A stretch of DNA of 64,000 bases. Source: Microbacterium capsulatum. Lineage in GTDB: Bacteria > Actinomycetota > Actinomycetes > Actinomycetales > Microbacteriaceae. The notes under the pieces are model-generated. The model was given only the letters and a program-made list of their open reading frames with translations, made no database searches and was not told where the DNA came from. This document shows, one piece after another, positions 1-64,000 of the stretch (its first letter is position 1; each line of letters opens with the position of its first letter). Position numbers and translations under genes: made by a program. Where the stretch lies: NCBI RefSeq assembly GCF_030865425.1, contig NZ_JAVFCB010000009.1, forward strand, positions 1 through 64,000. Reading direction: 5' to 3'.

Positions 1-1443
1 TCAGTGCGTGTCTTCGGCTTCGATCTCGGTGCGGTCGCCGGACCACTGGGTGTGGAAGGTGCCGGGCTTGTCGATGCGCTTGTAGGTGTGCGCGCCGAAG
101 AAGTCGCGCTGGCCCTGCACGAGCGCGGCGGGCAGGCGGTCGGCACGGATCCCGTCGTAGTACGACAGCGAGGACGAGAACGCGGGGGAGGGGATCCCGG
201 CCTGCGCGGCGGCGACGACGACGCGGCGCCACGCGGCCTGGGCGCGGGTGAACGCCTCGGCGAAGTACGGGGCCGTCATCAGCACCGGCAGATCCGGGGT
301 CTCGGCGTAGGCGTCCGCGATCCGGTTCAGGAACTGGGCGCGGATGATGCAGCCGCCGCGCCAGATCTTGCTGATCGCGCCGAGGTCGATGTTCCAGCCG
401 TACTCGGCCGCGCCCGCGCGGATCTCGTCGAAGCCCTGCGAGTACGCGACGATCTTCGACGCGTACAGCGCCAGGCGCACGTCCTCGATGAACGCGGCCT
501 CATCCGCCACGACGAACTCCTCCGCCGGGCCGGGGAGGGACCCGGCGACCGCGCGCTGCTCCGGGTGCGAGCTCAGCGAGCGGGCGAAGGTGGCCTCGGC
601 GATGCCGGAGACCGGCACGCCCAGGGACAGCGCGGTCTGCACGGTCCAGGCGCCGGTGCCCTTGGCGCCGGCCTGGTCCAGGATGACGTCGACGAGGGGC
701 TTGCCGGTGGAAGCGTCGACCTGACGGAGCACCTCGGCGGTGATCTCGATCAGGTACGACTCCAGCTCGCCGCGGTTCCACTCCGCGAAGATCTCCGCGA
801 TCTCGGCCGGGCTCTTGCCCGTGCCGCGGCGGATCAGGTCGTACGCCTCGGCGATGAGCTGCATGTCGGCGTACTCGATGCCGTTGTGCACCATCTTCAC
901 GAAGTGCCCGGCGCCGTCGTGGCCGACGTGCGTGACGCACGGCTCGCCCTCGGCGATCGCTGCGATGGAGCGCAGGATCGGGCCGAGCGTGACCCAGGAC
1001 TCGTCGGACCCGCCCGGCATGATCGACGGACCGGTCAGCGCGCCCTCCTCGCCGCCGGAGATCCCCGCGCCGACGAAGTTGATCCCGGTGGAGCGCACCG
1101 CCTTCTCGCGGCGGATCGTGTCCGGGAAGAACGCGTTGCCGCCGTCGACGATGATGTCGCCCGGCTCGAACACCTTGACGAGCTCGTCGATCACCGCGTC
1201 GGTGCCCGCACCGGCCTTGACCATGATGATCGCCGTGCGCGGCTTCGACAGGCTCGCCGCGAACTCCTCGTACGTCGCCGCGGGGATGAAACCGGCCTCC
1301 GGGTGCGCGTCGAGCACGCCCTGCGTCTTCTCGTAGGTGCGGTTGAAGATCGCCACGGTATTGCCCTCGCGGCTCGCGAGGTTGCGGGCGAGATTCGAAC
1401 CCATGACAGCGAGTCCGACGACTCCGATATTGGCGTGGGTCAT
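1..1443 (-). CDS. gnd: 6-phosphogluconate dehydrogenase, decarboxylating
   Basis: Oxidises 6-phosphogluconate to ribulose 5-phosphate and CO2 with NAD(P)+, in the cytoplasm. The 480-residue protein has the N-terminal Rossmann motif GVVGLAVMGSNLARN, the substrate-binding GISGGEEGA stretch, and the catalytic KMVHNGIEYADMQLIAEAYD region. Length fits the roughly 470-480 aa long form. It is the last gene of an 11-gene operon, and its ATG overlaps the gntK stop by 4 bp. This places it directly after gluconokinase, so 6-phosphogluconate made by GntK is passed on here. Whether the genome has another gnd cannot be told from the window. The identification is secure; cofactor preference is not read from the sequence. 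Confidence 0.97.
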   Translation of the reverse strand: MTHANIGVVGLAVMGSNLARNLASREGNTVAIFNRTYEKTQGVLDAHPEAGFIPAATYEEFAASLSKPRTAIIMVKAGAGTDAVIDELVKVFEPGDIIVDGGNAFFPDTIRREKAVRSTGINFVGAGISGGEEGALTGPSIMPGGSDESWVTLGPILRSIAAIAEGEPCVTHVGHDGAGHFVKMVHNGIEYADMQLIAEAYDLIRRGTGKSPAEIAEIFAEWNRGELESYLIEITAEVLRQVDASTGKPLVDVILDQAGAKGTGAWTVQTALSLGVPVSGIAEATFARSLSSHPEQRAVAGSLPGPAEEFVVADEAAFIEDVRLALYASKIVAYSQGFDEIRAGAAEYGWNIDLGAISKIWRGGCIIRAQFLNRIADAYAETPDLPVLMTAPYFAEAFTRAQAAWRRVVVAAAQAGIPSPAFSSSLSYYDGIRADRLPAALVQGQRDFFGAHTYKRIDKPGTFHTQWSGDRTEIEAEDTH

Positions 1444-1973
1444 GACAGCTCCTTCTCCGCCGCGAGGGCGCGGATCGCGGGCTCGGCGATACCGAGGATC
1501 CTTTCGATGCTCTGGTCGGCGTCGGCGGTGAGGCCGTTCTCCTGCGGGGAGAGCGGCTCGAGGGTGGCCAGCTGGGATTCCAGGAGGCTGAGGGGCATGA
1601 AATGCGCGGACCGCACCATCATGCGCGCGGCGAGCACGTTCCTCGTCGCCGCCAGGTGGACGAAGACCACGTTCGCGGCGTGGGCGCGGAGGATGTCGCG
1701 GTAGGCGGTACGAAGTGCAGAGCAGGCGATCACGAGGCCGGTGCTCTCGCTCTGCGCGAGTTCGCGGCCGACCGTGGCGAGCCAGGGCGCCCGATCGTCG
1801 TCGGTCAGGGGGATTCCCCGGGCCATCTTGTCGATGTTTGTGTCGGGGTGGAGGTCATCGGCGTCCTGGAATGGGATGCGCAGCCGGTCGGCCAGTGCCG
1901 CGCCGACGGTCGATTTGCCGCATCCGGAGACGCCCATCACGACGACGAGAGGCGCGTGCGCCGGCGCGCTCAT
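1440..1973 (-). CDS. gntK: gluconokinase
   Basis: Phosphorylates D-gluconate to 6-phosphogluconate with ATP. The protein is 177 aa, the usual size for GntK-type kinases. It has a P-loop GVSGCGKST (residues 14-22), followed by the DADDLHP stretch and the GIPLTDDDR motif typical of the family. The ATG at 1973 is preferred over an upstream in-frame start at 2057 because it overlaps the idnD stop by exactly 4 bp and gives the normal N-terminus. It ends with a 4-bp overlap with gnd. Together with idnO and idnD it forms the L-idonate to 6-phosphogluconate route. Confidence 0.95.
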   Translation of the reverse strand: MSAPAHAPLVVVMGVSGCGKSTVGAALADRLRIPFQDADDLHPDTNIDKMARGIPLTDDDRAPWLATVGRELAQSESTGLVIACSALRTAYRDILRAHAANVVFVHLAATRNVLAARMMVRSAHFMPLSLLESQLATLEPLSPQENGLTADADQSIERILGIAEPAIRALAAEKELS

Positions 1974-3010
1974 CGCACACTCCTGAAGCGGAGGAGGACC
2001 TTGCTGGAGACGGTGGGATCCGCAGCGACGGCGAAAGCCTTCTTGGCGGATCGCCACGGTTCGACGTGGCTGATCACGGGTGCCACGTGCAGGGTGCCAT
2101 CGGCCAGGGCGCGGATGACTTCGTCGATCTCATCGTTGAACCGGAAGCACCCGAGCAGGTCGAGCTCGCGGGCGATCGCGAGCGCGATCTGTACCGGCTG
2201 CGGCCCGCTGGGCAGCAGCCCCACCATCGCGACGACACCGCCGCGGGTCGCACCGCGGATCGCAGTATCCAGTCCCCGGTGGCTGCCGGAGGACTCGATC
2301 ACGACGTCCGCGTCGATCGCCGCGACATCCGCGTCGTCGGGCTGTTTGAGGACGATGTCCGCACCGAGCTCTTTCGCGACCGCGAGGGGCCGGTCGTGCA
2401 GGTCGACGGCCGTGACGTGACGAGCCCCACGAGCCTTGAGGACGGCGATCGCGAGCAGTCCGATCGGGCCGCAGCCGACGACCAGGGCGGACTGGCCAGC
2501 GACGTCGCCGATGCGGTTGACCGCATGCCAGGCGACGCTGGCGGGTTCGATGAGCGCGGCTTCCTTGAGATCGACCTGGTTGGGCAGCACACGCAGCATC
2601 CGGGTCGGCATCGCTACACGCTGCGCGAACGCGCCGTCGCGGTGCGGGAACCGTGCCGCGGAGCCGAGGTAGCCGCCTCCGGAGATGTTCGGCCTGTCCG
2701 CGGGGTGGCGGACGTACTCCTTCGCGGGGGTGGCTGGGTGCACGGCCACGTGTGCGCCTTCGGCGGGACCTGTGCCGTCCGGGGCCGCGCGGCGCACGAT
2801 GCCGACGACCTCGTGGCCGAGCACCATCGGGGCGCGCAGGATCGACTCCCCGGCGGCACCGTGCTGCCAGTAGTGGAGGTCGGATCCGCAGATGCCGCCG
2901 TAGACGATGTCGATGACGGCCTCGTTCGGGGCGGGGACGGGCTCGGGGAACTCGTCGATGCGGAGGTCGCCGGCCTTGTGGATCACGACGGCGTGCAGCG
3001 GGTTCGACAT
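1970..3010 (-). CDS. idnD: L-idonate 5-dehydrogenase-type zinc-dependent alcohol dehydrogenase (MDR)
   Basis: Medium-chain dehydrogenase predicted to oxidise L-idonate to 5-ketogluconate. Catalytic zinc ligands C41 (GGICGSD) and H66-E67 (GHEVVG) are present, and the nucleotide-binding GCGPIGLL motif follows. The FGSA-like stretch YLGSAARFPHRDG matches IdnD. The structural-zinc lobe (about residues 91-110) has no cysteines at all, whereas the family usually has four. The 346 aa length is normal. It starts directly after the idnO stop and overlaps gntK. The IdnD name rests on these motifs plus the adjacent idnO and gntK; a related polyol dehydrogenase activity is possible. Confidence 0.82.
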   Translation of the reverse strand: MSNPLHAVVIHKAGDLRIDEFPEPVPAPNEAVIDIVYGGICGSDLHYWQHGAAGESILRAPMVLGHEVVGIVRRAAPDGTGPAEGAHVAVHPATPAKEYVRHPADRPNISGGGYLGSAARFPHRDGAFAQRVAMPTRMLRVLPNQVDLKEAALIEPASVAWHAVNRIGDVAGQSALVVGCGPIGLLAIAVLKARGARHVTAVDLHDRPLAVAKELGADIVLKQPDDADVAAIDADVVIESSGSHRGLDTAIRGATRGGVVAMVGLLPSGPQPVQIALAIARELDLLGCFRFNDEIDEVIRALADGTLHVAPVISHVEPWRSAKKAFAVAADPTVSSKVLLRFRSVR

Positions 3011-3778
3011 TCAGACCACCGCCGTCATTCCGCCGTCGACGAAGACGACCTGTCCCGTGACGAACCGAGAAGCGTCCGAGGCGAGCCACACGACAGCGCC
3101 GCCGACGTCCTCGGGCTCGCCCCACCGTCCCACCGGCGTGCGTCCGAGGACCCAGGCGTTGAACGTCGGGTCGTCGACGAGCGCCTGTGTCAGCTCGGTG
3201 CGGATGTAGCCGGGGGCGACGCCGTTCGCCCGGACGCCGCTGCCCGCCCACTCGGCGGTCATCGCCTTGGTGAGGTTGCGCAGGCCCCCTTTCGCGGCGG
3301 TGTACGCGCCGATCGTGGGGCGGGCCAGATCCGTCTGCACCGAGCAGATGTTCACGATCGCCCCGGCACCGCGCGCGATCATTCCCCGGGCGACGGTGCG
3401 CCCCACGAGGAACGCGCTCGTCAGATCGGTCCGGATGACCCGGTCCCAATCCTCCACGCTCACGTGCAACATCGGCTCCCGGTGCTGTACGCCCGCATTG
3501 TTCACCAGGATGTCGAGGGGTCCTTCGGCCTCGGTCGTCGCCACCCCCTCGATCACCGACTGCTCGTCCGTGACGTCGAACGCGGCCACGCTCACCGCCG
3601 CCGACCCGTACTCGTCCGCGAGTCCGGCTGCGGTCGATTCCACGCCCGCGCTGGAACGGCCGTGGACGACGACGTGCGCGCCCGCCTCGAGCAGCGAACG
3701 TGCGATGGCGAGGCCGATGCCCCGGCTGGAACCCGTCACCAGGGCGCGACGCCCGGTGAGATCGAAGGGGCTGGTCAT
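3011..3778 (-). CDS. idnO: gluconate 5-dehydrogenase (short-chain dehydrogenase)
   Basis: Reduces 5-ketogluconate to D-gluconate with NAD(P)H. The 255-aa SDR has the cofactor motif TGSSRGIG (residues 15-22), NNAG, and the S146, Y159, K163 catalytic set in NICSVQ and YTAAK. Its C-terminal APGYIRTELTQALV, RTPVGRWGEPED and FVDGGM stretches match IdnO closely. The ATG at 3778 gives the family-length protein; an upstream in-frame start at 3904 would add a low-complexity tail. It lies between a hydroxyacid dehydrogenase (19-bp gap) and idnD (no gap). It is one of two SDRs in this operon. Confidence 0.9.
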   Translation of the reverse strand: MTSPFDLTGRRALVTGSSRGIGLAIARSLLEAGAHVVVHGRSSAGVESTAAGLADEYGSAAVSVAAFDVTDEQSVIEGVATTEAEGPLDILVNNAGVQHREPMLHVSVEDWDRVIRTDLTSAFLVGRTVARGMIARGAGAIVNICSVQTDLARPTIGAYTAAKGGLRNLTKAMTAEWAGSGVRANGVAPGYIRTELTQALVDDPTFNAWVLGRTPVGRWGEPEDVGGAVVWLASDASRFVTGQVVFVDGGMTAVV

Positions 3779-3797
3779 GGTCTCTCTTCTCGTCCGA

Positions 3798-4847
3798 TCA
3801 GTAGAACTCGACAGTGTCGACGACGTTGCGCAATGGCCGGCCGTCGAGGAATCGGGTGGCGTTCTCGGCGAACAACTCCGCGATGCGGCGGTCCTCTCGC
3901 GCATCCAGCGCCGCGGTGTGCGGGCTCACCAGCACCCGTGGATGCGCCCACAGCGGGCTGTCCTCGGGCAGCGGCTCCACCTCGAACACGTCCAGCGCGG
4001 CGAATCCGACGACGTCGCGGTTCAGGGCGTCGAGCAGCGCGCTCTCATCGATGACCGTGCCTCGGCCGACGTTCACGACCGTCGCGCCCTGCTTCAGCAC
4101 GGACAGGAACTCCCGCCCGATCAGGTGATACGTGGCGTCCGTGCCGGGCAGCGTGGTCACGACCGCATCCACGTGCGGGAGTACCTCCGTCGCCGCATCC
4201 GGATGGATCGTGCGCGCGACGCCCGGGACCGCTGCCCCACGGCGCGACGTGCCGATGACCGTGACGCCGAGCGCGGACAGCTTCGCCGCCACCATGGCGC
4301 CAATCCCGCCCAACCCGAGCACCAGCACGGTCTGGTCGGACACCTGCCCCATCATCCAGCGCCCGCTCCACACCCGCTCCCGCTGCTGCTCCAGCAACCG
4401 AGGCAGATGCTTCGCGCCCGCGAACACTCCGAACACGGCGAACTCCGCCAGCGCGTCTCCATGCACACCCGCCGACGTCGTGAACACGACGCGCTCCAGC
4501 TCGGCCGCCGTCAGTTGCGCGCCACGCACCTGACCACCACCCCCCGCAGCCATCGTGTGCACCCACCGCAACCGCGGATTCGCGCGCACCACCCGGGCCA
4601 GCGCACCCGGATCCACATCCGGGATGCCGTACAGCACGTCCGCGGTAACCAACAGCTCCTCATACGCGGCCTGCTGCTCGGACGTGCGCCGGAACGACGG
4701 ATCCCCCGAGAAGTCCGCCGGATGCCGCATCGGCGGAAGCAGCGACTGATCCACGGCCAGATCGATCCGCGGCTCGAGGACTGTGAGCAGCTCGCACAGC
4801 TCGGGAGCCAGCGGCGCAGCCACCGCCACCCGCAGCCGCCCGGTCAT
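3798..4847 (-). CDS. D-2-hydroxyacid dehydrogenase
   Basis: NAD(P)-dependent reductase of the 2-hydroxyacid family, 349 aa. It has the Rossmann motif GLGGIGA, the catalytic Arg in NVGRGTVIDE, the Glu in DVFEVEPLP and the His in SPHTAALD. Substrate cannot be read from the sequence. In this operon a 2-keto sugar acid such as 2-ketogluconate would fit, reduced to gluconate for GntK; that is inference. The ATG at 4847 overlaps the upstream aminotransferase stop by 4 bp, so the long upstream extension in the same frame is not used. A second, only distantly similar family member lies at 38706-39731. Confidence 0.88.
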   Translation of the reverse strand: MTGRLRVAVAAPLAPELCELLTVLEPRIDLAVDQSLLPPMRHPADFSGDPSFRRTSEQQAAYEELLVTADVLYGIPDVDPGALARVVRANPRLRWVHTMAAGGGGQVRGAQLTAAELERVVFTTSAGVHGDALAEFAVFGVFAGAKHLPRLLEQQRERVWSGRWMMGQVSDQTVLVLGLGGIGAMVAAKLSALGVTVIGTSRRGAAVPGVARTIHPDAATEVLPHVDAVVTTLPGTDATYHLIGREFLSVLKQGATVVNVGRGTVIDESALLDALNRDVVGFAALDVFEVEPLPEDSPLWAHPRVLVSPHTAALDAREDRRIAELFAENATRFLDGRPLRNVVDTVEFY

Positions 4848-6067
4848 CGGAGGGCTCCGACGGCCTCGGCGATCGCGTCGATCGCCTCGGTGATCGTATC
4901 GATGTCGGTCGCGAACGAGATCCGGAAGAACGGCGACTGCCCGTAGGCGGAGCCCTGGATGACGGCGACGCCGACGTGGTCCAGGAGGTACAGCGTCACG
5001 TCCTGATCGTTCTCGAGGATACGGTCGTCCGGAGTGCTCCTGCCGATGAGTCCTGCGCAGTCGACGTAGAGGTAGAAGGCGCCGTCGGGAACGAGAGGGG
5101 TCACGCCGTCGATGGCTGCGAGGCCGGCCACGGCGGCGTCGCGGCGCGCCCGGTACACGGGAACGGATTCGGCGATGAAGTCCTGCGGTCCCTGCAGCGC
5201 TGCGGCGGCGGCCGCCTGGCTGATCGACGACGGGCAGGACGAGGTCTGGGACTGCAGCGTGTTGATCGCACCGATCAGCGCGGAATCGCCCGCCGCGTAG
5301 CCGAGGCGCCATCCGGTCATCGCATACGACTTGGAGACGCCCGACACCACGAGCACGCGGTGGCGCAGGTCCGGGGCGACGGCCGCGAGGCTCGGAGCAG
5401 GCGAGCCGGTGAACGAGATCTCGCTGTAGATCTCGTCGGAGAGCACGGAGACCCCCGGATGCCGGCGCAGCACGTCAGCCAGCGCCGAGAGCTCCTCGGC
5501 GGTGTAGATCGCGCCGCTCGGATTTCCCGGGCTGTTCAGGATCAGCCAGGTCGTGCGGTCTGTGATGGCGGCCTCGAGCTGCTCCGGCGTGAGTTTGTAT
5601 CCTGACTCCGCGGTGGTCGGGACGATCACGGGAGTGCCCTCGTTCGCGCGCACCATGTCGGGGTAGGAGACCCAGTAGGGAGCCGGGATCAGCACGTCGT
5701 CGCCGACGTCCACCGTGGCCATCAGGGCGAGGAAGATGACCTGCTTGCCTCCGCCGCCGACGGTGATCTCGGCGTCCGAGTACTCGATGCCGTGGGTGCG
5801 CTGCAGCGAGCCTCGAATCGCCTGTCGCAGCCGCGGGGTGCCGTTCACGGGGGTGTACTTGGTCTCCCCCGCCCGGATCGCGGCGATCGCCGCTTCCTTG
5901 ATGCGCTCCGGGGTGTCGAAATCCGGCTCCCCGACCGTGAGATCGAGGATGCGACGTCCAGCTGCCTTCAGCTCTCGTACGCGTGCGGCTGCGGCGGTGC
6001 TCGGTGACGGCTTGATGCGGCCGAGTCGCGCCGCCGGGCGGAAGGAAGATGCCGGGGTGTCGCTCAC
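4844..6067 (-). CDS. class I/II pyridoxal phosphate-dependent aminotransferase (AspC-like)
   Basis: A 407-aa fold-type I aminotransferase. It shows VGEPDFDTP, the YTPVNGTPRLR stretch, NSPGNPSGA, the PLP-contacting SDEIYSE, and the Schiff-base lysine K246 in GVSKSYAMTGWR. These match the aspartate/aromatic aminotransferase Iγ group. Start is GTG at 6067, which overlaps the aldolase stop (GTGA). An amino donor or acceptor is not predictable. Its place inside a sugar-acid operon next to oxoprolinase-like genes suggests that the substrate being degraded carries an amino group, which is inference. Confidence 0.88.
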   Translation of the reverse strand: MSDTPASSFRPAARLGRIKPSPSTAAAARVRELKAAGRRILDLTVGEPDFDTPERIKEAAIAAIRAGETKYTPVNGTPRLRQAIRGSLQRTHGIEYSDAEITVGGGGKQVIFLALMATVDVGDDVLIPAPYWVSYPDMVRANEGTPVIVPTTAESGYKLTPEQLEAAITDRTTWLILNSPGNPSGAIYTAEELSALADVLRRHPGVSVLSDEIYSEISFTGSPAPSLAAVAPDLRHRVLVVSGVSKSYAMTGWRLGYAAGDSALIGAINTLQSQTSSCPSSISQAAAAAALQGPQDFIAESVPVYRARRDAAVAGLAAIDGVTPLVPDGAFYLYVDCAGLIGRSTPDDRILENDQDVTLYLLDHVGVAVIQGSAYGQSPFFRISFATDIDTITEAIDAIAEAVGALR

Positions 6068-6750
6068 GACGCGTCCTCGATGTCGGTGGTCAGACCCTTG
6101 GCCTTCAGCACCTCGGTGAGATTGCACAGCTCGATGGTGGTTCCGCCGGCCCAGTACTTCTTGATCAGCTCGGCCTCGTGCGCATCGCGTGCCGCGGAGA
6201 GTTCGGCGGCCGCGCTGACCTCCTCCCGCCGCACCACGACCACGCCGTCGGCATCGCCCTTGACGATGTCGCCCGGCCGGATGTACTCGCCGCCGAACAC
6301 CACCGGCTGGTTGAGCGCCCCCAGCGTCTCCTTCACTGTGCCCTTGATCGAGACGCTCCCGGAGAACACCGGAAGACCGAGCTCGCGCAGCTCCTGCGTG
6401 TCGCGGACCCCGGAGTCGGTGACGAGAGCGGCGATCCCCTTCGCCTTGCACGCGTTGCCGAGTACGTCGCCGAACATCCCGGCCTCGGCGAACCCGCCGG
6501 CGGCGACGATCAGCACGTCGCCGGGCTGCGCGTAGTGGATCGCTACCTGGAGCATGAGATTGTCGCGCGGCGCACAGACGACCGTGAACGCGGATCCGAT
6601 GAATGAGGTGTCCCGGTCGATCGGCTTGATGTTCGAGTCGAGCGCGCCGTGACGGCCCTGCGCCTCGTGGATGGTTGCGGCGCTGAACGCGCCGAGACGT
6701 GCGATGTCGGACGCGTCGGCCCGCTCGATCCTGGTGGTGACGTGAACCAT
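6064..6750 (-). CDS. RraA-family aldolase (4-hydroxy-4-methyl-2-oxoglutarate / oxaloacetate-type)
   Basis: A 228-aa RraA-like protein. The family includes class II pyruvate aldolases and oxaloacetate decarboxylases as well as RNase E regulators. The aldolase-associated stretches are visible: GDVLIVAAGG, the VTDSGVRDTQEL loop with the Arg-Asp pair used for metal/pyruvate binding, and GDIVKGDADGVVVV. Given the metabolic neighbours, a retro-aldol or decarboxylase reaction releasing pyruvate is more likely than RNA-enzyme regulation. The ATG at 6750 lies 10 bp downstream of the SDR stop; its own stop overlaps the aminotransferase GTG. Confidence 0.82.
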   Translation of the reverse strand: MVHVTTRIERADASDIARLGAFSAATIHEAQGRHGALDSNIKPIDRDTSFIGSAFTVVCAPRDNLMLQVAIHYAQPGDVLIVAAGGFAEAGMFGDVLGNACKAKGIAALVTDSGVRDTQELRELGLPVFSGSVSIKGTVKETLGALNQPVVFGGEYIRPGDIVKGDADGVVVVRREEVSAAAELSAARDAHEAELIKKYWAGGTTIELCNLTEVLKAKGLTTDIEDAS

Positions 6751-6760
6751 GAGGTGTCCT

Positions 6761-7522
6761 TTACTCGGCGTCCTGCGCCCGGCGGTCGAAGGTGAGACCG
6801 CCGGGCACCTGGAAGGTGGGCATGAGCTCGATGAGCCCGACGTTGACGTGGACGGGAGCGTCCACGGCGAATGCGATGGCCGCGACGATGTCATCGACCG
6901 TGAGCGACTCGTATCCCTCGTAGAACTCGGCCCAGGCGGCGGCGTCCGTCTCCGGGGTGCCGCCGAGATTGCGCGAGAAGATCTCGGTCTCGATGCGCCC
7001 GGGGCTGAGCTCCGTGACCCGGACCCGCTTTCCGAGCGCATCGTTGCGCAACTGGCGGGAGAGCTGGTGCACCGCGGCCTTCGTCGCGTGATACGCGGTG
7101 TGGCCGAAGAAGTTGTAATGCCCTGCGATCGAGGAGATGTTGAGCACGTGACCTCGATCGCGCAGCACCATTCCCGGGTAGAGGAGGCGGAGGATCTGCA
7201 TCACCGCGGTGAGGTTCACCTCGATGAGATCGTCCAGATCTTCGGCCGACGAGCTCAGGATGTTCCCCGCGCGACTCACCCCGGCGCTGTTGAGCACGAT
7301 GTCCGCCTCAACACCTTCGAGCTCGCGGGTGAGGGCTGCCGTGTCGCGCACGTCGAGCGCGTGGGTGATCACGCCCTTCTCCGCGAGCGCCGCGAGGCGC
7401 GACTCGTCACGGGCGATGGCGTGAACGGTGAGCCCCTTCTCGAGGAAGAGGTCGATCGCACCACGGCCCACGCCGCTCGTCGCGCCAGTGACGACCGCGA
7501 CACGGTAGTCGGAGAAAGTCAT
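6761..7522 (-). CDS. SDR family oxidoreductase (YdfG/serine dehydrogenase-like)
   Basis: A 253-aa short-chain dehydrogenase with TGATSGVG (residues 12-19), NSAGVSRAG, and catalytic S131, Y144 and K148 in ISSIAGHYNFFGHTAYHATK. The ELSPGRIETE stretch and overall length resemble the NADP-dependent 3-hydroxy acid dehydrogenase group. Its start overlaps the pxpC stop by 4 bp. It is distinct from IdnO in the same operon and probably acts on another intermediate. Substrate is not predictable. Confidence 0.88.
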   Translation of the reverse strand: MTFSDYRVAVVTGATSGVGRGAIDLFLEKGLTVHAIARDESRLAALAEKGVITHALDVRDTAALTRELEGVEADIVLNSAGVSRAGNILSSSAEDLDDLIEVNLTAVMQILRLLYPGMVLRDRGHVLNISSIAGHYNFFGHTAYHATKAAVHQLSRQLRNDALGKRVRVTELSPGRIETEIFSRNLGGTPETDAAAWAEFYEGYESLTVDDIVAAIAFAVDAPVHVNVGLIELMPTFQVPGGLTFDRRAQDAE

Positions 7523-8517
7523 GAAAGGGTCCTTCCGGTGGTGGCGGTTGAGAGGGCGTCCAGCGCCGTGAACACGGACCGGACCTGAAGTCGGAGAGCG
7601 TCGAGCTCGACGCGGTCGGCGCGCGCTCGTGCGGCGGCGTCCGCCGCGGAGACGCGCCGGAAGCGCAGTCGCTGCCCCGGACGCACCTGGGCGAGAGTGT
7701 CGAGCGACCGAGAGGTCACGACGGCGAGCACGGGATAGCCCGCGGTCACACCACGGCCGCGATGCAGCACGAGGAGCTCATCCCCCGGCGGCACCTCGAC
7801 CGCGCCGACGGGCACGCCCCGGGAGAGCACCTCGCCCCTCGCGACGCGCTCGGGCAGCGGCCCGGTCATCCGCAGACCGATGTGATTGCTCGTCGGCGTG
7901 ACGAGGTACGGCTGCGCGAAAAGGCGATCGGCCGTGCCCGCGAAGTCGTCGATGTCGGGCCCGTCCGTGACGTCGACGACGAAGCCCGCCGGCCGGCGTG
8001 GCACATCGAGGCAGTACAGCTCGCAGGTGAAGTGGTCGTTGAAGATCGGCGCGGTCGACCGCCGCACGGCGATCGCCGCGGCGTTCGCGACGCGTCCGCC
8101 GAATCCGAGGACGGAGTCGGGAGCGCAGCTTCCGAGGAGGCGCGGCACCTCGAACGACCCGCGGACGGCGAGATAGGCGCGCAGCCCGCCCTGGATATGC
8201 CGCAGGGCGACGGTCTGCCCCGCGCGAACGGACACCGGCTGGTTCGACGGACGGGTGACATCGTCCACGGTCAGATCGCCGTCCGCTCCGGCGACGGCGA
8301 GGAGTACGTCGACATCGGGGACGAACTCGACGTCAAGGGCCGTGATCTCCAGAAGCGGATCCTCATCGGCGTTCCCGACCAGGATGTTCGCGATACGCGC
8401 CGACCGCTGGTCGAGCGCGCCGTTCACCGGCACACCGTAGCGCGGCCCCCGCCGGCGCCCGAGGTCGGTGACCTGGGTGGCGCCGGCTTCGATGAACGTG
8501 ATCGTTCCGGCGCTCAT
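7519..8517 (-). CDS. pxpC: 5-oxoprolinase subunit C family protein (biotin-dependent carboxyltransferase-like)
   Basis: A 332-aa protein of the PxpC/KipA family. Known members form the ATP-dependent 5-oxoprolinase with PxpA and PxpB, which opens pyroglutamate to glutamate. Visible features are the N-terminal DLGRRRGPRYGVPVNGALDQRSARIAN region, LLEIT, and the late PSNHIGLRM stretch. It overlaps pxpB upstream and the SDR downstream by 4 bp each. The PxpA partner is a divergent subtype (see that entry), so the true substrate may be another lactam or cyclic amide. Family assignment is firm; substrate is not. Confidence 0.87.
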   Translation of the reverse strand: MSAGTITFIEAGATQVTDLGRRRGPRYGVPVNGALDQRSARIANILVGNADEDPLLEITALDVEFVPDVDVLLAVAGADGDLTVDDVTRPSNQPVSVRAGQTVALRHIQGGLRAYLAVRGSFEVPRLLGSCAPDSVLGFGGRVANAAAIAVRRSTAPIFNDHFTCELYCLDVPRRPAGFVVDVTDGPDIDDFAGTADRLFAQPYLVTPTSNHIGLRMTGPLPERVARGEVLSRGVPVGAVEVPPGDELLVLHRGRGVTAGYPVLAVVTSRSLDTLAQVRPGQRLRFRRVSAADAAARARADRVELDALRLQVRSVFTALDALSTATTGRTLS

Positions 8518-9233
8518 CGTGCCACCATCCGGGTTCCCCGCAGTGCTTCGTACTCGTCCCGGTCGATCGGACGGAAGCGGATCAGGTCACCGGGTTCGTA
8601 AGGCACGAAGGGCTCGGCCTCGAGGTCGAGCACCGTCAGCGGAGTCCTGCCGATCAGCGACCAGCCGCCGGGAGCGGCCGCGGGCGTGATCGTCGCCTGC
8701 CGACCCGCGACCGAGACGACCCCCTGGGGCACGTGAGGACGCGGGCTCGCCAGGCGGGGCACTGGATGCGGGAACGGCGGGCCGTCGAGCATGGGTGATC
8801 CACCCGGCGCGCCGAGGCAGCGCACGACATAGGTCGGCTCGCTGTGCAGGCGGACGATCTCCGCGGCGCTCAGCCCCTGCGCGCCGGCGACGTCCAGCAG
8901 GTCGAGTTCGCCGTCCAGATCGTAGAGCACCGGGACGTCGAAGGTGCGCGGGGCGTCGGTGAGGGGCAGGTCGATGTCCAGCCCCTCGATCACATGAGCG
9001 AGGTAGTCGCGGAGGGCGTCGAGTGAGACGTCCGTCGGCTCGATCTCGATCAGCGCCGCGTCGTAGGTCGGTATGACGCATTCGACGCCGGGCACGTGGG
9101 ACGAGTCGACGAACCGGGCCAGGTGGTGAACGAGCCGCCAGCCGGCTTCGCGGTCGGCCAGGGTGCTCGCCACGCGCAGAGCGGAGTTCCCGCTGGGCGA
9201 GATCACGACGGACGCGTTCGACATGCTGATCAC
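8514..9233 (-). CDS. pxpB: 5-oxoprolinase subunit B family protein (KipI-like allophanate hydrolase subunit 1)
   Basis: A 239-aa PxpB/KipI-like protein. It has the GNSALRV start of the domain, the central VPVLYDLDGELDL stretch, and a C-terminal GGWSLIGRTPLTV plus a PYEPGDLIRFRPI tail that is characteristic of the family. The GTG at 9233 overlaps the pxpA stop (GTGA); an ATG at 9224 is a possible alternative start. It is expected to form a complex with the pxpC product. Bacillus KipI also inhibits a sporulation kinase, but the pxpA-pxpC context argues for the enzyme role. Confidence 0.87.
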   Translation of the reverse strand: MISMSNASVVISPSGNSALRVASTLADREAGWRLVHHLARFVDSSHVPGVECVIPTYDAALIEIEPTDVSLDALRDYLAHVIEGLDIDLPLTDAPRTFDVPVLYDLDGELDLLDVAGAQGLSAAEIVRLHSEPTYVVRCLGAPGGSPMLDGPPFPHPVPRLASPRPHVPQGVVSVAGRQATITPAAAPGGWSLIGRTPLTVLDLEAEPFVPYEPGDLIRFRPIDRDEYEALRGTRMVAR

Positions 9234-10000
9234 TCCAGCCAGTCGGCGAGCGGGGCGATCACGACGCCCGCGGCCTCGAGGCCATCGCGGATCTGCTGCG
9301 CGATGGCCAGCGCGCCGGCGGTGTCGCCGTGCACCAGCACGGTGTCGCAGACGACGGGAATCGAAACGCCGTTGCGGCTCTCGATGACGCCATCCACGAC
9401 CATCCGCACGGTGCGCCGCCGGATCTCCTCAGCGTCATGGATCACGGCGCCGGGCTCGGTCCGGCGCACCAGGGTGCCGTCGTCCTCGTAGGCTCTGTCG
9501 GCGATGCCGACGATGCCGACCCGAAGGCCCGCGGCCCTGGCAGCGTCGGCGAGCTTGCCGTCCTGGGCGAGGACGATGAGCTCGGGGTCGAGCCGCCGGG
9601 CGGCGGTGGCGACGGCCTCCGCGTAGTCCTCGCGGACGGCGACCAGATTGCCCAGCCGTCCGTGCGGCGCGAGATGGGCGACCTTCGCGCCATGGAAGGC
9701 GGCGAGCGCCCGCAGCGCCCCGAACTGGTAGAGCACGTCCGTGCGGACCTCTTCCGCCGTCAGGCCCATGTCTCGGCGGCCGAACCCCTGCAGGTCGGGA
9801 AAGGAGGGGTGAGCGCCGATGCCGACGCCGCGCTGCACGCAGGCGCGGACCGTCTCGTCCATGATCTGCGGGTCGCCGGCGTGGAATCCGCAGGCGATGT
9901 TCGCGGACGTGAGGATGTCCAGCAATGCGGCGTCGTCGCCCATCCGCCACGGACCGAAGCCTTCGCCGAGATCTGCGACCAGATCGATCTTGCGGGTCAT
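9230..10000 (-). CDS. pxpA: 5-oxoprolinase subunit A family protein (LamB/YcsF), divergent subtype
   Basis: A 256-aa LamB/YcsF protein, first gene of the operon. ANIACGFHAGDP and GAHPSFPDLQGFGRRDM are well preserved. Two usually invariant motifs are altered: the N-terminal DLNADLGE reads DLVADLGE (N8 to V), and KPHGALYN reads APHGRLGN (residues 111-118), losing the lysine. The ADRAYEDDG loop also has a changed approach. With pxpB and pxpC it should form an ATP-dependent lactam hydrolase, but the changes suggest a specialised subtype. The divergent LacI gene begins 241 bp away, across a region with likely operators. Confidence 0.83.
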   Translation of the reverse strand: MTRKIDLVADLGEGFGPWRMGDDAALLDILTSANIACGFHAGDPQIMDETVRACVQRGVGIGAHPSFPDLQGFGRRDMGLTAEEVRTDVLYQFGALRALAAFHGAKVAHLAPHGRLGNLVAVREDYAEAVATAARRLDPELIVLAQDGKLADAARAAGLRVGIVGIADRAYEDDGTLVRRTEPGAVIHDAEEIRRRTVRMVVDGVIESRNGVSIPVVCDTVLVHGDTAGALAIAQQIRDGLEAAGVVIAPLADWLE

Positions 10001-10100
10001 CGTGCAGCTCCTCTCGTCATCGTGATCGCGCTGTCAGGGATCAGGCTAGGACGACCGGCACTCTTCGATGCCATTACGTGCCCATCTCGTGCCAGATCTC

Positions 10101-10137
10101 CTCGGTATGACCTGATTTTTCAAGGTCAGTATCCGAG
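10101..10137. promoter_or_regulatory. imperfect palindrome, likely operator
   Basis: Between the divergent pxp operon and lacI, CTCGG-TAT-GACCT is followed after a short AT-rich centre by AGGTC-AGTAT-CCGAG. The arms pair almost fully, with a 2-base insertion on one side. The position and symmetry fit a repressor site. Which regulator binds it is not known. Confidence 0.5.
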
Positions 10138-10141
10138 ACAA

Positions 10142-10158
10142 TGGCAAATTTCATGCCA
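10142..10158. promoter_or_regulatory. TGGCA-N7-TGCCA palindrome, candidate LacI operator
   Basis: A 17-bp inverted repeat lies 84 bp upstream of the lacI ATG. GTGCCA half-sites recur upstream of the MHS transporter gene (12811, 12822, 12885 and 12897), which is consistent with one regulator controlling both transcripts. Binding is inference. Confidence 0.45.
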
Positions 10159-10241
10159 CTTCGATATCCTGGGTACACGCTTCTCCCTGGGGAGGAGCGT
10201 GACCCCGCCCGGCAGACACGTCGCCTCAGGAGGCATCCCGC

Positions 10242-11255
10242 ATGGTCGTCCCCGCTCGCCGCGTCCAGCGCAGAGTCACACTCAGCGAGATCGCAGAAGC
10301 ATGCGGAGTGGCTCCGTCCACCGTGTCCCGCGCATTGTCCAACCCGAACCGCGTGAGCCCCGCGATGTACGAGCGCATCACCAGCAAGGCGCAGGAAATG
10401 GGCTACACCTCGGCGCTCCTGCCGGCCGCCGACAACCGGCTCGCCCGAGGGACGATCGCTCTCGTCGTGCCCAATCTCACCAACCCGTTCAACCTCGACG
10501 TGATCCGGGGCGCACAGTCTCAGATCCGGGCGGCGAGCTACCTGCACCTCCTCGTGAGCACGGAGGAGTCACTGCCGATGGAGGAGCAGTGGCTTCGCGA
10601 GATGTCGCGGACCGTCGACGGCATCGTCGTCTCCTCTCCCCGGATCGATGACGAGGTGCTGCGTGCGGTCGCCCAGGTCGTGCCGACCGTCGTGATCAAC
10701 CGGGCGGCCCCGGGACTTTCGGGTGTCGTGATCGACACCCCCGCGGGACTGGGACAGGCCGTGCACTATCTGAACTCCCTGGGCCATACCCGCATCGCGT
10801 ACGTCCGAGGTCCGCACGGATCGTGGACGGACAGAACGCGCTTCGACGCGATCTCCGCCGCCGCGAGCGAGCGGGACATCGAGATCGTCGCTGTCGGTCG
10901 GTACCAGCCGACGCTGGCCAACGGCGCAGCCGCCGCCGACGCCGTTGTGCTCACGCACGCCACCGCCTGCATCTTCTTCAACGACGTGCTGGCGATCGGT
11001 GCGCTGGACCGCTTCCACCAGCTGGGAGTGTCGATCCCGGACGACCTCAGTGTCGTCGGCTGCGACGACATCTTCGGCTCGTCGTTCTCACACCCGCCGC
11101 TCACCACCGTCACTTCTCCCGGCGAGAGCGCCGGCCGCGCGTCCGTCGACATGCTCATCGGCAGGTTCGCAACGCGGGATCGCTCGGACCGCATCGACCA
11201 CATCTCGGCGCACCTCACCGTCCGGGCGTCGACCGGGCCCCGCAGAGACGGCTGA
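10242..11255 (+). CDS. LacI-family transcriptional regulator
   Basis: A 337-aa repressor. The N-terminal LacI helix-turn-helix and hinge lie at about residues 12-60, with VTLSEIAEACGVAPSTVSRALS; the rest is a periplasmic-binding-like sensor domain. The ATG at 10242 follows a clear CAGGAGG ribosome binding site. It is divergent from the 11-gene sugar-acid operon and convergent with the MHS transporter gene. It most likely represses the operon until a sugar acid or a phosphorylated intermediate binds. The ligand is not identifiable. Confidence 0.93.
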   Translation: MVVPARRVQRRVTLSEIAEACGVAPSTVSRALSNPNRVSPAMYERITSKAQEMGYTSALLPAADNRLARGTIALVVPNLTNPFNLDVIRGAQSQIRAASYLHLLVSTEESLPMEEQWLREMSRTVDGIVVSSPRIDDEVLRAVAQVVPTVVINRAAPGLSGVVIDTPAGLGQAVHYLNSLGHTRIAYVRGPHGSWTDRTRFDAISAAASERDIEIVAVGRYQPTLANGAAAADAVVLTHATACIFFNDVLAIGALDRFHQLGVSIPDDLSVVGCDDIFGSSFSHPPLTTVTSPGESAGRASVDMLIGRFATRDRSDRIDHISAHLTVRASTGPRRDG

Positions 11256-11284
11256 ACCCCGGACCTCGACCGGGGCCCGGGGTT
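11255..11284. terminator. bidirectional terminator between lacI and MFS genes
   Basis: CCCCGG (11257) pairs with CCGGGG (11270) over a 7-base loop. An alternative stem AACCCCGG/CCGGGGTT spans the whole stretch. It sits in the short gap between two convergent genes. Confidence 0.65.
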
Positions 11285-11299
11285 CCGCAGACGACGTCT

Positions 11300-12661
11300 C
11301 TAGACCGTCGTCGGCAACTCGATCGCCGCGGTGACGACCTCCCTCTCGCGCTCGCTCTGCTGCAGCTCATCGATCTCGTCCAGCGTGTACCGGCGCGTCT
11401 CCTTCGCCGTCAGCGCCGCGATCGCTGCGATCACCGTGATGGCGAGCGCGAACATCGCCGGGCCGAACCAGTTCTGGAGGTTGCTGCCCGCGAGCGCCGC
11501 GGAGATGACAGGAGCGACACCGCCCGCGATCGCGAAGCCGATCTGGGTGCCGACCGTGAGCCCCGAAGCGCGGACGCGGTTCGGGAACATCTCCGCGAAG
11601 AATGCGGGCCACGCCGCGTTGACGGTCGAGTAGAAGAACGCCTTGCACAGGATGCCCAGTGCGAAGATCAGCGGCCAGTTGCCCGTCGTGATCGACCACA
11701 GGTACGGCATCATCAGGGCCCCCGCTCCGACGGCGCCGATGAGGAACACCGTCTTGCGGCCGATCAGGTCGGAGAGCAGTCCCGCGAGCGGTGTGAACAG
11801 GAAGGCGATCATGCTCGTGATGACGCCGACCCACAGGATCGTCGGCTTGTCCAAGTGGTAGCCGGTGGTGGCAAACGCAACCGAGAAGCTGTCGAACACG
11901 TAGCTCACGCCGGCGATCAGCGCGCACGCCGCGACCCGGATGATCGCGACCCAGTGGAACCGGAGCGCCTGCGTGAGCGGCGCGATCCGCACCTTGACGG
12001 CCTGCGTCTCGAGGAAGACGGGCGGCTCCTGAAGCCGGCGGCGGATGATGTAGGCGGCCACGACGACCACGGCCGAGAGCCAGAACGGCACGCGCCAGGC
12101 CCAGCCGAGGAGCTGCTCCTGCGGGAGCGCCGCAAACGGGATGAACACACCCGTCGCGAGCAGACCGCCGGATGCGGAGCCGCTCGTCGTGAAGCTCGTG
12201 ATGAACCCCCGGCGCTTCTCGGGCGCGTGCTCCAGGCTCATGGTGATCGCGCTGCCCTGTTCGCCGGAGACGCAGAGTCCCTGGATCACGCGGATCACGA
12301 CCAGCAGGATCGGCGCGAGCGCGCCCACCTGGCTGTACGTCGGCAGGCAGCCGATCAGGAAGGTGCAGCCGCCGATGCCGAACAGCGTCAGCATCATGAC
12401 GAACTTGCGACCGAACCTGTCGGCGAGCGGCCCGAGGACGAGCGCACCCAGAGGCCGCACCGCGTAACCGACGGCCAGCGTGACCATCGCGAGCAGCGTG
12501 CTGATGCCCGGGTTCAGATCCTTCGAGAAGAAGAGCACGTTCAGGACCAGCGCCGACGCCGTGCCGTACACGGCGAAGTCGTAGTACTCCAGCGTGGTGC
12601 CGACCCAGGACGCGATCGCCGCTTTCGCGGGCGTCTTGCGGTGAGTCTCAGGTTTGGTCAT
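11300..12661 (-). CDS. MHS-family MFS transporter (metabolite:H+ symporter)
   Basis: A 453-aa membrane protein with about 12 predicted transmembrane segments. The N-terminal IASWVGTTLEYYDFAVYGTASAL, the loop GPLADRFGRKF, and VIQGLCVSGEQGSA are hallmarks of the metabolite:H+ symporter group, which includes shikimate, proline/betaine and citrate carriers. It probably imports the acid that the divergent operon degrades. It has its own promoter region upstream, with several GTGCCA motifs. Substrate cannot be assigned from sequence. Confidence 0.92.
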   Translation of the reverse strand: MTKPETHRKTPAKAAIASWVGTTLEYYDFAVYGTASALVLNVLFFSKDLNPGISTLLAMVTLAVGYAVRPLGALVLGPLADRFGRKFVMMLTLFGIGGCTFLIGCLPTYSQVGALAPILLVVIRVIQGLCVSGEQGSAITMSLEHAPEKRRGFITSFTTSGSASGGLLATGVFIPFAALPQEQLLGWAWRVPFWLSAVVVVAAYIIRRRLQEPPVFLETQAVKVRIAPLTQALRFHWVAIIRVAACALIAGVSYVFDSFSVAFATTGYHLDKPTILWVGVITSMIAFLFTPLAGLLSDLIGRKTVFLIGAVGAGALMMPYLWSITTGNWPLIFALGILCKAFFYSTVNAAWPAFFAEMFPNRVRASGLTVGTQIGFAIAGGVAPVISAALAGSNLQNWFGPAMFALAITVIAAIAALTAKETRRYTLDEIDELQQSEREREVVTAAIELPTTV

Positions 12662-13063
12662 TTTCGCCTCCGTTGGCGGGGTCTCAAGCAGGACGGTGTC
12701 GGATGGGGCTCACCAGGCTCGGGGTATGAAGTCCTGTGCGTGTGCGGGAGAGGACGGGGGATCCGTCTGCTCGAACTGTAGGAATCGACATCTACGAGCG
12801 GCAAGCTTCGTGCCACTCCTGTGCCAACAATTCCCGCTTGTCCCGTGCAAAATCTAATGTGAAGGATCCACCGGCGGTTCACCGTGCCATAGATATTGCC
12901 AATCTAAGGCGTTTTGCATTCCGTCGTCCGCCGAACACGAGTCGCCAGAGACAAGGGATTTTGAGCCCGCCGCGGCGACGTCATCGGCGCCTCACTCACA
13001 CACACTTGGGACGTGTGCTTCAAACTCGATCACGGTGCGCGATGCTCGGCCTGCCTGTGAGGG
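12662..13063. other. 402-bp non-coding region upstream of the MHS transporter
   Basis: No convincing gene. It is less GC-rich than its surroundings around 12830-12930 and holds four GTGCCA/TTGCCA half-sites, two of them 12 bp apart at 12885-12901, so it probably contains the transporter promoter and operators. The right part leads into transposase remnants. Confidence 0.5.
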
Positions 13064-13725
13064 ATGAGCCGTGCTGAGCCTGTTGATCCCCGTGTCCGCC
13101 TCGCGGATCGCGCAGTGGCCGCCGGACGCGTCCCGCGGGGCGGTGACCACTTCTGCGCGGAACACGAGATCTCACGGAAGACGTTCTACACGATCCGTAA
13201 CCGGGCCCTCGTCGAGGGCAGGCTGCCGCGCTCGAGCGGCGTACCGGCGGGAAGCCATACAAGCCGACCGCTCAGGGGAAGAACGAGAGATCCCGCCAGA
13301 CATTGTTCCGCTACCTCGATAAGCAGCCCATCGCCCGCAATCTGCGCGAGCTGCGGGCGCAGGTCGACGCGTGCCACCACATCTACAACACCGAGCGCGG
13401 CCATCAGGCGCTACCCGTCCGGATCGCGCCCGTTGCAGGCCTGGCTGGCGACGCCGAAGGCCGAGCCGCCCGGGCGCCGGCCGAACACCCGGAAACCGAA
13501 CAAGCCGCTCCCGCCAGCGCCGTCGCCTAACGGTCGCGTGCTCAACGGGATCCGGGTCACGACCGTCCACCCGAACGGATCGATCACGGCCCGCGGCGTT
13601 CTCTTCACCGTCAGCTACCCGATGCGCGGGAAGGACGTCTATGTCGTCTACGAAGCCGCCGGGATCATGGTCTTCGACAACCACGGCACCCTCATCGTCG
13701 AGCACGGCATCCTCGATCAAAAGCC
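13064..13725 (+). pseudogene. IS481-like transposase remnant (frameshifted, internally deleted)
   Basis: Pieces of one IS481-type transposase appear in three frames. The N-terminus (VDPRVRLA, QWPPDASRGAV, then FCAEHEISRKTFYTIRNRA) spans about 13070-13220. It is followed almost directly by the C-terminal catalytic end: TAQGKNERS with the last DDE glutamate at about 13270, then FRYLDKQPIARN, HHIYNTERGHQALP and, after another shift, LQAWLATPKAEPP and the PNGSITARGVLFTVSY tail. The middle of the gene, carrying the two catalytic aspartates, is missing. No terminal inverted repeats were found. The element is dead. Confidence 0.85.
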
Positions 13726-13943
13726 GAAACCAAACCCCAGGCCGATTCATACAACTCCTCGCACGGGAGCCCCGCGATCGCCGGGAGCACGGTCGCCCCG
13801 ACAGTGCCATCCTGGTTGTAGTACGACTGCGTCGCATACGTGGTGCCACCGAACGCCGGCGCCCCCGCCGGGATACTCACCGTCGATCCGGTCGGCCGGT
13901 ACCCGTCGCCGTAGCTGACCTCCGCGCGGTTTGCCGACGACAT
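13692..13943 (-). pseudogene. fragment of an unrecognised, possibly surface protein
   Basis: An 83-codon frame reads as sensible protein for its first 65 residues, including STVSIPAGAPAFGGTTYATQ and NQDGTVGATVLPAIAG. It then runs into the decayed transposase end with unrelated sequence. It looks like the N-terminal part or an internal piece of a longer gene cut by the IS event. I do not recognise the family. It lies just downstream of a tRNA-Ser gene. Confidence 0.35.
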
Positions 13944-13990
13944 ACCCCCGCAGCCGACTGCCGGCGGTGACTGGCGAAGAAGACCGCCGT

Positions 13991-14020
13991 CGAAAAGAAA
14001 AATCCCCGGATAACCGGGGA
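13991..14020 (-). terminator. intrinsic terminator of tRNA-Ser(GCU)
   Basis: The perfect 7-bp stem TCCCCGG/CCGGGGA with an ATAA loop (14003-14020) is followed on the - strand by a TTTTTCTTTTC run. It lies 5 bp after the tRNA 3' end. Confidence 0.9.
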
Positions 14021-14024
14021 TTTG

Positions 14025-14116
14025 TGGCGGAGACGGAGGGATTTGAACCCTCGGTCCCCTTGCGAGGACTCCACCTTAGCAGGGTGGTGCACTAGGCCTG
14101 ACTATGCGACGTCTCC
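14025..14116 (-). tRNA. tRNA-Ser(GCU)
   Basis: The cloverleaf is intact on the - strand. The acceptor stem is GGAGACG/CGTCTCC, the anticodon stem CCACC/GGTGG holds anticodon GCT, and there is a long variable arm as expected for serine. The CCA end is encoded in the DNA (14025-14027). Confidence 0.96.
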
Positions 14117-14218
14117 AGATGCCCGGCGAGCCGAACACCAGGGACCATCCTAACGGGTCGGCGGTGGCGGCGCGAACCGGCGGCAGCCCGAGGCGGCCGC
14201 CGACACACCCGTCCCGTG

Positions 14219-15469
14219 TCAGCCCTTGTAGCCGTTGCCGTTCGAGCAGGTCGCCTGCGCGGCGGACTGGCCCTGGATGTTCTTGGGCAGGGCGACCGCG
14301 GTGGGCGCGGGGCTCGCTGTCGCGTCCGGAGTCGGCGTGCTCGCCTGAGCCGGCGCACCCGGCGCCGGCGTCGCGGAGACCACCGCGTCGCTGCGCTGCC
14401 CGGTGACCTGGATCTCCTCGTTCGCCGAGAGCGCGGCCCAGAGCTTGTCGGCGCTGGCGCGGTCCGGGACGACCTTGTTCGGGTTGTCGGGATCCGTCAG
14501 CACCGGGTACGAGACGAAGTTGATGTCGTTGAGCGGAACGCTCTTGATCGCGAGGGCGACCTGCACGAGCAGGGTCGGGCTGGTCAGGCTGGCGCTGGGC
14601 GTGATGCTCGACAGGGTCGTGTGCGCGAGCTTGAGCAGCGTGGCCGGGTTGCCGAGCACGTCGCTCGAGACCATCTTGCGGGTCAGCGACGACATGTACA
14701 CCTGCTGGTTGCTGCCGCGGCCGAGGTCGCTGCCGTCGCCGACGCCGTGACGCGTGCGGAGGAACTGCAGGGCCTCGTAGCCCTTCAGGGTGTGCGTTCC
14801 CGGCGCGAGCTTCAGGGCCGTGTCGGGATCGGTGATGCCGTTCGCGACGCAGACGTCGACGCCGCCGATCGCGTTCGTGATGTCGATCACGCCACCCCAG
14901 GTCACCTTCGCGGCGAACTGGATGTCGAGGCCGGAGATCTCGTGGACCGTCCGCACGACGCAGTTCAGGCCGCCGGTGTCGAGCGTGACGTTCAGCGGCT
15001 GCTTGGTCATCGCGCTGGTCGGGTTGCCGTGCTCGTCGGTGCACGACGGGATCGGGACCATCAGGTCGCGGGGGAACGTGATGACCGTGACGCGGCGGGG
15101 GGCGTCGGAGATGTGCAGCAGGATGTTCGTGTCGTTGCGCTCGCCCTCGTTGCCCGGGTCAGAGCAGCGGTCGCCGAACTGCGCCGAGTACTTCGCCTCG
15201 CAGGCGTCGCTGCCCACGACGAGCATGTTGACACCGCCCTTGAGCGCCCCGATGTCCGGCGGGACGGACTCCTGCCCGTCCAGTGCGACGGCGTTCGCGG
15301 TGAACGTCTGGCTGAGGTCGTACGCAACGTATCCGACGACGGCGATCCCGGCGATGAGCACCACCGACACCGTGACGCCGAGCATCTTCAGCAGCTGGGT
15401 CCATGCGGTCGGACGGCGCAGCTGGCCGTGCTCGGCGACCAGGCGCCGGGATCGGGACGTCACGCTCAC
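14219..15469 (-). CDS. LytR-CpsA-Psr (LCP) family protein
   Basis: A 416-aa membrane-anchored protein, probably a ligase that attaches teichoic acid or polysaccharide to peptidoglycan. A short cytoplasmic arginine-rich tail precedes one transmembrane segment (about residues 27-47). The extracellular LCP domain follows, with RNDTNILLHIS, VITFPRDLMVPIP and the FLRTRHGVGDGSDLGR stretch carrying conserved arginines. The C-terminus is Ala/Pro/Thr-rich. The GTG at 15469 is preferred, with GAAAGG just upstream; the longer frame would overlap the tRNA-Ser gene. It lies between two tRNA-Ser genes. Confidence 0.92.
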   Translation of the reverse strand: MSVTSRSRRLVAEHGQLRRPTAWTQLLKMLGVTVSVVLIAGIAVVGYVAYDLSQTFTANAVALDGQESVPPDIGALKGGVNMLVVGSDACEAKYSAQFGDRCSDPGNEGERNDTNILLHISDAPRRVTVITFPRDLMVPIPSCTDEHGNPTSAMTKQPLNVTLDTGGLNCVVRTVHEISGLDIQFAAKVTWGGVIDITNAIGGVDVCVANGITDPDTALKLAPGTHTLKGYEALQFLRTRHGVGDGSDLGRGSNQQVYMSSLTRKMVSSDVLGNPATLLKLAHTTLSSITPSASLTSPTLLVQVALAIKSVPLNDINFVSYPVLTDPDNPNKVVPDRASADKLWAALSANEEIQVTGQRSDAVVSATPAPGAPAQASTPTPDATASPAPTAVALPKNIQGQSAAQATCSNGNGYKG

Positions 15470-15490
15470 ACCGTGCCTTTCACGAATTTG

Positions 15491-15575
15491 CGGAGAGTGT
15501 GGGATTCGAACCCACGGGACATTGCTGCCCACTGGTTTTCAAGACCAGGTCCTTCGGCCGCTCGGACAACTCTCC
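15491..15575 (-). tRNA. tRNA-Ser(UGA)
   Basis: The acceptor stem is GGAGAGT/ACTCTCC, the anticodon loop CTTGAAA carries TGA, and there is a long variable arm and a TTCGAAT T-loop. No CCA is encoded. It sits 22 bp upstream of the LCP gene, both on the - strand. Confidence 0.96.
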
Positions 15576-15709
15576 TCGGCGCGCACGAGCGCTCCGATCA
15601 GGCGTCGAGTCTAGTAGAGAACCCGGATGCGCCCGCGCGGACGCCCCTCCATTCTCCCCGGACACGCCTGGAGAGGTCCTGGACGCCCCGGTTTCCGCCT
15701 GATCAGCCG

Positions 15710-16528
15710 TCAGTTCGGCGCGACAGTGCGCGCGCCGATTAGGCTGTCCAGCACGGTCGCCAGACCACCGTCCTCGACGTCGCCGGTGATCTCCCCCGCG
15801 GCCGCCTTGACCTCGTCCGGCGCCTGGCCCATCGCCACGGCGCGCCCGCCGAGCGCTCGCGCCCACGCGAACATGCCGACGTCGTTGCGGCCGTCGCCGG
15901 CGACGAGGATCCGCTCCCCGTCCGCCTCCCGCTCGCGGCGCACGCGCTCCAGGGCCGTGCCCTTGTCCACCCCGCGCGGCGCGATGTCGAGCCACGCGGT
16001 CCAGCCGATCGCGTAGGAGACCTCGTTGAGCCCCGCCTCCTGGACGAGCCGGTGGAAGTCGGCCTCGTCGTGTCCGGGCGACACGACGACCACGCGCGAG
16101 ACCTCCTGCGCGCTCAGCCCGTCGAACTCGACCTCGCGGGCGCCCTCGAGCGACCAGCCGGGGACCTCGCCGGTGAACAGCCGCTCGCCGGAGCCGAGCT
16201 CGACCATGTACCGCGCGTCGGGCAGCCGGTCGTGCAGCAGCCCGAGCACGTCGGACGGGTCGAACGTCTCGACGTTCCAGCGCTCGTAGCCGTCGGCGGT
16301 GCGGCGCAGCGTGACCGCGCCGTTCGAGCACACCACGAACTCGGGTGCGAGGCCGAGCGTCTCGAGGTACCGGCGGGTGCCTGACCAGGTGCGCCCGGTC
16401 GCGAGCATGACCTCGTGCCCGGCGTCGCGCACCCGTCCGACGGCCTCGACCACGCCGGGGCTCATCGTCTCGTCCTGCAGCAGGATCGTCCCGTCGACAT
16501 CGAGACCGATGAGCCAGGGGCGGGTCAT
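15710..16528 (-). CDS. HAD-superfamily Cof-type phosphatase
   Basis: A 272-aa haloacid dehalogenase-like hydrolase. The nucleophile motif is GLDVDGTI (D10, D12), then a C2-type cap, and late motifs DKGTALERV and [11 protein letters not shown] that bind Mg2+. Such enzymes dephosphorylate small sugar phosphates or cofactors; the substrate is not predictable. Start ATG 16528 overlaps the serS stop by 4 bp, so the two genes are probably co-transcribed. The pairing of serS with a HAD hydrolase is common in related actinobacteria, as far as I recall. Confidence 0.9.
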
Positions 16529-17823
16529 GCCTCCGCGCCCTCCGCGGCGACGGGCCTCAGCACGTCGATCCCGCCGAGGTAGGGCCGCAGCACCTCCGGG
16601 ACGAGGACGGATCCGTCCTCCTGCTGGTGCGTCTCGAGGATCGCGACGATCCAGCGGGTGGTCGCGAGCGTGCCGTTGAGCGTCGCGACGTGCTGGGTCT
16701 TCGCCTTGCCGTCCTCGGACCCGGGGCGGTGCCGGATGTCGAGCCGGCGCGCCTGGAAGGTCGTGCAGTTCGAGGTGGAGGTGAGCTCGCGGAACGCGCC
16801 CTGCGTGGGCACCCACGCCTCGATGTCGTACTTGCGCGCGGCGCTGGATCCGAGGTCCCCGGCGGCGACGTCGATCACGCGGTAGGACAGGCCGAGAGCG
16901 GTGAGCATCTCCTCCTGCAGCGCGACGAGGCGCAGGTGCTCGGCCTCGGCATCCTCGGGGGTCGTGTAGACGAACATCTCCAGCTTGTTGAACTGGTGCA
17001 CGCGGATGATGCCGCGGGTGTCCTTGCCGTAGGAGCCGGCCTCGCGGCGGTAGCAGGTGGACCAGCCGGCGTAGCGGAGGGCACCGCGTGACAGGTCGAG
17101 GATCTCGTCCTTGTGGTAGCCGGCGAGGGCGACCTCGCTCGTGCCGACCAGGTACAGGTCGTCGTCCTTGTCGAGGTGGTAGACCTCGTCGGCGTGCGCG
17201 CCGAGGAAGCCGGTGCCCTGCATGATCTCGGGGCGCACGAGCGTCGGCACGATCATCGGCGTGAAGCCGGCATTCAGCGCCTTGTCGAGGGCGAGGTTCA
17301 TCAGGGCGATCTCGAGACGCGCGCCGACGCCCTTCAGGAAGTAGAACCGCGCACCGGACACCTTCGCGCCGCGCTCCATGTCGATCGCGCCGAGCAGCTC
17401 GCCGAGCGCGAGGTGGTCTCGGGGCTCGAAGTCGAACGTCGGGATGTCGCCGACCCGGCGCAGCTCGATGAAGTCCTCCTCGCCGCCTGCGGGCACGCCG
17501 TCGATCACGACGTTCTCGATGCGCGAGAGGGCGGCGGTGGCGGCCTCCGCGGCCTCCTTCGAGGCGACCTCGGCCTGCTTCACGCGCTCGGAGAGGTCCT
17601 TGACCTGCGCGACGAGTACGGCCTTCTCCTCCTTGGGCGCCGAGGCGACCTTCTTGCCGAAGGCGTTCTGCTCGGCGCGCAGCTCCTCGAAGGCGGCGAG
17701 CGCGGCGCGACGGGATCGATCAGCCTCGATCGCCGCGTCCACGGTCTCGGGCGCGTTGCCCCGCGCGGCCTGGGAGGTGCGGACGAGCTCGGGCTCGTCG
17801 CGGAGAAGGGCGAGGTCGATCAT
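16525..17823 (-). CDS. serS: serine--tRNA ligase
   Basis: A 432-aa class II aminoacyl-tRNA synthetase. The N-terminal coiled-coil tRNA-binding arm lies at about residues 30-100. Motif 2 is [16 protein letters not shown] and motif 3 is the [22 protein letters not shown] region. Serine-site residues sit in [15 protein letters not shown]. It charges the two tRNA-Ser species encoded within 3 kb downstream. The ATG at 17823 gives the standard [12 protein letters not shown]-terminus. Confidence 0.98.
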
Positions 17824-17969
17824 CCGTCAAGTCTAGTCAGGCGATCCGGGCCGGATTCCCGGGCCGGAGGGGCGCCTGATCGGCGGTCCTCGGGGGAGCC
17901 GGATCGGCGGTCCGGCCCGGCCGCGCGGTTCCCGATCCGATCCGAGGCGCACCGGAATAGGCTGTGCCT

Positions 17970-18962
17970 GTGACCGCCGACGACCGCCCCCGCGCTGCGC
18001 TGGTCGTCAACCCGGTCAAGGCGGATGCGCCCCGGCTGGTCGACCTGCTCACGGCTCTGTCCGCCGCGGCGGGCTGGTCGCCTCCGCACATCATCGAGAC
18101 GTCGGTCGAGGATCCCGGCCAGGAGGCCACCCGCACCGCCCTCGCGGAGGGCGCGGCGGTCGTGCTCGTCGCCGGCGGCGACGGGACCGTGCGCGCCGTG
18201 TCGGAGGCGATGGCAGGATCCGGCGTCCCGCTCTCGATCGTGCCGAGCGGCACCGGCAACCTGCTCGCCCGCAACCTGGGCCTCGCGCTCGACGACCCGT
18301 CCGCGGCGGTCGCCGCGGCCCTGCACGGCGATCGGCATCCCGTGGACATCGGCTGGGCCGCGCTCACCCGCGCCGACGGCGAGCAGCACGAGCACGGCTT
18401 CGTGGTGCTCGCCGGGATCGGGCTGGACGCGCACATGATCGCGAACACCCGCCCCGGCCTGAAGAAGTCGGTCGGCTGGGTCGCCTACGTCGACGGCGCC
18501 GCGCGGGCTCTGCCCGGCGCCAAGCCGTTCCGCATCGTCTATGCCGTCGAGGACGAGAGGCTGCACTCGGTCAAGGTGCACAGCATGCTGTTCGCGAACT
18601 GCGGCGCACTGCCCGCCGGGATCGCGCTGATCCCGGACGCGTCGATCATCGACGGGCACCTGGACGTGGCCGTGTTCCAGGCCCGCGGACCGTTCGGCTG
18701 GCTCGCGGTGTGGCGCACCGTGTGGTGGCAGAACTCGGTGCTGCGCCGCACCAAGGCAGGACGGCGGGCGATCGAGCTCGCCGGATCCAGCCGATCGGTG
18801 CGCTTCCTGCGCGGCCGCGACGCCGAGGCCGCCACCACCGAACCCGCCCCGGTCGAGCTGGACGGCGACGAGTTCGGCGAGGCCGTGCGGATCCGCTGCC
18901 GCATCGACGCGGGCGCGCTGCTCGTGGCCGTGCCGACCGGGCACGTGATCCGGCCGACCTGA
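17970..18962 (+). CDS. diacylglycerol/lipid kinase family protein
   Basis: A 330-aa DAGK-catalytic family protein. It has the nucleotide-binding GGDGTVRAVSEAM and PSGTGNLLARNLGL motifs. It probably phosphorylates a lipid such as diacylglycerol at the inner membrane surface. The GTG at 17970 is chosen because GGAATAGG lies 9 bp upstream; a GTG at 17964 in the same frame is too close to it. The gene is divergent from serS. Confidence 0.92.
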   Translation: MTADDRPRAALVVNPVKADAPRLVDLLTALSAAAGWSPPHIIETSVEDPGQEATRTALAEGAAVVLVAGGDGTVRAVSEAMAGSGVPLSIVPSGTGNLLARNLGLALDDPSAAVAAALHGDRHPVDIGWAALTRADGEQHEHGFVVLAGIGLDAHMIANTRPGLKKSVGWVAYVDGAARALPGAKPFRIVYAVEDERLHSVKVHSMLFANCGALPAGIALIPDASIIDGHLDVAVFQARGPFGWLAVWRTVWWQNSVLRRTKAGRRAIELAGSSRSVRFLRGRDAEAATTEPAPVELDGDEFGEAVRIRCRIDAGALLVAVPTGHVIRPT

Positions 18963-19002
18963 CGCCTACGGTCGTGGCGCGGGGGCTTCCGCGACGCCCG
19001 GG

Positions 19003-19707
19003 TCAGCCGATGACCGTGGTGCTGCCGTCGAGGTTGTCGCCGACGAGGTGGAGCGTGTAGCCGGTCGTGCCGGCGGAGGCCTTGACGCCGATCAGGGTGA
19101 GCCGCGGCACGACGTCCATCGTGCAGACCTGATCCGTGACCGTCTGGAACGTGACGGTCGCGCCGTCCTTGGCCTCCGTGACGCCCTGCACGACGGGCCG
19201 GCACGAGGAGGATCCCCAGGTCAGCAGCACGATCCCGCCGTCCGCGAACCAGCCGGCGCTGGGCTTGCCCGGCACGGACTTGCCGGTGAGCGCGCTGTTC
19301 CCGGACAGCGGCACCCGTCCCTGGAACCCGTCGCCCGCGAACGAGAGGATGACGTCCTTGGTCGGATCCACGTGCTTCGGCAGGGCGACGTAGGTCGCGC
19401 GCGGCGCGAAGTCGGCCGTGCACGCGGTGTCCGCCGGCGGGCCGGCGAGCGTGACGGTGACGGTCTGCGCGCTCGCCTGCACCTCGGCGGCGACCGGGGT
19501 GCAGGCCGTGGAGGAGGAGCCCCAGGTGACGAGGGCGGCGGCGCTGCCGTCGGCGAGCCAGGCGGCGGCCGGATCCGTGTACGGCGCGGCGCTCGGCTCC
19601 CCGCTGGGCGCGGGCTCCGAGGCGGGCTCCAGGTCGGCGCACCCGGCGAGCATCGTGACGGCGGCGGCGATCACGGCGGCCGCCAGACCGGTTCGGATCC
19701 TCATCAT
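19003..19707 (-). CDS. lipoprotein with internal duplication
   Basis: A 234-aa secreted lipoprotein. The signal peptide ends in the lipobox LAGC with C23 as the lipidation site, followed by a Pro/Ser/Glu-rich linker. Two similar repeats of about 75 residues follow. Each begins AxWxADG, continues xLxTWGSSSxxC, and ends with a Cys plus xDxxPRxTxxxx, so each may have its own disulfide. I do not recognise a named family. It is isolated between the lipid kinase and the cardiolipin synthase. Function unknown; extracellular binding is possible. Confidence 0.8.
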   Translation of the reverse strand: MMRIRTGLAAAVIAAAVTMLAGCADLEPASEPAPSGEPSAAPYTDPAAAWLADGSAAALVTWGSSSTACTPVAAEVQASAQTVTVTLAGPPADTACTADFAPRATYVALPKHVDPTKDVILSFAGDGFQGRVPLSGNSALTGKSVPGKPSAGWFADGGIVLLTWGSSSCRPVVQGVTEAKDGATVTFQTVTDQVCTMDVVPRLTLIGVKASAGTTGYTLHLVGDNLDGSTTVIG

Positions 19708-19835
19708 GGCCTCATGCTAGCCACGCCGGGAACCCCGGGCGAGGGATGCCCGGTCACGATCGCGCCGCGAATCCGCACGCTGATCGGCCGGATTGCGGCG
19801 TCCCCGATCCGTCGCCGGGCGACGGCGGCGCGGCG

Positions 19836-21302
19836 CTACTGCAGGGCCGAGGTGAGCCGTGCCAGATTGTCCAGCACGGTCGAGCGCAGGGGCTGCTGCA
19901 TCCACTCCTCGAGCGTCAGCTCGCGGCTGAGCGAGCGGTAGTGATCCTCGACGGCTCGCATCTGCTGCACGAACTCCTCACCGCGCACGAGCATCGAGAC
20001 CTCCAGGTTCAGACCGAAGGAGCGCATGTCCATGTTGCTGGAGCCGATGACGGCGATGTCGTCGTCGATCGTGAGGCTCTTCGTGTGCAGGATGTACGGC
20101 TTGCGGTACATCCAGATCCGCACCCCGGCCCGCAGCAGGGCCTCGTAGTAGCTGCGCTGCGCGTGGTAGACGACGGCCTGGTCCCCCTCTTCGGAGACGA
20201 ACAGCTCGACCTGCAGACCGCGATCGCACGCGGTCGAGACCGCGAGAAGCAGCGCCTCGTCCGGCACGAAGTAGGGGCTCACGATCATGATCTTCTGCCG
20301 CGCGCCGTAGAGCAGGCCGAGGAAGAGGCGGAGGTTGTTCTCCGCCTCGAATCCGGGCCCCGAGGGCACGATCTGGCAGTCCAGGTCACCGCTGCCGCTC
20401 TCGACCGGCGCGAACGCGGCGGAGTCCGGTACCTCGTCCGTCTCGCTGTACCAGTCGGACAGGAAGACGGCGTTCACGCTCGCGACCACCGGGCCGTCCA
20501 CGCGCACCATAAGGTCGACCCAGTGCAGCCCGCGCTTGATGTTCTTCCGCAGGTTGTAGGTGGAGTCGGTGACATTCTGCGACCCGAGGAACGCGACCTC
20601 GCTGTCGATGACGAGGAGCTTGCGGTGGTTGCGCAGATCCGGCCGCTGCGTGCGCCCCTTGAGCGGCTGCACGGGCAGCATCAGGTGCCAGTCGGCGCCC
20701 ATCGCGTCGAGCCGGGCGATGGTCTTCCGGTACCGCGGCTTCCACCGGTTCGCCCAGTGGTCGAGCAGCACCCGCACGGGCACGCCGCGGGCCGCGACCT
20801 CCTCGAGGGCGCGGAAGAAGTTGTCCGTCGAGTCGTCGGACTGCAGGATGTAGAACTCGACGTGCACGTACTCGGTCGCGCCGCGGATCGCGTTGGCCAT
20901 CGTGTCGAGCGACATCTGGTAGTCGGAGATCAGCTGCGCACCGTTGTCGCCGAAGAGGGGCAGCGCGCCGAGATGCTGGTTCATCCGCACGAGCGACGCG
21001 ACCCACTCGGGCATGTCCGGGCGCGGTCCGCCGAGGTGCAGATCCTTGGTGACCTCCGCGATCGTCGCGTTGATGAGGTCCTGCTTCCGGCGCCGCGCCC
21101 GCGGCAGGCGCGGGTTTCCGATGACCAGGAACAGCAGCACCCCGATGTACGGGATGAAGTAGATCGCGAGCAGCCAGGCGGTGGCGGAGGTCGGGCGCCG
21201 GTTGCGCGGCACGACGATGATCGCGATCACGCGGATCGTGATGTCGACCAGCACCGCGAACGCGACGATCCACCAAGGCCACCAGTCGGGCCACATGCGC
21301 AT
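19836..21302 (-). CDS. cls: cardiolipin synthase (phospholipase D family)
   Basis: A 488-aa membrane protein that condenses two phosphatidylglycerols to cardiolipin. Two N-terminal transmembrane segments lie within residues 8-62. Two HKD motifs follow: HRKLLVID with GSQN, and HTKSLTID with GSSNMD. The C-terminal LEEWMQQPLR motif is typical of the Cls group. Length matches the family. The ATG at 21302 is used; a second ATG two codons later is possible. Confidence 0.93.
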   Translation of the reverse strand: MRMWPDWWPWWIVAFAVLVDITIRVIAIIVVPRNRRPTSATAWLLAIYFIPYIGVLLFLVIGNPRLPRARRRKQDLINATIAEVTKDLHLGGPRPDMPEWVASLVRMNQHLGALPLFGDNGAQLISDYQMSLDTMANAIRGATEYVHVEFYILQSDDSTDNFFRALEEVAARGVPVRVLLDHWANRWKPRYRKTIARLDAMGADWHLMLPVQPLKGRTQRPDLRNHRKLLVIDSEVAFLGSQNVTDSTYNLRKNIKRGLHWVDLMVRVDGPVVASVNAVFLSDWYSETDEVPDSAAFAPVESGSGDLDCQIVPSGPGFEAENNLRLFLGLLYGARQKIMIVSPYFVPDEALLLAVSTACDRGLQVELFVSEEGDQAVVYHAQRSYYEALLRAGVRIWMYRKPYILHTKSLTIDDDIAVIGSSNMDMRSFGLNLEVSMLVRGEEFVQQMRAVEDHYRSLSRELTLEEWMQQPLRSTVLDNLARLTSALQ

Positions 21303-21458
21303 GCTCCTGAGCCGGGATCCACCGCCGGTCGGCGGTTGCGTCCACAGTAGCGGGTGCTCCGGACGTCGCCCGGGATCACCGGGCGAGCGGGTCGCCGGGC
21401 GGTCGGAGAGCCGGTCCCGACGGATCAGCGGCCGGTCGAGCGCCGGCCTTGCGCGCGG

Positions 21459-21635
21459 TCAGGACGAGCGCGGCGGCAGTCCGCGCGCGGCGCGCTCCTC
21501 GGCCTCGATCTTGGCGTGGGCGCGTCGCTCCGTGCGGTCGAAGCGGATGATCCCGCGGAGCACGAACCAGAACACGACGCAGACGACGATCGTCGGGATG
21601 ACCGACCATGCGGCCGCGGCCCAGAACTCGTCCAT
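21459..21635 (-). CDS. small single-pass membrane protein (58 aa)
   Basis: A short gene on the - strand encoding MDEFWAAAAW, then a transmembrane helix (VIPTIVVCVVFWFVLRGII, about residues 12-30) and a charged cytoplasmic tail rich in Arg and Glu ending GLPPRSS. Codon positions show the strong GC3 bias of real genes here. I believe similar small proteins are common in Microbacteriaceae, but I know of no function. Confidence 0.75.
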   Translation of the reverse strand: MDEFWAAAAWSVIPTIVVCVVFWFVLRGIIRFDRTERRAHAKIEAEERAARGLPPRSS

Positions 21636-21784
21636 GCTCCGATCCTACCCGGGAGGCTGGTGCGCGGGCTGAGAGAGGTCGGCGGCGAACGTTGGTTCCG
21701 CACATCCGCGGAGGACGGATCCGTTCGCCGCGGTTCCGTTCCTGACGCGAAGGGCGGTCCGGCCCGGTCGTCAGGGTGGACCGC

Positions 21785-22990
21785 ATGACAACGATCGTGC
21801 ATGCCGCGGGCGCCGCCGAGCTGCTCGCCGCCATCCCCGTCCTGACCGGATTCACGCCGCGGAACTCCCTCGTGCTGCTGCCGTTCCGTGCGTCCCGGAC
21901 CGCCGGAGCGCTGCGCTTCGACCTGCCCGGCCCGCCCGGCGACGACGCTCCGACCCCGTCGGTGGAGGAGTTCGCCGCGACCGCGATCGGGCTCGCCTGC
22001 CGCGTCCCGGACACGGATGCGCTCGCGATCGCCGTGTACGCGGACGGCGTCGGGGCGGGAACCGGCTCCGAGCCGCCGGCCGATCATCTGCCACCCGACC
22101 CGCTGCTGCCGGCGGATCATTTGCCGGCGGCCGCGCTGCCGGCGGCCGAGCTCGTCGCGGAGCTGGTGCGGCGTGCGGACGCGTGCGGGCTGCGGATCGT
22201 CGAGGCCCTGCACATCGGCGCGGACGCGTGGACGGACTACCTCGATCCGTCCGCTCCCCCGCACCCGATCGCCGACGTGCCGGCCGCGCCCGAGGTTCCG
22301 GGCTTCGCCGGTCCCGCCCCGGACCAGATCAGCGGCGCGGAATTGCCGGCGCCGGGCCTGTTCGCGGCGGAGAAGGTGGGACGCGCGCTGCTCGCCGTCG
22401 AGCGGGTGCTCGGACCGGCCGCCCTGAGCCGGGCCGTCCCGTCGAGCGCCGGGCCGGTGGATCCGCAGGCGCACGGGATCGCCCTCGCGCTGGACGACCT
22501 GCCGGCGTTCCTCGACGAGGTGCTCGACGCCCCGGAGGCGCAGTCGCCGTTCGCGACGGCCGCGCTGGTCTGGATCCTGAACCGTCCCGCACTCCGCGAC
22601 GTGGCGCTCGTGCAGTGGGCGCGGAGCATCGACGAGGGCGACGCGGCGCTCGCCGCCCAGCTCTCCTTCGGCGCGGCCGGGACCGCGGTCCCCGAGAGCA
22701 TCGGCGAGACGATGATCGGCCGCGGCCCCCGCCCGGACGCCGATCGGCTCGGCGTGGCCCTGACCCTCGTCCGCCGCACGATCGCGCTCGCGCCCCGCGC
22801 GGTCCGCGGGGGTCCGCTCGCGGCCGCGGCTTGGCTGGCCTGGGCGACCGGCCGCTCGACGCACGCGGCGCACTACCTCGATCTGCTGGACGAGGTCGAC
22901 GCCGAGCTGTCGTTCGGGCACCTGCTGCGCGCGATCGTCGACGCCGGCATGCTGCCGGACTGGGCGTTCGGGAAGGCCAGGGCGGCATGA
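21785..22990 (+). CDS. DUF4192 family protein
   Basis: A 401-aa actinobacterial protein with the DUF4192 opening AAELLAAIPVLTGFTPRNSLVLL, and the C-terminal WLAWATGRSTHAAHYLDL that resembles the family's end. Function is unknown. The ATG at 21785 follows an AGGGTGG site; a GTG three codons upstream is an alternative. It is convergent with the nucleoside hydrolase gene, leaving 14 bp between them. Confidence 0.85.
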   Translation: MTTIVHAAGAAELLAAIPVLTGFTPRNSLVLLPFRASRTAGALRFDLPGPPGDDAPTPSVEEFAATAIGLACRVPDTDALAIAVYADGVGAGTGSEPPADHLPPDPLLPADHLPAAALPAAELVAELVRRADACGLRIVEALHIGADAWTDYLDPSAPPHPIADVPAAPEVPGFAGPAPDQISGAELPAPGLFAAEKVGRALLAVERVLGPAALSRAVPSSAGPVDPQAHGIALALDDLPAFLDEVLDAPEAQSPFATAALVWILNRPALRDVALVQWARSIDEGDAALAAQLSFGAAGTAVPESIGETMIGRGPRPDADRLGVALTLVRRTIALAPRAVRGGPLAAAAWLAWATGRSTHAAHYLDLLDEVDAELSFGHLLRAIVDAGMLPDWAFGKARAA

Positions 22991-23004
22991 GCCGCGGTGT
23001 GCGT

Positions 23005-23985
23005 TCACGCCAAGGAACGCCTGGACATCTCCTCGAAGGCCCGCAGCATGACGGCGAGCACGGCATCCACGTCCACGTCTCGGACCACCTGCGCGTTCGC
23101 CCCCGCAGCCCCGGCCCCCGAGACCCACCGCGGAACGGTCATCCCCCGCGTGTGCTCGCCCCGCAGCTCGATCTCGACCGTGGCGGCGCGGAGTTCCTGC
23201 CGCACGTCGCGACCGGCCGCGATCACCGCGGCGAGGGGGTCGTGCAGCGGCGCGACCGCGCGGCCGACCTCGCGCGCGTGGTAGTCGAAGTAGTGACCGA
23301 GCGCGTCATCCAGGAAGCGCGAAACCGGACTCTCGCCGGTCATCCGACGGAGTTCGTCCAGGTGCTGCGGCGTCAGCAGGACGCGCTCCGTGATGTCCAG
23401 CCCGCACAGCACCGGGACGTGCCCGAGGTCGCGCCCGCGGTACGCGTCCAGGACCATCGCCGCGGCCTCCGGGTCGACGAAGATGTTCCACTCCGCGGTG
23501 CCGCCGACGTTGCCGCGGTGCTCGAACGCCCCGCCCATCACGACGAGCCCGCGCAGGAGCTCCGGCAGGCGCGGCTCCAGCCGCAGCGCGAGCGCGATGT
23601 TGGTGAGCGGGCCGGTGACCAGGCCGACGATCTCCCCCGGATGCGCCCGCACCGCGTCGATCCACAGCTCGGCCGCGGAGCGCGGATCGAGGGACCGGGA
23701 CGACGCGGCCAGCCGCGCGTGCCCGAGGCCGCTCTCGCCGTGCACCGCATCCGCCGCGGCGAACGGCTGCACCAGCGGGAGCGCGGCGCCGCGCGCGACG
23801 GGGATGTCGGTCGCGCCGAGAAGGTCGAGCACGGCCAGGGTGTTCCGCACGACGTGGTCCACGCCGACATTGCCTGCCGTGCAGGCGATGCCGACGAGGT
23901 CGACGTCCTCCTGCGCGAGGAGGTAGACGAGGGCGACCGCATCGTCGATGCCGGTGTCGGCGTCGAGCAGGATCCGCGTCGTCAC
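23005..23985 (-). CDS. inosine/uridine-preferring nucleoside hydrolase family protein
   Basis: A 326-aa nucleoside hydrolase that would split an N-ribosyl bond to free base and ribose. The calcium site DADTGIDD (D8, D10, D14, D15) is present, with TAGNVGVDH, VTGPLTNIALAL, GGAF and a late HDPLAAV aspartate. It is the last gene of the ECF transporter operon; its GTG overlaps the M24 gene. In this setting it would process an imported ribosylated compound, with ribose passed to the PfkB kinase. The actual substrate is not predictable. Confidence 0.9.
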   Translation of the reverse strand: MTTRILLDADTGIDDAVALVYLLAQEDVDLVGIACTAGNVGVDHVVRNTLAVLDLLGATDIPVARGAALPLVQPFAAADAVHGESGLGHARLAASSRSLDPRSAAELWIDAVRAHPGEIVGLVTGPLTNIALALRLEPRLPELLRGLVVMGGAFEHRGNVGGTAEWNIFVDPEAAAMVLDAYRGRDLGHVPVLCGLDITERVLLTPQHLDELRRMTGESPVSRFLDDALGHYFDYHAREVGRAVAPLHDPLAAVIAAGRDVRQELRAATVEIELRGEHTRGMTVPRWVSGAGAAGANAQVVRDVDVDAVLAVMLRAFEEMSRRSLA

Positions 23986-24656
23986 GAGATGACCGTGCAG
24001 CGCGTGGGTCCGAACCAGACGACGTCCTCGCGCTTCACCCCGTACAGGCGGTTGCCGATGAACGGCTCCACCGCCCAGGCTCCGCGCATGACCGTCTCGT
24101 TGCTCGCATCGATGTATCCGTCGTCGTACGAGGAGTTCGCCGTGAGGGAATGGCCGATGTTGCTGAGGCGGTCCAGAAGGACGTACGGGGTCCGAGAGAG
24201 CTCCTCGGCGAACACCCCGAACCAGTCGCAGGCGCGCATGCCCGGTCGCGCGGCCGCGAGCACGGCCGCGTGGATGCTCTCGATCGTCGCCAGCGCCTCC
24301 TTCTGCGCGTGATTCTCCCCGACGAGGAAGCTGCGCGTGCAGTCGCCCCACCAGCCGCCCTCGGTGACGGGGTGGACGTCGATCATCCCCAGATCGAGGT
24401 TCCACAGCGCACGATCACTCGGCACGTCGGTCGGGTAGCAGCTGAGGGTGCCCGCGCCGAAGCCGACGGTGGTCGCGGTCCAGACCCCGAGAGCGCCTTC
24501 CTCGATGACCATCCGATCGACGATCCGATGCAGCTCGCGCTCGGTCTGGCCCGGGTGCGCGGCCTGCGCCGCACGCTCGGCCACCCGGATCGCGATCCGC
24601 TGGGCCTCGACGAGGCCCGCGGGCGGCTCGTCGGAGATCTCCTCGTTCCCGGTCAT
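23982..24656 (-). CDS. M24 (methionine aminopeptidase/creatinase-fold) family protein
   Basis: A compact 224-aa pita-bread-fold protein without the N-terminal creatinase domain. All five metal ligand positions seem present: D in NLDLGM, D in GDCTRSF, H in NIGHSL, E in AVEPFIG and E in KREDVVWF. It lacks a typical MetAP N-terminus, so a C-N bond hydrolase for a small amide is an alternative to a peptidase. It overlaps both operon neighbours by 4 bp. The ATG at 24656 is chosen over an upstream frame start because of that overlap. Confidence 0.78.
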   Translation of the reverse strand: MTGNEEISDEPPAGLVEAQRIAIRVAERAAQAAHPGQTERELHRIVDRMVIEEGALGVWTATTVGFGAGTLSCYPTDVPSDRALWNLDLGMIDVHPVTEGGWWGDCTRSFLVGENHAQKEALATIESIHAAVLAAARPGMRACDWFGVFAEELSRTPYVLLDRLSNIGHSLTANSSYDDGYIDASNETVMRGAWAVEPFIGNRLYGVKREDVVWFGPTRCTVIS

Positions 24657-25444
24657 GCGCGTGCGTCCTCTCCGGCGAGCCAGCCGATCATGCTCTGCCA
24701 GATCCGGTCGAAGCCCTCCCACTCGAGGAAGACGGGCGGCAGCCAGTGCGGTCCCATGTCGGTGGCGAAGGCGGCCGTCCGGCCTTCCCCAGCGGAGCCG
24801 ACGATGAAGAGCGGACGCCCGTCGACGGTCATCAGCACCTCCGATCCCGGTCGGGGCAGCAGCCGCTGGTAGCCGAGGATCGGCGGCAGTTCCGACGGCA
24901 GGCCGGCCACCGCCGGGTGTCCGGGCAGGACGCGCGGCGCGATGCCCTGCGGGGTCTCCTCGCGGTCGTCACCGACCTCCATCAGCACCGGCAGCACCTC
25001 GGCGAGCGCGGTGTTGCGATAGTTCGCCTTGGCCTCTATCCCCTGGAAGCTGAGGTATCCGCCGACCATGAGCAGGGATCCCCCGCCGCGGACCCACTCC
25101 GCGAGCAGCGCGAGCCGATCCGGCATGCTCCGCCCGCGGGAGAACACGCTCGCCGGCAGCAGCAGCGTGTTGGCGCCGATGTCGCTGAGCACCACGACGT
25201 CGTATGCCGAGAGCTCCGCGAGGGTCGTCGGGAACCGATCCGCCGCCACGTGGTTCGGCAGGAAGTCGACCGTGTGGCCCGCCGCCTCGAGAGCCCGGAT
25301 GAACGGCCAGGCGCCCTCCTCGTAGCTGGAGGTGAAGAAGGAGTCGAACCCCTTCGTGTGCACCGAGGTGGTCGACCAGGACTCCCCGGCGAGAAGCACC
25401 CTCGTGCCCGCGGGGCTCTGCGGCGCGTCGGCCGTCGTCGCCAT
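24653..25444 (-). CDS. glutamine amidotransferase-like protein (PF07090-type)
   Basis: A 263-aa class I GATase-fold protein with VLLAGESWSTTSVHTKG at the N-terminus, VVVLSDIGANTLLLP, GGSLLMVGGYLSFQG, and ATDMGPHWLPP near the end. I see no Cys at the usual nucleophile elbow (GGYLSF in place of a G-x-C-x-G elbow), so classic glutaminase activity is unlikely. The family is poorly characterised and often sits near carbohydrate genes. It lies 3 bp after the BtpA gene and overlaps the M24 gene. Confidence 0.75.
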   Translation of the reverse strand: MATTADAPQSPAGTRVLLAGESWSTTSVHTKGFDSFFTSSYEEGAWPFIRALEAAGHTVDFLPNHVAADRFPTTLAELSAYDVVVLSDIGANTLLLPASVFSRGRSMPDRLALLAEWVRGGGSLLMVGGYLSFQGIEAKANYRNTALAEVLPVLMEVGDDREETPQGIAPRVLPGHPAVAGLPSELPPILGYQRLLPRPGSEVLMTVDGRPLFIVGSAGEGRTAAFATDMGPHWLPPVFLEWEGFDRIWQSMIGWLAGEDARA

Positions 25445-25447
25445 CGG

Positions 25448-26191
25448 TCAGACCCTCGCCGGCAGCGCGCGCAGCGCGGCGATGAAGGCGGCGACGTTCT
25501 CCGCCGAGACGTCACCCGTGTCGGCCAGCGTGTCCTTCAACGCGCTCCCGATGATGACGCCGTCGGCCTCGGCGAGCTGATCGGCGACGTTCTGCGGCGT
25601 CACGCCGGCCCCGATGATGAGCGGGAACCCGTCGCCGACGACCTCGCGGAACTCCGCCGTCTTCTCCAGCGGGGTGAGCAGTCCGGTCCCCTCGCCGGTG
25701 ACGACGATCGCGTCGCACCGCTGGACTCCGAGCTCCAGATCCTCTCGGAGCGACCGGCCGGAGAGGTACGGCTGGTACTTGAACCGCACGCCTCCGAAGA
25801 CGAGCGCGTCGGTCGCCGCGCGCGCCGTCGCGAGCCGCTCGGCGAAGACCGCGTCCTCGTCCGGGGGCAGGTGCCCGGCCACCGAGTCGAGCTGCAGGAA
25901 GGCCGCGCCGTACGCCTGCGCGAGCTCGAACGCCCGCCAGTCGTCTTTGAGGATGTTGATGCCGAAGACCGCGTCGGGCCGGGTGTCGCGAAGATGGTCG
26001 AGGACGGCGACGACGTCGTCGACGTCGCCGAAGTAGTTCTCCACGATGAACGCGTCCAGCCCGCTTCCGGCGAGCAGATCGATCTCGTGGCGCGCCCGGT
26101 CCAGACGGTCGGCGCGGTCCTCGCCCTTCAGGTGCAGCATCGCGAACGCCGGCTTCGCCGACGGGAACGCGGAACGGTAGTCAGTGGTCAT
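25448..26191 (-). CDS. BtpA/SgcQ family protein (TIM-barrel)
   Basis: A 247-aa BtpA-family protein. It has MLHLKGEDR, IVENYFGD, GINILKDD, QLDSVAGHL and the C-terminal GAGVTPQNVADQLAEADGVIIGSALK phosphate-binding-like turn of a TIM barrel. E. coli SgcQ belongs here; members occur in sugar or nucleoside operons without a proven reaction. A phosphosugar isomerase or aldolase role is plausible. The ATG at 26191 is chosen for its AGGCAGGA ribosome binding site over the in-frame ATG at 26209. Confidence 0.82.
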   Translation of the reverse strand: MTTDYRSAFPSAKPAFAMLHLKGEDRADRLDRARHEIDLLAGSGLDAFIVENYFGDVDDVVAVLDHLRDTRPDAVFGINILKDDWRAFELAQAYGAAFLQLDSVAGHLPPDEDAVFAERLATARAATDALVFGGVRFKYQPYLSGRSLREDLELGVQRCDAIVVTGEGTGLLTPLEKTAEFREVVGDGFPLIIGAGVTPQNVADQLAEADGVIIGSALKDTLADTGDVSAENVAAFIAALRALPARV

Positions 26192-26224
26192 CAGATCCTG
26201 CCTTCTCATGGGTTTCGGGTCGTA

Positions 26225-27019
26225 TCAGGGGATGACGCGGACGACATCGTCGACCGTGACCGCGTCGTCGGACAGGCCGAGATCCTTCGCGAGCTGCGCG
26301 GTCTCCAGGCGCCGGATCCGGGAGCGACGCAGCACGTCGTCGTCGCAGAACACGACGTCACGCGGGCCGTCCGCGATGACACCACCGTCGGCCATCGCCA
26401 CGACCCGGGAGAACGTGTCGACGACGAAGCGCATGTCGTGGGTGATCGTGACGACCGAGACGCCCTCGGCCTGCAGCCGGTCGAGCATCCGGGTGAGCTG
26501 GTCCAGGCCGTTGCTGTCCAGCCCGGCGGTCGGCTCGTCGAGGATCACGTACCGGCAGTCCGAGACCAGGATCGCGGCGATCGCCACGAACTTCCGCACG
26601 GCGGTCGGGAGGTCCTTCGGGTTCGTGTCCAGGTGGTCCTGGATCCCCGCGAGGTCGACGGCGCGCGCGATGCGCTCCTCGCGCTTGTGCTCGGGCCATT
26701 TCAGGTAGCGGGGCAGGTACTCGATCTCGGAGCGCACATCGGAGGCGAACAGCTGGTCGTCCGGGTTCTGGAAGACGTAGCCGACGACGCGGGCGGTCTC
26801 CGCGGTGGTCCGATCGGCGGTGCGGACGCCGTCCACGAGCACCTCGCCCGCCGTCGGCCGGAGCAGGCCGTTCATCATCTTCACCGTGGTCGTCTTGCCG
26901 GCGCCGTTCTGTCCGACGATCGCGACCCGTTCGCCGTCCTCGATGCGCAGATCCACCGATCCGACAGCGACGGTCCCGTCCGGGTAGGCGAAGCCCGCCC
27001 CGCGCAGCTCAATGGGCAC
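26225..27019 (-). CDS. ECF transporter ATPase A (degenerate ABC signature)
   Basis: A 264-aa EcfA-type ATPase that powers import with the T and S components. Walker A GQNGAGKT (36-43), the Q-loop glutamine Q84 in VFQNPDDQ, Walker B YVILDE (157-162) and the THD switch histidine are intact. The signature that should read LSGGQ is LPTAVRK (137-143), although the following FVAIAAIL is normal. This half therefore cannot complete the partner's ATP site in the standard way. It overlaps the second ATPase by 11 bp. Confidence 0.92.
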   Translation of the reverse strand: MPIELRGAGFAYPDGTVAVGSVDLRIEDGERVAIVGQNGAGKTTTVKMMNGLLRPTAGEVLVDGVRTADRTTAETARVVGYVFQNPDDQLFASDVRSEIEYLPRYLKWPEHKREERIARAVDLAGIQDHLDTNPKDLPTAVRKFVAIAAILVSDCRYVILDEPTAGLDSNGLDQLTRMLDRLQAEGVSVVTITHDMRFVVDTFSRVVAMADGGVIADGPRDVVFCDDDVLRRSRIRRLETAQLAKDLGLSDDAVTVDDVVRVIP

Positions 27020-27872
27020 GGCTCACCTCCTCGATCCTCGAAGCCACGGCGTGCGCGGCCTCGTCCCTGGTCATCGGCATGATGCCGATCCCCCGCCCGT
27101 CCTCCTGCAGCAGCCCGGCGAGTTCGGCGACCTCCGGCGGACGGACTCCGTACGAGCGAAGCTCTGCGGATCCCAGCACCTCGCGGGTCGGGCCGCTCAT
27201 CGCCGCACGTCCCCCGTGCATGACCGTCACCGTGTCCGCGTACGCGGCGAGGAGATCGATCTTGTGCTCCACCAGCACGATCGACTTCCCTCGGTCCTTC
27301 AGACCGTGGATGATCTCGAACACCTCCTCGGACGACTCGGGATCGAGCTGGGAGGTGGGTTCGTCGATCACGACGACGTCCGCGTCCATGGCGATGATGG
27401 AGGCGAAGGCGACCTTCTGCCGCTGTCCGCCCGAGAGCCCGTTCGGGTTCTTGTCCACGAGGCGTTCGATTCCCAGTTGCTCGACGACGCGACGCACCCG
27501 CTCGATGATCTCGTCGCGCGGCACTCCGAGGTTCTCCAGCCCGAGCGCGATCTCCTCGAACACGGTCTCGCGGATGCCGCTGATCTGCGTGAACGGGTTG
27601 TCGAAGACGCAGCCGATCGCGGTCGACAGTTCCGCGGGATCCCAGTCCTGCAGGTCCTTCCCGAGGATCTGCACCTGACCGGTCAGCTCCCCCTCGTGGA
27701 AGTGCGGGATGATGCCGCGCACGAGCGCGCAGAGCGTCGACTTGCCGCTCGCGTTGAGGCCGACGACGCCGTGCACCTTCCCCTCCTCCCATTCGAGGCT
27801 GAGGCCGTCCAGCGCCGGGCGCTCTGAGTAGGCGTACGTGAAGCGCACGTCCCGCAGCGTTGCTAGAACCAT
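27009..27872 (-). CDS. ECF transporter ATPase A' (altered Q-loop)
   Basis: A 287-aa EcfA'-type ATPase. Walker A GLNASGKST (38-46), the canonical signature LSGGQ (146-150) and Walker B with D170-E171 are intact, and EHK carries the switch histidine. The Q-loop glutamine is replaced by D91 (CVFDNPFTQ). With the degenerate signature of its partner, one of the two ATP sites looks non-canonical. The ATG at 27872 overlaps the T-component gene by 10 bp. Confidence 0.92.
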   Translation of the reverse strand: MVLATLRDVRFTYAYSERPALDGLSLEWEEGKVHGVVGLNASGKSTLCALVRGIIPHFHEGELTGQVQILGKDLQDWDPAELSTAIGCVFDNPFTQISGIRETVFEEIALGLENLGVPRDEIIERVRRVVEQLGIERLVDKNPNGLSGGQRQKVAFASIIAMDADVVVIDEPTSQLDPESSEEVFEIIHGLKDRGKSIVLVEHKIDLLAAYADTVTVMHGGRAAMSGPTREVLGSAELRSYGVRPPEVAELAGLLQEDGRGIGIMPMTRDEAAHAVASRIEEVSRAH

Positions 27873-28666
27873 CCGAGAACACCTCCGATCACTGCGGCGA
27901 CCGCCGCGAGCACGAGCAGGGTCAGCGCGCCCCACTCCCAGGGCCGGGTCCTGCGCAGCCGGACCAGCGAGGTGTGCGCACCCTCACGGTTGAAGGCCCG
28001 CGCATCGAGCGCGATCGCGCGCTCCTCGGTGGCGCTCATGGCAGAGAGGAACACCGGGGCGAGCACGGGGAAGAACGCGCGGACCCGCACGAGCGGGCTC
28101 CCCTCGGTCTCGATCCCGCGCGCCTTCTGCGCATCGAGCACCACCCGGGCCGTCGCGCCGAGGTCGGCGATCGACTGGAACGACGCGAGCAGGACGTAGC
28201 TGACCCGGGGGCTCACGCCGATGTGCTCGAGCGCGAGCATCAGATGCCGCATCGGGACGAGGGCGAAGAACAGGGTCGCGGCGGCGCAGATCGCCATGAC
28301 GACGGTGGCGAACCGCAGTCCCGCGTCGATGCCCGCGGTCGTGACCGAGATCGGTCCGAGCGGAACGAGCACGCGTCCGCCACGGGTGAGCAGGGCGCGC
28401 AGGACGAACAGGATCAGTCCGACGCCGGCCCACAGTTTGAGGAAGGTCATCAGGTAACTGCGCCCCTTGCCCCCGAGGAAGCCGACGAGGACGAACACCG
28501 CACCCGCGGCGAGCGGGATGATCCATCCCGGCGCAGCCACGCCGATCGCGGCCGTCGCGGCGATGCAGCCGAGCAGGATCAGCGGGTTCATGTCGCGGAT
28601 CGGGTTGCCCAGCGTCGCATCCGCGAGGTACCGCGCGGCAGCGGCGTCGAGTGCGGTGCTCGTCAT
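27863..28666 (-). CDS. ECF transporter T component
   Basis: A 267-aa transmembrane EcfT-like protein. Several N-terminal transmembrane helices are followed by the cytoplasmic coupling region with ALEHIGVSPRVSYVLLASFQS and an Ala-Arg-type coupling motif, QKARGIE. It links the two ATPases to the S component. It lies 1 bp from the S gene and overlaps ATPase A'. The complete S-T-A'-A set in one operon makes this a dedicated (group I) ECF system, by the usual definition. Confidence 0.9.
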   Translation of the reverse strand: MTSTALDAAAARYLADATLGNPIRDMNPLILLGCIAATAAIGVAAPGWIIPLAAGAVFVLVGFLGGKGRSYLMTFLKLWAGVGLILFVLRALLTRGGRVLVPLGPISVTTAGIDAGLRFATVVMAICAAATLFFALVPMRHLMLALEHIGVSPRVSYVLLASFQSIADLGATARVVLDAQKARGIETEGSPLVRVRAFFPVLAPVFLSAMSATEERAIALDARAFNREGAHTSLVRLRRTRPWEWGALTLLVLAAVAAVIGGVLGWF

Positions 28667-28667
28667 G

Positions 28668-29315
28668 TCAGCGCACTCCGGAACCGAGTCGGACGTCCGC
28701 GTCGGCCGGCGCCGAGAGGTACACGCGGCCCAGCGGGAGCTTGGTCATGAGACGCTTCGGGATCCCCTTGATGATCGCGTAGACGATCAGCACCGTGGGG
28801 ACCTTGTCGAGCACGTCCATCGGGATCTGCGCGACGAAGTTCGCGGTGTTCACGTCGAGTCCGAGAGCGGTGAGCATGCCGACGACGATGGCGCCGCCGC
28901 CGACCGCGAGGCCGCCGAACACCCAGATGGTGAGGAGCGCGCCGAAGAACCCGCCGATGAACGCGAACGGGATCGCGGTGAGCAGGGCCTTCCACCAGAC
29001 CTTGAAGAAGCCCCGGCGCCCGAAGAAGCCGGCGAGCAGACCGAACGCGACGTTCAGGACGGCGAAGGCGAACGTCGGCGGCGAGGTGATCGAGTTGATC
29101 GCGTTCGACAGCAGGCCGACGACGGCGCCGGGCAGGCCGCCGCAGAGGGCGCCCACGAGGATCGTGCCGATGCTGTCGAGGTAGATCGGCAGCTTGAGCA
29201 GCAACGCGATCTGCCCGCCGACGAAGTTGACGGCGACGCCGATCGGGATGAGGAAGATCGTCAGGCGGCCGTAGCCGCGGATGAGTGTCGAGAACCTGCT
29301 GCGGGAAGCCATCAT
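28668..29315 (-). CDS. ECF transporter S component (substrate unknown)
   Basis: A 215-aa membrane protein with about six transmembrane segments, expected to bind the transported micronutrient. It has KLPIYLDSIGTILVGALCGG, which resembles an S-component helix 1-2 region, and two Arg/Lys-rich cytoplasmic loops. I cannot assign it to a known vitamin family. The co-operonic nucleoside hydrolase and PfkB kinase suggest a ribosylated or sugar-like ligand, which is inference. Confidence 0.82.
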   Translation of the reverse strand: MMASRSRFSTLIRGYGRLTIFLIPIGVAVNFVGGQIALLLKLPIYLDSIGTILVGALCGGLPGAVVGLLSNAINSITSPPTFAFAVLNVAFGLLAGFFGRRGFFKVWWKALLTAIPFAFIGGFFGALLTIWVFGGLAVGGGAIVVGMLTALGLDVNTANFVAQIPMDVLDKVPTVLIVYAIIKGIPKRLMTKLPLGRVYLSAPADADVRLGSGVR

Positions 29316-29369
29316 CGGCGTCCTTTCTGTCCGGGCCGCCGTCGGGTGCGGCCGTGGGTTCCTCGCGGG

Positions 29370-30296
29370 CTAGGGGGTCCGCGCGGTGGATCGGCGGAAC
29401 GCGTCGACCGCGTCCCGGGTGGTGAGGCCTCCCCGCGCCCCGACCGTGCCGACGGCGAGGCTTGCCGCGGCGTTGGCGAACTCGGCGGCTTCGACGAGGT
29501 CGCCGCTGAGCGAGTAGGCGTAGAGGAAGGAGCTGGTGAACGTGTCCCCGGCGCCCGTGACGTCGACGACCTCCACGGGGATCCCCGGCACCTCGACGAT
29601 GCCTCCGGCGTGGTGCAGCTCGCATCCTTCGCTGTCGCGGGTGATGACGATCGCGGTCGCGCCCCCGTCGAGCAGGCGCGAGATGGACTGCCCCTCCTGC
29701 TCGAAGCGCGACGCACCGAGGGAGTTCATGAAGAGGATGTCGCAGTGCTCGAGGAGCCCGGATCCCTGGTTCTCCGCGTTGTAGACGTCCAGGTCGAGCA
29801 CCATCCGGGCGCCGCGACGGCGCAGCGATTCGAGGATCTCCGCCGGCCCCTGCGGCCCTCGCCGGAACGGCTTCACGTCGGTGAGCGTGCTGACGATGAA
29901 CTCGGCGTCCGCCATGTGCTCGAACGTGGCGGGGACGATCTCGGAGTGCGTGATCCCGAGCGTGGGGATGAGCACGATGTGCTGTTCCCCGTGCAGCAGG
30001 ATGATGCACTTCGAGTCCGGGACGTCCTCATCGAAGATCACGTGGCCGGTGTCGATGCCCTGCTCGCGCATCTGCCCGAGCAGCCTCTGCGTGAGCGGCC
30101 CCGAGTTGAGCTGGGAGATGAACGAGGTCGGCATCCCGAAGTGCGCGTAGATGGATGCGGCGTTGGCGACGCTGCCGCCGAACTGCGCCGGCAGCGTCTG
30201 GACGATGACCTTGTCGCCGGCCAGCGGGAAATGCGGTGTCGCGTAGTACTCGTCCTCCGCGACGTCCCCGAAGAACACGGAGTGCCGCGCCGTCAC
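29370..30296 (-). CDS. PfkB family carbohydrate kinase
   Basis: A 308-aa ribokinase-fold kinase. It has the N-terminal QFGGSVANAA motif and the C-terminal DVTGAGDTFTSSF with the catalytic Asp in GAGD. It would phosphorylate a sugar or nucleoside released by the cassette, for example ribose from the nucleoside hydrolase. The GTG at 30296 overlaps the LacI stop (GTGA), so it is co-transcribed with the regulator. A gap of 54 bp separates it from the S component. Confidence 0.9.
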   Translation of the reverse strand: MTARHSVFFGDVAEDEYYATPHFPLAGDKVIVQTLPAQFGGSVANAASIYAHFGMPTSFISQLNSGPLTQRLLGQMREQGIDTGHVIFDEDVPDSKCIILLHGEQHIVLIPTLGITHSEIVPATFEHMADAEFIVSTLTDVKPFRRGPQGPAEILESLRRRGARMVLDLDVYNAENQGSGLLEHCDILFMNSLGASRFEQEGQSISRLLDGGATAIVITRDSEGCELHHAGGIVEVPGIPVEVVDVTGAGDTFTSSFLYAYSLSGDLVEAAEFANAAASLAVGTVGARGGLTTRDAVDAFRRSTARTP

Positions 30297-31297
30297 CGCA
30301 CGGCCTCCGCCGTGGAGGACCGCACGATCAGCGTTACAGGGAGCACCGTGCGCTCCGGCGCGATCGGCTCCTTCGCCTCGACGGCGTCGAGGACCGCCTG
30401 CGCGGCCAGTCGGCCGAGGGCGTCGACGTCCTGCCGGACGGTCGTCAGCCGCGGAACGCTGTAGTGCCCCGAGGACATGTCGTCGAAGCCGACGACGGAC
30501 ACCTCGTCGGGCACGCCGATGCCGTGGGAGCGCAGCGCGTCGAGCGCACCGAGCGCCATGAGGTCGTTGTGGGCGAAGACCGCGGTCATGCCGCGCTCGC
30601 GCATCTCCGGTAGGTACCGCTCCACCGCGGCACGGCCGCCGTCGGCGGTGTAGTCGCCGCTCGTCGTCACGATCTCCCCGCCCGCCGCGATCCACGGCTG
30701 TGCGAAGCCGCGGCTCCGGTTCACGCTCGTGACGGGAAGCGGCGCCCCCTGGATCTCCAGCACGCGCCTATGCCCGAGCGCGAGGAGGTGCTCTGCGACG
30801 AGGCGGCCGCCCTCTTCGTTGTCCGAGATGACGGTGCGCAGCTCGACGCCCTCGAGCTCCTCGTCGACCATGACGACCGGGAGCCCGTGCGAGAGCGACG
30901 CGCGCGCGGTGATGCCGAGCGAGGCGCCGGAGGCGTACACGATCCCGTCCACGGCGCGGGAGGCGATCATCTCCAGGTAGCGCGCCTCCCTCTCCGCGTC
31001 GAAGCCGGTCGTCGCGAGCATCAGGTTGTAGCCGCGCTCGACGGCCTCCCGCTCCACGCTCTTGGCGAGCTCCGCGAAGTACTCGATGGCGATGTCGGGA
31101 ACGATGATCGCCAGGATGCCGGAGCGCCCGAGGGCCAGGTTCTGGGCGGCGCGGGTGGGGACGTAGTCCAGCTCCGCCATCGCGTTCAGAACCTTGTCCC
31201 GCAGCTCGTCGCTGACGCGGCGCTTCCCGCTGAGTGCGTGCGAGACCGTGGTCGGGCTCACCCCCGCGTGCCGGGCGACGTCGGAGATCGACACCAT
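30293..31297 (-). CDS. LacI-family transcriptional regulator, first gene of the ECF operon
   Basis: A 334-aa repressor. The HTH is SISDVARHAGVSPTTVSHALSG (residues 3-24), followed by the hinge and a periplasmic-binding-like sensor. The ATG at 31297 is chosen: a GAGGAGG site lies 9 bp upstream, whereas the GTG at 31303 would be only 3 bp from it. It is the leading gene of the 10-gene operon, so it probably regulates itself and the transporter through the sites at 31325-31352. Confidence 0.93.
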   Translation of the reverse strand: MVSISDVARHAGVSPTTVSHALSGKRRVSDELRDKVLNAMAELDYVPTRAAQNLALGRSGILAIIVPDIAIEYFAELAKSVEREAVERGYNLMLATTGFDAEREARYLEMIASRAVDGIVYASGASLGITARASLSHGLPVVMVDEELEGVELRTVISDNEEGGRLVAEHLLALGHRRVLEIQGAPLPVTSVNRSRGFAQPWIAAGGEIVTTSGDYTADGGRAAVERYLPEMRERGMTAVFAHNDLMALGALDALRSHGIGVPDEVSVVGFDDMSSGHYSVPRLTTVRQDVDALGRLAAQAVLDAVEAKEPIAPERTVLPVTLIVRSSTAEAVR

Positions 31298-31324
31298 CCG
31301 CACTCACCTCCTCGTGTTCTTAGG

Positions 31325-31352
31325 TTGCAAATCGCTTTGGCAACCGCTTTGG
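31325..31352. promoter_or_regulatory. candidate LacI operators upstream of the ECF operon
   Basis: Two adjacent near-repeats, GCAAATCGCTTTGG and GCAACCGCTTTGG, lie 28-55 bp upstream of the lacI ATG. The first contains the palindrome CAAA-TCGC-TTTG, with a central CG typical of LacI sites. Autoregulation is inference. Confidence 0.55.
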
Positions 31353-31402
31353 AAGACGATAGGCGAAGACCGGCCCCACCGCAAGACCCGCGGCGGAATC
31401 GG

Positions 31403-32233
31403 TCAGGCGTTCGCCAGCAGCCAGCGCACGACCGCGTCGGTGTCGTGCCCCTCGAGCACGCCGGTGGCGCGCTCCTTGAGCTCCGGCACCGCGTTGCCGA
31501 CCGCGTAGGCCTCGTCGGCGAACTCGAACAGCGGCACGTCGTTGTGGTTGTCCCCGAACGCGACGATACGCTCGGCGTCCAGCCGCTCCGCGACCCGTCG
31601 GGCCCCGTCCGCCTTGGTCGCCGCACCCGAATGGATCTCCAGCCACCACTGGTCCGGGGTGTACGGGTCCGTCGAGACGAACACGGCGCAGTCGCGGGTC
31701 GCCTCCGTCAAGGCCGCGGCCAGGGCACGAACGGGATCCTCCCGCCCGATCACGACCGCGTAGTACGCGGAGTCGCGCTCGAGTTCCCGCCAGGACGCGA
31801 GCGGCCTCAGTCGCGGATCGCCGAGACGGTGATCGATGAAGAGGCGCACCCCGGCCGACTCGCTGCCGACGCGCCAGCGGATCCGCTCGGCACCGGACTC
31901 ATAGGTGTGGAACACCGGCTCGAGTTCCGGGTCGGAGGCGGTCGCCGCGCAGATCGCCCGCACGACGGCGTCGTCGAGGAGGGCGACGTCGAAGGGCCGG
32001 CCGCTTGTGCCATCGGCGATGATCGTGCCGCCGTACGTCACCACCGGGTGACGCCATCGGATTCCCGCCGTCGCCCGCGACGCCGACCCGAAGGATCGGG
32101 CAGTGGCGAAGGTGATCAGCGTCCCCCGCTCGCTCAGTTCGTTGATCCCCTGCACGGTGGCCGCGCTGGCGCGCGCATCCGCCATGAGCAGGGTGAAGTC
32201 GAGGTCGGTGACGTAGAGGGTCCGGCTGCTCAT
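31403..32233 (-). CDS. HAD-superfamily phosphatase (Cof/sugar-phosphatase type)
   Basis: A 276-aa HAD hydrolase. The nucleophile motif is VTDLDFTLL, threonine motif II is TFATARS, and the late FGDNHNDVPLFEFAD motif binds Mg2+. The cap resembles sucrose-phosphate phosphatase-like members. Substrate unknown. It is separate from the ECF operon (about 100 bp with the operator region between) and lies 21 bp downstream of lysS, so it may be transcribed with lysS. Confidence 0.88.
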   Translation of the reverse strand: MSSRTLYVTDLDFTLLMADARASAATVQGINELSERGTLITFATARSFGSASRATAGIRWRHPVVTYGGTIIADGTSGRPFDVALLDDAVVRAICAATASDPELEPVFHTYESGAERIRWRVGSESAGVRLFIDHRLGDPRLRPLASWRELERDSAYYAVVIGREDPVRALAAALTEATRDCAVFVSTDPYTPDQWWLEIHSGAATKADGARRVAERLDAERIVAFGDNHNDVPLFEFADEAYAVGNAVPELKERATGVLEGHDTDAVVRWLLANA

Positions 32234-32254
32234 GATGCCGAGGGACGCCGGCCG

Positions 32255-33778
<1,524 letters not shown>

Positions 33779-33864
33779 GGGTGGGGCTCCTCGGGAAAGT
33801 CGCCGCCCAGTCTACCGGCGTGCTCCTTCACGCCCGCCGGGCGCGGGGCCGTGCCCGTCTGACC

Positions 33865-33938
33865 GCGAGACCGAACCTGCGTCCCGAGACCGCCGAAATC
33901 CTCTGCGGTCTCGCGACACCGTTTCGGTCTCGCGGACA
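33865..33938. repeat. 74-bp nested inverted repeat, copy 1
   Basis: Outer arms GAGACCGAA/TTTCGGTCTC enclose inner arms CGAGACCG/CGGTCTCG. The element lies in the lysS-DUF2520 gap. A second copy of the same length and layout is at 58917-58990; both end in TTCGGTCTCGCGGACA. No protein is encoded. Confidence 0.8.
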
Positions 33939-34006
33939 GGACGGCGGCAGGACGTCGGACGGGACGGCGGCGGGACGGCGGACGGGGGCGGCCGCGGGGG
34001 CCGGGT

Positions 34007-34684
34007 TCAGTCGGTCCCGGCCTCGCGCAGCGCGCGGTCGAACGTCGACGAGACGAGGGCGGAGAGGTATCCGCCGGGGTTCTCCACCCCGATCCTGCGG
34101 AGGATCCCCGTCGCCTGGCCGACGATCGAGCGCGCGAACTCCGACGCGGTCGCGATCGCCTCGGCGTACGCGGGGCGGTCCGCCTCGTCGATCACGACGG
34201 GCTCGCAGCCGAGCTCGACGGCGAGGGCCTGCGCGATCGGCAGCACCATGGGCGGCGCGGTCACCCCGGCGTACGCGGCCTGCAGCTGGCGCAGGTCGAG
34301 CGTCGTGCCGGTGAACGAGATCGCCGGATGCACGGCGAGCGGTATCGCGCCGGCCGCCGCCGCGGGGGCGAGCACCGCCGTACCGTACGCCGGATCCGTG
34401 TGCAGCACGAGCTGACCGGGCTGCCACGCGCCGACCTCGGCGAGCCCGGCGACGAGGCCGGGCAGCTCGTCGTGCGGCACGGCGAGAACGACGAGCTGGC
34501 TCTCGGCGACGAGCTCCGGCGCCTGCACGGTGCGCACCCCGGGCAGCACGGCGGCGACCCGATCCGGATCCGATCCGGGCGTGATCCCGGTGAGCAGGTG
34601 CCCGGCGCCGGCGAGCGCGGCCCCGATCACCGGGCCGACGTGTCCGGCTCCGACGATCCCGACCCCCATCCGCCCCGCGCGCAT
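34007..34684 (-). CDS. Rossmann-like and DUF2520 domain-containing protein
   Basis: A 225-aa protein. The NAD(P)-binding motif GIVGAGHVG comes first, followed by VLAVPHDELPG and a DUF2520 helical domain with HPAISFTG. It resembles a small imine reductase-like or ketopantoate reductase-like family member. Substrate unknown. In related actinobacteria it precedes panC; here no panC follows before lysS. The ATG at 34684 (TGATG junction) is used; GTG 34687 and ATG 34669 are alternatives. Confidence 0.85.
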   Translation of the reverse strand: MRAGRMGVGIVGAGHVGPVIGAALAGAGHLLTGITPGSDPDRVAAVLPGVRTVQAPELVAESQLVVLAVPHDELPGLVAGLAEVGAWQPGQLVLHTDPAYGTAVLAPAAAAGAIPLAVHPAISFTGTTLDLRQLQAAYAGVTAPPMVLPIAQALAVELGCEPVVIDEADRPAYAEAIATASEFARSIVGQATGILRRIGVENPGGYLSALVSSTFDRALREAGTD

Positions 34685-36552
34685 CACGGGACCACCGATC
34701 CGGGGTGCGCCGAATCGCGGGATGTCACGGAACCGTCGGGCGCCGCGGAACCGTCGGCCGCCGCGGAACCGTCGGGCGCCGCGGAACCACCGGTCCGCGC
34801 GGGATCACCGGGATCCGCGAGACCCGCGGGATCCACGGCCCCGCCGATCCCGGACGGCAGGTCGTGCCCAGGCGGCGCGGCGACCGCCGGCGTCTCGCGC
34901 CCCTCCGCCCAGCGGTGCGCCCTGTCCTCGGCCGCGGCGCGGGCGGCCGACGGGGCCAGCGTGTCCAGCATCGCGAGCATCGTCGCGCTCTCGATCCCCG
35001 ACACGTCGCCGCGGACCGGACCGACCGCGGAGTGGGCACGGGCCTTCGCCACGCGCTGCGCCCGGTCGATCGGCCCCTGATGCAGCGAGAAGCCCTGCAG
35101 CCGCGCGAGCGGGAACACCGCGAGCTGGCGCCAGATCCGCCCCCGCCGGATGAGCAGCGCGAAGTCGGTCAGCGCGATGCCGTGCCGCCGCCAGGACAGC
35201 GGCCGGCGCCATCCCGCGCGGGGCGGGATGGTCGCATAGGGGTCGCCGTCCTGCGGACCGAGCACGCCCTGCTCCCAGATCAGCGGCACGACCTCGGCGG
35301 GGGCGTCCGGCAGGATCAGCCCGAGCACGCGCTCCACGTCGGCGCGCGCCCCCACCGGCAGCACGATGTTGAACTGCTGCGTCTGGTTGGACTGCTGCCG
35401 CGCGGCGTTGCGTCCGCTCATCCGGTTGATCCGCACGGTCCACCAGCCGAACGGCCGCCAGAGCAGCGGCTGGCTCACCTCGACCGCGAAGATGCGGCCG
35501 GGCGGGATCGTCTCGGTCACCGTCGTGAACAGGCCGAACGTGATCCGCACGCCGTCCGGGGTCGGCGCGATCGAGTAGCGCAGGGCGCGCGCGATCCGCC
35601 CCCACGTCACCGCGAGCGCGCCGAACAGCATCGGGATGCCGATCACGAGCGCGATGCCGAGCACGGCGAGCCCCGCGCCGGGGCGTCCCTCGGCGAGCAT
35701 CGCGGGCACGATGACGGCCATCGCGACGCCGAAGACCGCGGCGAGGAACGCCACCCAGACGAGACCGGACAGCAGGTGCGACCCGACCAGGCGCCCGGTC
35801 GGGATCCGCAGCACGTGCTCGGGGGCGACGTCGTCGAGGTCCACGCCGGTGATCAGCCCCGTCACCCCGGCGTTCATCGAGTCCGCGAGCTGCGCGCGCA
35901 TCGTGCGCGCAACGGTCGGATCCGCGCTGCCCCTGGTGGCCTCGCGGGCCTGCCGCGCGCCCGAGGCGAGCCGCAGGATGTCGGCCCTGACCGACTCCGC
36001 CTTCGCCGTGGAGAGGTACTCCATCGGGACGTTCGCGTCGTTGCCGGCGCCGTCCACCTCGAGCTTGGCGAGGCCGATGATCCGCGCCGGGAACGGGCGG
36101 GTGAGGTTCACGCCCTGCACCCGGTCCAGCGGCGCGCGCCGGTGCGAGCGGAAGATCACGCCCTTGCGCACTTCGACGTGCGCCTCGGTGATCCGGAAGT
36201 CGTGGAAGCGCCACATCAGCCAGAAGATGCCGATGAGCAGCAGCAGCACGACCACGATGCCGAGCAGCACGATCAGCACGAGGTTGTTGCGCAGGACCCA
36301 GTCGACCGGATCCCCCGAGAGCTGCGGCACGCGCGCCGGCGTGAAAAGCGAGACCAGCCAGTACACGAGCCGTTCGCGCAGGTTCGCGAACAGGTAGCCG
36401 ATCACGATGACCAGCACCAGCCCGCCCTTGAACAGCGGCGTGAGCGGGTGCATCCGGTGCCACCCGCCGTCGGCGAGCGAGTGCGCGGCGGATCCGGGAG
36501 CGCCGACGTCCGGCAGCCCCCGCGCGTTGCCCTCCTGTCGCGGGGTGCTCAC
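34684..36552 (-). CDS. PH domain-containing membrane protein (YdbT-like, large)
   Basis: A 622-aa membrane protein with repeated bacterial PH (bPH2) domains. A first transmembrane hairpin is at about residues 42-60 and 88-115. The bPH2 stretch FRITEAHVEVRKGVIFRSHRRAPLDRVQGVNLTRPF follows. A second hairpin lies near 275-330, and two more PH-like regions come after it. The C-terminal tail is Pro/Gly/Ala-rich and encoded partly by an 18-bp tandem repeat. It pairs with the small PH protein as in YdbS/YdbT. A cell-envelope role is likely but unproven. The GTG at 36552 overlaps the upstream stop. Confidence 0.85.
   Translation of the reverse strand: MSTPRQEGNARGLPDVGAPGSAAHSLADGGWHRMHPLTPLFKGGLVLVIVIGYLFANLRERLVYWLVSLFTPARVPQLSGDPVDWVLRNNLVLIVLLGIVVVLLLLIGIFWLMWRFHDFRITEAHVEVRKGVIFRSHRRAPLDRVQGVNLTRPFPARIIGLAKLEVDGAGNDANVPMEYLSTAKAESVRADILRLASGARQAREATRGSADPTVARTMRAQLADSMNAGVTGLITGVDLDDVAPEHVLRIPTGRLVGSHLLSGLVWVAFLAAVFGVAMAVIVPAMLAEGRPGAGLAVLGIALVIGIPMLFGALAVTWGRIARALRYSIAPTPDGVRITFGLFTTVTETIPPGRIFAVEVSQPLLWRPFGWWTVRINRMSGRNAARQQSNQTQQFNIVLPVGARADVERVLGLILPDAPAEVVPLIWEQGVLGPQDGDPYATIPPRAGWRRPLSWRRHGIALTDFALLIRRGRIWRQLAVFPLARLQGFSLHQGPIDRAQRVAKARAHSAVGPVRGDVSGIESATMLAMLDTLAPSAARAAAEDRAHRWAEGRETPAVAAPPGHDLPSGIGGAVDPAGLADPGDPARTGGSAAPDGSAAADGSAAPDGSVTSRDSAHPGSVVP
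34729..34790. repeat. 18-bp tandem repeat inside the large PH-protein gene
   Basis: Three in-frame copies of GGAACCGTCGGGCGCCGC (34729-34782; the middle copy has one change), then a partial fourth. They encode repeats of about 6 residues of the type SAAPDG. The repeat number probably varies between strains. Confidence 0.85.
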
Positions 36553-37196
36553 AGGCCGGTCCGGCGCATCTCGGCGACGTCGATGAGGGTGTCCCGCAGG
36601 GCCTCGGCCGCCTCCTCGGTCATCCCGGGGATCTCCACCCCGGTCGTCGCGGCGGCGGTGACGAGCTTGAGCTTCGCGATCCCGAAGGCGCGATCGACCG
36701 GGCCGCGGGTGATGTCGACGAGCTGCATGCGTCCGTACGGCACCGCGATCATGCGCTGCCACAGGATCCCGCGGCGGAACACGATGTCGTCGGCGCGCAG
36801 CATGTACCCGATCGCACGCGCCTGCCGGGGCAGGATCGCGAGCTCGAAGAGAAGGACGGCGGCGATCGCGCCGGTCGGGATCCACGGCCATTCCTGCGGC
36901 GTCAGCGTCGAGGCGACGTACCCGATGACGAAGAGCACGATGAGCCAGAACACCCGCATGAGGACTTCGGCGACCACGAACTTCGGCGAGATCCGGTGCC
37001 ACGTCCCGTCGAGCGCGAGGGCGCCGGCCGAGGACGGCGCGCGCAGGCCGGGGTAGGTGCCGTCGTCGAGTACGGGCGCGGCGGTCGGGGCCGCGTGCTG
37101 CGGCGTCGGCGGAGCGCCGAACCCGGCCGACGGGGCGCCCGGGGCGCGTGCCGGCTCAGTGCCCGGTGTCCGCGACGGCTCGGGGGTGTTCGTCAT
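36549..37196 (-). CDS. PH domain-containing protein (YdbS-like)
   Basis: A 215-aa protein. A Pro/Ala-rich N-terminal tail (about 70 residues) is followed by two transmembrane helices and a bPH2 domain with VFRRGILWQRMIAVPYGRMQLVDITRGPVDR. It is the small partner of the large PH protein next to it. The ATG at 37196 overlaps the DUF3180 gene by 41 bp, which is unusually long; a later internal start cannot be excluded. Confidence 0.83.
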   Translation of the reverse strand: MTNTPEPSRTPGTEPARAPGAPSAGFGAPPTPQHAAPTAAPVLDDGTYPGLRAPSSAGALALDGTWHRISPKFVVAEVLMRVFWLIVLFVIGYVASTLTPQEWPWIPTGAIAAVLLFELAILPRQARAIGYMLRADDIVFRRGILWQRMIAVPYGRMQLVDITRGPVDRAFGIAKLKLVTAAATTGVEIPGMTEEAAEALRDTLIDVAEMRRTGL

Positions 37197-37710
37197 CGTC
37201 GCCCTCCAGGCGCGGCCCGCCGTGCGGACCATCGGGATCGTGCGGCCCGTTGCCGGGCAGCATGCAGAAGCTCTCGGCCACCAGCGCCGCGATCGTCAAG
37301 ACGAGCGCGGCGACGACGGTGGCGACGACGGCCGTGATCGAGCCTATCGGCGGCTGGATCGGCCGGGACAGCAGGTACGCGCCGAGCCCCGCGCCGAACC
37401 CGACGATCACGGCGCCGAGCAGGCTCGAGGCGCGTGCCAGCATCGCGATCCGGAACGCGCGGAACGGATCCACCCGCCGCCGGTGCGCCGCCGTCCGCAT
37501 CTCCGGCTTCGCCGACTGGCGCACGCTGCGCCGAATCGGCCAGGCGAAGGCGAGCACGGCGATCGCGAGCAGCACGAGCAGGATCGGCAGGGCGATCGCG
37601 GGCGTGAAGGTCGCACGTCCCGCGGTGGTGAGCCCGTGATCGAGCAGGAAGCCGACCGCCCCGCCGGCGAGCGCCAGCACGAGCAGCACGATCGGGGATG
37701 TGCGTTTCAT
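37156..37710 (-). CDS. DUF3180 family membrane protein
   Basis: A 184-aa protein with four transmembrane segments, at about residues 6-26, 36-58, 90-112 and 123-148. It has a charged C-terminal tail. The actinobacterial DUF3180 family is normally found directly after folK, as here, and overlaps it by 4 bp. Its function is unknown. Confidence 0.87.
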   Translation of the reverse strand: MKRTSPIVLLVLALAGGAVGFLLDHGLTTAGRATFTPAIALPILLVLLAIAVLAFAWPIRRSVRQSAKPEMRTAAHRRRVDPFRAFRIAMLARASSLLGAVIVGFGAGLGAYLLSRPIQPPIGSITAVVATVVAALVLTIAALVAESFCMLPGNGPHDPDGPHGGPRLEGDDDEHPRAVADTGH

Positions 37711-38261
37711 GCGTCGCCCTCCAGCGCGGCGAGGAGGTCGGCGACGCGTCCGCGCCCCGGCAGCACGGCGTCGGGGTCGACGTCGAGCCACGGCGCCAGC
37801 ACGAACGTGCGCTCGTGCGCGCGGGGGTGCGGCAGCAGCAGGTGCTCGTCGTCGCTGCGGACATCGCCGTACGCGATGAGGTCGAGGTCGAGGGTGCGGT
37901 CGCCCCAGCGCTCAGCGCGGATCCGGCCGTGCTCCTCCTCGATCGCGTGCAGCATGCCGAGCAGCACCTGCGGCGCGAGCCGGGTCGTGACGACGGCGAC
38001 GGCGTTCGCGAACTCGGGGGCATCCGGATCCGGCCCGTCCAGGCGCAGGGCGACGGTCGTGACGGTGCGGGACACTCGGACGTCGTCGACGAGAGGAAGC
38101 CGGCGGATCGCGGCGACCGCCTCGGCGATGGTCGCGGCGGTGTCGCCGAGGTTGGAGCCGAGGGCGACGACGGCCTGGACCGGCTCGTCCTCGGGGCGCG
38201 GGTCGAGCGTGGGCAGGCGCCTGCCGCGCGGCACCGGCGGCAGCGGATGGATCGGGCTCAT
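37707..38261 (-). CDS. folK: 2-amino-4-hydroxy-6-hydroxymethyldihydropteridine pyrophosphokinase
   Basis: Transfers pyrophosphate from ATP to 6-hydroxymethyl-7,8-dihydropterin in folate synthesis. The 184-aa protein has ALGSNLGD, the [14 protein letters not shown] region, the catalytic [15 protein letters not shown] motif and [15 protein letters not shown]. It overlaps folB upstream by 4 bp. FolP, its partner, is 6 kb away. Confidence 0.96.
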
Positions 38262-38632
38262 GCGCGTCCTCTCCCTCGGGTCACGGTGACCGACACGTCC
38301 GCGAAGGTCAGCGGGATCGGCGCGTGCGGCTTGTGCACGGTGACCTCGACGACGTGGATGCGCTCGTCCTCGAGCACCGCGTCGGCGATCCGGGTCGCGA
38401 GCGTCTCGATCAGGTTGACCGGCTCGCCCGCGACGATCGCGGCGACCCGTTCGGCGAGCTCGCCGTAATGCACGGTGTCGGCCACGTCGTCGCTGGCCGC
38501 CGCAGCGCGCAGCGACAGGTGCAGCCGCAGATCGACGAGGAACTCCTGCCCGTCGACGCGCTCGTGCTCGTACACGCCGTGCCGCCCGAACACGGTCAGC
38601 CCGGTCAGTGTGATGCCGTCGGCGAAGTCCAT
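38258..38632 (-). CDS. folB: dihydroneopterin aldolase
   Basis: Converts 7,8-dihydroneopterin to 6-hydroxymethyldihydropterin and glycolaldehyde. The 124-aa protein has [35 protein letters not shown] and VTVHKP, all family motifs, including the active-site Glu and Lys. It begins the folB-folK-DUF3180 transcript. Upstream is a hairpin and then the sugar cassette, so it probably needs its own promoter. Confidence 0.95.
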
Positions 38633-38645
38633 GCCACTAGCGTAC

Positions 38646-38676
38646 GGCGGGCCGGGGACTCCGCCTCCGGTCCGCC
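38646..38676 (-). terminator. hairpin downstream of the sugar cassette, before folB
   Basis: GGCGGGCCGG pairs with CCGGTCCGCC (one G-T pair) over an 11-base loop, 30 bp after the hydroxyacid dehydrogenase stop. There is no T-run, so termination strength is unsure. Confidence 0.5.
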
Positions 38677-38705
38677 GCACGGCCGTTCGTCGCACCCGGC
38701 CCGCG

Positions 38706-39731
38706 CTACGCGATCCGGCCCAGCTCGGCGCTGGTGACCTGCCCCTCCAACGGCAGCCCGACGGAGAGGCGCTCGATCTGCCGCACCGAGAAGTCGCCGA
38801 AGCACTGCAGCTCCGACCCGAGCGCGCCCGCCACATGCGGCGTGATCAGCACGTTCGGCAGTGCGAAGAGCGGATGCTCGCGCGGCAGCGGCTCCGGATC
38901 GGTCACGTCGAGGACCGCGTCGATCCGTCCTGAGGCGCAGTGCCGGGTGAGCGCCTCGGTGTCGACGAGGGATCCGCGCGACGTGTTGATCAGCACCGCG
39001 CCGTCGCGCATCGCGCTCAGCATCCGGTCGTCGATGAGGTGGTGCGTCTCCGGCAGTTCGGGGGCGTGCAGGCTGACCACGTCCGCCTCGCGCATCATCG
39101 TCATCAGATCCGCCGGCTCCACCGGGTACCCCGGCAGCAGGGCGCGGATCCGTGCGTCGTCGAGCGTGGGGTCGCTCACCAGCAGGCGGAACCCGTGCCG
39201 GGCCAGCATCGGCAGCAGGGCGCGGCCGACGCGCGAGGCGCCGATGATCCCGACCGTGCGCGCGGTGTTGCCCATCCGCGGATCCGTGACGTCGGATCCG
39301 AAGACCCCCTGCGCGTAGTCGTGGCTCTTGCGGAACACCCTTTTGCCGGCGAACAGCACGGCCGCGAGGGTGTAGTCGGCGACGGGCAGCGCGTTGACCT
39401 CGGCGGCCGAGGTCACGGCGACTCCGCGGTCCCACACCTCGGGGCCGAGATGGTGCTTGACCGAGCCCGCCGCGTGCACGACCGCGCGCAGCCGCGGCAT
39501 CAGCGCCAGCGCCCGGGCGTCGAGGAGAGGCGCGCCCCAGCTCGTCAGGAGCACCTGCACGCGCGAGAGCCGGGCGTCGTCCGCCGAGAACCCGCTCAGC
39601 ACGGTCGACCAGTCGACGTCCGCCACGGCGTCCAGCCGGGCGCGGAGCGCGTCGGGGAAGATCGCGCCGACGAGCGGTTCGGGCATCGCGACGAGGACGT
39701 CGAGGCGTTCGGTGGACGGTGCGTCGCTCAT
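38706..39731 (-). CDS. D-2-hydroxyacid dehydrogenase family protein
   Basis: A 341-aa NAD-dependent reductase. The Rossmann motif is [12 protein letters not shown], catalytic Arg lies in [10 protein letters not shown], Glu in DVTDPEPLP and His in TPHVAGALG. It follows the sugar ABC permease gene. The GTG at 39770 has no ribosome binding site; ATG 39731 has GAGGGG upstream and is preferred. It may reduce or oxidise a sugar acid tied to the imported sugar. Confidence 0.87.
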
Positions 39732-39771
39732 CTCGTGCAACCCCTCGACGGTCGGGAGTGGATGGTTCACT

Positions 39772-40713
39772 CTATTTCACGCTCCCGGCGGTCAGTCCGG
39801 CCTTCCAGTACCGCTGAAGCGAGATGAAGATCACGATGAGCGGGATGATCGACAGGAGCGAACCGAGCATCACCATCGGCAGCAGCTCCGGCCCGTTGGA
39901 GGCCAGCGAGCTGTTCAGCTCGTACATGCCGAGGCTCACCGGGAACAGCTGCATGTTCGTCAGCATCACGAGCGAGAGGAAGAAGCCGTTCCAGATCCCG
40001 GAGAACTGGAACAGCAGGATCGTCACGTAGCCGGGCCCGATCATCGGCAGCGCGAGCCGGCGGAACAGCGCGAACTCGCTCGCGCCGTCGATCCGGCCCG
40101 CCTCGATGACCTCGCCGGGGACGTAGCCGGCCGAGAAGATCCGGGCCAGGTACACGCCGAACGGGTTGACCAGCGACGGGATGAGCACGCCCCAGTAGGT
40201 GTTCACCAGATGCACGTTCGATGCGAGCAGGTACAGCGGGAGCGTCGTCGCCGCCGAGGGCACGAGCACGCCCACGAGCACGAGGAGGAACAGCTTCTCC
40301 TTGCCGCGGAACTCGTACTTGTCGAACGCGTATCCGGCGGCGACGCAGATCAGCGCGCCGACGGCGGCGCCCACCCCGGCGTAGAGGATCGAGTTCGCGA
40401 ACCAGCGGAAGTAGATGCCGCCGTGATAGCTCACGAGCAGATGGATGTTGTTGGCGAGGTCGAATCCCTTGAAGCTCAGGACGTCGCCGACCTGGATCGC
40501 GCCGGAGTTCTTCGTCGCGGCGAAGACCGTCCAGATGAACGGGAAGAACGTGTAGCAGGCCACGAGCACGAGGGCGCCGTTGACCGCGGTGCGCGACATC
40601 GCGCGCGGGCGGGCCCCGGGGGTGCGCCCCGGCCGCCGCGGCGAGCGGGCTCCGCGAGGCAGCACGACGCTCTCGGTCGTCGGCACGGCGGTCTCGACGG
40701 TTTCGACGGTCAT
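39772..40713 (-). CDS. carbohydrate ABC transporter permease (MalG-type)
   Basis: A 313-aa inner membrane permease with six predicted transmembrane helices after a 40-residue cytoplasmic lead. The EAA-type coupling loop is EVIEAGRIDGASEFALFRRLALPMIGPG. It forms a heterodimer with the next gene's product. It overlaps that gene by 4 bp. No ATPase gene lies nearby. Confidence 0.92.
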   Translation of the reverse strand: MTVETVETAVPTTESVVLPRGARSPRRPGRTPGARPRAMSRTAVNGALVLVACYTFFPFIWTVFAATKNSGAIQVGDVLSFKGFDLANNIHLLVSYHGGIYFRWFANSILYAGVGAAVGALICVAAGYAFDKYEFRGKEKLFLLVLVGVLVPSAATTLPLYLLASNVHLVNTYWGVLIPSLVNPFGVYLARIFSAGYVPGEVIEAGRIDGASEFALFRRLALPMIGPGYVTILLFQFSGIWNGFFLSLVMLTNMQLFPVSLGMYELNSSLASNGPELLPMVMLGSLLSIIPLIVIFISLQRYWKAGLTAGSVK

Positions 40714-41657
40714 CGGTCGACTCCTGGTTTCGCGTAGCGGGTGAGCGCGAAGGAGAGCCCTCCCGCGATCACCGCGAGGATGATGGATCCTGCCGCGGCG
40801 AGACCGTAGTTCGTCTTGGTGAACGCCTCGGTGTAGACGTAGAGGTTCGGCGTCCAGGTCTGGGTGACGTTGGTCGAGCCTCCGGTGGCGAGCAGGAGCG
40901 GTTCGGCGAAGAGCTGCATCGCCCCGATCGCCGCGAACAGCGCGGTGAGGCCGACCGAGGATCCGATCAGCGGCAGCTTGATGCTCCATGCGGTGCGGAG
41001 CTCTCCGGCGCCGTCGATGGTCGCCGCCTCCAGCACGTCGCGCGAGATGGCCTGCAGGCTCGCGTAGTAGATGACGATGTTGTAGCCGAGCGCCTCCCAC
41101 AGCGTGATGTTCACGACGGTGGGATACGTCCACTCCGCGCCGAACAGGTTCACGTGGATGTCGACCCCGGCGAGCATCTTGACGATCGGGCTGATCTGCG
41201 GCGTGTAGAGGTACAGCCAGATGAGGGCGGCGATCACGCCCGGAACGAGGTGCGGGATGAACAGGCCGAGCTGGAACGCCCGCTTGGCGCGGGCGTAGAC
41301 CGAGTCCAGCAGCAGGGCGATGACGATGCCGCCGACGAGTACGACGGGGACGGCGATCACCGCGTAGACGAGGGTGTGCAGGTATCCGGCCCAGTAGATG
41401 GGATCGGACATGACCTGCACGTAGTTGTCGAAGCCGGCGAACACCGTCTGCGGTCCGCTGCCGCCGAAGCCGAGGCCCGAGGACTTCTCCTGGAACAGGC
41501 TGAGCCCGAACGCGTAGAACACCGGCAGGATCGTGACCAGCAGGAACAGCACGAAGAACGGCGCCATCAGCAGCAGCGCCGCCCTGGTGCGCTGCCGCGC
41601 CGCGGCGGACGACCGGGAGGCCGTCCGCCGCGGCGCTTTCTCAGCGAGAGAGGTCAC
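40710..41657 (-). CDS. carbohydrate ABC transporter permease (MalF-type)
   Basis: A 315-aa permease with an N-terminal helix and five more segments. The EAA loop is DVLEAATIDGAGELRTAWSIKLPLIGS. The GTG start at 41657 overlaps the binding-protein stop by 1 bp. Together with the MalG-type neighbour it forms the membrane channel of a CUT1-type sugar importer. Confidence 0.92.
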   Translation of the reverse strand: MTSLAEKAPRRTASRSSAAARQRTRAALLLMAPFFVLFLLVTILPVFYAFGLSLFQEKSSGLGFGGSGPQTVFAGFDNYVQVMSDPIYWAGYLHTLVYAVIAVPVVLVGGIVIALLLDSVYARAKRAFQLGLFIPHLVPGVIAALIWLYLYTPQISPIVKMLAGVDIHVNLFGAEWTYPTVVNITLWEALGYNIVIYYASLQAISRDVLEAATIDGAGELRTAWSIKLPLIGSSVGLTALFAAIGAMQLFAEPLLLATGGSTNVTQTWTPNLYVYTEAFTKTNYGLAAAGSIILAVIAGGLSFALTRYAKPGVDR

Positions 41658-43027
41658 TATCCGGCCTTCGCGCTCAGGCCCATGGACTTCATCTCATCCA
41701 TGGCGTCCTTCTGGCCGGCCTGGAGCACCTGCAGGACCGTCGCGTTCGCGCCGAGCCCCTGGGCGGCGTTCGCCATGGCGACGTTCGTGCCGGTCATGGT
41801 CGGACCCCAGGTCCACGGCTTCAGGCCCTTTGCCACGGCCGGGAACACCTCGTACGGGTTCTGACTCGGGTAGTAGGTCGACGTGAAGTTGCTCTTGGCG
41901 ACCGATGCCGCGTTCGAGTTGCTCAGGAACGCGCTCGACCCGCCGCCCTGGACGCGCGGCTGGATGGCGGCAGTCTGGCTGGTCATCCACTGCGCGAACT
42001 CGACGTCGGCGGCGATGTTCTTCGACGACTTGGCGATCGCATACGAGGATCCGCCGAGCATGCCGCTGGCCGGCTTGCCGTCGAACGACGGCATCGGGGC
42101 CGCCGCCCACAAGCCGCTCTGATCGGGCAGGGTGCCGGGGATGTAGGCGGCCTGCCACGACGCGCTGAGCTGCGTGATGATCTTGCCGCTGGCGAGGTCG
42201 GCGTTGTAGCCCTGGGCCGCCCCCGACACCTTGTCGACGAGACCGTCGTCGATCATGCCCTGCCAGTACGACGCCACCTTCTTGGACGCGCTGTCGGTGA
42301 AGTTCACCTTCCAGGTGTCGCCCGAGGTGCTGAACCACTGGGCGCCGGCCTGCCAGGAGAACGCCGCGAGCGCCGCACCGGAGTCGACGGTGTAGTTCGT
42401 CAGGTACGTGTCGGGAGCCGCCGCCTTGAGCTTCTGCGCGGTGGCACGGTACTCGTCCCACGTCTTCGGCACGCTGAGGCCGTACTTCTTGAACAGGTCG
42501 GTGCGGTAGTACATGACCTGCACGCCGAGGTCGTACGGCACCGCCCAGGTCTTGCCGCCGAGCGTGGTGAGATCCCAGGCCTGGGGCACGTACTTCGCCT
42601 TGAGCTTCGGGTCGATGTAGCCGCTGATGTCGGCCACCTGGCCCGCGGCGACGAAGCCGGGCAGGTTCGGGTACTCCGCGTTGAACACGTCGGGGCCGTT
42701 GCCGGCCTTGAACGCGTCGGAGATCTTGGCGTAGCCGCCGGCGGATCCGCTCGGGATCTGCTCGAACGTGACGTGGATGCGGGGGTGGGCGGCGTTGAAC
42801 GCGTCCACGGCCTGCTGGCTGGCCTTGGTCCACGACCAGTAGGTGATGTTGTAGGTCTGGTTCGGGTCGACGGTGGGGACGGCGGTCGCGCTGGGCGCGG
42901 CGGCGGAGGGACCCGAGCTGCACGCGGCGAGCACGCCGAGGACGGCGACCGAGGCGGCAGCGCCGGCGAGCCGCACGAGGCGACCGCGGCCGCGGCGGCC
43001 GGTGTCGGAACGGAAGGTGGGGATCAC
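41657..43027 (-). CDS. sugar ABC transporter substrate-binding lipoprotein
   Basis: A 456-aa extracellular solute-binding protein (family 1). An Arg-rich signal ends in the lipobox LAAC with C36, followed by a Ser/Ala/Pro linker. The mature domain begins YNITYWSWTKASQQAVDAFNAAHP and has the GNGPDVFNAEYPNLPGF and VPYDLGVQVMYYRTDLFKKYGL motifs. It captures a sugar or oligosaccharide. GTG 43027 follows AAAGGAGTG. Confidence 0.93.
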   Translation of the reverse strand: MIPTFRSDTGRRGRGRLVRLAGAAASVAVLGVLAACSSGPSAAAPSATAVPTVDPNQTYNITYWSWTKASQQAVDAFNAAHPRIHVTFEQIPSGSAGGYAKISDAFKAGNGPDVFNAEYPNLPGFVAAGQVADISGYIDPKLKAKYVPQAWDLTTLGGKTWAVPYDLGVQVMYYRTDLFKKYGLSVPKTWDEYRATAQKLKAAAPDTYLTNYTVDSGAALAAFSWQAGAQWFSTSGDTWKVNFTDSASKKVASYWQGMIDDGLVDKVSGAAQGYNADLASGKIITQLSASWQAAYIPGTLPDQSGLWAAAPMPSFDGKPASGMLGGSSYAIAKSSKNIAADVEFAQWMTSQTAAIQPRVQGGGSSAFLSNSNAASVAKSNFTSTYYPSQNPYEVFPAVAKGLKPWTWGPTMTGTNVAMANAAQGLGANATVLQVLQAGQKDAMDEMKSMGLSAKAG

Positions 43028-43095
43028 AGACGCACTCCTTTGTGTGGGCGGACCTCGGACTGATTCCAGGGACAGGGGGAGCCTAAGCGGCTCGT

Positions 43096-43161
43096 TCGAT
43101 CATTCGCAACATTTTTCCGATATTTCCCTTCACATGATCATTTGGGAGTGAATATGATCAT
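43096..43161. promoter_or_regulatory. ATGATCATTT repeats, candidate operators
   Basis: ATGATCATTT occurs at 43134 and 43154, exactly 20 bp apart, and a third partial copy (TCGATCATTC) starts at 43096. Each core ATGATCAT is palindromic. They lie between the divergent regulator and sugar ABC genes, so they are strong candidates for the regulator's sites. Confidence 0.65.
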
Positions 43162-43217
43162 TTCTCGAGGCGGGCCGTCCCGGTACGCTGACATCGCGAA
43201 CGAAGGAGATGCACGGC

Positions 43218-44324
43218 ATGCGGGAACCCATCGGCCGTCGCCAGGACGAGCTCCTGGCGTTCGTTCGCGAGCACGGCACCGTGCGGGTGACAGACCTCGC
43301 GGATGAGCTCGGCATCTCGGCCGTCACGGTGCGCAGGGACGTCGAGCGCCTCGCCGAGTCCGGGCACCTCAAGCGCAGCCACGGGCGGGTGTCCTGGCCG
43401 GTCGCCCCGGAGCCGCGCGAGCCGTCCGCGAGCGGCCCGGTCATCGGGATGCTCGTGCCGACCGTCACGTACTACTTCAGCGAGATCGTCGCCGCGGCGC
43501 GCGAGGTCGTCGAATCCGAGAACGGCCGGCTCATCGTCAGCGTGTCCGACTACCGCACCGAGGAGGAGCCGGAGCACGTGGCGTCGATGGTCGCCGCCGG
43601 TGCCGACGGCCTGCTCCTCTGCCCGACGCCTCCGGACGACGACGCCCGGACGCCCGGCCACGAGTCGTGGATCTCGGAGCTGTCGACCCCGGTCGTCCTC
43701 GTGGAGCGGCACGGCGCGCTGGGCACCCCTCTCGACGCCCTGGACCGGGTCTGCACCGACCACGCCCGCGGCGCCTACCAGGCGGTGAGCCACCTCGCCT
43801 CGCTCGGACACCGCCGCATCGCGTTCGCCGCGCAGCCGACGCCGACCCGCCCCCAGCTGTACCGGGGCTACACCGCGGCGCAGCAGGCGCTCGGCCTGGA
43901 CGGCGCCGACCTGGTGTACTCCAAGCCGCCGGACCACTCGGTGTCGGCGCAGCAGCGGGAGAAGGACCGGCCGTACGACTTCGACGCCCTGGTCACCGAG
44001 GTGCTGGCAGGGCGCGTGACCGCGGCGCTCGTGCACACCGACGTCGACGCCGTGATGCTCACGCAGCGCCTCATCCGGCACGGGCTCCGGGTTCCCGAGG
44101 ACTTCTCGATCATCGCCTACGACGACGTGATGGCCGCCCTCTCGGACGTGCCGCTCAGCGCCGCCGCCCCGCCCAAGTACGCCGTGGGCGCGCTGGCGGC
44201 CCGCACGCTGCTCGAGCGGATCGCCGACCCGGACCAGCCGATCCGGCACACCGATCTGCTGCCGGAGCTGCGGCTCCGCTCCTCCGTGGCGCCGCCCCGG
44301 GAGCAGACCGGCGGCGGCGCGTAG
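43218..44324 (+). CDS. DeoR-type HTH / LacI-type sensor hybrid regulator
   Basis: A 368-aa regulator. The N-terminus is a DeoR-family helix-turn-helix (RQDELLAFVREHGTVRVTDLADELGIS, VTVRRD), residues about 7-60. The remainder is a LacI-type periplasmic-binding sensor from GPVIGMLVPTVTYYF onward, with GHRRIAFAAQP and FSIIAYDDVMAALSDVPLSA. The ATG at 43218 has AAGGAG 9 bp upstream; ATG 43209 is too close. It is divergent from the sugar ABC genes and convergent with folP (18 bp between stops). Confidence 0.9.
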   Translation: MREPIGRRQDELLAFVREHGTVRVTDLADELGISAVTVRRDVERLAESGHLKRSHGRVSWPVAPEPREPSASGPVIGMLVPTVTYYFSEIVAAAREVVESENGRLIVSVSDYRTEEEPEHVASMVAAGADGLLLCPTPPDDDARTPGHESWISELSTPVVLVERHGALGTPLDALDRVCTDHARGAYQAVSHLASLGHRRIAFAAQPTPTRPQLYRGYTAAQQALGLDGADLVYSKPPDHSVSAQQREKDRPYDFDALVTEVLAGRVTAALVHTDVDAVMLTQRLIRHGLRVPEDFSIIAYDDVMAALSDVPLSAAAPPKYAVGALAARTLLERIADPDQPIRHTDLLPELRLRSSVAPPREQTGGGA

Positions 44325-44342
44325 TCGCCGCGCAGGATCCGC

Positions 44343-45134
44343 TCAGCGGTCCCAGGCGTCGAGCACGGCGAGGGCGTCGCGGGTCGACGCGACATCATGC
44401 ACGCGCACGGCCCAGGCCCCCGCACGGGCGGCGAGCGCGCTGGTGACGGCGGTCACCAGGTCCTTGCGACGCTCGTCCGCGTCGGGGCCGAGCAGGTCGG
44501 CGAGGAACCGCTTGCGCGACGTGCCCACGAGCACCCGCGGGCCGAGGGAGACGATGTCGGCGAGATCGTGCAGCAGCGTCCAGTTCTGCGCGGCGGTCTT
44601 CGCGAAGCCGATCCCCGGATCCACGATGATGCGGGCGGGGGCGATCCCGGCGGCGGCCGCGGCGGCGATCCGCTCGCGCAGCTCCCCGGCGACCTCGCGT
44701 CCGACGCGGACGTACTCGGCGCGCGCGTACATGTCCGCGGAGGGCCCGCGCCAGTGCCCGAGGGCGATGTCGGCGCCGGATTCGGCGACGGCCGCGAGCA
44801 TCTCCGGATCCGCGAGCCCGCCGGAGACGTCGTTCACGATCCGCGCGCCGGCGCGCACGGCGGCGGCGGCGGTCGCGGCGTTCAGGGTGTCCACGCTGAC
44901 CGGGATCCCCTCGGCGGCGAGCCGCTCGATGACCGGCAGCACGCGGCGCTGCTCCTCGGCCACGGGCACCCGCTCGGCGCCGGGCCGGGTGGACTCCCCG
45001 CCGATGTCGAGCACCGCGGCCCCGTCGGCGCGCAGCCGCAGGCCGTGCGCGACCGCGGCGTCGACGTCGGCGTAGCGCCCGCCGTCGCTGAACGAGTCGG
45101 GCGTGGCGTTGACGATCCCCCAGATCGAGGTCAT
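44343..45134 (-). CDS. folP: dihydropteroate synthase
   Basis: Joins 6-hydroxymethyldihydropterin pyrophosphate with p-aminobenzoate. The 263-aa TIM-barrel enzyme has GIVNATPDSFSDGG, DIGGESTRPGA, VSVDT, NDVSGG, IIVDPGIGFAKT and GTSRKRFL. It overlaps folE by 4 bp. It ends 18 bp from the convergent regulator, which separates it from folB. Confidence 0.97.
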   Translation of the reverse strand: MTSIWGIVNATPDSFSDGGRYADVDAAVAHGLRLRADGAAVLDIGGESTRPGAERVPVAEEQRRVLPVIERLAAEGIPVSVDTLNAATAAAAVRAGARIVNDVSGGLADPEMLAAVAESGADIALGHWRGPSADMYARAEYVRVGREVAGELRERIAAAAAAGIAPARIIVDPGIGFAKTAAQNWTLLHDLADIVSLGPRVLVGTSRKRFLADLLGPDADERRKDLVTAVTSALAARAGAWAVRVHDVASTRDALAVLDAWDR

Positions 45135-45724
45135 GCGGGGGACCCCTGGCCGATGAGCGCGATGAGCTCGGCGCGCGCGACCGGATCGGTGTACGCACCG
45201 CGCGCGGCGATCGTGAGCGTGGACGCCTCGGTCTGCCGGCCGCCCCGCATCGTGACGCAGCCGTGCACGGCGTCCAGCACCACGAGCACGCCCTGCGCGT
45301 CGAGGTGGGAGGCGATCGTGTCGGCGATCTGCTCGCCGAGCCGCTCCTGCACCTGCGGGCGGGAGGCGAGGATCTCGACCACCCTGACCAGCGCGCCGAG
45401 CCCGACGACCTGCTCCCCCGGCAGGTACGCGATGTGCGCGTGCCCGGAGAACGGCAGCAGGTGGTGCTCGCACACCGAGCGGAAGCGGATCCCGCGCAGC
45501 ACGACGGCGCCGGACGGCAGCGTGTCGGGCGCGGGGCCGTGCGAGACGCTGATCGTGCGGGCGAGCGGCGCCCCGGGGTCCTCGCCGACGCCGGCGAACA
45601 GCTCGGTGTACAGATCGGCCATGCGGGCCGGGGTCTGCTTCAGACCGGGACGCTCCGGGTCCTCGCCGATCGCGAGCAGCAGCTCACGGGTGAGCGCGGC
45701 GACGCGCTGGGTGTCGACGACCAC
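45131..45724 (-). CDS. folE: GTP cyclohydrolase I
   Basis: Converts GTP to dihydroneopterin triphosphate, the first step of folate synthesis. The 197-aa protein has the zinc-ligand motif FRSVCEHHLLPF, AYLPGEQVVGL, the QVQERLGEQIADTI stretch, and the HGCVTMRGGRQ motif with the second ligand Cys. Start GTG 45724, 2 bp after the ftsH stop. It overlaps folP. Confidence 0.97.
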   Translation of the reverse strand: MVVDTQRVAALTRELLLAIGEDPERPGLKQTPARMADLYTELFAGVGEDPGAPLARTISVSHGPAPDTLPSGAVVLRGIRFRSVCEHHLLPFSGHAHIAYLPGEQVVGLGALVRVVEILASRPQVQERLGEQIADTIASHLDAQGVLVVLDAVHGCVTMRGGRQTEASTLTIAARGAYTDPVARAELIALIGQGSPA

Positions 45725-45726
45725 GG

Positions 45727-47730
<2,004 letters not shown>

Positions 47731-47888
47731 GATCCGTTCAGCGTAGCGCGACAGCGCTTGGCTGCTCCTGGGGATTCGCCCACGGCGTACCGTGAACGCC
47801 CGGGTTTCGTCTCGGTCGCTGCGCGTCCTCGCTCACCCTTGACCCGTCACGCATCAACGACCGCTTCGCGGCACGGCTCCGCGCCGCG

Positions 47889-48440
47889 TCAAGCGTAGAC
47901 GTGCGGGGCGAGCACGGCGACGTCGCGCAGGTTGCGGTAGCGCTCGGCGTAGTCGAGGCCGTAGCCCACGACGAACTCGGTGGGGATGTCGAAGCCGACG
48001 TACCTGCAGTCGATGTGCACCTTGGCCGCTTCGGGCTTGCGCAGCAGCGCCAGCACCTCGATCGACTCGGCACCGCGGGACTCGAAGTTCTCCAGCAGCC
48101 AGCTCAGGGTCAGGCCGGAGTCGATGATGTCCTCGACGATCAGCACGTGCTTGCCGTGCAGGTCGGTGTCGAGGTCCTTGCGGATCTGCACGACACCGCT
48201 CGAGCGGGTGCTCGCCCCGTAGCTCGATACCGCCATCCAGTCCATCGGCACCGGGAACGGCAGCGCCCGGGCGAAGTCGGCCATGACCATCACCGCACCC
48301 TTGAGCACACCGACGAGGAGCAGGTCCTTGCCGGCGTAGTCGACGGCGACCTGCGCGGCGATCTCGTCGAGCTTGGCGCGGATCTCCTCCTCGGTGACGA
48401 GGATCTGGGAGAGGTCTTCCTGGACGTCGGCAGCGCGCAT
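47889..48440 (-). CDS. hpt: hypoxanthine phosphoribosyltransferase
   Basis: Salvages hypoxanthine or guanine to IMP or GMP with PRPP. The 183-aa protein has the PRPP motif VLIVEDIIDSGLTLSWL, the GVLKGAVMVMADFARAL loop, SSYGASTRSSG and IPTEFVVGYGLDYAERYRNL. It lies between tilS and ftsH, the usual actinobacterial order. Confidence 0.96.
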   Translation of the reverse strand: MRAADVQEDLSQILVTEEEIRAKLDEIAAQVAVDYAGKDLLLVGVLKGAVMVMADFARALPFPVPMDWMAVSSYGASTRSSGVVQIRKDLDTDLHGKHVLIVEDIIDSGLTLSWLLENFESRGAESIEVLALLRKPEAAKVHIDCRYVGFDIPTEFVVGYGLDYAERYRNLRDVAVLAPHVYA

Positions 48441-48491
48441 GGGTCGAGTTTATGCGACCGGATGCCCCTGTCCCGGGGAGGCCGCCCGCGC

Positions 48492-49487
48492 TCAGCGGGC
48501 GGCGAACACGATCCGTCCGCCCCTCCGGGCGGCCGTGCATCCAGGCAGGTCGATCGGCCCCTGCCCGGCCCAGTCGGTCACGAGCCGGGCGACCTCCACC
48601 GTCTGCCTCCGGGTCAGGCCGACGCCGAACTCGCTCTGCACGACGAGCCGGATGATCCGGTTGCGCAGGGCGGCGGGATTGGCAGCGAGCGCGGCGGCGC
48701 TCACGGAGATCCCGGCCTCGGCGTGCTCGACGATGTCCTCGATGGTCTCGTGGATCATCTCGTCGAACGCCTCGGCGTCCTCGCGGAGCTGCTCGGCGGT
48801 GCGGGCCAGGGCCTCGGCGATGCCCGGTCCGAGCTCCGCCTCGAGCACCGGCAGCACCCGCTCCCGGGCACGCACGCGCAGGTAGCGCGGGTCGGCGTTG
48901 TGCGGGTCGTCCCACGGCTCGAGCCCTTCGGCGGCGCAGGCGGCGCGGGTCGTCGTGCGGCGCACGCCGAGCAGCGGGCGGATCCAGCGCACGCCGTCGT
49001 CGTCGGTGCGGACGGGCGCCATCCCCTGCAGACTGCCGGCGCCGGATCCGCGGGCCAGGCCCAGCAGCACGGTCTCGGCCTGGTCGTCGAGCGTGTGCCC
49101 GAGCAGCACCGGGGCGTCCTCCCGCTGGGCGATCCCGCGCAGTGCGGCGTACCGGGCGGCGCGGGCGTCGGCCTCGGGGCCGTCCGTCGTCGCGGACACG
49201 GTGACCGCCTGCACCAGGGCGCCGATCCCCAGCCCGAGCGCCTTCTTCGAGGCCTCTGCCGCGATCCGATCGGATCCGTCCTGCAGACGATGGTCCACCG
49301 TGACGCTGAACGCCCTGATGCCGGCGGCGCGTGCCTCGAAGGCGGTCGCGGCGGCCAGGGCGAGCGAGTCCGCCCCGCCGGAGAGTGCCACGATGACCGT
49401 GGCGGGCCGGTCCGGCAGCGCGGCGAGCGCAGTGCGCACCGCGAGCCTGACCTCGGCGACGGCGGGATTCAGAGGAGCGTCGGGCAT
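48492..49487 (-). CDS. tilS: tRNA(Ile)-lysidine synthase
   Basis: Adds lysine to C34 of tRNA-Ile(CAU) so that it reads AUA. The 331-aa protein has the PP-loop ALSGGADSLALA, TVDHRLQDGS, the APVLLGHTLDDQAETVLLGLARGSG stretch, and the WDDPHNADPRYLRVRARERVLP region. It is divergent from ppa and followed by hpt. Confidence 0.95.
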   Translation of the reverse strand: MPDAPLNPAVAEVRLAVRTALAALPDRPATVIVALSGGADSLALAAATAFEARAAGIRAFSVTVDHRLQDGSDRIAAEASKKALGLGIGALVQAVTVSATTDGPEADARAARYAALRGIAQREDAPVLLGHTLDDQAETVLLGLARGSGAGSLQGMAPVRTDDDGVRWIRPLLGVRRTTTRAACAAEGLEPWDDPHNADPRYLRVRARERVLPVLEAELGPGIAEALARTAEQLREDAEAFDEMIHETIEDIVEHAEAGISVSAAALAANPAALRNRIIRLVVQSEFGVGLTRRQTVEVARLVTDWAGQGPIDLPGCTAARRGGRIVFAAR

Positions 49488-49565
49488 GCCCTCACGCTAG
49501 TCGCCCGGGCTTCCCCCGCTAGGCTTGTCGCCGGTATCCTTCCCGTCTTCTCAAGGAGCACAGGC

Positions 49566-50057
49566 ATGAGCGCACACGACGCCGTCATCGAGATCCCGCG
49601 CGGCAGCCGCGTCAAGTACGAGGTCGACCACGAGACCGGGCGGGTGCACCTCGACCGTGTGCTCTACACGACGTTCGGCTACCCGGCCGACTACGGCTAC
49701 TTCGACGACACGCTCGGCGAGGACGGCGACCCGCTGGACGTGCTCGTGCTCCTCGACCACGCCATCTACCCCGGCGTCGTCGTGAACGTCCGCCCGGTCG
49801 CGGTCCTGAAGATGAGCGACGAGGCGGGCGGCGACGACAAGCTCGTGGCCGTGCTGTCGAAGGACCCGCGCTGGTCGCACATCCAGGACGTCGACGACCT
49901 GGCCGAGTACACCAAGAAGGAGATCTCGCACTTCTTCGAGCACTACAAGGACCTCGAGCCCGGCAAGTGGGTCAAGGTCGACCAGTGGGGCGACGCCGCC
50001 GAGGCGCAGCGGATCCTGGACGAGGCCGTCCAGCGCTTCGCGAACGAGGGCCACTGA
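49566..50057 (+). CDS. ppa: inorganic pyrophosphatase
   Basis: Hydrolyses pyrophosphate to phosphate. The 163-aa soluble family I enzyme has EIPRGSRVKYE, the YPADYGYFDDTL region, DGDPLDVLV with the metal-binding aspartates, and KDPRW. The ATG at 49566 follows AAGGAG. It is transcribed opposite to tilS. Confidence 0.96.
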   Translation: MSAHDAVIEIPRGSRVKYEVDHETGRVHLDRVLYTTFGYPADYGYFDDTLGEDGDPLDVLVLLDHAIYPGVVVNVRPVAVLKMSDEAGGDDKLVAVLSKDPRWSHIQDVDDLAEYTKKEISHFFEHYKDLEPGKWVKVDQWGDAAEAQRILDEAVQRFANEGH

Positions 50058-50076
50058 CCCGTCGGTCGCCGGCCTT

Positions 50077-50138
50077 CCCGGGTCGCCGAACCTCCCCGGT
50101 CGCTGAGCCTCCCCGGTCGCTGAGCCTGTCGAAGCGAC
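50077..50138. repeat. 17-bp tandem units with a hairpin, Microbacteriaceae-type intergenic repeat
   Basis: CCCCGGTCGCTGAGCCT occurs twice exactly (50094-50110, 50111-50127), preceded by a diverged unit at 50077. GTCGCT (50116) and AGCGAC (50133) pair around TGAGCCTGTCGA. I recall GGTCGCTGAGC...GAAGCGACC as common in such genomes. Confidence 0.7.
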
Positions 50139-50142
50139 GAGA

Positions 50143-50180
50143 AAGACCCCCGGATCCCGCGTGAGCGGGCCGGGGGTCTT
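50143..50180. terminator. strong bidirectional terminator between ppa and the M23 gene
   Basis: AAGACCCCCGG pairs with CCGGGGGTCTT (11 bp). An inner stem CCCGC/GCGGG closes a GTGA loop. It lies between convergent genes. Confidence 0.9.
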
Positions 50181-50197
50181 CTCGTGGAACGAGCGGG

Positions 50198-51580
50198 TCA
50201 GGACATGTCGACGCCGCGGTTCTCCATGAAGATGATCGGGTTGATGGCGCCCTGGCTGCCCTGGTACACCTCGAAGTGCAGGTGGCAGCCGAAGGATCCG
50301 CCGGTGTTGCCCGAATAGGCGATCACCTGGCCGGCGCTGACCCAGTCTCCCCAGGAGACGTTGAACCCGCCGGGCTCGATGTGGGCGTAGCCCGTGCCGA
50401 TGCCGCCGCCGTTGTCGAGGCGGATGTAGTTCCCGTAGCCGCCGTTGTAGCCGGCGTAGGTGACGACGCCGTCGTGGGCCGCGTAGATCGGGGACCCGCA
50501 GCGGCCGTCGGCGAGGTCGACGCCGTAGTGGAAGCTCGAGGAGCAGCCGTTGGCGTTGCAGTCGGGGACGCGCGGTCCGTAACCGGAGGACTGCCAGCCG
50601 CCGTACGGACGCACCCAGCCGTTGCCGGGGCCCGAGCCGCCACCGCCACCACCGCCGCCTCCGCCGCCCGAAGCCGCTGCGGCGGCCGCGGCCTGGCGAG
50701 CGGCTTCTGCTGCGGCGGCCGCCGCGGCAGCCGCAGCGGCGCGGGCCGCCTCACCGGCCTGGTAGCCGGCGACGGTCTTCGCGGTCGTGTCCTGCAGCGC
50801 GGCGAGCTGCGCCTGCAGCTGGCCCAGGTGGGTCTGCTCATCGGCGAGCGCGGCGTCGGCGGCCTTCGAGGCGGCCTGCGCCTTCTGCAGCTTGTCCTGG
50901 GCGACCTTGTCGAGCCGGTCCCGCTCGGTGCGAGCAACCACGGCCTGGTCGCTCACGGCCTTCGCCGTGTTCTTCTCGACCAGCGCCTTGTCGTACACGG
51001 CCTGGGTGCCCGCCAGCAGCCGGTCCATCTGGCCGAGGCGCTGCAGGAGCTGATCCGCGTTGCTCTTGGATCCCGAGAAGAACAGCTGCATCGACGTGTT
51101 GTCGCCGCCGGTGCGGGAGAGCTGCGCGGCCACCTGCCCCGCCCGGTTGGCGGAGTCGTCCGCGGTCTTCTTCTGCGTGTCGGCCTGCGCCTGCAGGTCG
51201 GTCGCGCGCTGGGCGGCGGCGAAGAGCGCCTGCTGCGCGGCGAAGTATTCGTTGCCGGCCTGCTCGGCGGCAGCCTTGGCGTCGGCGGAGCGCTGGGTGA
51301 GGCCGGAGATGAGCCCCTGGACCCGGGTGGTCTCGGCGCCGGCGGCGGCCTCGTTGGCCTTGGCCGCCTGCACGTCGTCCCAGGAGGGGTAGTCGTCGGC
51401 GAGGGCGGCGGGGGCGGCGCCGATGAGGCCGACGACGAGCGCGCCGACCGCGGCGACGCTGAGCGCACCGAGACGGAGTCCGCGCCCGTGCGCGAAGGTC
51501 ATCCTCCGCCCGCGGGCACGACGAAGGACCGACGTCCGGCGGCGGCCGCGCTCGACGTCATCGATGTTCGGATCGTTCAC
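50198..51580 (-). CDS. M23 family metallopeptidase (secreted cell-wall hydrolase)
   Basis: A 460-aa secreted protein. A long Arg-rich N-terminus and a signal peptide (hydrophobic core about residues 38-60) end near ALADD. A coiled-coil region about 200 residues long follows, then Ala-rich and Gly-rich linkers, and a C-terminal LytM domain. The zinc site uses FHYGVDLADG and GCHLHFEV. The coiled coil resembles EnvC-like cell-division hydrolase activators. The GTG at 51580 is preferred (AAAGGGAG upstream) over GTG 51604. Confidence 0.92.
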   Translation of the reverse strand: MNDPNIDDVERGRRRTSVLRRARGRRMTFAHGRGLRLGALSVAAVGALVVGLIGAAPAALADDYPSWDDVQAAKANEAAAGAETTRVQGLISGLTQRSADAKAAAEQAGNEYFAAQQALFAAAQRATDLQAQADTQKKTADDSANRAGQVAAQLSRTGGDNTSMQLFFSGSKSNADQLLQRLGQMDRLLAGTQAVYDKALVEKNTAKAVSDQAVVARTERDRLDKVAQDKLQKAQAASKAADAALADEQTHLGQLQAQLAALQDTTAKTVAGYQAGEAARAAAAAAAAAAAEAARQAAAAAAASGGGGGGGGGGGSGPGNGWVRPYGGWQSSGYGPRVPDCNANGCSSSFHYGVDLADGRCGSPIYAAHDGVVTYAGYNGGYGNYIRLDNGGGIGTGYAHIEPGGFNVSWGDWVSAGQVIAYSGNTGGSFGCHLHFEVYQGSQGAINPIIFMENRGVDMS

Positions 51581-51757
51581 ACGGCTCCCTTTCGCCGGTT
51601 TCACTCAAGTCACACTAACAACATCAGCCACGCAGGCAAACCCCCGGATCCGCATCGGAACGGGGATTCCTTCTCGTGGTGGAGCGGTCTGACAGGCCGC
51701 TGGGATGCCGCCATCCTCCCCCGGACACGCCCGGGATCCCGCCCGACGCGCCCTCGA

Positions 51758-51788
51758 TTGGCTTTTTGCTTCGCGGATCCTTTATGCT
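51758..51788 (+). promoter_or_regulatory. possible promoter of the tRNA cluster
   Basis: TTGGCT (51758) and TATGCT (51783) are 19 bp apart, 37 bp upstream of tRNA-Glu. The spacing is slightly long. Confidence 0.4.
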
Positions 51789-51824
51789 TGAGCGTCGGCA
51801 AGGGAACCCCCGAGGTTCGCCTCC

Positions 51825-51897
51825 GGCCCCATCGTTTAGCGGCCTAGGACGCCGCCCTTTCACGGCGGTAGCACGGGTTCGAATCCCGTTGGGGTCA
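51825..51897 (+). tRNA. tRNA-Glu(UUC)
   Basis: 73 nt. The acceptor GGCCCCA/TGGGGTC has one G-U pair, the anticodon loop CTTTCAC reads TTC, and the T-loop TTCGAAT is standard. No CCA is encoded. Confidence 0.96.
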
Positions 51898-51924
51898 CTC
51901 TTACCGATACAATTTCATAGTTCT

Positions 51925-51998
51925 GGCCCTGTAGCGCAGTTGGTTAGCGTGCCGCCCTGTCACGGCGGAGGTCGCGGGTTCAAGTCCCGTCAGGGTCG
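51925..51998 (+). tRNA. tRNA-Asp(GUC)
   Basis: 74 nt. Acceptor GGCCCTG/CAGGGTC; anticodon loop CTGTCAC with GTC; T-loop TTCAAGT. It lies 27 bp after tRNA-Glu. Confidence 0.96.
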
Positions 51999-52078
51999 CT
52001 CCGAGCGACAGGCCCTTTCCTTGGAGAGGGCCTTTCGTCTAGGACACTGGTCAGAAGCTTCCACCTTCCGACCAGTGC

Positions 52079-52151
52079 GGCTCTGTAGCTCAGTTGGTAG
52101 AGCGTTCGACTGAAAATCGAAAGGTCACCGGATCGATGCCGGTCGGAGCCA
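52079..52151 (+). tRNA. tRNA-Phe(GAA)
   Basis: 73 nt. Acceptor GGCTCTG/CGGAGCC; anticodon loop CTGAAAA with GAA. The T-loop reads ATCGATG, with A in place of the usual T54. Third gene of the cluster. Confidence 0.93.
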
Positions 52152-52169
52152 CAAGGGTGATCGTTACAA

Positions 52170-52331
52170 TCACCCCAGGAACCCTCGCGTAGCTTCTACA
52201 TCGCGGGGGTTTCGTCCTTTCCGCACCGCCGTGCGGATGATGACGTAGCCGATCCAGAGCGAGAGCGCGGTCAGGGCAACGCACCGGCCCAGGCCGACGA
52301 GGAAGGCGCCGACGCCGAGCGCCGCGTCGCG
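52170..52331 (-). pseudogene. start-less membrane peptide frame, possible gene remnant
   Basis: A 53-codon open stretch on the - strand encodes a hydrophobic helix (ALGVGAFLVGLGRCVALTAL, then SLWIGYVIIRTAVRKG) and a charged tail, with strong GC3 bias as in real genes. It has no ATG, GTG or TTG start, and an upstream TGA blocks it. Its last part overlaps the tRNA-Phe terminator. It may be a truncated or frameshifted small membrane protein gene. Confidence 0.35.
52181..52211 (+). terminator. terminator after tRNA-Phe
   Basis: ACCCTCGCG pairs with CGCGGGGGT over a 12-base loop, followed by TT-rich sequence. It lies 30 bp downstream of the tRNA cluster. Confidence 0.7.
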
Positions 52332-52337
52332 TCACGG

Positions 52338-52970
52338 TCACAACCCCTCGAGCCACGCGTCGATCACCTCGAACGGCACTGGGTGCAGATCGAACGCGTC
52401 GACGCCGACATGGAACTGGTGCCCGTCGGGGCCGTGGTCATGAGCGTGGATGTGGCCGTGGATCAGCGGCAGCCCGCGGTCGACGGGGCGGTGTCCGACC
52501 AGACGACCCTCGGGCTGCGTGTCTCCCCGGTAGGGATAGTGCGATGCGAGCAGGATCCGGCCGCGACGGGTTCCGTGCAGCAGCTCCGGCAGGACGGTCC
52601 ACCCGGCCTCCTCGTACATCGGCCGGAACCGCTCGATCGCGCGCTGCGTCTGCGTGGCGGCCGACACCCGGTCGTGGTTGCCGGGCACGAGCAGCCGGCG
52701 GCCGTTCAGGGCCGTTGTGCGGGCGATGCTCTCGGCGATCGGGCCGAGGGCGAGGTCGCCGAGATGCAGAACCGTCGCGTCGGGCGGGACGGTCTCGTTC
52801 CACCGTCGGATGAGCTCCGCGTCCATCTCGTCGACGGTGTCGAACGGACGCCGTGCGAGTTCGCTGATGCGGACGTGCCCGAAATGCGAGTCGGAGGTGA
52901 CGAAGTCGACCTCGTCGAAGTCGAAACCGACCTCGACGTCGGCGTCATCGGGTCCGGGATCGGCGGTCAT
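52338..52970 (-). CDS. metallophosphoesterase
   Basis: A 210-aa calcineurin-like phosphoesterase. The metal motifs are SDSHFGH, LHLGDLALG, PGNHDR, LLASHYPY and HGHIHAHDHG. Similar small enzymes act on phosphodiesters or as uncharacterised phosphatases; substrate unknown. It stands alone, downstream of the convergent tRNA cluster. Confidence 0.92.
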   Translation of the reverse strand: MTADPGPDDADVEVGFDFDEVDFVTSDSHFGHVRISELARRPFDTVDEMDAELIRRWNETVPPDATVLHLGDLALGPIAESIARTTALNGRRLLVPGNHDRVSAATQTQRAIERFRPMYEEAGWTVLPELLHGTRRGRILLASHYPYRGDTQPEGRLVGHRPVDRGLPLIHGHIHAHDHGPDGHQFHVGVDAFDLHPVPFEVIDAWLEGL

Positions 52971-53108
52971 GCCCCACGCTAACCCGGATCGCGCACGTTC
53001 CGGCTCAGCCGACCGGATCCGGCTCCCGGTGCTCGACGGTCCACTGCGTCAGCCGCGGTGGACCCCGGCATGGATCCATGCCGCCGGTTGCATGCGCCGG
53101 GAAAGGTG

Positions 53109-53151
53109 AAGGCCCTCGGTCATCGCTTGGGGACGGATGATCGAGGGCCTT
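53109..53151. terminator. long perfect-arm hairpin terminator
   Basis: AAGGCCCTCGGTCATC pairs with GATGATCGAGGGCCTT (one mismatch in 16) over an 11-base loop. It is flanked by A-rich and T-rich ends, so it can act both ways. Confidence 0.75.
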
Positions 53152-53359
53152 TCCGTCCTTGACAGCAGACGACGATGCGCTGGGGACGCTAAATGTCAAT
53201 GCCACTGGGGATGGCAAGCCTGCTCGTACTACAAGGACTTGCGGTAATGATATCCCAGAATATCCCTGCGGTGTTGCAAATCCTGTCCAGAATATCGGGA
53301 TCGCCCACCCGCAGGCAAACGGGCGGCGCCCCGTGCCGGAGTGATCGGGAACGACGGAG

Positions 53360-53394
53360 AGGCCGGGCGCCCCCTTCTGGGGAGCGCCCGGCCT
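53360..53394 (-). terminator. terminator of the SsuABC-type operon
   Basis: AGGCCGGGCGC pairs with GCGCCCGGCCT, with an inner CCCC/GGGG around TTCT. It lies 49 bp downstream of the binding-protein stop. Confidence 0.85.
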
Positions 53395-53442
53395 TTCGTC
53401 CCTTCGCGGTCAGGGACCGGGTTGCGGTGACTCGGGGACGGG

Positions 53443-54543
53443 TCAGCCGTCCGAGCCGGCCGCGGTCGTCGTCACCTTCGTGCCGGCGTCCTTGTTGGCC
53501 TTCTGCGCGTAGTCGTTCGTGAACGTCTTGGAGAGGTCGACCTTCGAGGTGTCCAGGCCCAGCTGCTTCTCCATGTCGAGGATCGTCTTCGGCCCGCCTG
53601 CAGGCATGATGCCGTCGGGCAGGAACTGGCCCTTGTCGGTGGTGAGACCGGCGACGTACTGGTCCTTCGTGATCGTCTTGTTGTTCACGTAGTCGGCGGG
53701 CAGCTTGTCGGCGATGTCGGCGGCGGAGTGCTCGTTGATCCAGTGCATCGTCGCAACGAGCGCGTTGACGACCCGCTGCGTGGCGTCCTTGTGGGCGTTC
53801 ACCCACTCCGAGCGACCGAGCAGACCAGCGGCCGGCCAGGCGCCGCCGAGGGCCTTCTTCGCGCCTTCGGTGGTGGCGAGGTCGACCGTGGTGCTGGCGA
53901 CGTTCTGGGTGGTCAGCGCGGTCACGGTCGGCTGCGTGGTCATCGCGCAGTCGGCGGTCCCCTGCTGCAGAGCGGCGATCGCGGTCGCACCGGCGTGCAC
54001 GGCGACGGTGTGGTAGTCGGTCGGCTTGAGGCCGGCCTGGTGAGCGATGAACTGGGTGAGCTTGTCGGTGCCCGACCCGAGGTCGGTGACGCCCATGTTC
54101 TTGCCCTTGATGTCGGCGGCCGACTTCACGCCGCTCTTGTCGGTGCACATGAGGCGCTCGCCCGGCGCGCCGGACAGCTGCACGACGTCGATGACCTCCT
54201 TGCCCTTCGGCTGCAGCTCGATCGCGTGGTTGTACCAGGCGCCGGCGAAGTCGACCTGGCCGGAGATCATGGCGTCCTCGGCGCCGACGCCGCCGTCCTG
54301 CTCGGTGGAGAGCTCGACGTTCACGCCGAACTTCTTGTAGAAACCGAGCTGGTCGGCCAGCTTGTACGGGAGGTAGATCTGCTTGTCGATGCCGCCGACC
54401 ATGATCTTCACGGTCTCCGGCGTGCCGTTGCTCGCCCCGGCGGTGCTGGAACCGCCGGTGGCGGTCGCTCCGCCGCTGCAGCCTGCGAGGCCGAGCGCCA
54501 GTGCTCCGGCCGCCGCGACGGCGACGATGCCGCGCTTGTTCAT
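53443..54543 (-). CDS. ABC transporter substrate-binding lipoprotein (SsuA/NMT1-like)
   Basis: A 366-aa lipoprotein with lipobox LAGC (C22). The mature domain begins VKIMVGGIDKQIYLPYKLADQLGFYKKFGVNVEL and resembles the SsuA/TauA/ThiY group that binds sulfonates, taurine or pyrimidine precursors. The ligand is not identifiable. ATG 54543 follows AAAGGAAACC. It forms an importer with the next two genes. Confidence 0.9.
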   Translation of the reverse strand: MNKRGIVAVAAAGALALGLAGCSGGATATGGSSTAGASNGTPETVKIMVGGIDKQIYLPYKLADQLGFYKKFGVNVELSTEQDGGVGAEDAMISGQVDFAGAWYNHAIELQPKGKEVIDVVQLSGAPGERLMCTDKSGVKSAADIKGKNMGVTDLGSGTDKLTQFIAHQAGLKPTDYHTVAVHAGATAIAALQQGTADCAMTTQPTVTALTTQNVASTTVDLATTEGAKKALGGAWPAAGLLGRSEWVNAHKDATQRVVNALVATMHWINEHSAADIADKLPADYVNNKTITKDQYVAGLTTDKGQFLPDGIMPAGGPKTILDMEKQLGLDTSKVDLSKTFTNDYAQKANKDAGTKVTTTAAGSDG

Positions 54544-54611
54544 GTGGGTTTCCTTTCGTTGCGCCGATCGGGTCGGCGTTCCTGGTGAGGGTGTGGTGCG
54601 GGAGGGGAAGG

Positions 54612-55538
54612 TCAGATCGAGGACGCCTCGGACCGGGTCGGCGGGCGCCACTTCAGCACCTGCTTCTCGAGCAGCGAGATCAGGTACTCGGCGACGAGCG
54701 TGAACACGGCGATGATGACCATGCAGGCGAACACGGTGTCGGCGTCGAAGGATCCCTGCGCCTGGCTGATGATGAGGCCGATGCCCTGCTGGGCGCCGAG
54801 CACCTCGGCGACGAGAGCGCCGATAATCGCGAAGCCGAACGCGGTGTGCAGGCTCGCGATGATCCAGGTCATCGCGGACGGGATCGTCACGTGACGGGCG
54901 ACCTGCAAGGGCGAGGCGCCGAGGACCCGCACGTTCGAGATCAGGTTCTGGTCCACCTCGCGCACGCCCTGGAAGGCGTTGAAGAACACGGCGAAGAACA
55001 CCAGCACGGCGGCGAGGAGCACCTTGGCGGGCATCCCGAGGCCGAACGCGACGATGAAGATCGAGCCGAGCACGATGCGCGGGATCGCATTGACGATCTT
55101 GATGTACGGGCCGCACACCTCGGCGAGGTAGCGGTTGCTGCCCAGCAGGATGCCGATGACGCCGCCGGCGAGCGTGCCGACGAGGAAGCCGAGCAGAGCC
55201 TCCTGCACGGTGACCCAGAGGTTGGCCCAGATGGATCCGAACGCGGTGCCCTCGGTGAACAGGTGCACGAGGCTGTCCCAGACGCCGGTGGGCTGGCCGA
55301 AGAAGAACTTGTCGACGATCTTCAGCTCGGTGAACAGCTGCCAGCCGCCGATGACGACGACGGCGAGGCCGACCCGGCCGATCCACACCCAGGCGGTGCG
55401 GCGCCGGCGCGCGCGTCGTCCTGCGGCCTGGAGCTCCACCTCCGACTCGGGGCGGAAGAAGTTGCGCGGATCGTCGGCCGCATAGCCGAGCTTCCCGGTG
55501 ATGTCCGTCTTCGGCGGAACGGAGAGCACGTCGTTCAT
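54612..55538 (-). CDS. ABC transporter permease (SsuC-type)
   Basis: A 308-aa permease with six transmembrane helices. The coupling loop is VREVDQNLISNVRVLGASPLQVARHVTIPSAM. It ends in the cytoplasm with a KQVLKWRPP tail. It overlaps the ATPase gene by 4 bp and precedes the binding protein by 68 bp. Confidence 0.92.
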   Translation of the reverse strand: MNDVLSVPPKTDITGKLGYAADDPRNFFRPESEVELQAAGRRARRRRTAWVWIGRVGLAVVVIGGWQLFTELKIVDKFFFGQPTGVWDSLVHLFTEGTAFGSIWANLWVTVQEALLGFLVGTLAGGVIGILLGSNRYLAEVCGPYIKIVNAIPRIVLGSIFIVAFGLGMPAKVLLAAVLVFFAVFFNAFQGVREVDQNLISNVRVLGASPLQVARHVTIPSAMTWIIASLHTAFGFAIIGALVAEVLGAQQGIGLIISQAQGSFDADTVFACMVIIAVFTLVAEYLISLLEKQVLKWRPPTRSEASSI

Positions 55539-56389
55539 GCCGCCACCCCCGCCGTCTTCGCATAGGCCCGGTCGACCTCGTCGCGCAGCGACTCCCAGAT
55601 CTGCCCCTGCAGTTCGAGGAAGCGCTCCTCGTGCCGGATCTGCTGCACGTCACCGCGCGGCCGGGGAAGGTCGATCTCGAACACGTCCTTCACGGTGCCG
55701 GGGCTCGAGGTCATGATGACCACCCGGTCGGCGAGCGCGACGGCCTCGTCGAGGTCGTGCGTGATGAACAGCACGGAGGGCCGCAGCTCCTCCCACAGGT
55801 GCAGCAGCTCGGTCTGCATGATCGCCTTGGTCTGCACGTCCAGCGCCCCGAACGGCTCGTCCATGAGCAGGATCCGCGGCCGGTTGATGAGCGCCGCAGC
55901 CATCGCGACGCGCTTGCGCATGCCGCCGGAGAGCTGATGCGGGTAGCGGTCCTCGAAGCCGGCGAGGCCGACGCGGCGCAGCCAGTCGAGGGCGAGCGCG
56001 GTCGCCTCCTTCTTCGGCGTCCCGGTGAGGATCGGGCCGATCATGACGTTGTTCAGGACCGTCTTCCACGGGAACAACGAGTCGGCCTGGAACATGTAGC
56101 TCACGCCCTGCGTGATGCCGTCGACGATCCGTCCGCCGACGCTCACGGATCCGGCGCTCGGCCGTTCCAGCCCCGACACCTGCGCCAGGGTGGTGGACTT
56201 GCCGCAGCCGGTCGGCCCGACGATCGCGCAGAACTGCCCCGGCTCGACGGTGAGGGTCACGTCGCGGATCGCCGTGAAGGTCTCGCCCTTCGGCGTGAGG
56301 AAGCGCTTGCTCAGACCGACGATGTCGATCCGTGCGGCCTCGCCCCCGCTGCCTCCAGCGACGTGCGCCGTCGCTCGTGTGTCACTCAT
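55535..56389 (-). CDS. ABC transporter ATP-binding protein (SsuB-type)
   Basis: A 284-aa ATPase. Walker A GPTGCGKST, the signature LSGGMRKRVAMA, Walker B ILLMDEPFGALD and the switch THDLDEA are intact. It energises the SsuC-type permease. It starts the operon, divergent from a DcuS-type histidine kinase. Confidence 0.93.
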   Translation of the reverse strand: MSDTRATAHVAGGSGGEAARIDIVGLSKRFLTPKGETFTAIRDVTLTVEPGQFCAIVGPTGCGKSTTLAQVSGLERPSAGSVSVGGRIVDGITQGVSYMFQADSLFPWKTVLNNVMIGPILTGTPKKEATALALDWLRRVGLAGFEDRYPHQLSGGMRKRVAMAAALINRPRILLMDEPFGALDVQTKAIMQTELLHLWEELRPSVLFITHDLDEAVALADRVVIMTSSPGTVKDVFEIDLPRPRGDVQQIRHEERFLELQGQIWESLRDEVDRAYAKTAGVAA

Positions 56390-56473
56390 GTCAGACCTCT
56401 CTGTCTTACCCGCATCGGCTCCTGCGCCGTGCTGTGAAACGATGCTCGCCCCGCGGGTCCACCCCCGTCGCGC

Positions 56474-56528
56474 TTGCGCGCATTGCCGCCCGTTGTGCGC
56501 GTTGCCGTTCTTTTTGCGCGTTCTGCGC
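56474..56528. promoter_or_regulatory. three direct repeats TTGyGCGC, candidate response-regulator sites
   Basis: TTGCGCGCATTGCCG, TTGTGCGCGTTGCCG and a third TTGCGCGTTCTGC lie 19 and 21 bp apart, in the divergent gap between the ABC ATPase and the sensor kinase. They fit sites for the adjacent regulator. Confidence 0.5.
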
Positions 56529-56567
56529 AGCCTTCGGGTGCCCGCCGTGGTGAGAGAATCCGATGTG

Positions 56568-58205
56568 ATGCGACGACGGATCCGACGACTCTCGACCCTG
56601 ATCCTTCTGGCTCAGGTCGGGATCCTCAGCGCCTCGCTGCTGATCGGATTCGTGCTGTTCGCGTGGACCGCACGGGCGAACCTCACCTCCGACTACCAGG
56701 CCCGGGCCGCGGACATCGCGCAGGCGTTCGCCGACGTCCCCGACGTGCAGCGCTGCCTCGCGACGCCGACCGCGGACTGCGACCCGGATCTGCAGCGCCT
56801 GGCCACCGCGACGTCGAAGCGCACCGGGGCGGCCTACGTCGTCGTCATCGACATGGACCGGGTGCGGCACTCGCACCCGGATCCGGCGCTGATCGGGCAG
56901 AAGGTGTCGGAGGACGTGGTCGCGCGGGACGGCAGGGTGCACCTCGGCACCGACATCGGATCCACCGGCACGACCGCGAACGCGCGCGTGCCCGTGTTCG
57001 GGATCGACGGCGGGACGTCCGCGAGCGATGTGATCGGCGAGGTGTCGGTCGGCATCCGCGAGTCCAGCGTCGCCGCGGAGCTGCTCGGGCAGCTGCCGCT
57101 GTACGCGGCCTGGCTCGTCCTCGCGTTCGGGATCGGCGCGATCGTGTCGTTCGGCCTCGCGAGCCTGCTCAAGCGCCGCACGTTCGGGCTCGAGCTCGAC
57201 GAGATCGCCCGGCTGCTGCAGGAGCGCGAAGCGACGCTGCACGGGATCCGCGAGGGCGTCATCGCGATCGACCCGCACGGCCGCATCACCGTCGTGAACG
57301 ACGAGGCGCAGCGGCTGCTGCACCTGCCCGAGGGGGCACGAGGGCGCCGACTCGACGACGTGCTCGCGGCGAGCCCGATCCGCGATGCCCTCACCGGCAC
57401 GTCCGAGGTCAAGGACGCGATCGCGGTGACCGACACCGGCGTGCTCGTGCTGAACCGGATGCCGGTGACGCTCGCCGGCCGCCCGCACGGCGCCGTGCTC
57501 ACGCTGCAGGACCGCACCGAGGTGACCGCGCTCACCCAGGAGCTCGACGGCGAGCGCAGCTTCGCCGAGTCGATCCGGGCGCAGCAGCACGAGTTCTCGA
57601 ACCGGATGCACGCGGTCGCGGGCCTGCTCGAGCTCGGCCGCCCCGAGGAGGCGCTGCAGTACCTGAACGAGATCCGCGGCACCTCCGCCGACCTCGATCG
57701 CACGCTGCGCACGCACGTCGCCGCACCCATGATCGTCGGGCTGCTGCTCGGCAAGGCCGCGGAGGCGACCGAGCGCGGGATCGACCTCGTGATCTCCCCG
57801 GAGACGGATCTGGGACCCGCGACGGACCGGCTGCAGGCGCTCGTCACGATCCTGGGCAACCTGATCGACAACGCCTTCGACGCCCTCGCCGACTCCCCCG
57901 CCCCTCGCCGCGTCGTGGTCGAGGTCGTCGAGACGCCGCGGTCTCTCACCGTCCGCGTCTCCGACAACGGGCCGGGGGTGCCCGACGGATCGGTGCAGCG
58001 GATCTTCGAGAGCGGCTACACCACCAAGCGCGGATCCCTCACCCGGCACAGCGGGCTCGGGCTGTCGCTCGTGCACACCACGGCGCTGCGGCTCGGGGGT
58101 ACCGTCACCGTGGAGAACCACGACGGGGCCGCGTTCACCGTCGTCGTCCCCCGCGGCACCGGGCATCAGCCGGTCGCCGCACCGGCAGAAGGAGGTGCGG
58201 AATGA
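56568..58205 (+). CDS. sensor histidine kinase, DcuS/CitA family
   Basis: A 545-aa membrane kinase. Transmembrane helices are at about residues 12-32 and 178-200 and flank an extracellular PAS-like sensor with RTGAAYVVVIDMDRVRHSHPDP, a carboxylate-sensor motif. A cytoplasmic PAS domain follows (about 215-320), then the phospho-acceptor H341 in QQHEFSNRMHAVAGLL, and NLIDNAFDAL plus SDNGPGVP of the ATPase domain. It overlaps the response regulator by 4 bp. Confidence 0.93.
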   Translation: MRRRIRRLSTLILLAQVGILSASLLIGFVLFAWTARANLTSDYQARAADIAQAFADVPDVQRCLATPTADCDPDLQRLATATSKRTGAAYVVVIDMDRVRHSHPDPALIGQKVSEDVVARDGRVHLGTDIGSTGTTANARVPVFGIDGGTSASDVIGEVSVGIRESSVAAELLGQLPLYAAWLVLAFGIGAIVSFGLASLLKRRTFGLELDEIARLLQEREATLHGIREGVIAIDPHGRITVVNDEAQRLLHLPEGARGRRLDDVLAASPIRDALTGTSEVKDAIAVTDTGVLVLNRMPVTLAGRPHGAVLTLQDRTEVTALTQELDGERSFAESIRAQQHEFSNRMHAVAGLLELGRPEEALQYLNEIRGTSADLDRTLRTHVAAPMIVGLLLGKAAEATERGIDLVISPETDLGPATDRLQALVTILGNLIDNAFDALADSPAPRRVVVEVVETPRSLTVRVSDNGPGVPDGSVQRIFESGYTTKRGSLTRHSGLGLSLVHTTALRLGGTVTVENHDGAAFTVVVPRGTGHQPVAAPAEGGAE

Positions 58206-58894
58206 GCGCGACGGAATCCACCGTGCTCGTCGTCGACGACGACTTCCGGGTCGCGAACGTGCACGTGGGGTTCGTGGAGGCCGTGCCGGGGTTCCGCGTG
58301 ATCGGTCAGGCCGGATCCGCCGCCGAGGCGCTGCGGCAGGCGCGCGAGTTACGGCCCGACCTCGTGCTCATGGACGTGTATCTGCCCGACGGCGACGGCC
58401 TGGAGGTCGTGCGGGAGCTGCTCGCGGATCCGGATCCGCCCGCCGTGATCGTGATCTCGGCCGCGAACGACCTGGGCACCGTGCGCCGGGCCGTGCAGCT
58501 CGGCGCCCTGCACTACCTGGTCAAGCCGTTCGGATTCGCGGAGCTGTCCGCCCGCCTCACCGCGTTCCGGGACGCGCAGGAGCGGATCGCCGCGCTCGGC
58601 GCCGCCGCGACCCAGGACGACGTGAACCGCCTGTTCGATCTACTCCGCCCCGCGCCTGCAACCCCGGTCGAGGAGGGGCGGCGGCTCGCGCCGACGCTGC
58701 AGGCCGTGCGCGACGCGGTGGCCGCGAGCGGAGCGGACGCCTCTGCGCAGGAGGTCGCCACCGCGATCGGGATCAGCCGCGCCACCGCGCAGCGCGCGCT
58801 CACCCAGCTCGAGCAGTCGGGTGTGCTGCGCCTCGAGCTGCGGTACGGCAGCACCGGCAGGCCCGAGCACCGGTACGCCGTGCGGAAGCAGTGA
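58202..58894 (+). CDS. response regulator, DcuR/CitB family
   Basis: A 230-aa regulator. The receiver domain has DDD at 12-14, the phospho-acceptor D58 in LVLMDVYLPDGDGL, and K in YLVKPFGF. The C-terminal HTH is SAQEVATAIGISRATAQRALTQLEQSG. It forms a two-component pair with the upstream kinase. The likely target is the divergent ABC importer, which is inference. Confidence 0.93.
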   Translation: MSATESTVLVVDDDFRVANVHVGFVEAVPGFRVIGQAGSAAEALRQARELRPDLVLMDVYLPDGDGLEVVRELLADPDPPAVIVISAANDLGTVRRAVQLGALHYLVKPFGFAELSARLTAFRDAQERIAALGAAATQDDVNRLFDLLRPAPATPVEEGRRLAPTLQAVRDAVAASGADASAQEVATAIGISRATAQRALTQLEQSGVLRLELRYGSTGRPEHRYAVRKQ

Positions 58895-58916
58895 GCGCGA
58901 CAGCCCCCTGATGGCC

Positions 58917-58990
58917 CCGAGACCGAACCCGGCGCGCGAGACCGAGGGAATCGCGCGCGGTCTCGATGCGCAGGTTCGGTCTCGCGGACA
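58917..58990. repeat. 74-bp nested inverted repeat, copy 2
   Basis: Same length and layout as 33865-33938: outer GAGACCGAAC/GTTCGGTCTC and inner CGAGACCG/CGGTCTCG. It lies between convergent genes, so it may also act as a terminator. Confidence 0.8.
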
Positions 58991-58999
58991 CCCGGTCGG

Positions 59000-60199
59000 T
59001 CAGGGACGGACGATCGGATCGCCGTCCGTCAGGATGAAGCGCAGCGCGGTGCCGGAGGACAGGACCGTGATGTCCGCCAGCGGATCGCCGTCCACCGCGA
59101 TGAGGTCGGCGCGGGCGCCCTCGCGGACGACGCCGACGCGGCCGGTCTCGCCGATGATCTCGGCGCCGACGACGGTGGCGGAGCGGATGACGGAGAGCGG
59201 ATCCTGCACACGGCCGCGGATCGCGAACTCCTCCAGCTGGAAGGCGAGTCCCTCGCCGTGCAGATCCGTGCCGTAGCCGATCTTCACCCCGGCGCGGTCG
59301 GCGAGCGCGAGCGACTCGAGGCCGCGTTCGAACACGTCGACGACCGCGGCGCGCTTGCCCGCGTCGAGGTGCCGGCCGGTGTGGCCCTCCACGATGGCCC
59401 AGAACGTCGCGAACGTCGGCACGTAGAACGCGCCGCGCTCGAGGAAGAGCGCCACGCACTCGTCGTCGAGGAAGTTGCCGTGCTCGATCGTGCGCACGCC
59501 CAGGCGCAGCGCCCGCGCCACGGCCTCGGCCGAGTAGACGTGCGCGCCGACGTAGCGGTGCGCCAGGTTCGCCTCATCGACCGCGGCGACGATCTCGGCC
59601 TCGGAGAACCCGAGCGAGTCGATCCGCATCTTCGAGATCACGCCGCCGGAGAGCGTCAGCTTGATGTGGTCCGCGCCGTCGCGGAGCTCCGCACGCAGCG
59701 CCCGGCGCACCTCGGCCTCGCCGTCGATGACGCGGGTCAGCGCATGCCCGCCGGTGGGCGCGAAGATCGGGCCGCCGGCCTTGAGGTGCGGCCCGGTGAT
59801 GAGCCGCTCCTCGATCGAACGGCGCAGACCCGTGTCGGCGCCGCCCATGTCGCGCACGGTCGTGAAGCCGCGCAGCAGCATGCGGTGCAGCTCGCGGGCG
59901 GTGCGTGCGGCGTGGTAGCTGGGCGTCCAGGAGAGGATCTCGGTGAAATCGCCCGAGGCCTGCGTGACGTGCGCGTGTGCGTCGATCAGGCCGGGCAGCA
60001 CCGTCGTTCCGGCGAGCGAGTACTCGGCGGCGCCGGGCACGCTGCGGGTCGACGTCGAGATCTCGACGATCTCGCCGTCCTGCGCGACGATCGTGCGAGG
60101 CGACGACACCTCGCCGGTCTCGACGTCGAGGATCGCCGCGTCGCGCAGGACCACCGTCGAGGGGGCGGGAGCGGATCCGGGATCGTTCCTCAGCGGCAT
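59000..60199 (-). CDS. metal-dependent amidohydrolase (prolidase-like)
   Basis: A 399-aa amidohydrolase. The HxH pair H75/H77 (DAHAHV), the likely carbamylated lysine in HIKLTLSGG, His in VGAHVYS and TIEHGN, and the Asp in GYGTDLHG form the binuclear site. This set resembles the Xaa-Pro or Xaa-Arg dipeptidase subgroup. It follows the peptide ABC genes and may cleave an imported dipeptide. Substrate is not fixed by sequence. Confidence 0.88.
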   Translation of the reverse strand: MPLRNDPGSAPAPSTVVLRDAAILDVETGEVSSPRTIVAQDGEIVEISTSTRSVPGAAEYSLAGTTVLPGLIDAHAHVTQASGDFTEILSWTPSYHAARTARELHRMLLRGFTTVRDMGGADTGLRRSIEERLITGPHLKAGGPIFAPTGGHALTRVIDGEAEVRRALRAELRDGADHIKLTLSGGVISKMRIDSLGFSEAEIVAAVDEANLAHRYVGAHVYSAEAVARALRLGVRTIEHGNFLDDECVALFLERGAFYVPTFATFWAIVEGHTGRHLDAGKRAAVVDVFERGLESLALADRAGVKIGYGTDLHGEGLAFQLEEFAIRGRVQDPLSVIRSATVVGAEIIGETGRVGVVREGARADLIAVDGDPLADITVLSSGTALRFILTDGDPIVRP

Positions 60200-60210
60200 C
60201 GCGGATCCTC

Positions 60211-61004
<794 letters not shown>

Positions 61005-61008
<4 letters not shown>

Positions 61009-62045
61009 GCCTCCGATCCGACGGACTCGACGGGCTCGACGGGTGCGGCCTTGCCCACCTCGTCGGCGAAGTGGCACGCGGAGCGCGAGCCGTTGGGCCG
61101 CAGTTCGAGCGTCGGGCGCACGTCGACGCAGATCGAGCGTCCGCGGGACAGCTCGCAGCGCGGCGCGAACGCGCAGCCCGAGGGCCGGGACCGCGGGGAG
61201 GGCGGGTTGCCCGGGATCGCATAGGCGCGCTCGTCCCGTTCGGTGAGCTGGCTCTTCAGCAGGCCCTGCGTGTAGGGGTGGGTCGGCGACAGGAAGATGT
61301 CGCGCGTCGTACCCGACTCCACGATCCGGCCGGAGTACATGATGAGCATGCGCGACGCGTTCTGCGCGGCGAGGCCGAGGTCGTGCGTGATGAGGATGAG
61401 CGCGGACGACAGCTCGGCGCGCGCCTTCTCCAGCGTCTTCATGACCTGCGCCTGCACGGTCACGTCGAGCGCGGTCGTCGGCTCGTCGGCGATGAGCAGC
61501 GCGGGGTCGTTCGCCATCGCCATCGCGATCACGGCGCGCTGGCGCATGCCGCCCGACCACTCGTGCGGGTAGGCGTGGGCGCGCTTCGCGGCCTCCTTCA
61601 CGCCGACCCGGCCGAGGAGGTCGTGCACGCGTTCCTTGGCCTCGGCGTGCGACACCTTCTGGTGCAGCCGAATCGCCTCGGCGAGCTGCGATCCGATCCG
61701 GCGCAGCGGGTTGAGCGCGGTCATCGGATCCTGGAAGATCATGCCCATGTCGCGGCCGCGGATCTCGCGCATCTCCCGCTCGCGCAGGCCGACGATGTCC
61801 TTGCCGCGCCACCTGATGGATCCCTCGGCGACCTCGAGGCCGTACGGCAGCAGGCCCATCACGGCGAGCATGGTGAGGCTCTTGCCGGATCCGGACTCCC
61901 CGACGATGCCGACGACCTCGCCGTCGTTCACGGTGAACGACACGTCGTCGATGAGGCGGACCGTGTGCCCGTCCGGGCCGGTGGTGGTGACGACGAGCCC
62001 CTGGACCTCCAGGAGCGGGGGCGTCTCGATCATCTCTGCAGGCAT
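61005..62045 (-). CDS. peptide ABC transporter ATP-binding protein (DppD/OppD-type)
   Basis: A 346-aa ATPase with Walker A GESGSGKSLT, signature WSGGMRQRAVIAMAM, Walker B LLIADEPTTALD, and the C-terminal HPYTQGLLKS plus a CAFAPRC...C region with cysteines that in some Opp/Dpp ATPases bind an iron-sulfur cluster. It ends with an overlap of 4 bp with DppF. Confidence 0.92.
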
Positions 62046-62046
62046 G

Positions 62047-62934
62047 TCACCGCACCTTCCGGAGGGGCTGGGTGCTCTCCGCCGTGAACCGCTGGCTGAA
62101 GAAAGTCGTGCCGCCGACGACGAGGAAGATCGCGAGACCCGGCAGGATCACCTGCCACGGCGAGAGGCGCATGTACTTCTGCCCCTCGAGCACGAGCCCG
62201 CCCCAGGTCGGCTCGGGCGGCTGGATGCCGAGGCCGAGGTAGTCGAGGCCGGCCTGCAGCAGGATCACGGTGGCGATGCTGGTCACCGCGACGATGAACA
62301 TCTGCGGGAGCACGTGCGGCAGGATGTGCGTGCGGATGATCCGCAGCGACGAGGCGCCGAGCATCCGCGGGGCCATCACGAAGTCGCGGCCCCGCAGCGA
62401 GAGCGCGGTCGCGCGGGCCAGGCGGGCGAAGCTCATCCAGTGCGTGAGTCCGAGCACGAGGATCATCAGCAGCGCGCTCGGTCCGAAGATCGCCGACAGC
62501 GCGATCAGCAGCAGCACGGCCGGCAGCGCCAGGCTGACGTCGGTGACGAGGGCGATCACGTTGTCCGCCCAGCCGCCGAAGAACCCGGCGAGCAGGCCCA
62601 GCACCGTGCCGACGAAGAAGTTCACGAACACGATCGCGGCGGTGATGAGCAGCGTGGTCTGGCCGCCCGCGGCGACCCGGCTGAGCAGGTCGCGGCCCAC
62701 GACGTCGGTGCCGAGCGGGTGCTTCGGGTCGATGAACGGCCCGAGGCGGGCGTGTGCGAGGTCCTGGCTGAGGGGGTCGAAGCCCGGCCAGAAGTGCGCG
62801 CCGATGATGGCGAGGATCACGAGCAGCACGATGGCGCCGCCGAGGGTCGAGAGCCAGCGCCCCTGCCGGCGGCTGAGCCGCGGACGGCGGCGCACCGGGG
62901 CGCCCACCTGGGCCATTGCCACTGTGTCGGTCAT
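62047..62934 (-). CDS. peptide ABC transporter permease (DppC/OppC-type)
   Basis: A 295-aa permease. An N-terminal helix is followed by HPLGTDVVGRDLLSRV, a DppC hallmark, and the EAA-like loop RMLGASSLRIIRTHILPHVLPQ. It works with the DppB-type permease. It overlaps that gene by 4 bp. Confidence 0.92.
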   Translation of the reverse strand: MTDTVAMAQVGAPVRRRPRLSRRQGRWLSTLGGAIVLLVILAIIGAHFWPGFDPLSQDLAHARLGPFIDPKHPLGTDVVGRDLLSRVAAGGQTTLLITAAIVFVNFFVGTVLGLLAGFFGGWADNVIALVTDVSLALPAVLLLIALSAIFGPSALLMILVLGLTHWMSFARLARATALSLRGRDFVMAPRMLGASSLRIIRTHILPHVLPQMFIVAVTSIATVILLQAGLDYLGLGIQPPEPTWGGLVLEGQKYMRLSPWQVILPGLAIFLVVGGTTFFSQRFTAESTQPLRKVR

Positions 62935-63848
62935 GCGAGTTTCACTCTCGGATCGATGAGCGAGTAGAGGAGGTCGACCACGACGTTGACGACCACGAAG
63001 AGGAGCACCACGACGAGCAGGCCCGCCTGCACGACCGCGAAGTCGCGCTGGCTGACCGCGCTGATCAGCGCGACGCCCATGCCGGGCCAGGCGAACACCT
63101 GCTCGACGATGATCGTGCCGCCGAGGAGGCTCGCGAGGTTGAGGCCGGCGACGGTGAGGATCGGCAGGAACGCGTTCGGCAGCATCTCCGTCGCGACCAC
63201 GGCCGCGTGGCTCTTGCCGCGCGCGTAGGCGGTGCGCACGTACTCGGCGGTGGTCTGCTCGCTGAGAGCCGAGTCCAGCAGGCGCACGTACAGCACGAAC
63301 TGGGCCGTCGCGATCGTCGCCACCGGGAGGACGAACGAGGGCAGGCCGGTGTAGCCGAGGCTCGGCAGCCAGCCGAGGGCGACCGCGAAGATCAGCACCA
63401 GCAGCACGCCGAAGAAGAAGTCCGGCACGGACGAGCGCAGCGCGCCGCCCCACACGAACATCGCCCGCAGCGTGTGGCTTCCGGTGATGTGGATGAGCAC
63501 GGCGGCGACGACCGCGAGCACGAGACCGATCGTGAACGAGGTCAGCGCGAGCGTGGTCGTGGCGGGCAGGCGCTCGAGGATGATCCCGATCGCCGTCTGG
63601 CTGGGATTGCGGTACGAGACGCCGAAGTCGCCGTGCAGGAGCCCGGCCAGGTAGCGGACGTACTGCACGCCGAGCGGGTCGTTGAACCCGAGCTTGCCGT
63701 TCAGGGCGTCGATCTGCTGCGCGGTCGCGCCCTCGGTGAGGATCAGCGCGGCCGGCTTGCCGGAGGCGCGTCCCAGCACGAAGGCGATCGTCACGGCGAC
63801 GAACAGTGTGACGACCGCCTGCAGGATGCGGCGGATGACGTAAGACAT
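62931..63848 (-). CDS. peptide ABC transporter permease (DppB/OppB-type)
   Basis: A 305-aa permease. The N-terminus MSYVIRRILQAVVTLFVAVTIAF and the large loop DPLGVQYVRYLAGLLHGDFGVSYR match DppB. The coupling loop is RTAYARGKSHAAVVATEMLPNAFLP. A hairpin sits between it and the upstream binding protein. Confidence 0.92.
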   Translation of the reverse strand: MSYVIRRILQAVVTLFVAVTIAFVLGRASGKPAALILTEGATAQQIDALNGKLGFNDPLGVQYVRYLAGLLHGDFGVSYRNPSQTAIGIILERLPATTTLALTSFTIGLVLAVVAAVLIHITGSHTLRAMFVWGGALRSSVPDFFFGVLLVLIFAVALGWLPSLGYTGLPSFVLPVATIATAQFVLYVRLLDSALSEQTTAEYVRTAYARGKSHAAVVATEMLPNAFLPILTVAGLNLASLLGGTIIVEQVFAWPGMGVALISAVSQRDFAVVQAGLLVVVLLFVVVNVVVDLLYSLIDPRVKLA

Positions 63849-63872
63849 GGGATCTCCAGGGGGATGAGATCA

Positions 63873-63908
63873 GTGCGGGGACCCGAGGGAGGGAGCAGGC
63901 CCCCGCAC
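63873..63908. terminator. hairpin between binding-protein and permease genes
   Basis: GTGCGGGG (63873) pairs with CCCCGCAC (63901) over a 20-base loop. It could cut down read-through so that the binding protein is made in excess of the permeases. Confidence 0.5.
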
Positions 63909-63913
63909 CGACG

Positions 63914-64000
63914 TCACTTGCCCGAGCGGCCGACCTCGGCGGCTCGGTAGATGCCGTCGACCGCCGGAGACCAGTCGATCGTGTTCACCGAAGCGTACGT
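63914..64000 (-). CDS. peptide ABC transporter substrate-binding protein, C-terminal end (partial)
   Basis: The last 28 codons of a gene that enters from the right edge. It reads NTIDWSPAVDGIYRAAEVGR and ends SGK, as in family 5 peptide-binding proteins. It lies just upstream of the DppB-type permease in the same direction. The remaining part is outside the window. Confidence 0.75.
   Translation of the reverse strand, partial: TYASVNTIDWSPAVDGIYRAAEVGRSGK

Follow-up and report, generated by a model that had tools for sequence, protein, structure and literature searches.

BtpA/SgcQ proteins take their names from a cyanobacterial phenotype and from an uncharacterized operon of E. coli. In the catabolism of pseudouridine by PsuK-PsuG, the enzyme that follows a PfkB-family kinase acts on the phosphorylated riboside. 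For Amadori compounds, the available excerpts of two reports describe an exchange of uptake systems, the permease FrlA with the kinase FrlD and the deglycase FrlB in one version and the PTS GfrABCD with deglycases in the other (PMC12735817, PMC12675984). As far as these excerpts go, the Frl system of E. coli and the Gfr system of Salmonella thus use either an importer and a kinase or a mannose-type PTS replacing both, ahead of an enzyme whose substrate is the phosphorylated conjugate. Queuine salvage by QueK-QrtT-QueL of Clostridioides difficile, in the portions of the reports at hand, combines the S component of an ECF transporter with two enzymes, a queuosine hydrolase and a lyase (PMC11130926, PMC11477304). 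Our search of openly licensed papers turned up neither an enzyme activity for BtpA/SgcQ proteins nor the gene set described below, and a search for fructoselysine together with BtpA returned no paper.

We analyzed a stretch of 64,000 nucleotides of Microbacterium capsulatum (hereafter the window), in which ten genes run on the minus strand from 31297 to 23005 in the order LacI, PfkB, ECF S, T and two ATPases, BtpA, GATase-like, M24-like and nucleoside hydrolase. Neighboring genes overlap by 4-11 bases or are separated by gaps of 1-54 bases, and the gene located 3′ of the operon is convergent, with its end at 22990. This tight packing on one strand and the family matches obtained for all ten products bear out the ten-gene operon of named families put forward in the initial annotation. 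The order LacI-PfkB-S-T-A1-A2-BtpA was found in 10 of 65 loci fetched by BtpA alone, with M24 in nine and a GATase-like gene in four of these ten, and also in L094, a further genome from the window's own family; this recurrence indicates that the operon reflects more than chance. The genome-context search proposed in the initial annotation thereby confirmed co-occurrence of the gene set in other genomes, and the prediction made there of a dedicated ECF importer, together with a kinase and a hydrolase, gains support in the same way. The 65 loci are a biased lower bound because the patterns used to fetch them were short peptides from a single BtpA protein; gene clusters came from automatic BLAST grouping, and gene calls in GC-rich loci rely on open frames and homology, which makes the absence of small genes there soft evidence. 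PfkB and BtpA are the conserved core of the cassette, being present in 12 of 12 cassettes, and the nucleoside hydrolase is present in 4 of 12 (the contig ends too early in two others).

Importers across the 65 BtpA loci include ECF transporters, mannose-type PTSs, FrlA-like permeases and amino-acid or peptide ABC transporters. The FrlA-like permease cluster, a likeness to Frl/Gfr, occurs in five loci, and the one member scored reached 572 bits with the FrlA model (cut-off 800) and 202 bits with the next model; amino-acid ABC transporters with SBP_bac_3 were found in L036 and L045, and a peptide ABC transporter with SBP_bac_5 in L059. A mannose-type PTS is present in 10 of the 65 loci, and PfkB in none of these ten, both by cluster count and by a more sensitive profile search, as opposed to 20 of 21 ECF loci by cluster and 21 of 21 by profile search; the count was repeated with profiles since clustering had missed divergent members (one in L067). 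Fisher tests on the cluster counts gave p values of 2.5e-7 for PTS against ECF loci and 3.0e-5 for PTS against all other loci, which are only indicative because the loci are related. At least 8 kb were available on both sides of BtpA in six of the ten PTS loci, the other four being short contigs. Because the PTS label needs five changes on the BtpA tree, at least three of them forced by starred branches, the pattern of a PTS without PfkB recurs. The absence of PfkB from loci with this phosphorylating importer, set against its presence in every ECF locus, suggests a phosphorylated sugar compound as the probable substrate of BtpA. Nine non-PTS loci have no PfkB even by profile, of which three are short contigs (L046, L063 and L086); the six with enough room for it (L040, L056, L058, L072, L073 and L074) leave the kinase-or-PTS rule incomplete. 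With the exception of these nine, kinase and PTS are interchangeable at BtpA loci as they are in Frl/Gfr, which mirrors the published replacement of FrlA and FrlD by GfrABCD. The gene exchanges around BtpA point to a testable candidate substrate, a sugar compound phosphorylated either by PfkB or by a PTS.

BtpA (25448..26191, or from 26209, minus strand), our proposed key enzyme, resembles the BtpA/SgcQ family in passing the Pfam BtpA cut-off of 30 (72.8 bits) and differs from it in falling below the cut-off of the subfamily model TIGR00259 (72.4 against 153.4 bits). Its predicted model (pLDDT 94.5) folds like the phosphate-binding barrels KDPGal aldolase, TrpA, HPS and RPE (Z 17-19.5), and its C-terminal region gives weak sequence-profile matches to TrpA and OMPDC (E 2e-4 to 4e-3). 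The BtpA tree and the column counts comprise 63 rows, namely the window and 62 of the 65 loci, with L046 (stop in the BtpA match), L074 and L086 left out. Three of six genomes searched encode additional BtpA-like proteins, whose scores against the profile of alignment A1 (a sequence alignment of 56 sequences, not the ATPase A1) do not exceed 69.6 bits, compared with 349-385 bits for the window's BtpA subfamily. Family models detected no FrlB/GfrE/GfrF-type deglycase among the ten window proteins; the window differs from Frl/Gfr in having the BtpA TIM barrel where a deglycase would be expected, and it adds an ECF importer, a nucleoside hydrolase, M24 and a GATase-like protein. The succession of a PfkB-family kinase and an enzyme for a phosphorylated riboside would also liken the window to PsuK-PsuG, from which it differs by the TIM-barrel fold of BtpA, with no PsuG-like match among the ten window proteins.

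The ECF transporter has its own module, as the T component (27863..28666, minus strand; Pfam CbiQ, 67.7 bits) and two ECF-type ATPases share the operon with S (28668..29315, minus strand). The substrate-binding S component scores 26.9 bits with Pfam ECF_trnsprt, below the cut-off of 30.7, and is best matched by the NCBIfam CD3073 S family NF045596 (105.6 bits, below the curated cut-off of 180). No match to vitamin or QueT models was found for S, and searching its profile against solved structures gave chance-level matches only. Its predicted model (pLDDT 84) has an S-component fold for which ThiT (Z 14.7), FolT and RibU are tied at the top of the list; vitamin transport was rejected because neither sequence nor model singles out one vitamin family, and S does not group firmly with a known vitamin transporter, the outcome that would have told against the initial proposal. 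Of 11 regions outside BtpA loci that encode CD3073-like S components, 8 include a nucleoside hydrolase close to them, and some carry a ribokinase, a nucleoside phosphorylase or an amidohydrolase. In contrast to these members of its best-matching family, the S components linked to BtpA fall into a clade of their own (support 99/98 on the S tree, two L066 fragments left out). In ECF transporters the ABC signature is usually canonical in both ATPases. Here, A1 (27009..27872, minus strand; TIGR04520, 208 bits, cut-off 315) has the canonical LSGGQ and A2 (26225..27019, minus strand; TIGR04521, 197 bits, cut-off 330) a degenerate LPTAVRK, and LSGGQ is kept in none of 24 BtpA-linked A2 ATPases.

Downstream of BtpA, the GATase1_like protein (24653..25444, minus strand; PF07090, 312 bits) contains no cysteine, and all eight aligned rows have glycine in place of cysteine at the nucleophile elbow; a role as glutamine amidotransferase was rejected because the nucleophilic cysteine is missing. 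The M24-fold metallohydrolase (23982..24656, minus strand; Pfam Peptidase_M24, 72 bits) retains the metal ligands D, D, H, E and E, as judged by eye in a 16-row alignment in which L027 is cut short.

Our tentatively preferred reading is that the operon serves to degrade a glycated or ribosylated amine, BtpA taking a deglycase-like step; both ligand and reaction are deduced from gene content. The imported compound is perhaps a sugar joined to an amine, small and nucleoside-like in shape, which an inducible operon would import and break down. LacI would keep the promoter shut at conserved tandem operators until the compound arrives, the ECF S-T-A1-A2 transporter would take it up and PfkB would phosphorylate its sugar part. 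BtpA would then cleave or isomerize the phosphorylated conjugate into a central sugar phosphate and an amine, in place of the deglycases FrlB, GfrE and GfrF of the Amadori pathways, as the gene exchange between loci suggests. Ribosides arriving intact would be split by the nucleoside hydrolase, their ribose being used by ribokinases elsewhere, and the M24 and cysteine-less GATase-like proteins might conceivably process the aglycone. Several observations speak against this glycated-amine reading: the operon encodes no FrlB/Gfr-type deglycase by family models, the nucleoside hydrolase fits an N-riboside rather than a ketosamine, L057 and L059 have GATase-like genes close to BtpA and no nucleoside hydrolase, BtpA adjoins an SBP_bac_8 ABC transporter in L073 and a phosphodiesterase in L056, and the separate S clade may bind another ligand than its hydrolase-linked relatives do. 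More doubtful, and broader, is the proposal that the BtpA subfamily constitutes an uncharacterized class of TIM-barrel deglycases or lyases acting on phosphorylated glycosyl-amines, at the core of a rare multi-phylum pathway with at least five kinds of importers swapped, of which the window would be an ECF-fed version also taking ribosides. Action of BtpA on a phosphorylated sugar compound, if borne out, would provide a reaction for a family of unknown function (BtpA/SgcQ), place ECF transporters among the systems that import sugar conjugates and define an ECF group whose two ATPases are asymmetric.

Plain nucleoside salvage, in which the ECF transporter imports a nucleoside, the hydrolase frees ribose, PfkB converts it to ribose 5-phosphate, and BtpA, M24 and the GATase-like protein degrade an unusual base, appears unlikely. 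It draws strength from the nucleoside hydrolase (23005..23985, minus strand; IU-NH, Pfam 304 bits), which belongs to its family by the motifs DADTGIDD, VHGE, EWNIF and PLHDP aligned with solved hydrolases and is the only match to its Pfam family in its own genome, as well as from the frequent hydrolase neighbors of CD3073-like S components outside BtpA loci. The kinase argues otherwise. PfkB (29370..30296, minus strand, GTG start; Pfam PfkB, 120 bits; GAGD motif) reaches 92.1 bits with the ribokinase model TIGR02152, far from the cut-off of 299.65, and by model score is no ribokinase; in L026 and L082, moreover, the nucleoside hydrolase adjoins a second kinase that resembles ribokinase (281 and 277 bits) and coexists with PfkB. 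These results, with the scarcity of the hydrolase among cassettes, support neither PfkB as a ribokinase serving the hydrolase nor the initial suggestion that it phosphorylates the sugar freed by that enzyme. PTS loci without PfkB and Bacillota ECF sets that have PfkB and BtpA without a hydrolase match also weigh against salvage of this kind. The idea of a queuosine-like substrate, or of another vitamin precursor salvaged as by QueK-QrtT-QueL, is very improbable, even though both systems combine an ECF S component with a hydrolase and another enzyme. A TGT search returned no match in this genome, rated 100% complete, while the control search was positive in 14 of 14 genomes, which refutes queuosine use in tRNA and excludes queuosine salvage here; S matches no vitamin or QueT model. 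The window also differs in its own T component and ATPases within the operon, in LacI control instead of a preQ1 riboswitch, and in BtpA and a PfkB kinase that has no place in the pathway as far as the consulted portions describe it (PMC11477304, PMC11130926).

A rare-sugar pathway, in which an uncommon sugar is imported or released and phosphorylated by PfkB before BtpA acts on its phosphate as an aldolase or epimerase, is likewise improbable. A PfkB kinase with an aldolase is a common pairing, and KDPG aldolases carry their active-site lysine on the sixth strand. Among folds, the predicted BtpA model matches KDPGal aldolase best (Z 19.5), HPS and RPE being not far behind; for PfkB, the nearest kinase of solved structure is the sulfofructose kinase 7ag6 (66 bits). 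PTS operons containing only PTS, regulator and BtpA fit a plain rare sugar too, at some cost to the glycated-amine reading, and a missing enzyme sought among ten sampled neighbors of PTS loci yielded none that fits. Conversely, the FrlA-like, amino-acid and peptide importers around BtpA speak against a rare sugar, which also leaves the nucleoside hydrolase and M24 unexplained. A KDPG-type class I aldolase was set aside for BtpA, in which no lysine was seen by eye on strand six despite the near fold, and is retained as a rival.

Upstream of the LacI-family regulator (30293..31297, minus strand; Pfam LacI, 64 bits; Peripla_BP_3, 117 bits) lie the tandem LacI operators CCAAAGCGGTTGC and CCAAAGCGATTTGC (31327..31352, minus strand), spaced by 12 bases. 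All 11 relatives with a LacI of 50% identity or more have the same tandem 5′ of LacI, with a spacing of 13 bases. The exact tandem pattern has one match in the whole genome, which for this pattern argues against a regulon beyond the operon promoter. Located 5′ of that promoter, a Cof-type HAD-IIB phosphatase (31403..32233, minus strand) scores 91 bits with the NCBIfam Cof-subfamily model (cut-off 137) and 47.7 bits with HAD-SF-IIB (cut-off 41.8). It is a possible accessory gene of the operon, with relatives that follow M24 in L025 (48%) and stand last in the operon of L094 (40%).

The operon runs on the minus strand from 31297 to 23005, its ten genes overlapping or almost touching: a LacI-type regulator, a PfkB kinase, an ECF transporter (substrate-binding component S, T component, ATPases A1 and A2), BtpA, a GATase-like protein, an M24 protein and a nucleoside hydrolase. 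Profile matches placed all ten proteins in the families named by the initial annotation. The downstream gene is convergent. Upstream, a 105-base gap separates LacI from a gene assigned by family match to a Cof-type HAD phosphatase (31403-32233), which adjoins the operon and is preceded by an apparent lysyl-tRNA synthetase gene (identified by eye); relatives of the phosphatase gene sit at the end of the operon in L025 and L094, two loci of other genomes (hereafter L numbers). The window is part of contig 17 of a 3.99-Mb genome with a completeness rating of 100%.

A pattern-based scan for BtpA only, in one genome per species across 84,980 species, yielded 65 loci; short peptide patterns were used to draw this sample, which includes several short contigs. 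Ten of the 65 retain the order LacI-PfkB-S-T-A1-A2-BtpA, with proteins 50-86% identical to those of the window, in Actinomycetota (e.g. Agromyces, Micromonospora and Propionicimonas) and two Pseudomonadota (L030 and L031). An eleventh related cassette, L094, was found via S in a genome from the window's own family. The predicted co-occurrence of the gene set in other genomes is thus borne out from LacI to BtpA, and the operon is real and conserved. Each of these seven genes is present in 12/12 cassettes (window counted), M24 in 11 (one truncated where its contig stops), the GATase-like gene in six and the nucleoside hydrolase in four (the window, L026, L082 and L094, the last with two copies), the contigs of L027 and L039 ending too early for the hydrolase to be judged. 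The distribution of the BtpA subfamily is rare and patchy: within the genus a close copy occurs in 2 of 149 genomes (one at 60% identity), and the subfamily in 1 of 396 genomes sampled from the order and 2 of 398 sampled from the phylum of L044, one of the two being the L044 genome itself.

Two tandem LacI-type palindromes, approximately CAAANCGNTTTG and 13 bases apart, precede LacI in 11 of 11 relatives with a LacI at least 50% identical, and are absent upstream of two further LacI matches (30% identical). The window palindromes (31327-31352) have one T fewer, hence 12 bases between them, and lie directly downstream of a putative promoter recognized by eye (TTGCGG-17-TATCGT). The exact tandem-operator pattern has a single match genome-wide, at this operon, and we infer that LacI control would be limited to this operon and relieved by its substrate.

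The conserved core of BtpA loci is a kinase plus BtpA. The usual Bacillota ECF set is GntR-S-T-A1-A2-BtpA with PfkB, several sets also including a small protein weakly similar to ureidoglycolate lyase; such a protein lies near BtpA in 15 of the 65 loci (e.g. L088:10784-11263) and in 0/10 PTS loci. Other importers are a mannose-type PTS (ten loci), a FrlA-like permease (five loci; the one scored reached 572 bits against the FrlA model), an amino-acid ABC transporter with SBP_bac_3 (L036 and L045) and a peptide ABC transporter (L059). PfkB was found in 21 of 21 ECF loci by profile and 20 of 21 by cluster, L066 having only a divergent one. By automatic clusters and by profile search alike, the ten PTS loci contained none (six with at least 8 kb flanking BtpA on each side, four on short contigs). 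The profile search detected some PfkB in 46 of 55 non-PTS loci; among the remaining nine, L046, L063 and L086 are short, and L040, L056, L058, L072, L073 and L074 are exceptions that have room and contain neither PfkB nor PTS (an SBP_bac_8 ABC transporter adjoins BtpA in L073, a phosphodiesterase in L056). On the BtpA tree, starred branches account for at least three changes of the PTS label. A PTS phosphorylates its imported substrate, and PfkB is missing where a PTS is present; the most parsimonious interpretation is that BtpA requires a phosphorylated substrate, supplied by PfkB or PTS.

The BtpA model (pLDDT 94.5) is a TIM barrel whose nearest folds are KDPGal aldolase, tryptophan synthase alpha, hexulose phosphate synthase, ribulose-phosphate epimerase and TenI (Z 17-19.5, differences below 1 being ties), and on this model BtpA appears closest to phosphate-binding barrels. 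The C-terminal region of a 56-sequence profile weakly matched TrpA and OMPDC (E 2e-4 to 4e-3), and 32 columns are invariant, including H20, E51, N79, Q100, D102, R136, K138, S216 and K219. At L044:9938-11938, BtpA forms a fusion with a protein that matches no Pfam family; this partner has a gene of its own in L032, L036, L038, L041, L047 and L066 (50-57% identical) and occurs in pieces in L087.

The initial annotation had PfkB phosphorylate the sugar freed by the hydrolase, an assignment that the scores do not support. The ribokinase model (cut-off 299.65) gives the window PfkB 92 bits and three relatives 90, 107 and 115; a second, ribokinase-like PfkB directly follows the hydrolase in L026 and L082 (281 and 277 bits), and two more strong ribokinase homologues are encoded at other places in the window genome (267 and 218 bits, likewise under the cut-off). 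Hydrolase-freed ribose would thus have other kinases, and the operon PfkB probably acts on a different substrate.

With 105.6 bits against the CD3073 S family model (cut-off 180), S appears to be a remote member of that family. Its predicted fold is that of an S component, and because ThiT, FolT and RibU tie (Z 14.7 to 13.8), it is placed with no single vitamin carrier; the firm vitamin grouping that would have told against the proposed nucleoside importer was not found. A nucleoside hydrolase lies near CD3073-like S in 8 of 11 other regions (two of the eight in one genome), and some such regions also contain a ribokinase, LacI-ribokinase fusion, nucleoside phosphorylase or amidohydrolase. All 22 S components linked to BtpA fall in a single clade that excludes those 11 (support 99/98). 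In L092, a LacI regulator and a ribokinase (260 bits, ribokinase model) share one open frame (9517-11436) beside a CD3073-like ECF set; in L066, S is spread across two frames (6840-7467), perhaps through a frameshift or sequencing error. The LSGGQ signature is missing from A2 in 24 of 24 BtpA-linked sets, a P..xRKF type being in its place (window A2, 26225-27019), while A1 keeps it in every set readable by script (21 of 23); of the two ATP sites, one is thus probably degenerate, suggesting an asymmetric ATPase pair. Related A2 proteins outside BtpA loci also lack LSGGQ (6/6 read by script).

According to PMC12735817 and PMC12675984, fructoselysine is imported in E. coli by FrlA and phosphorylated by the FrlD kinase, Salmonella combines both steps in the mannose-family PTS GfrABCD, and a deglycase follows. 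Compared with these accounts, BtpA loci display the same exchange of kinase and PTS, with BtpA in the position that a deglycase would occupy. The amino-acid/peptide-type importers near BtpA point to a sugar-amine conjugate rather than a plain sugar, although a rare sugar would also suit the PTS loci, and the hydrolase and S family add ribosides to the candidate substrates. Taking this analogy, the importers and the hydrolase and S family together, we favor a glycated or ribosylated amine as operon substrate. A nucleoside would suit the hydrolase better than a ketosamine does, and the six loci with room and neither PfkB nor PTS speak against the glycated or ribosylated amine. Observed directly are the genes and their conservation, the operators, the mutual exclusion of PTS and PfkB, and the folds. 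From these we infer the substrate, its phosphorylation by PfkB, the BtpA reaction and the roles of the M24 and GATase-like proteins; the latter, lacking any cysteine, cannot be an ordinary amidotransferase. The novelty lies in the combination, as importer, kinase and enzyme are each of known kind and form no new kind of system, and the operon offers a step that can be tested for BtpA, whose enzyme family has no known chemistry.

Several BtpA loci contain further genes. A second BtpA (29% identical) lies in L081 beside an AIR-synthase-family protein with an FGAR-AT linker domain (2326-4775), with PfkB, M24 and nucleoside hydrolase nearby. At L072:11409-16951, an ornithine-cyclodeaminase-like protein, a nucleoside hydrolase, two M24 and a second BtpA adjoin; hydrolase, two M24 and second BtpA are likewise present in L040 and L074. 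The frame adjoining BtpA at L041:919-2097 matches ADP-ribosyltransferase families, and VanW-like, D-Ala-D-Ala ligase-like and VanY-like genes (L075:4535-7212) lie upstream of a PTS-BtpA operon.
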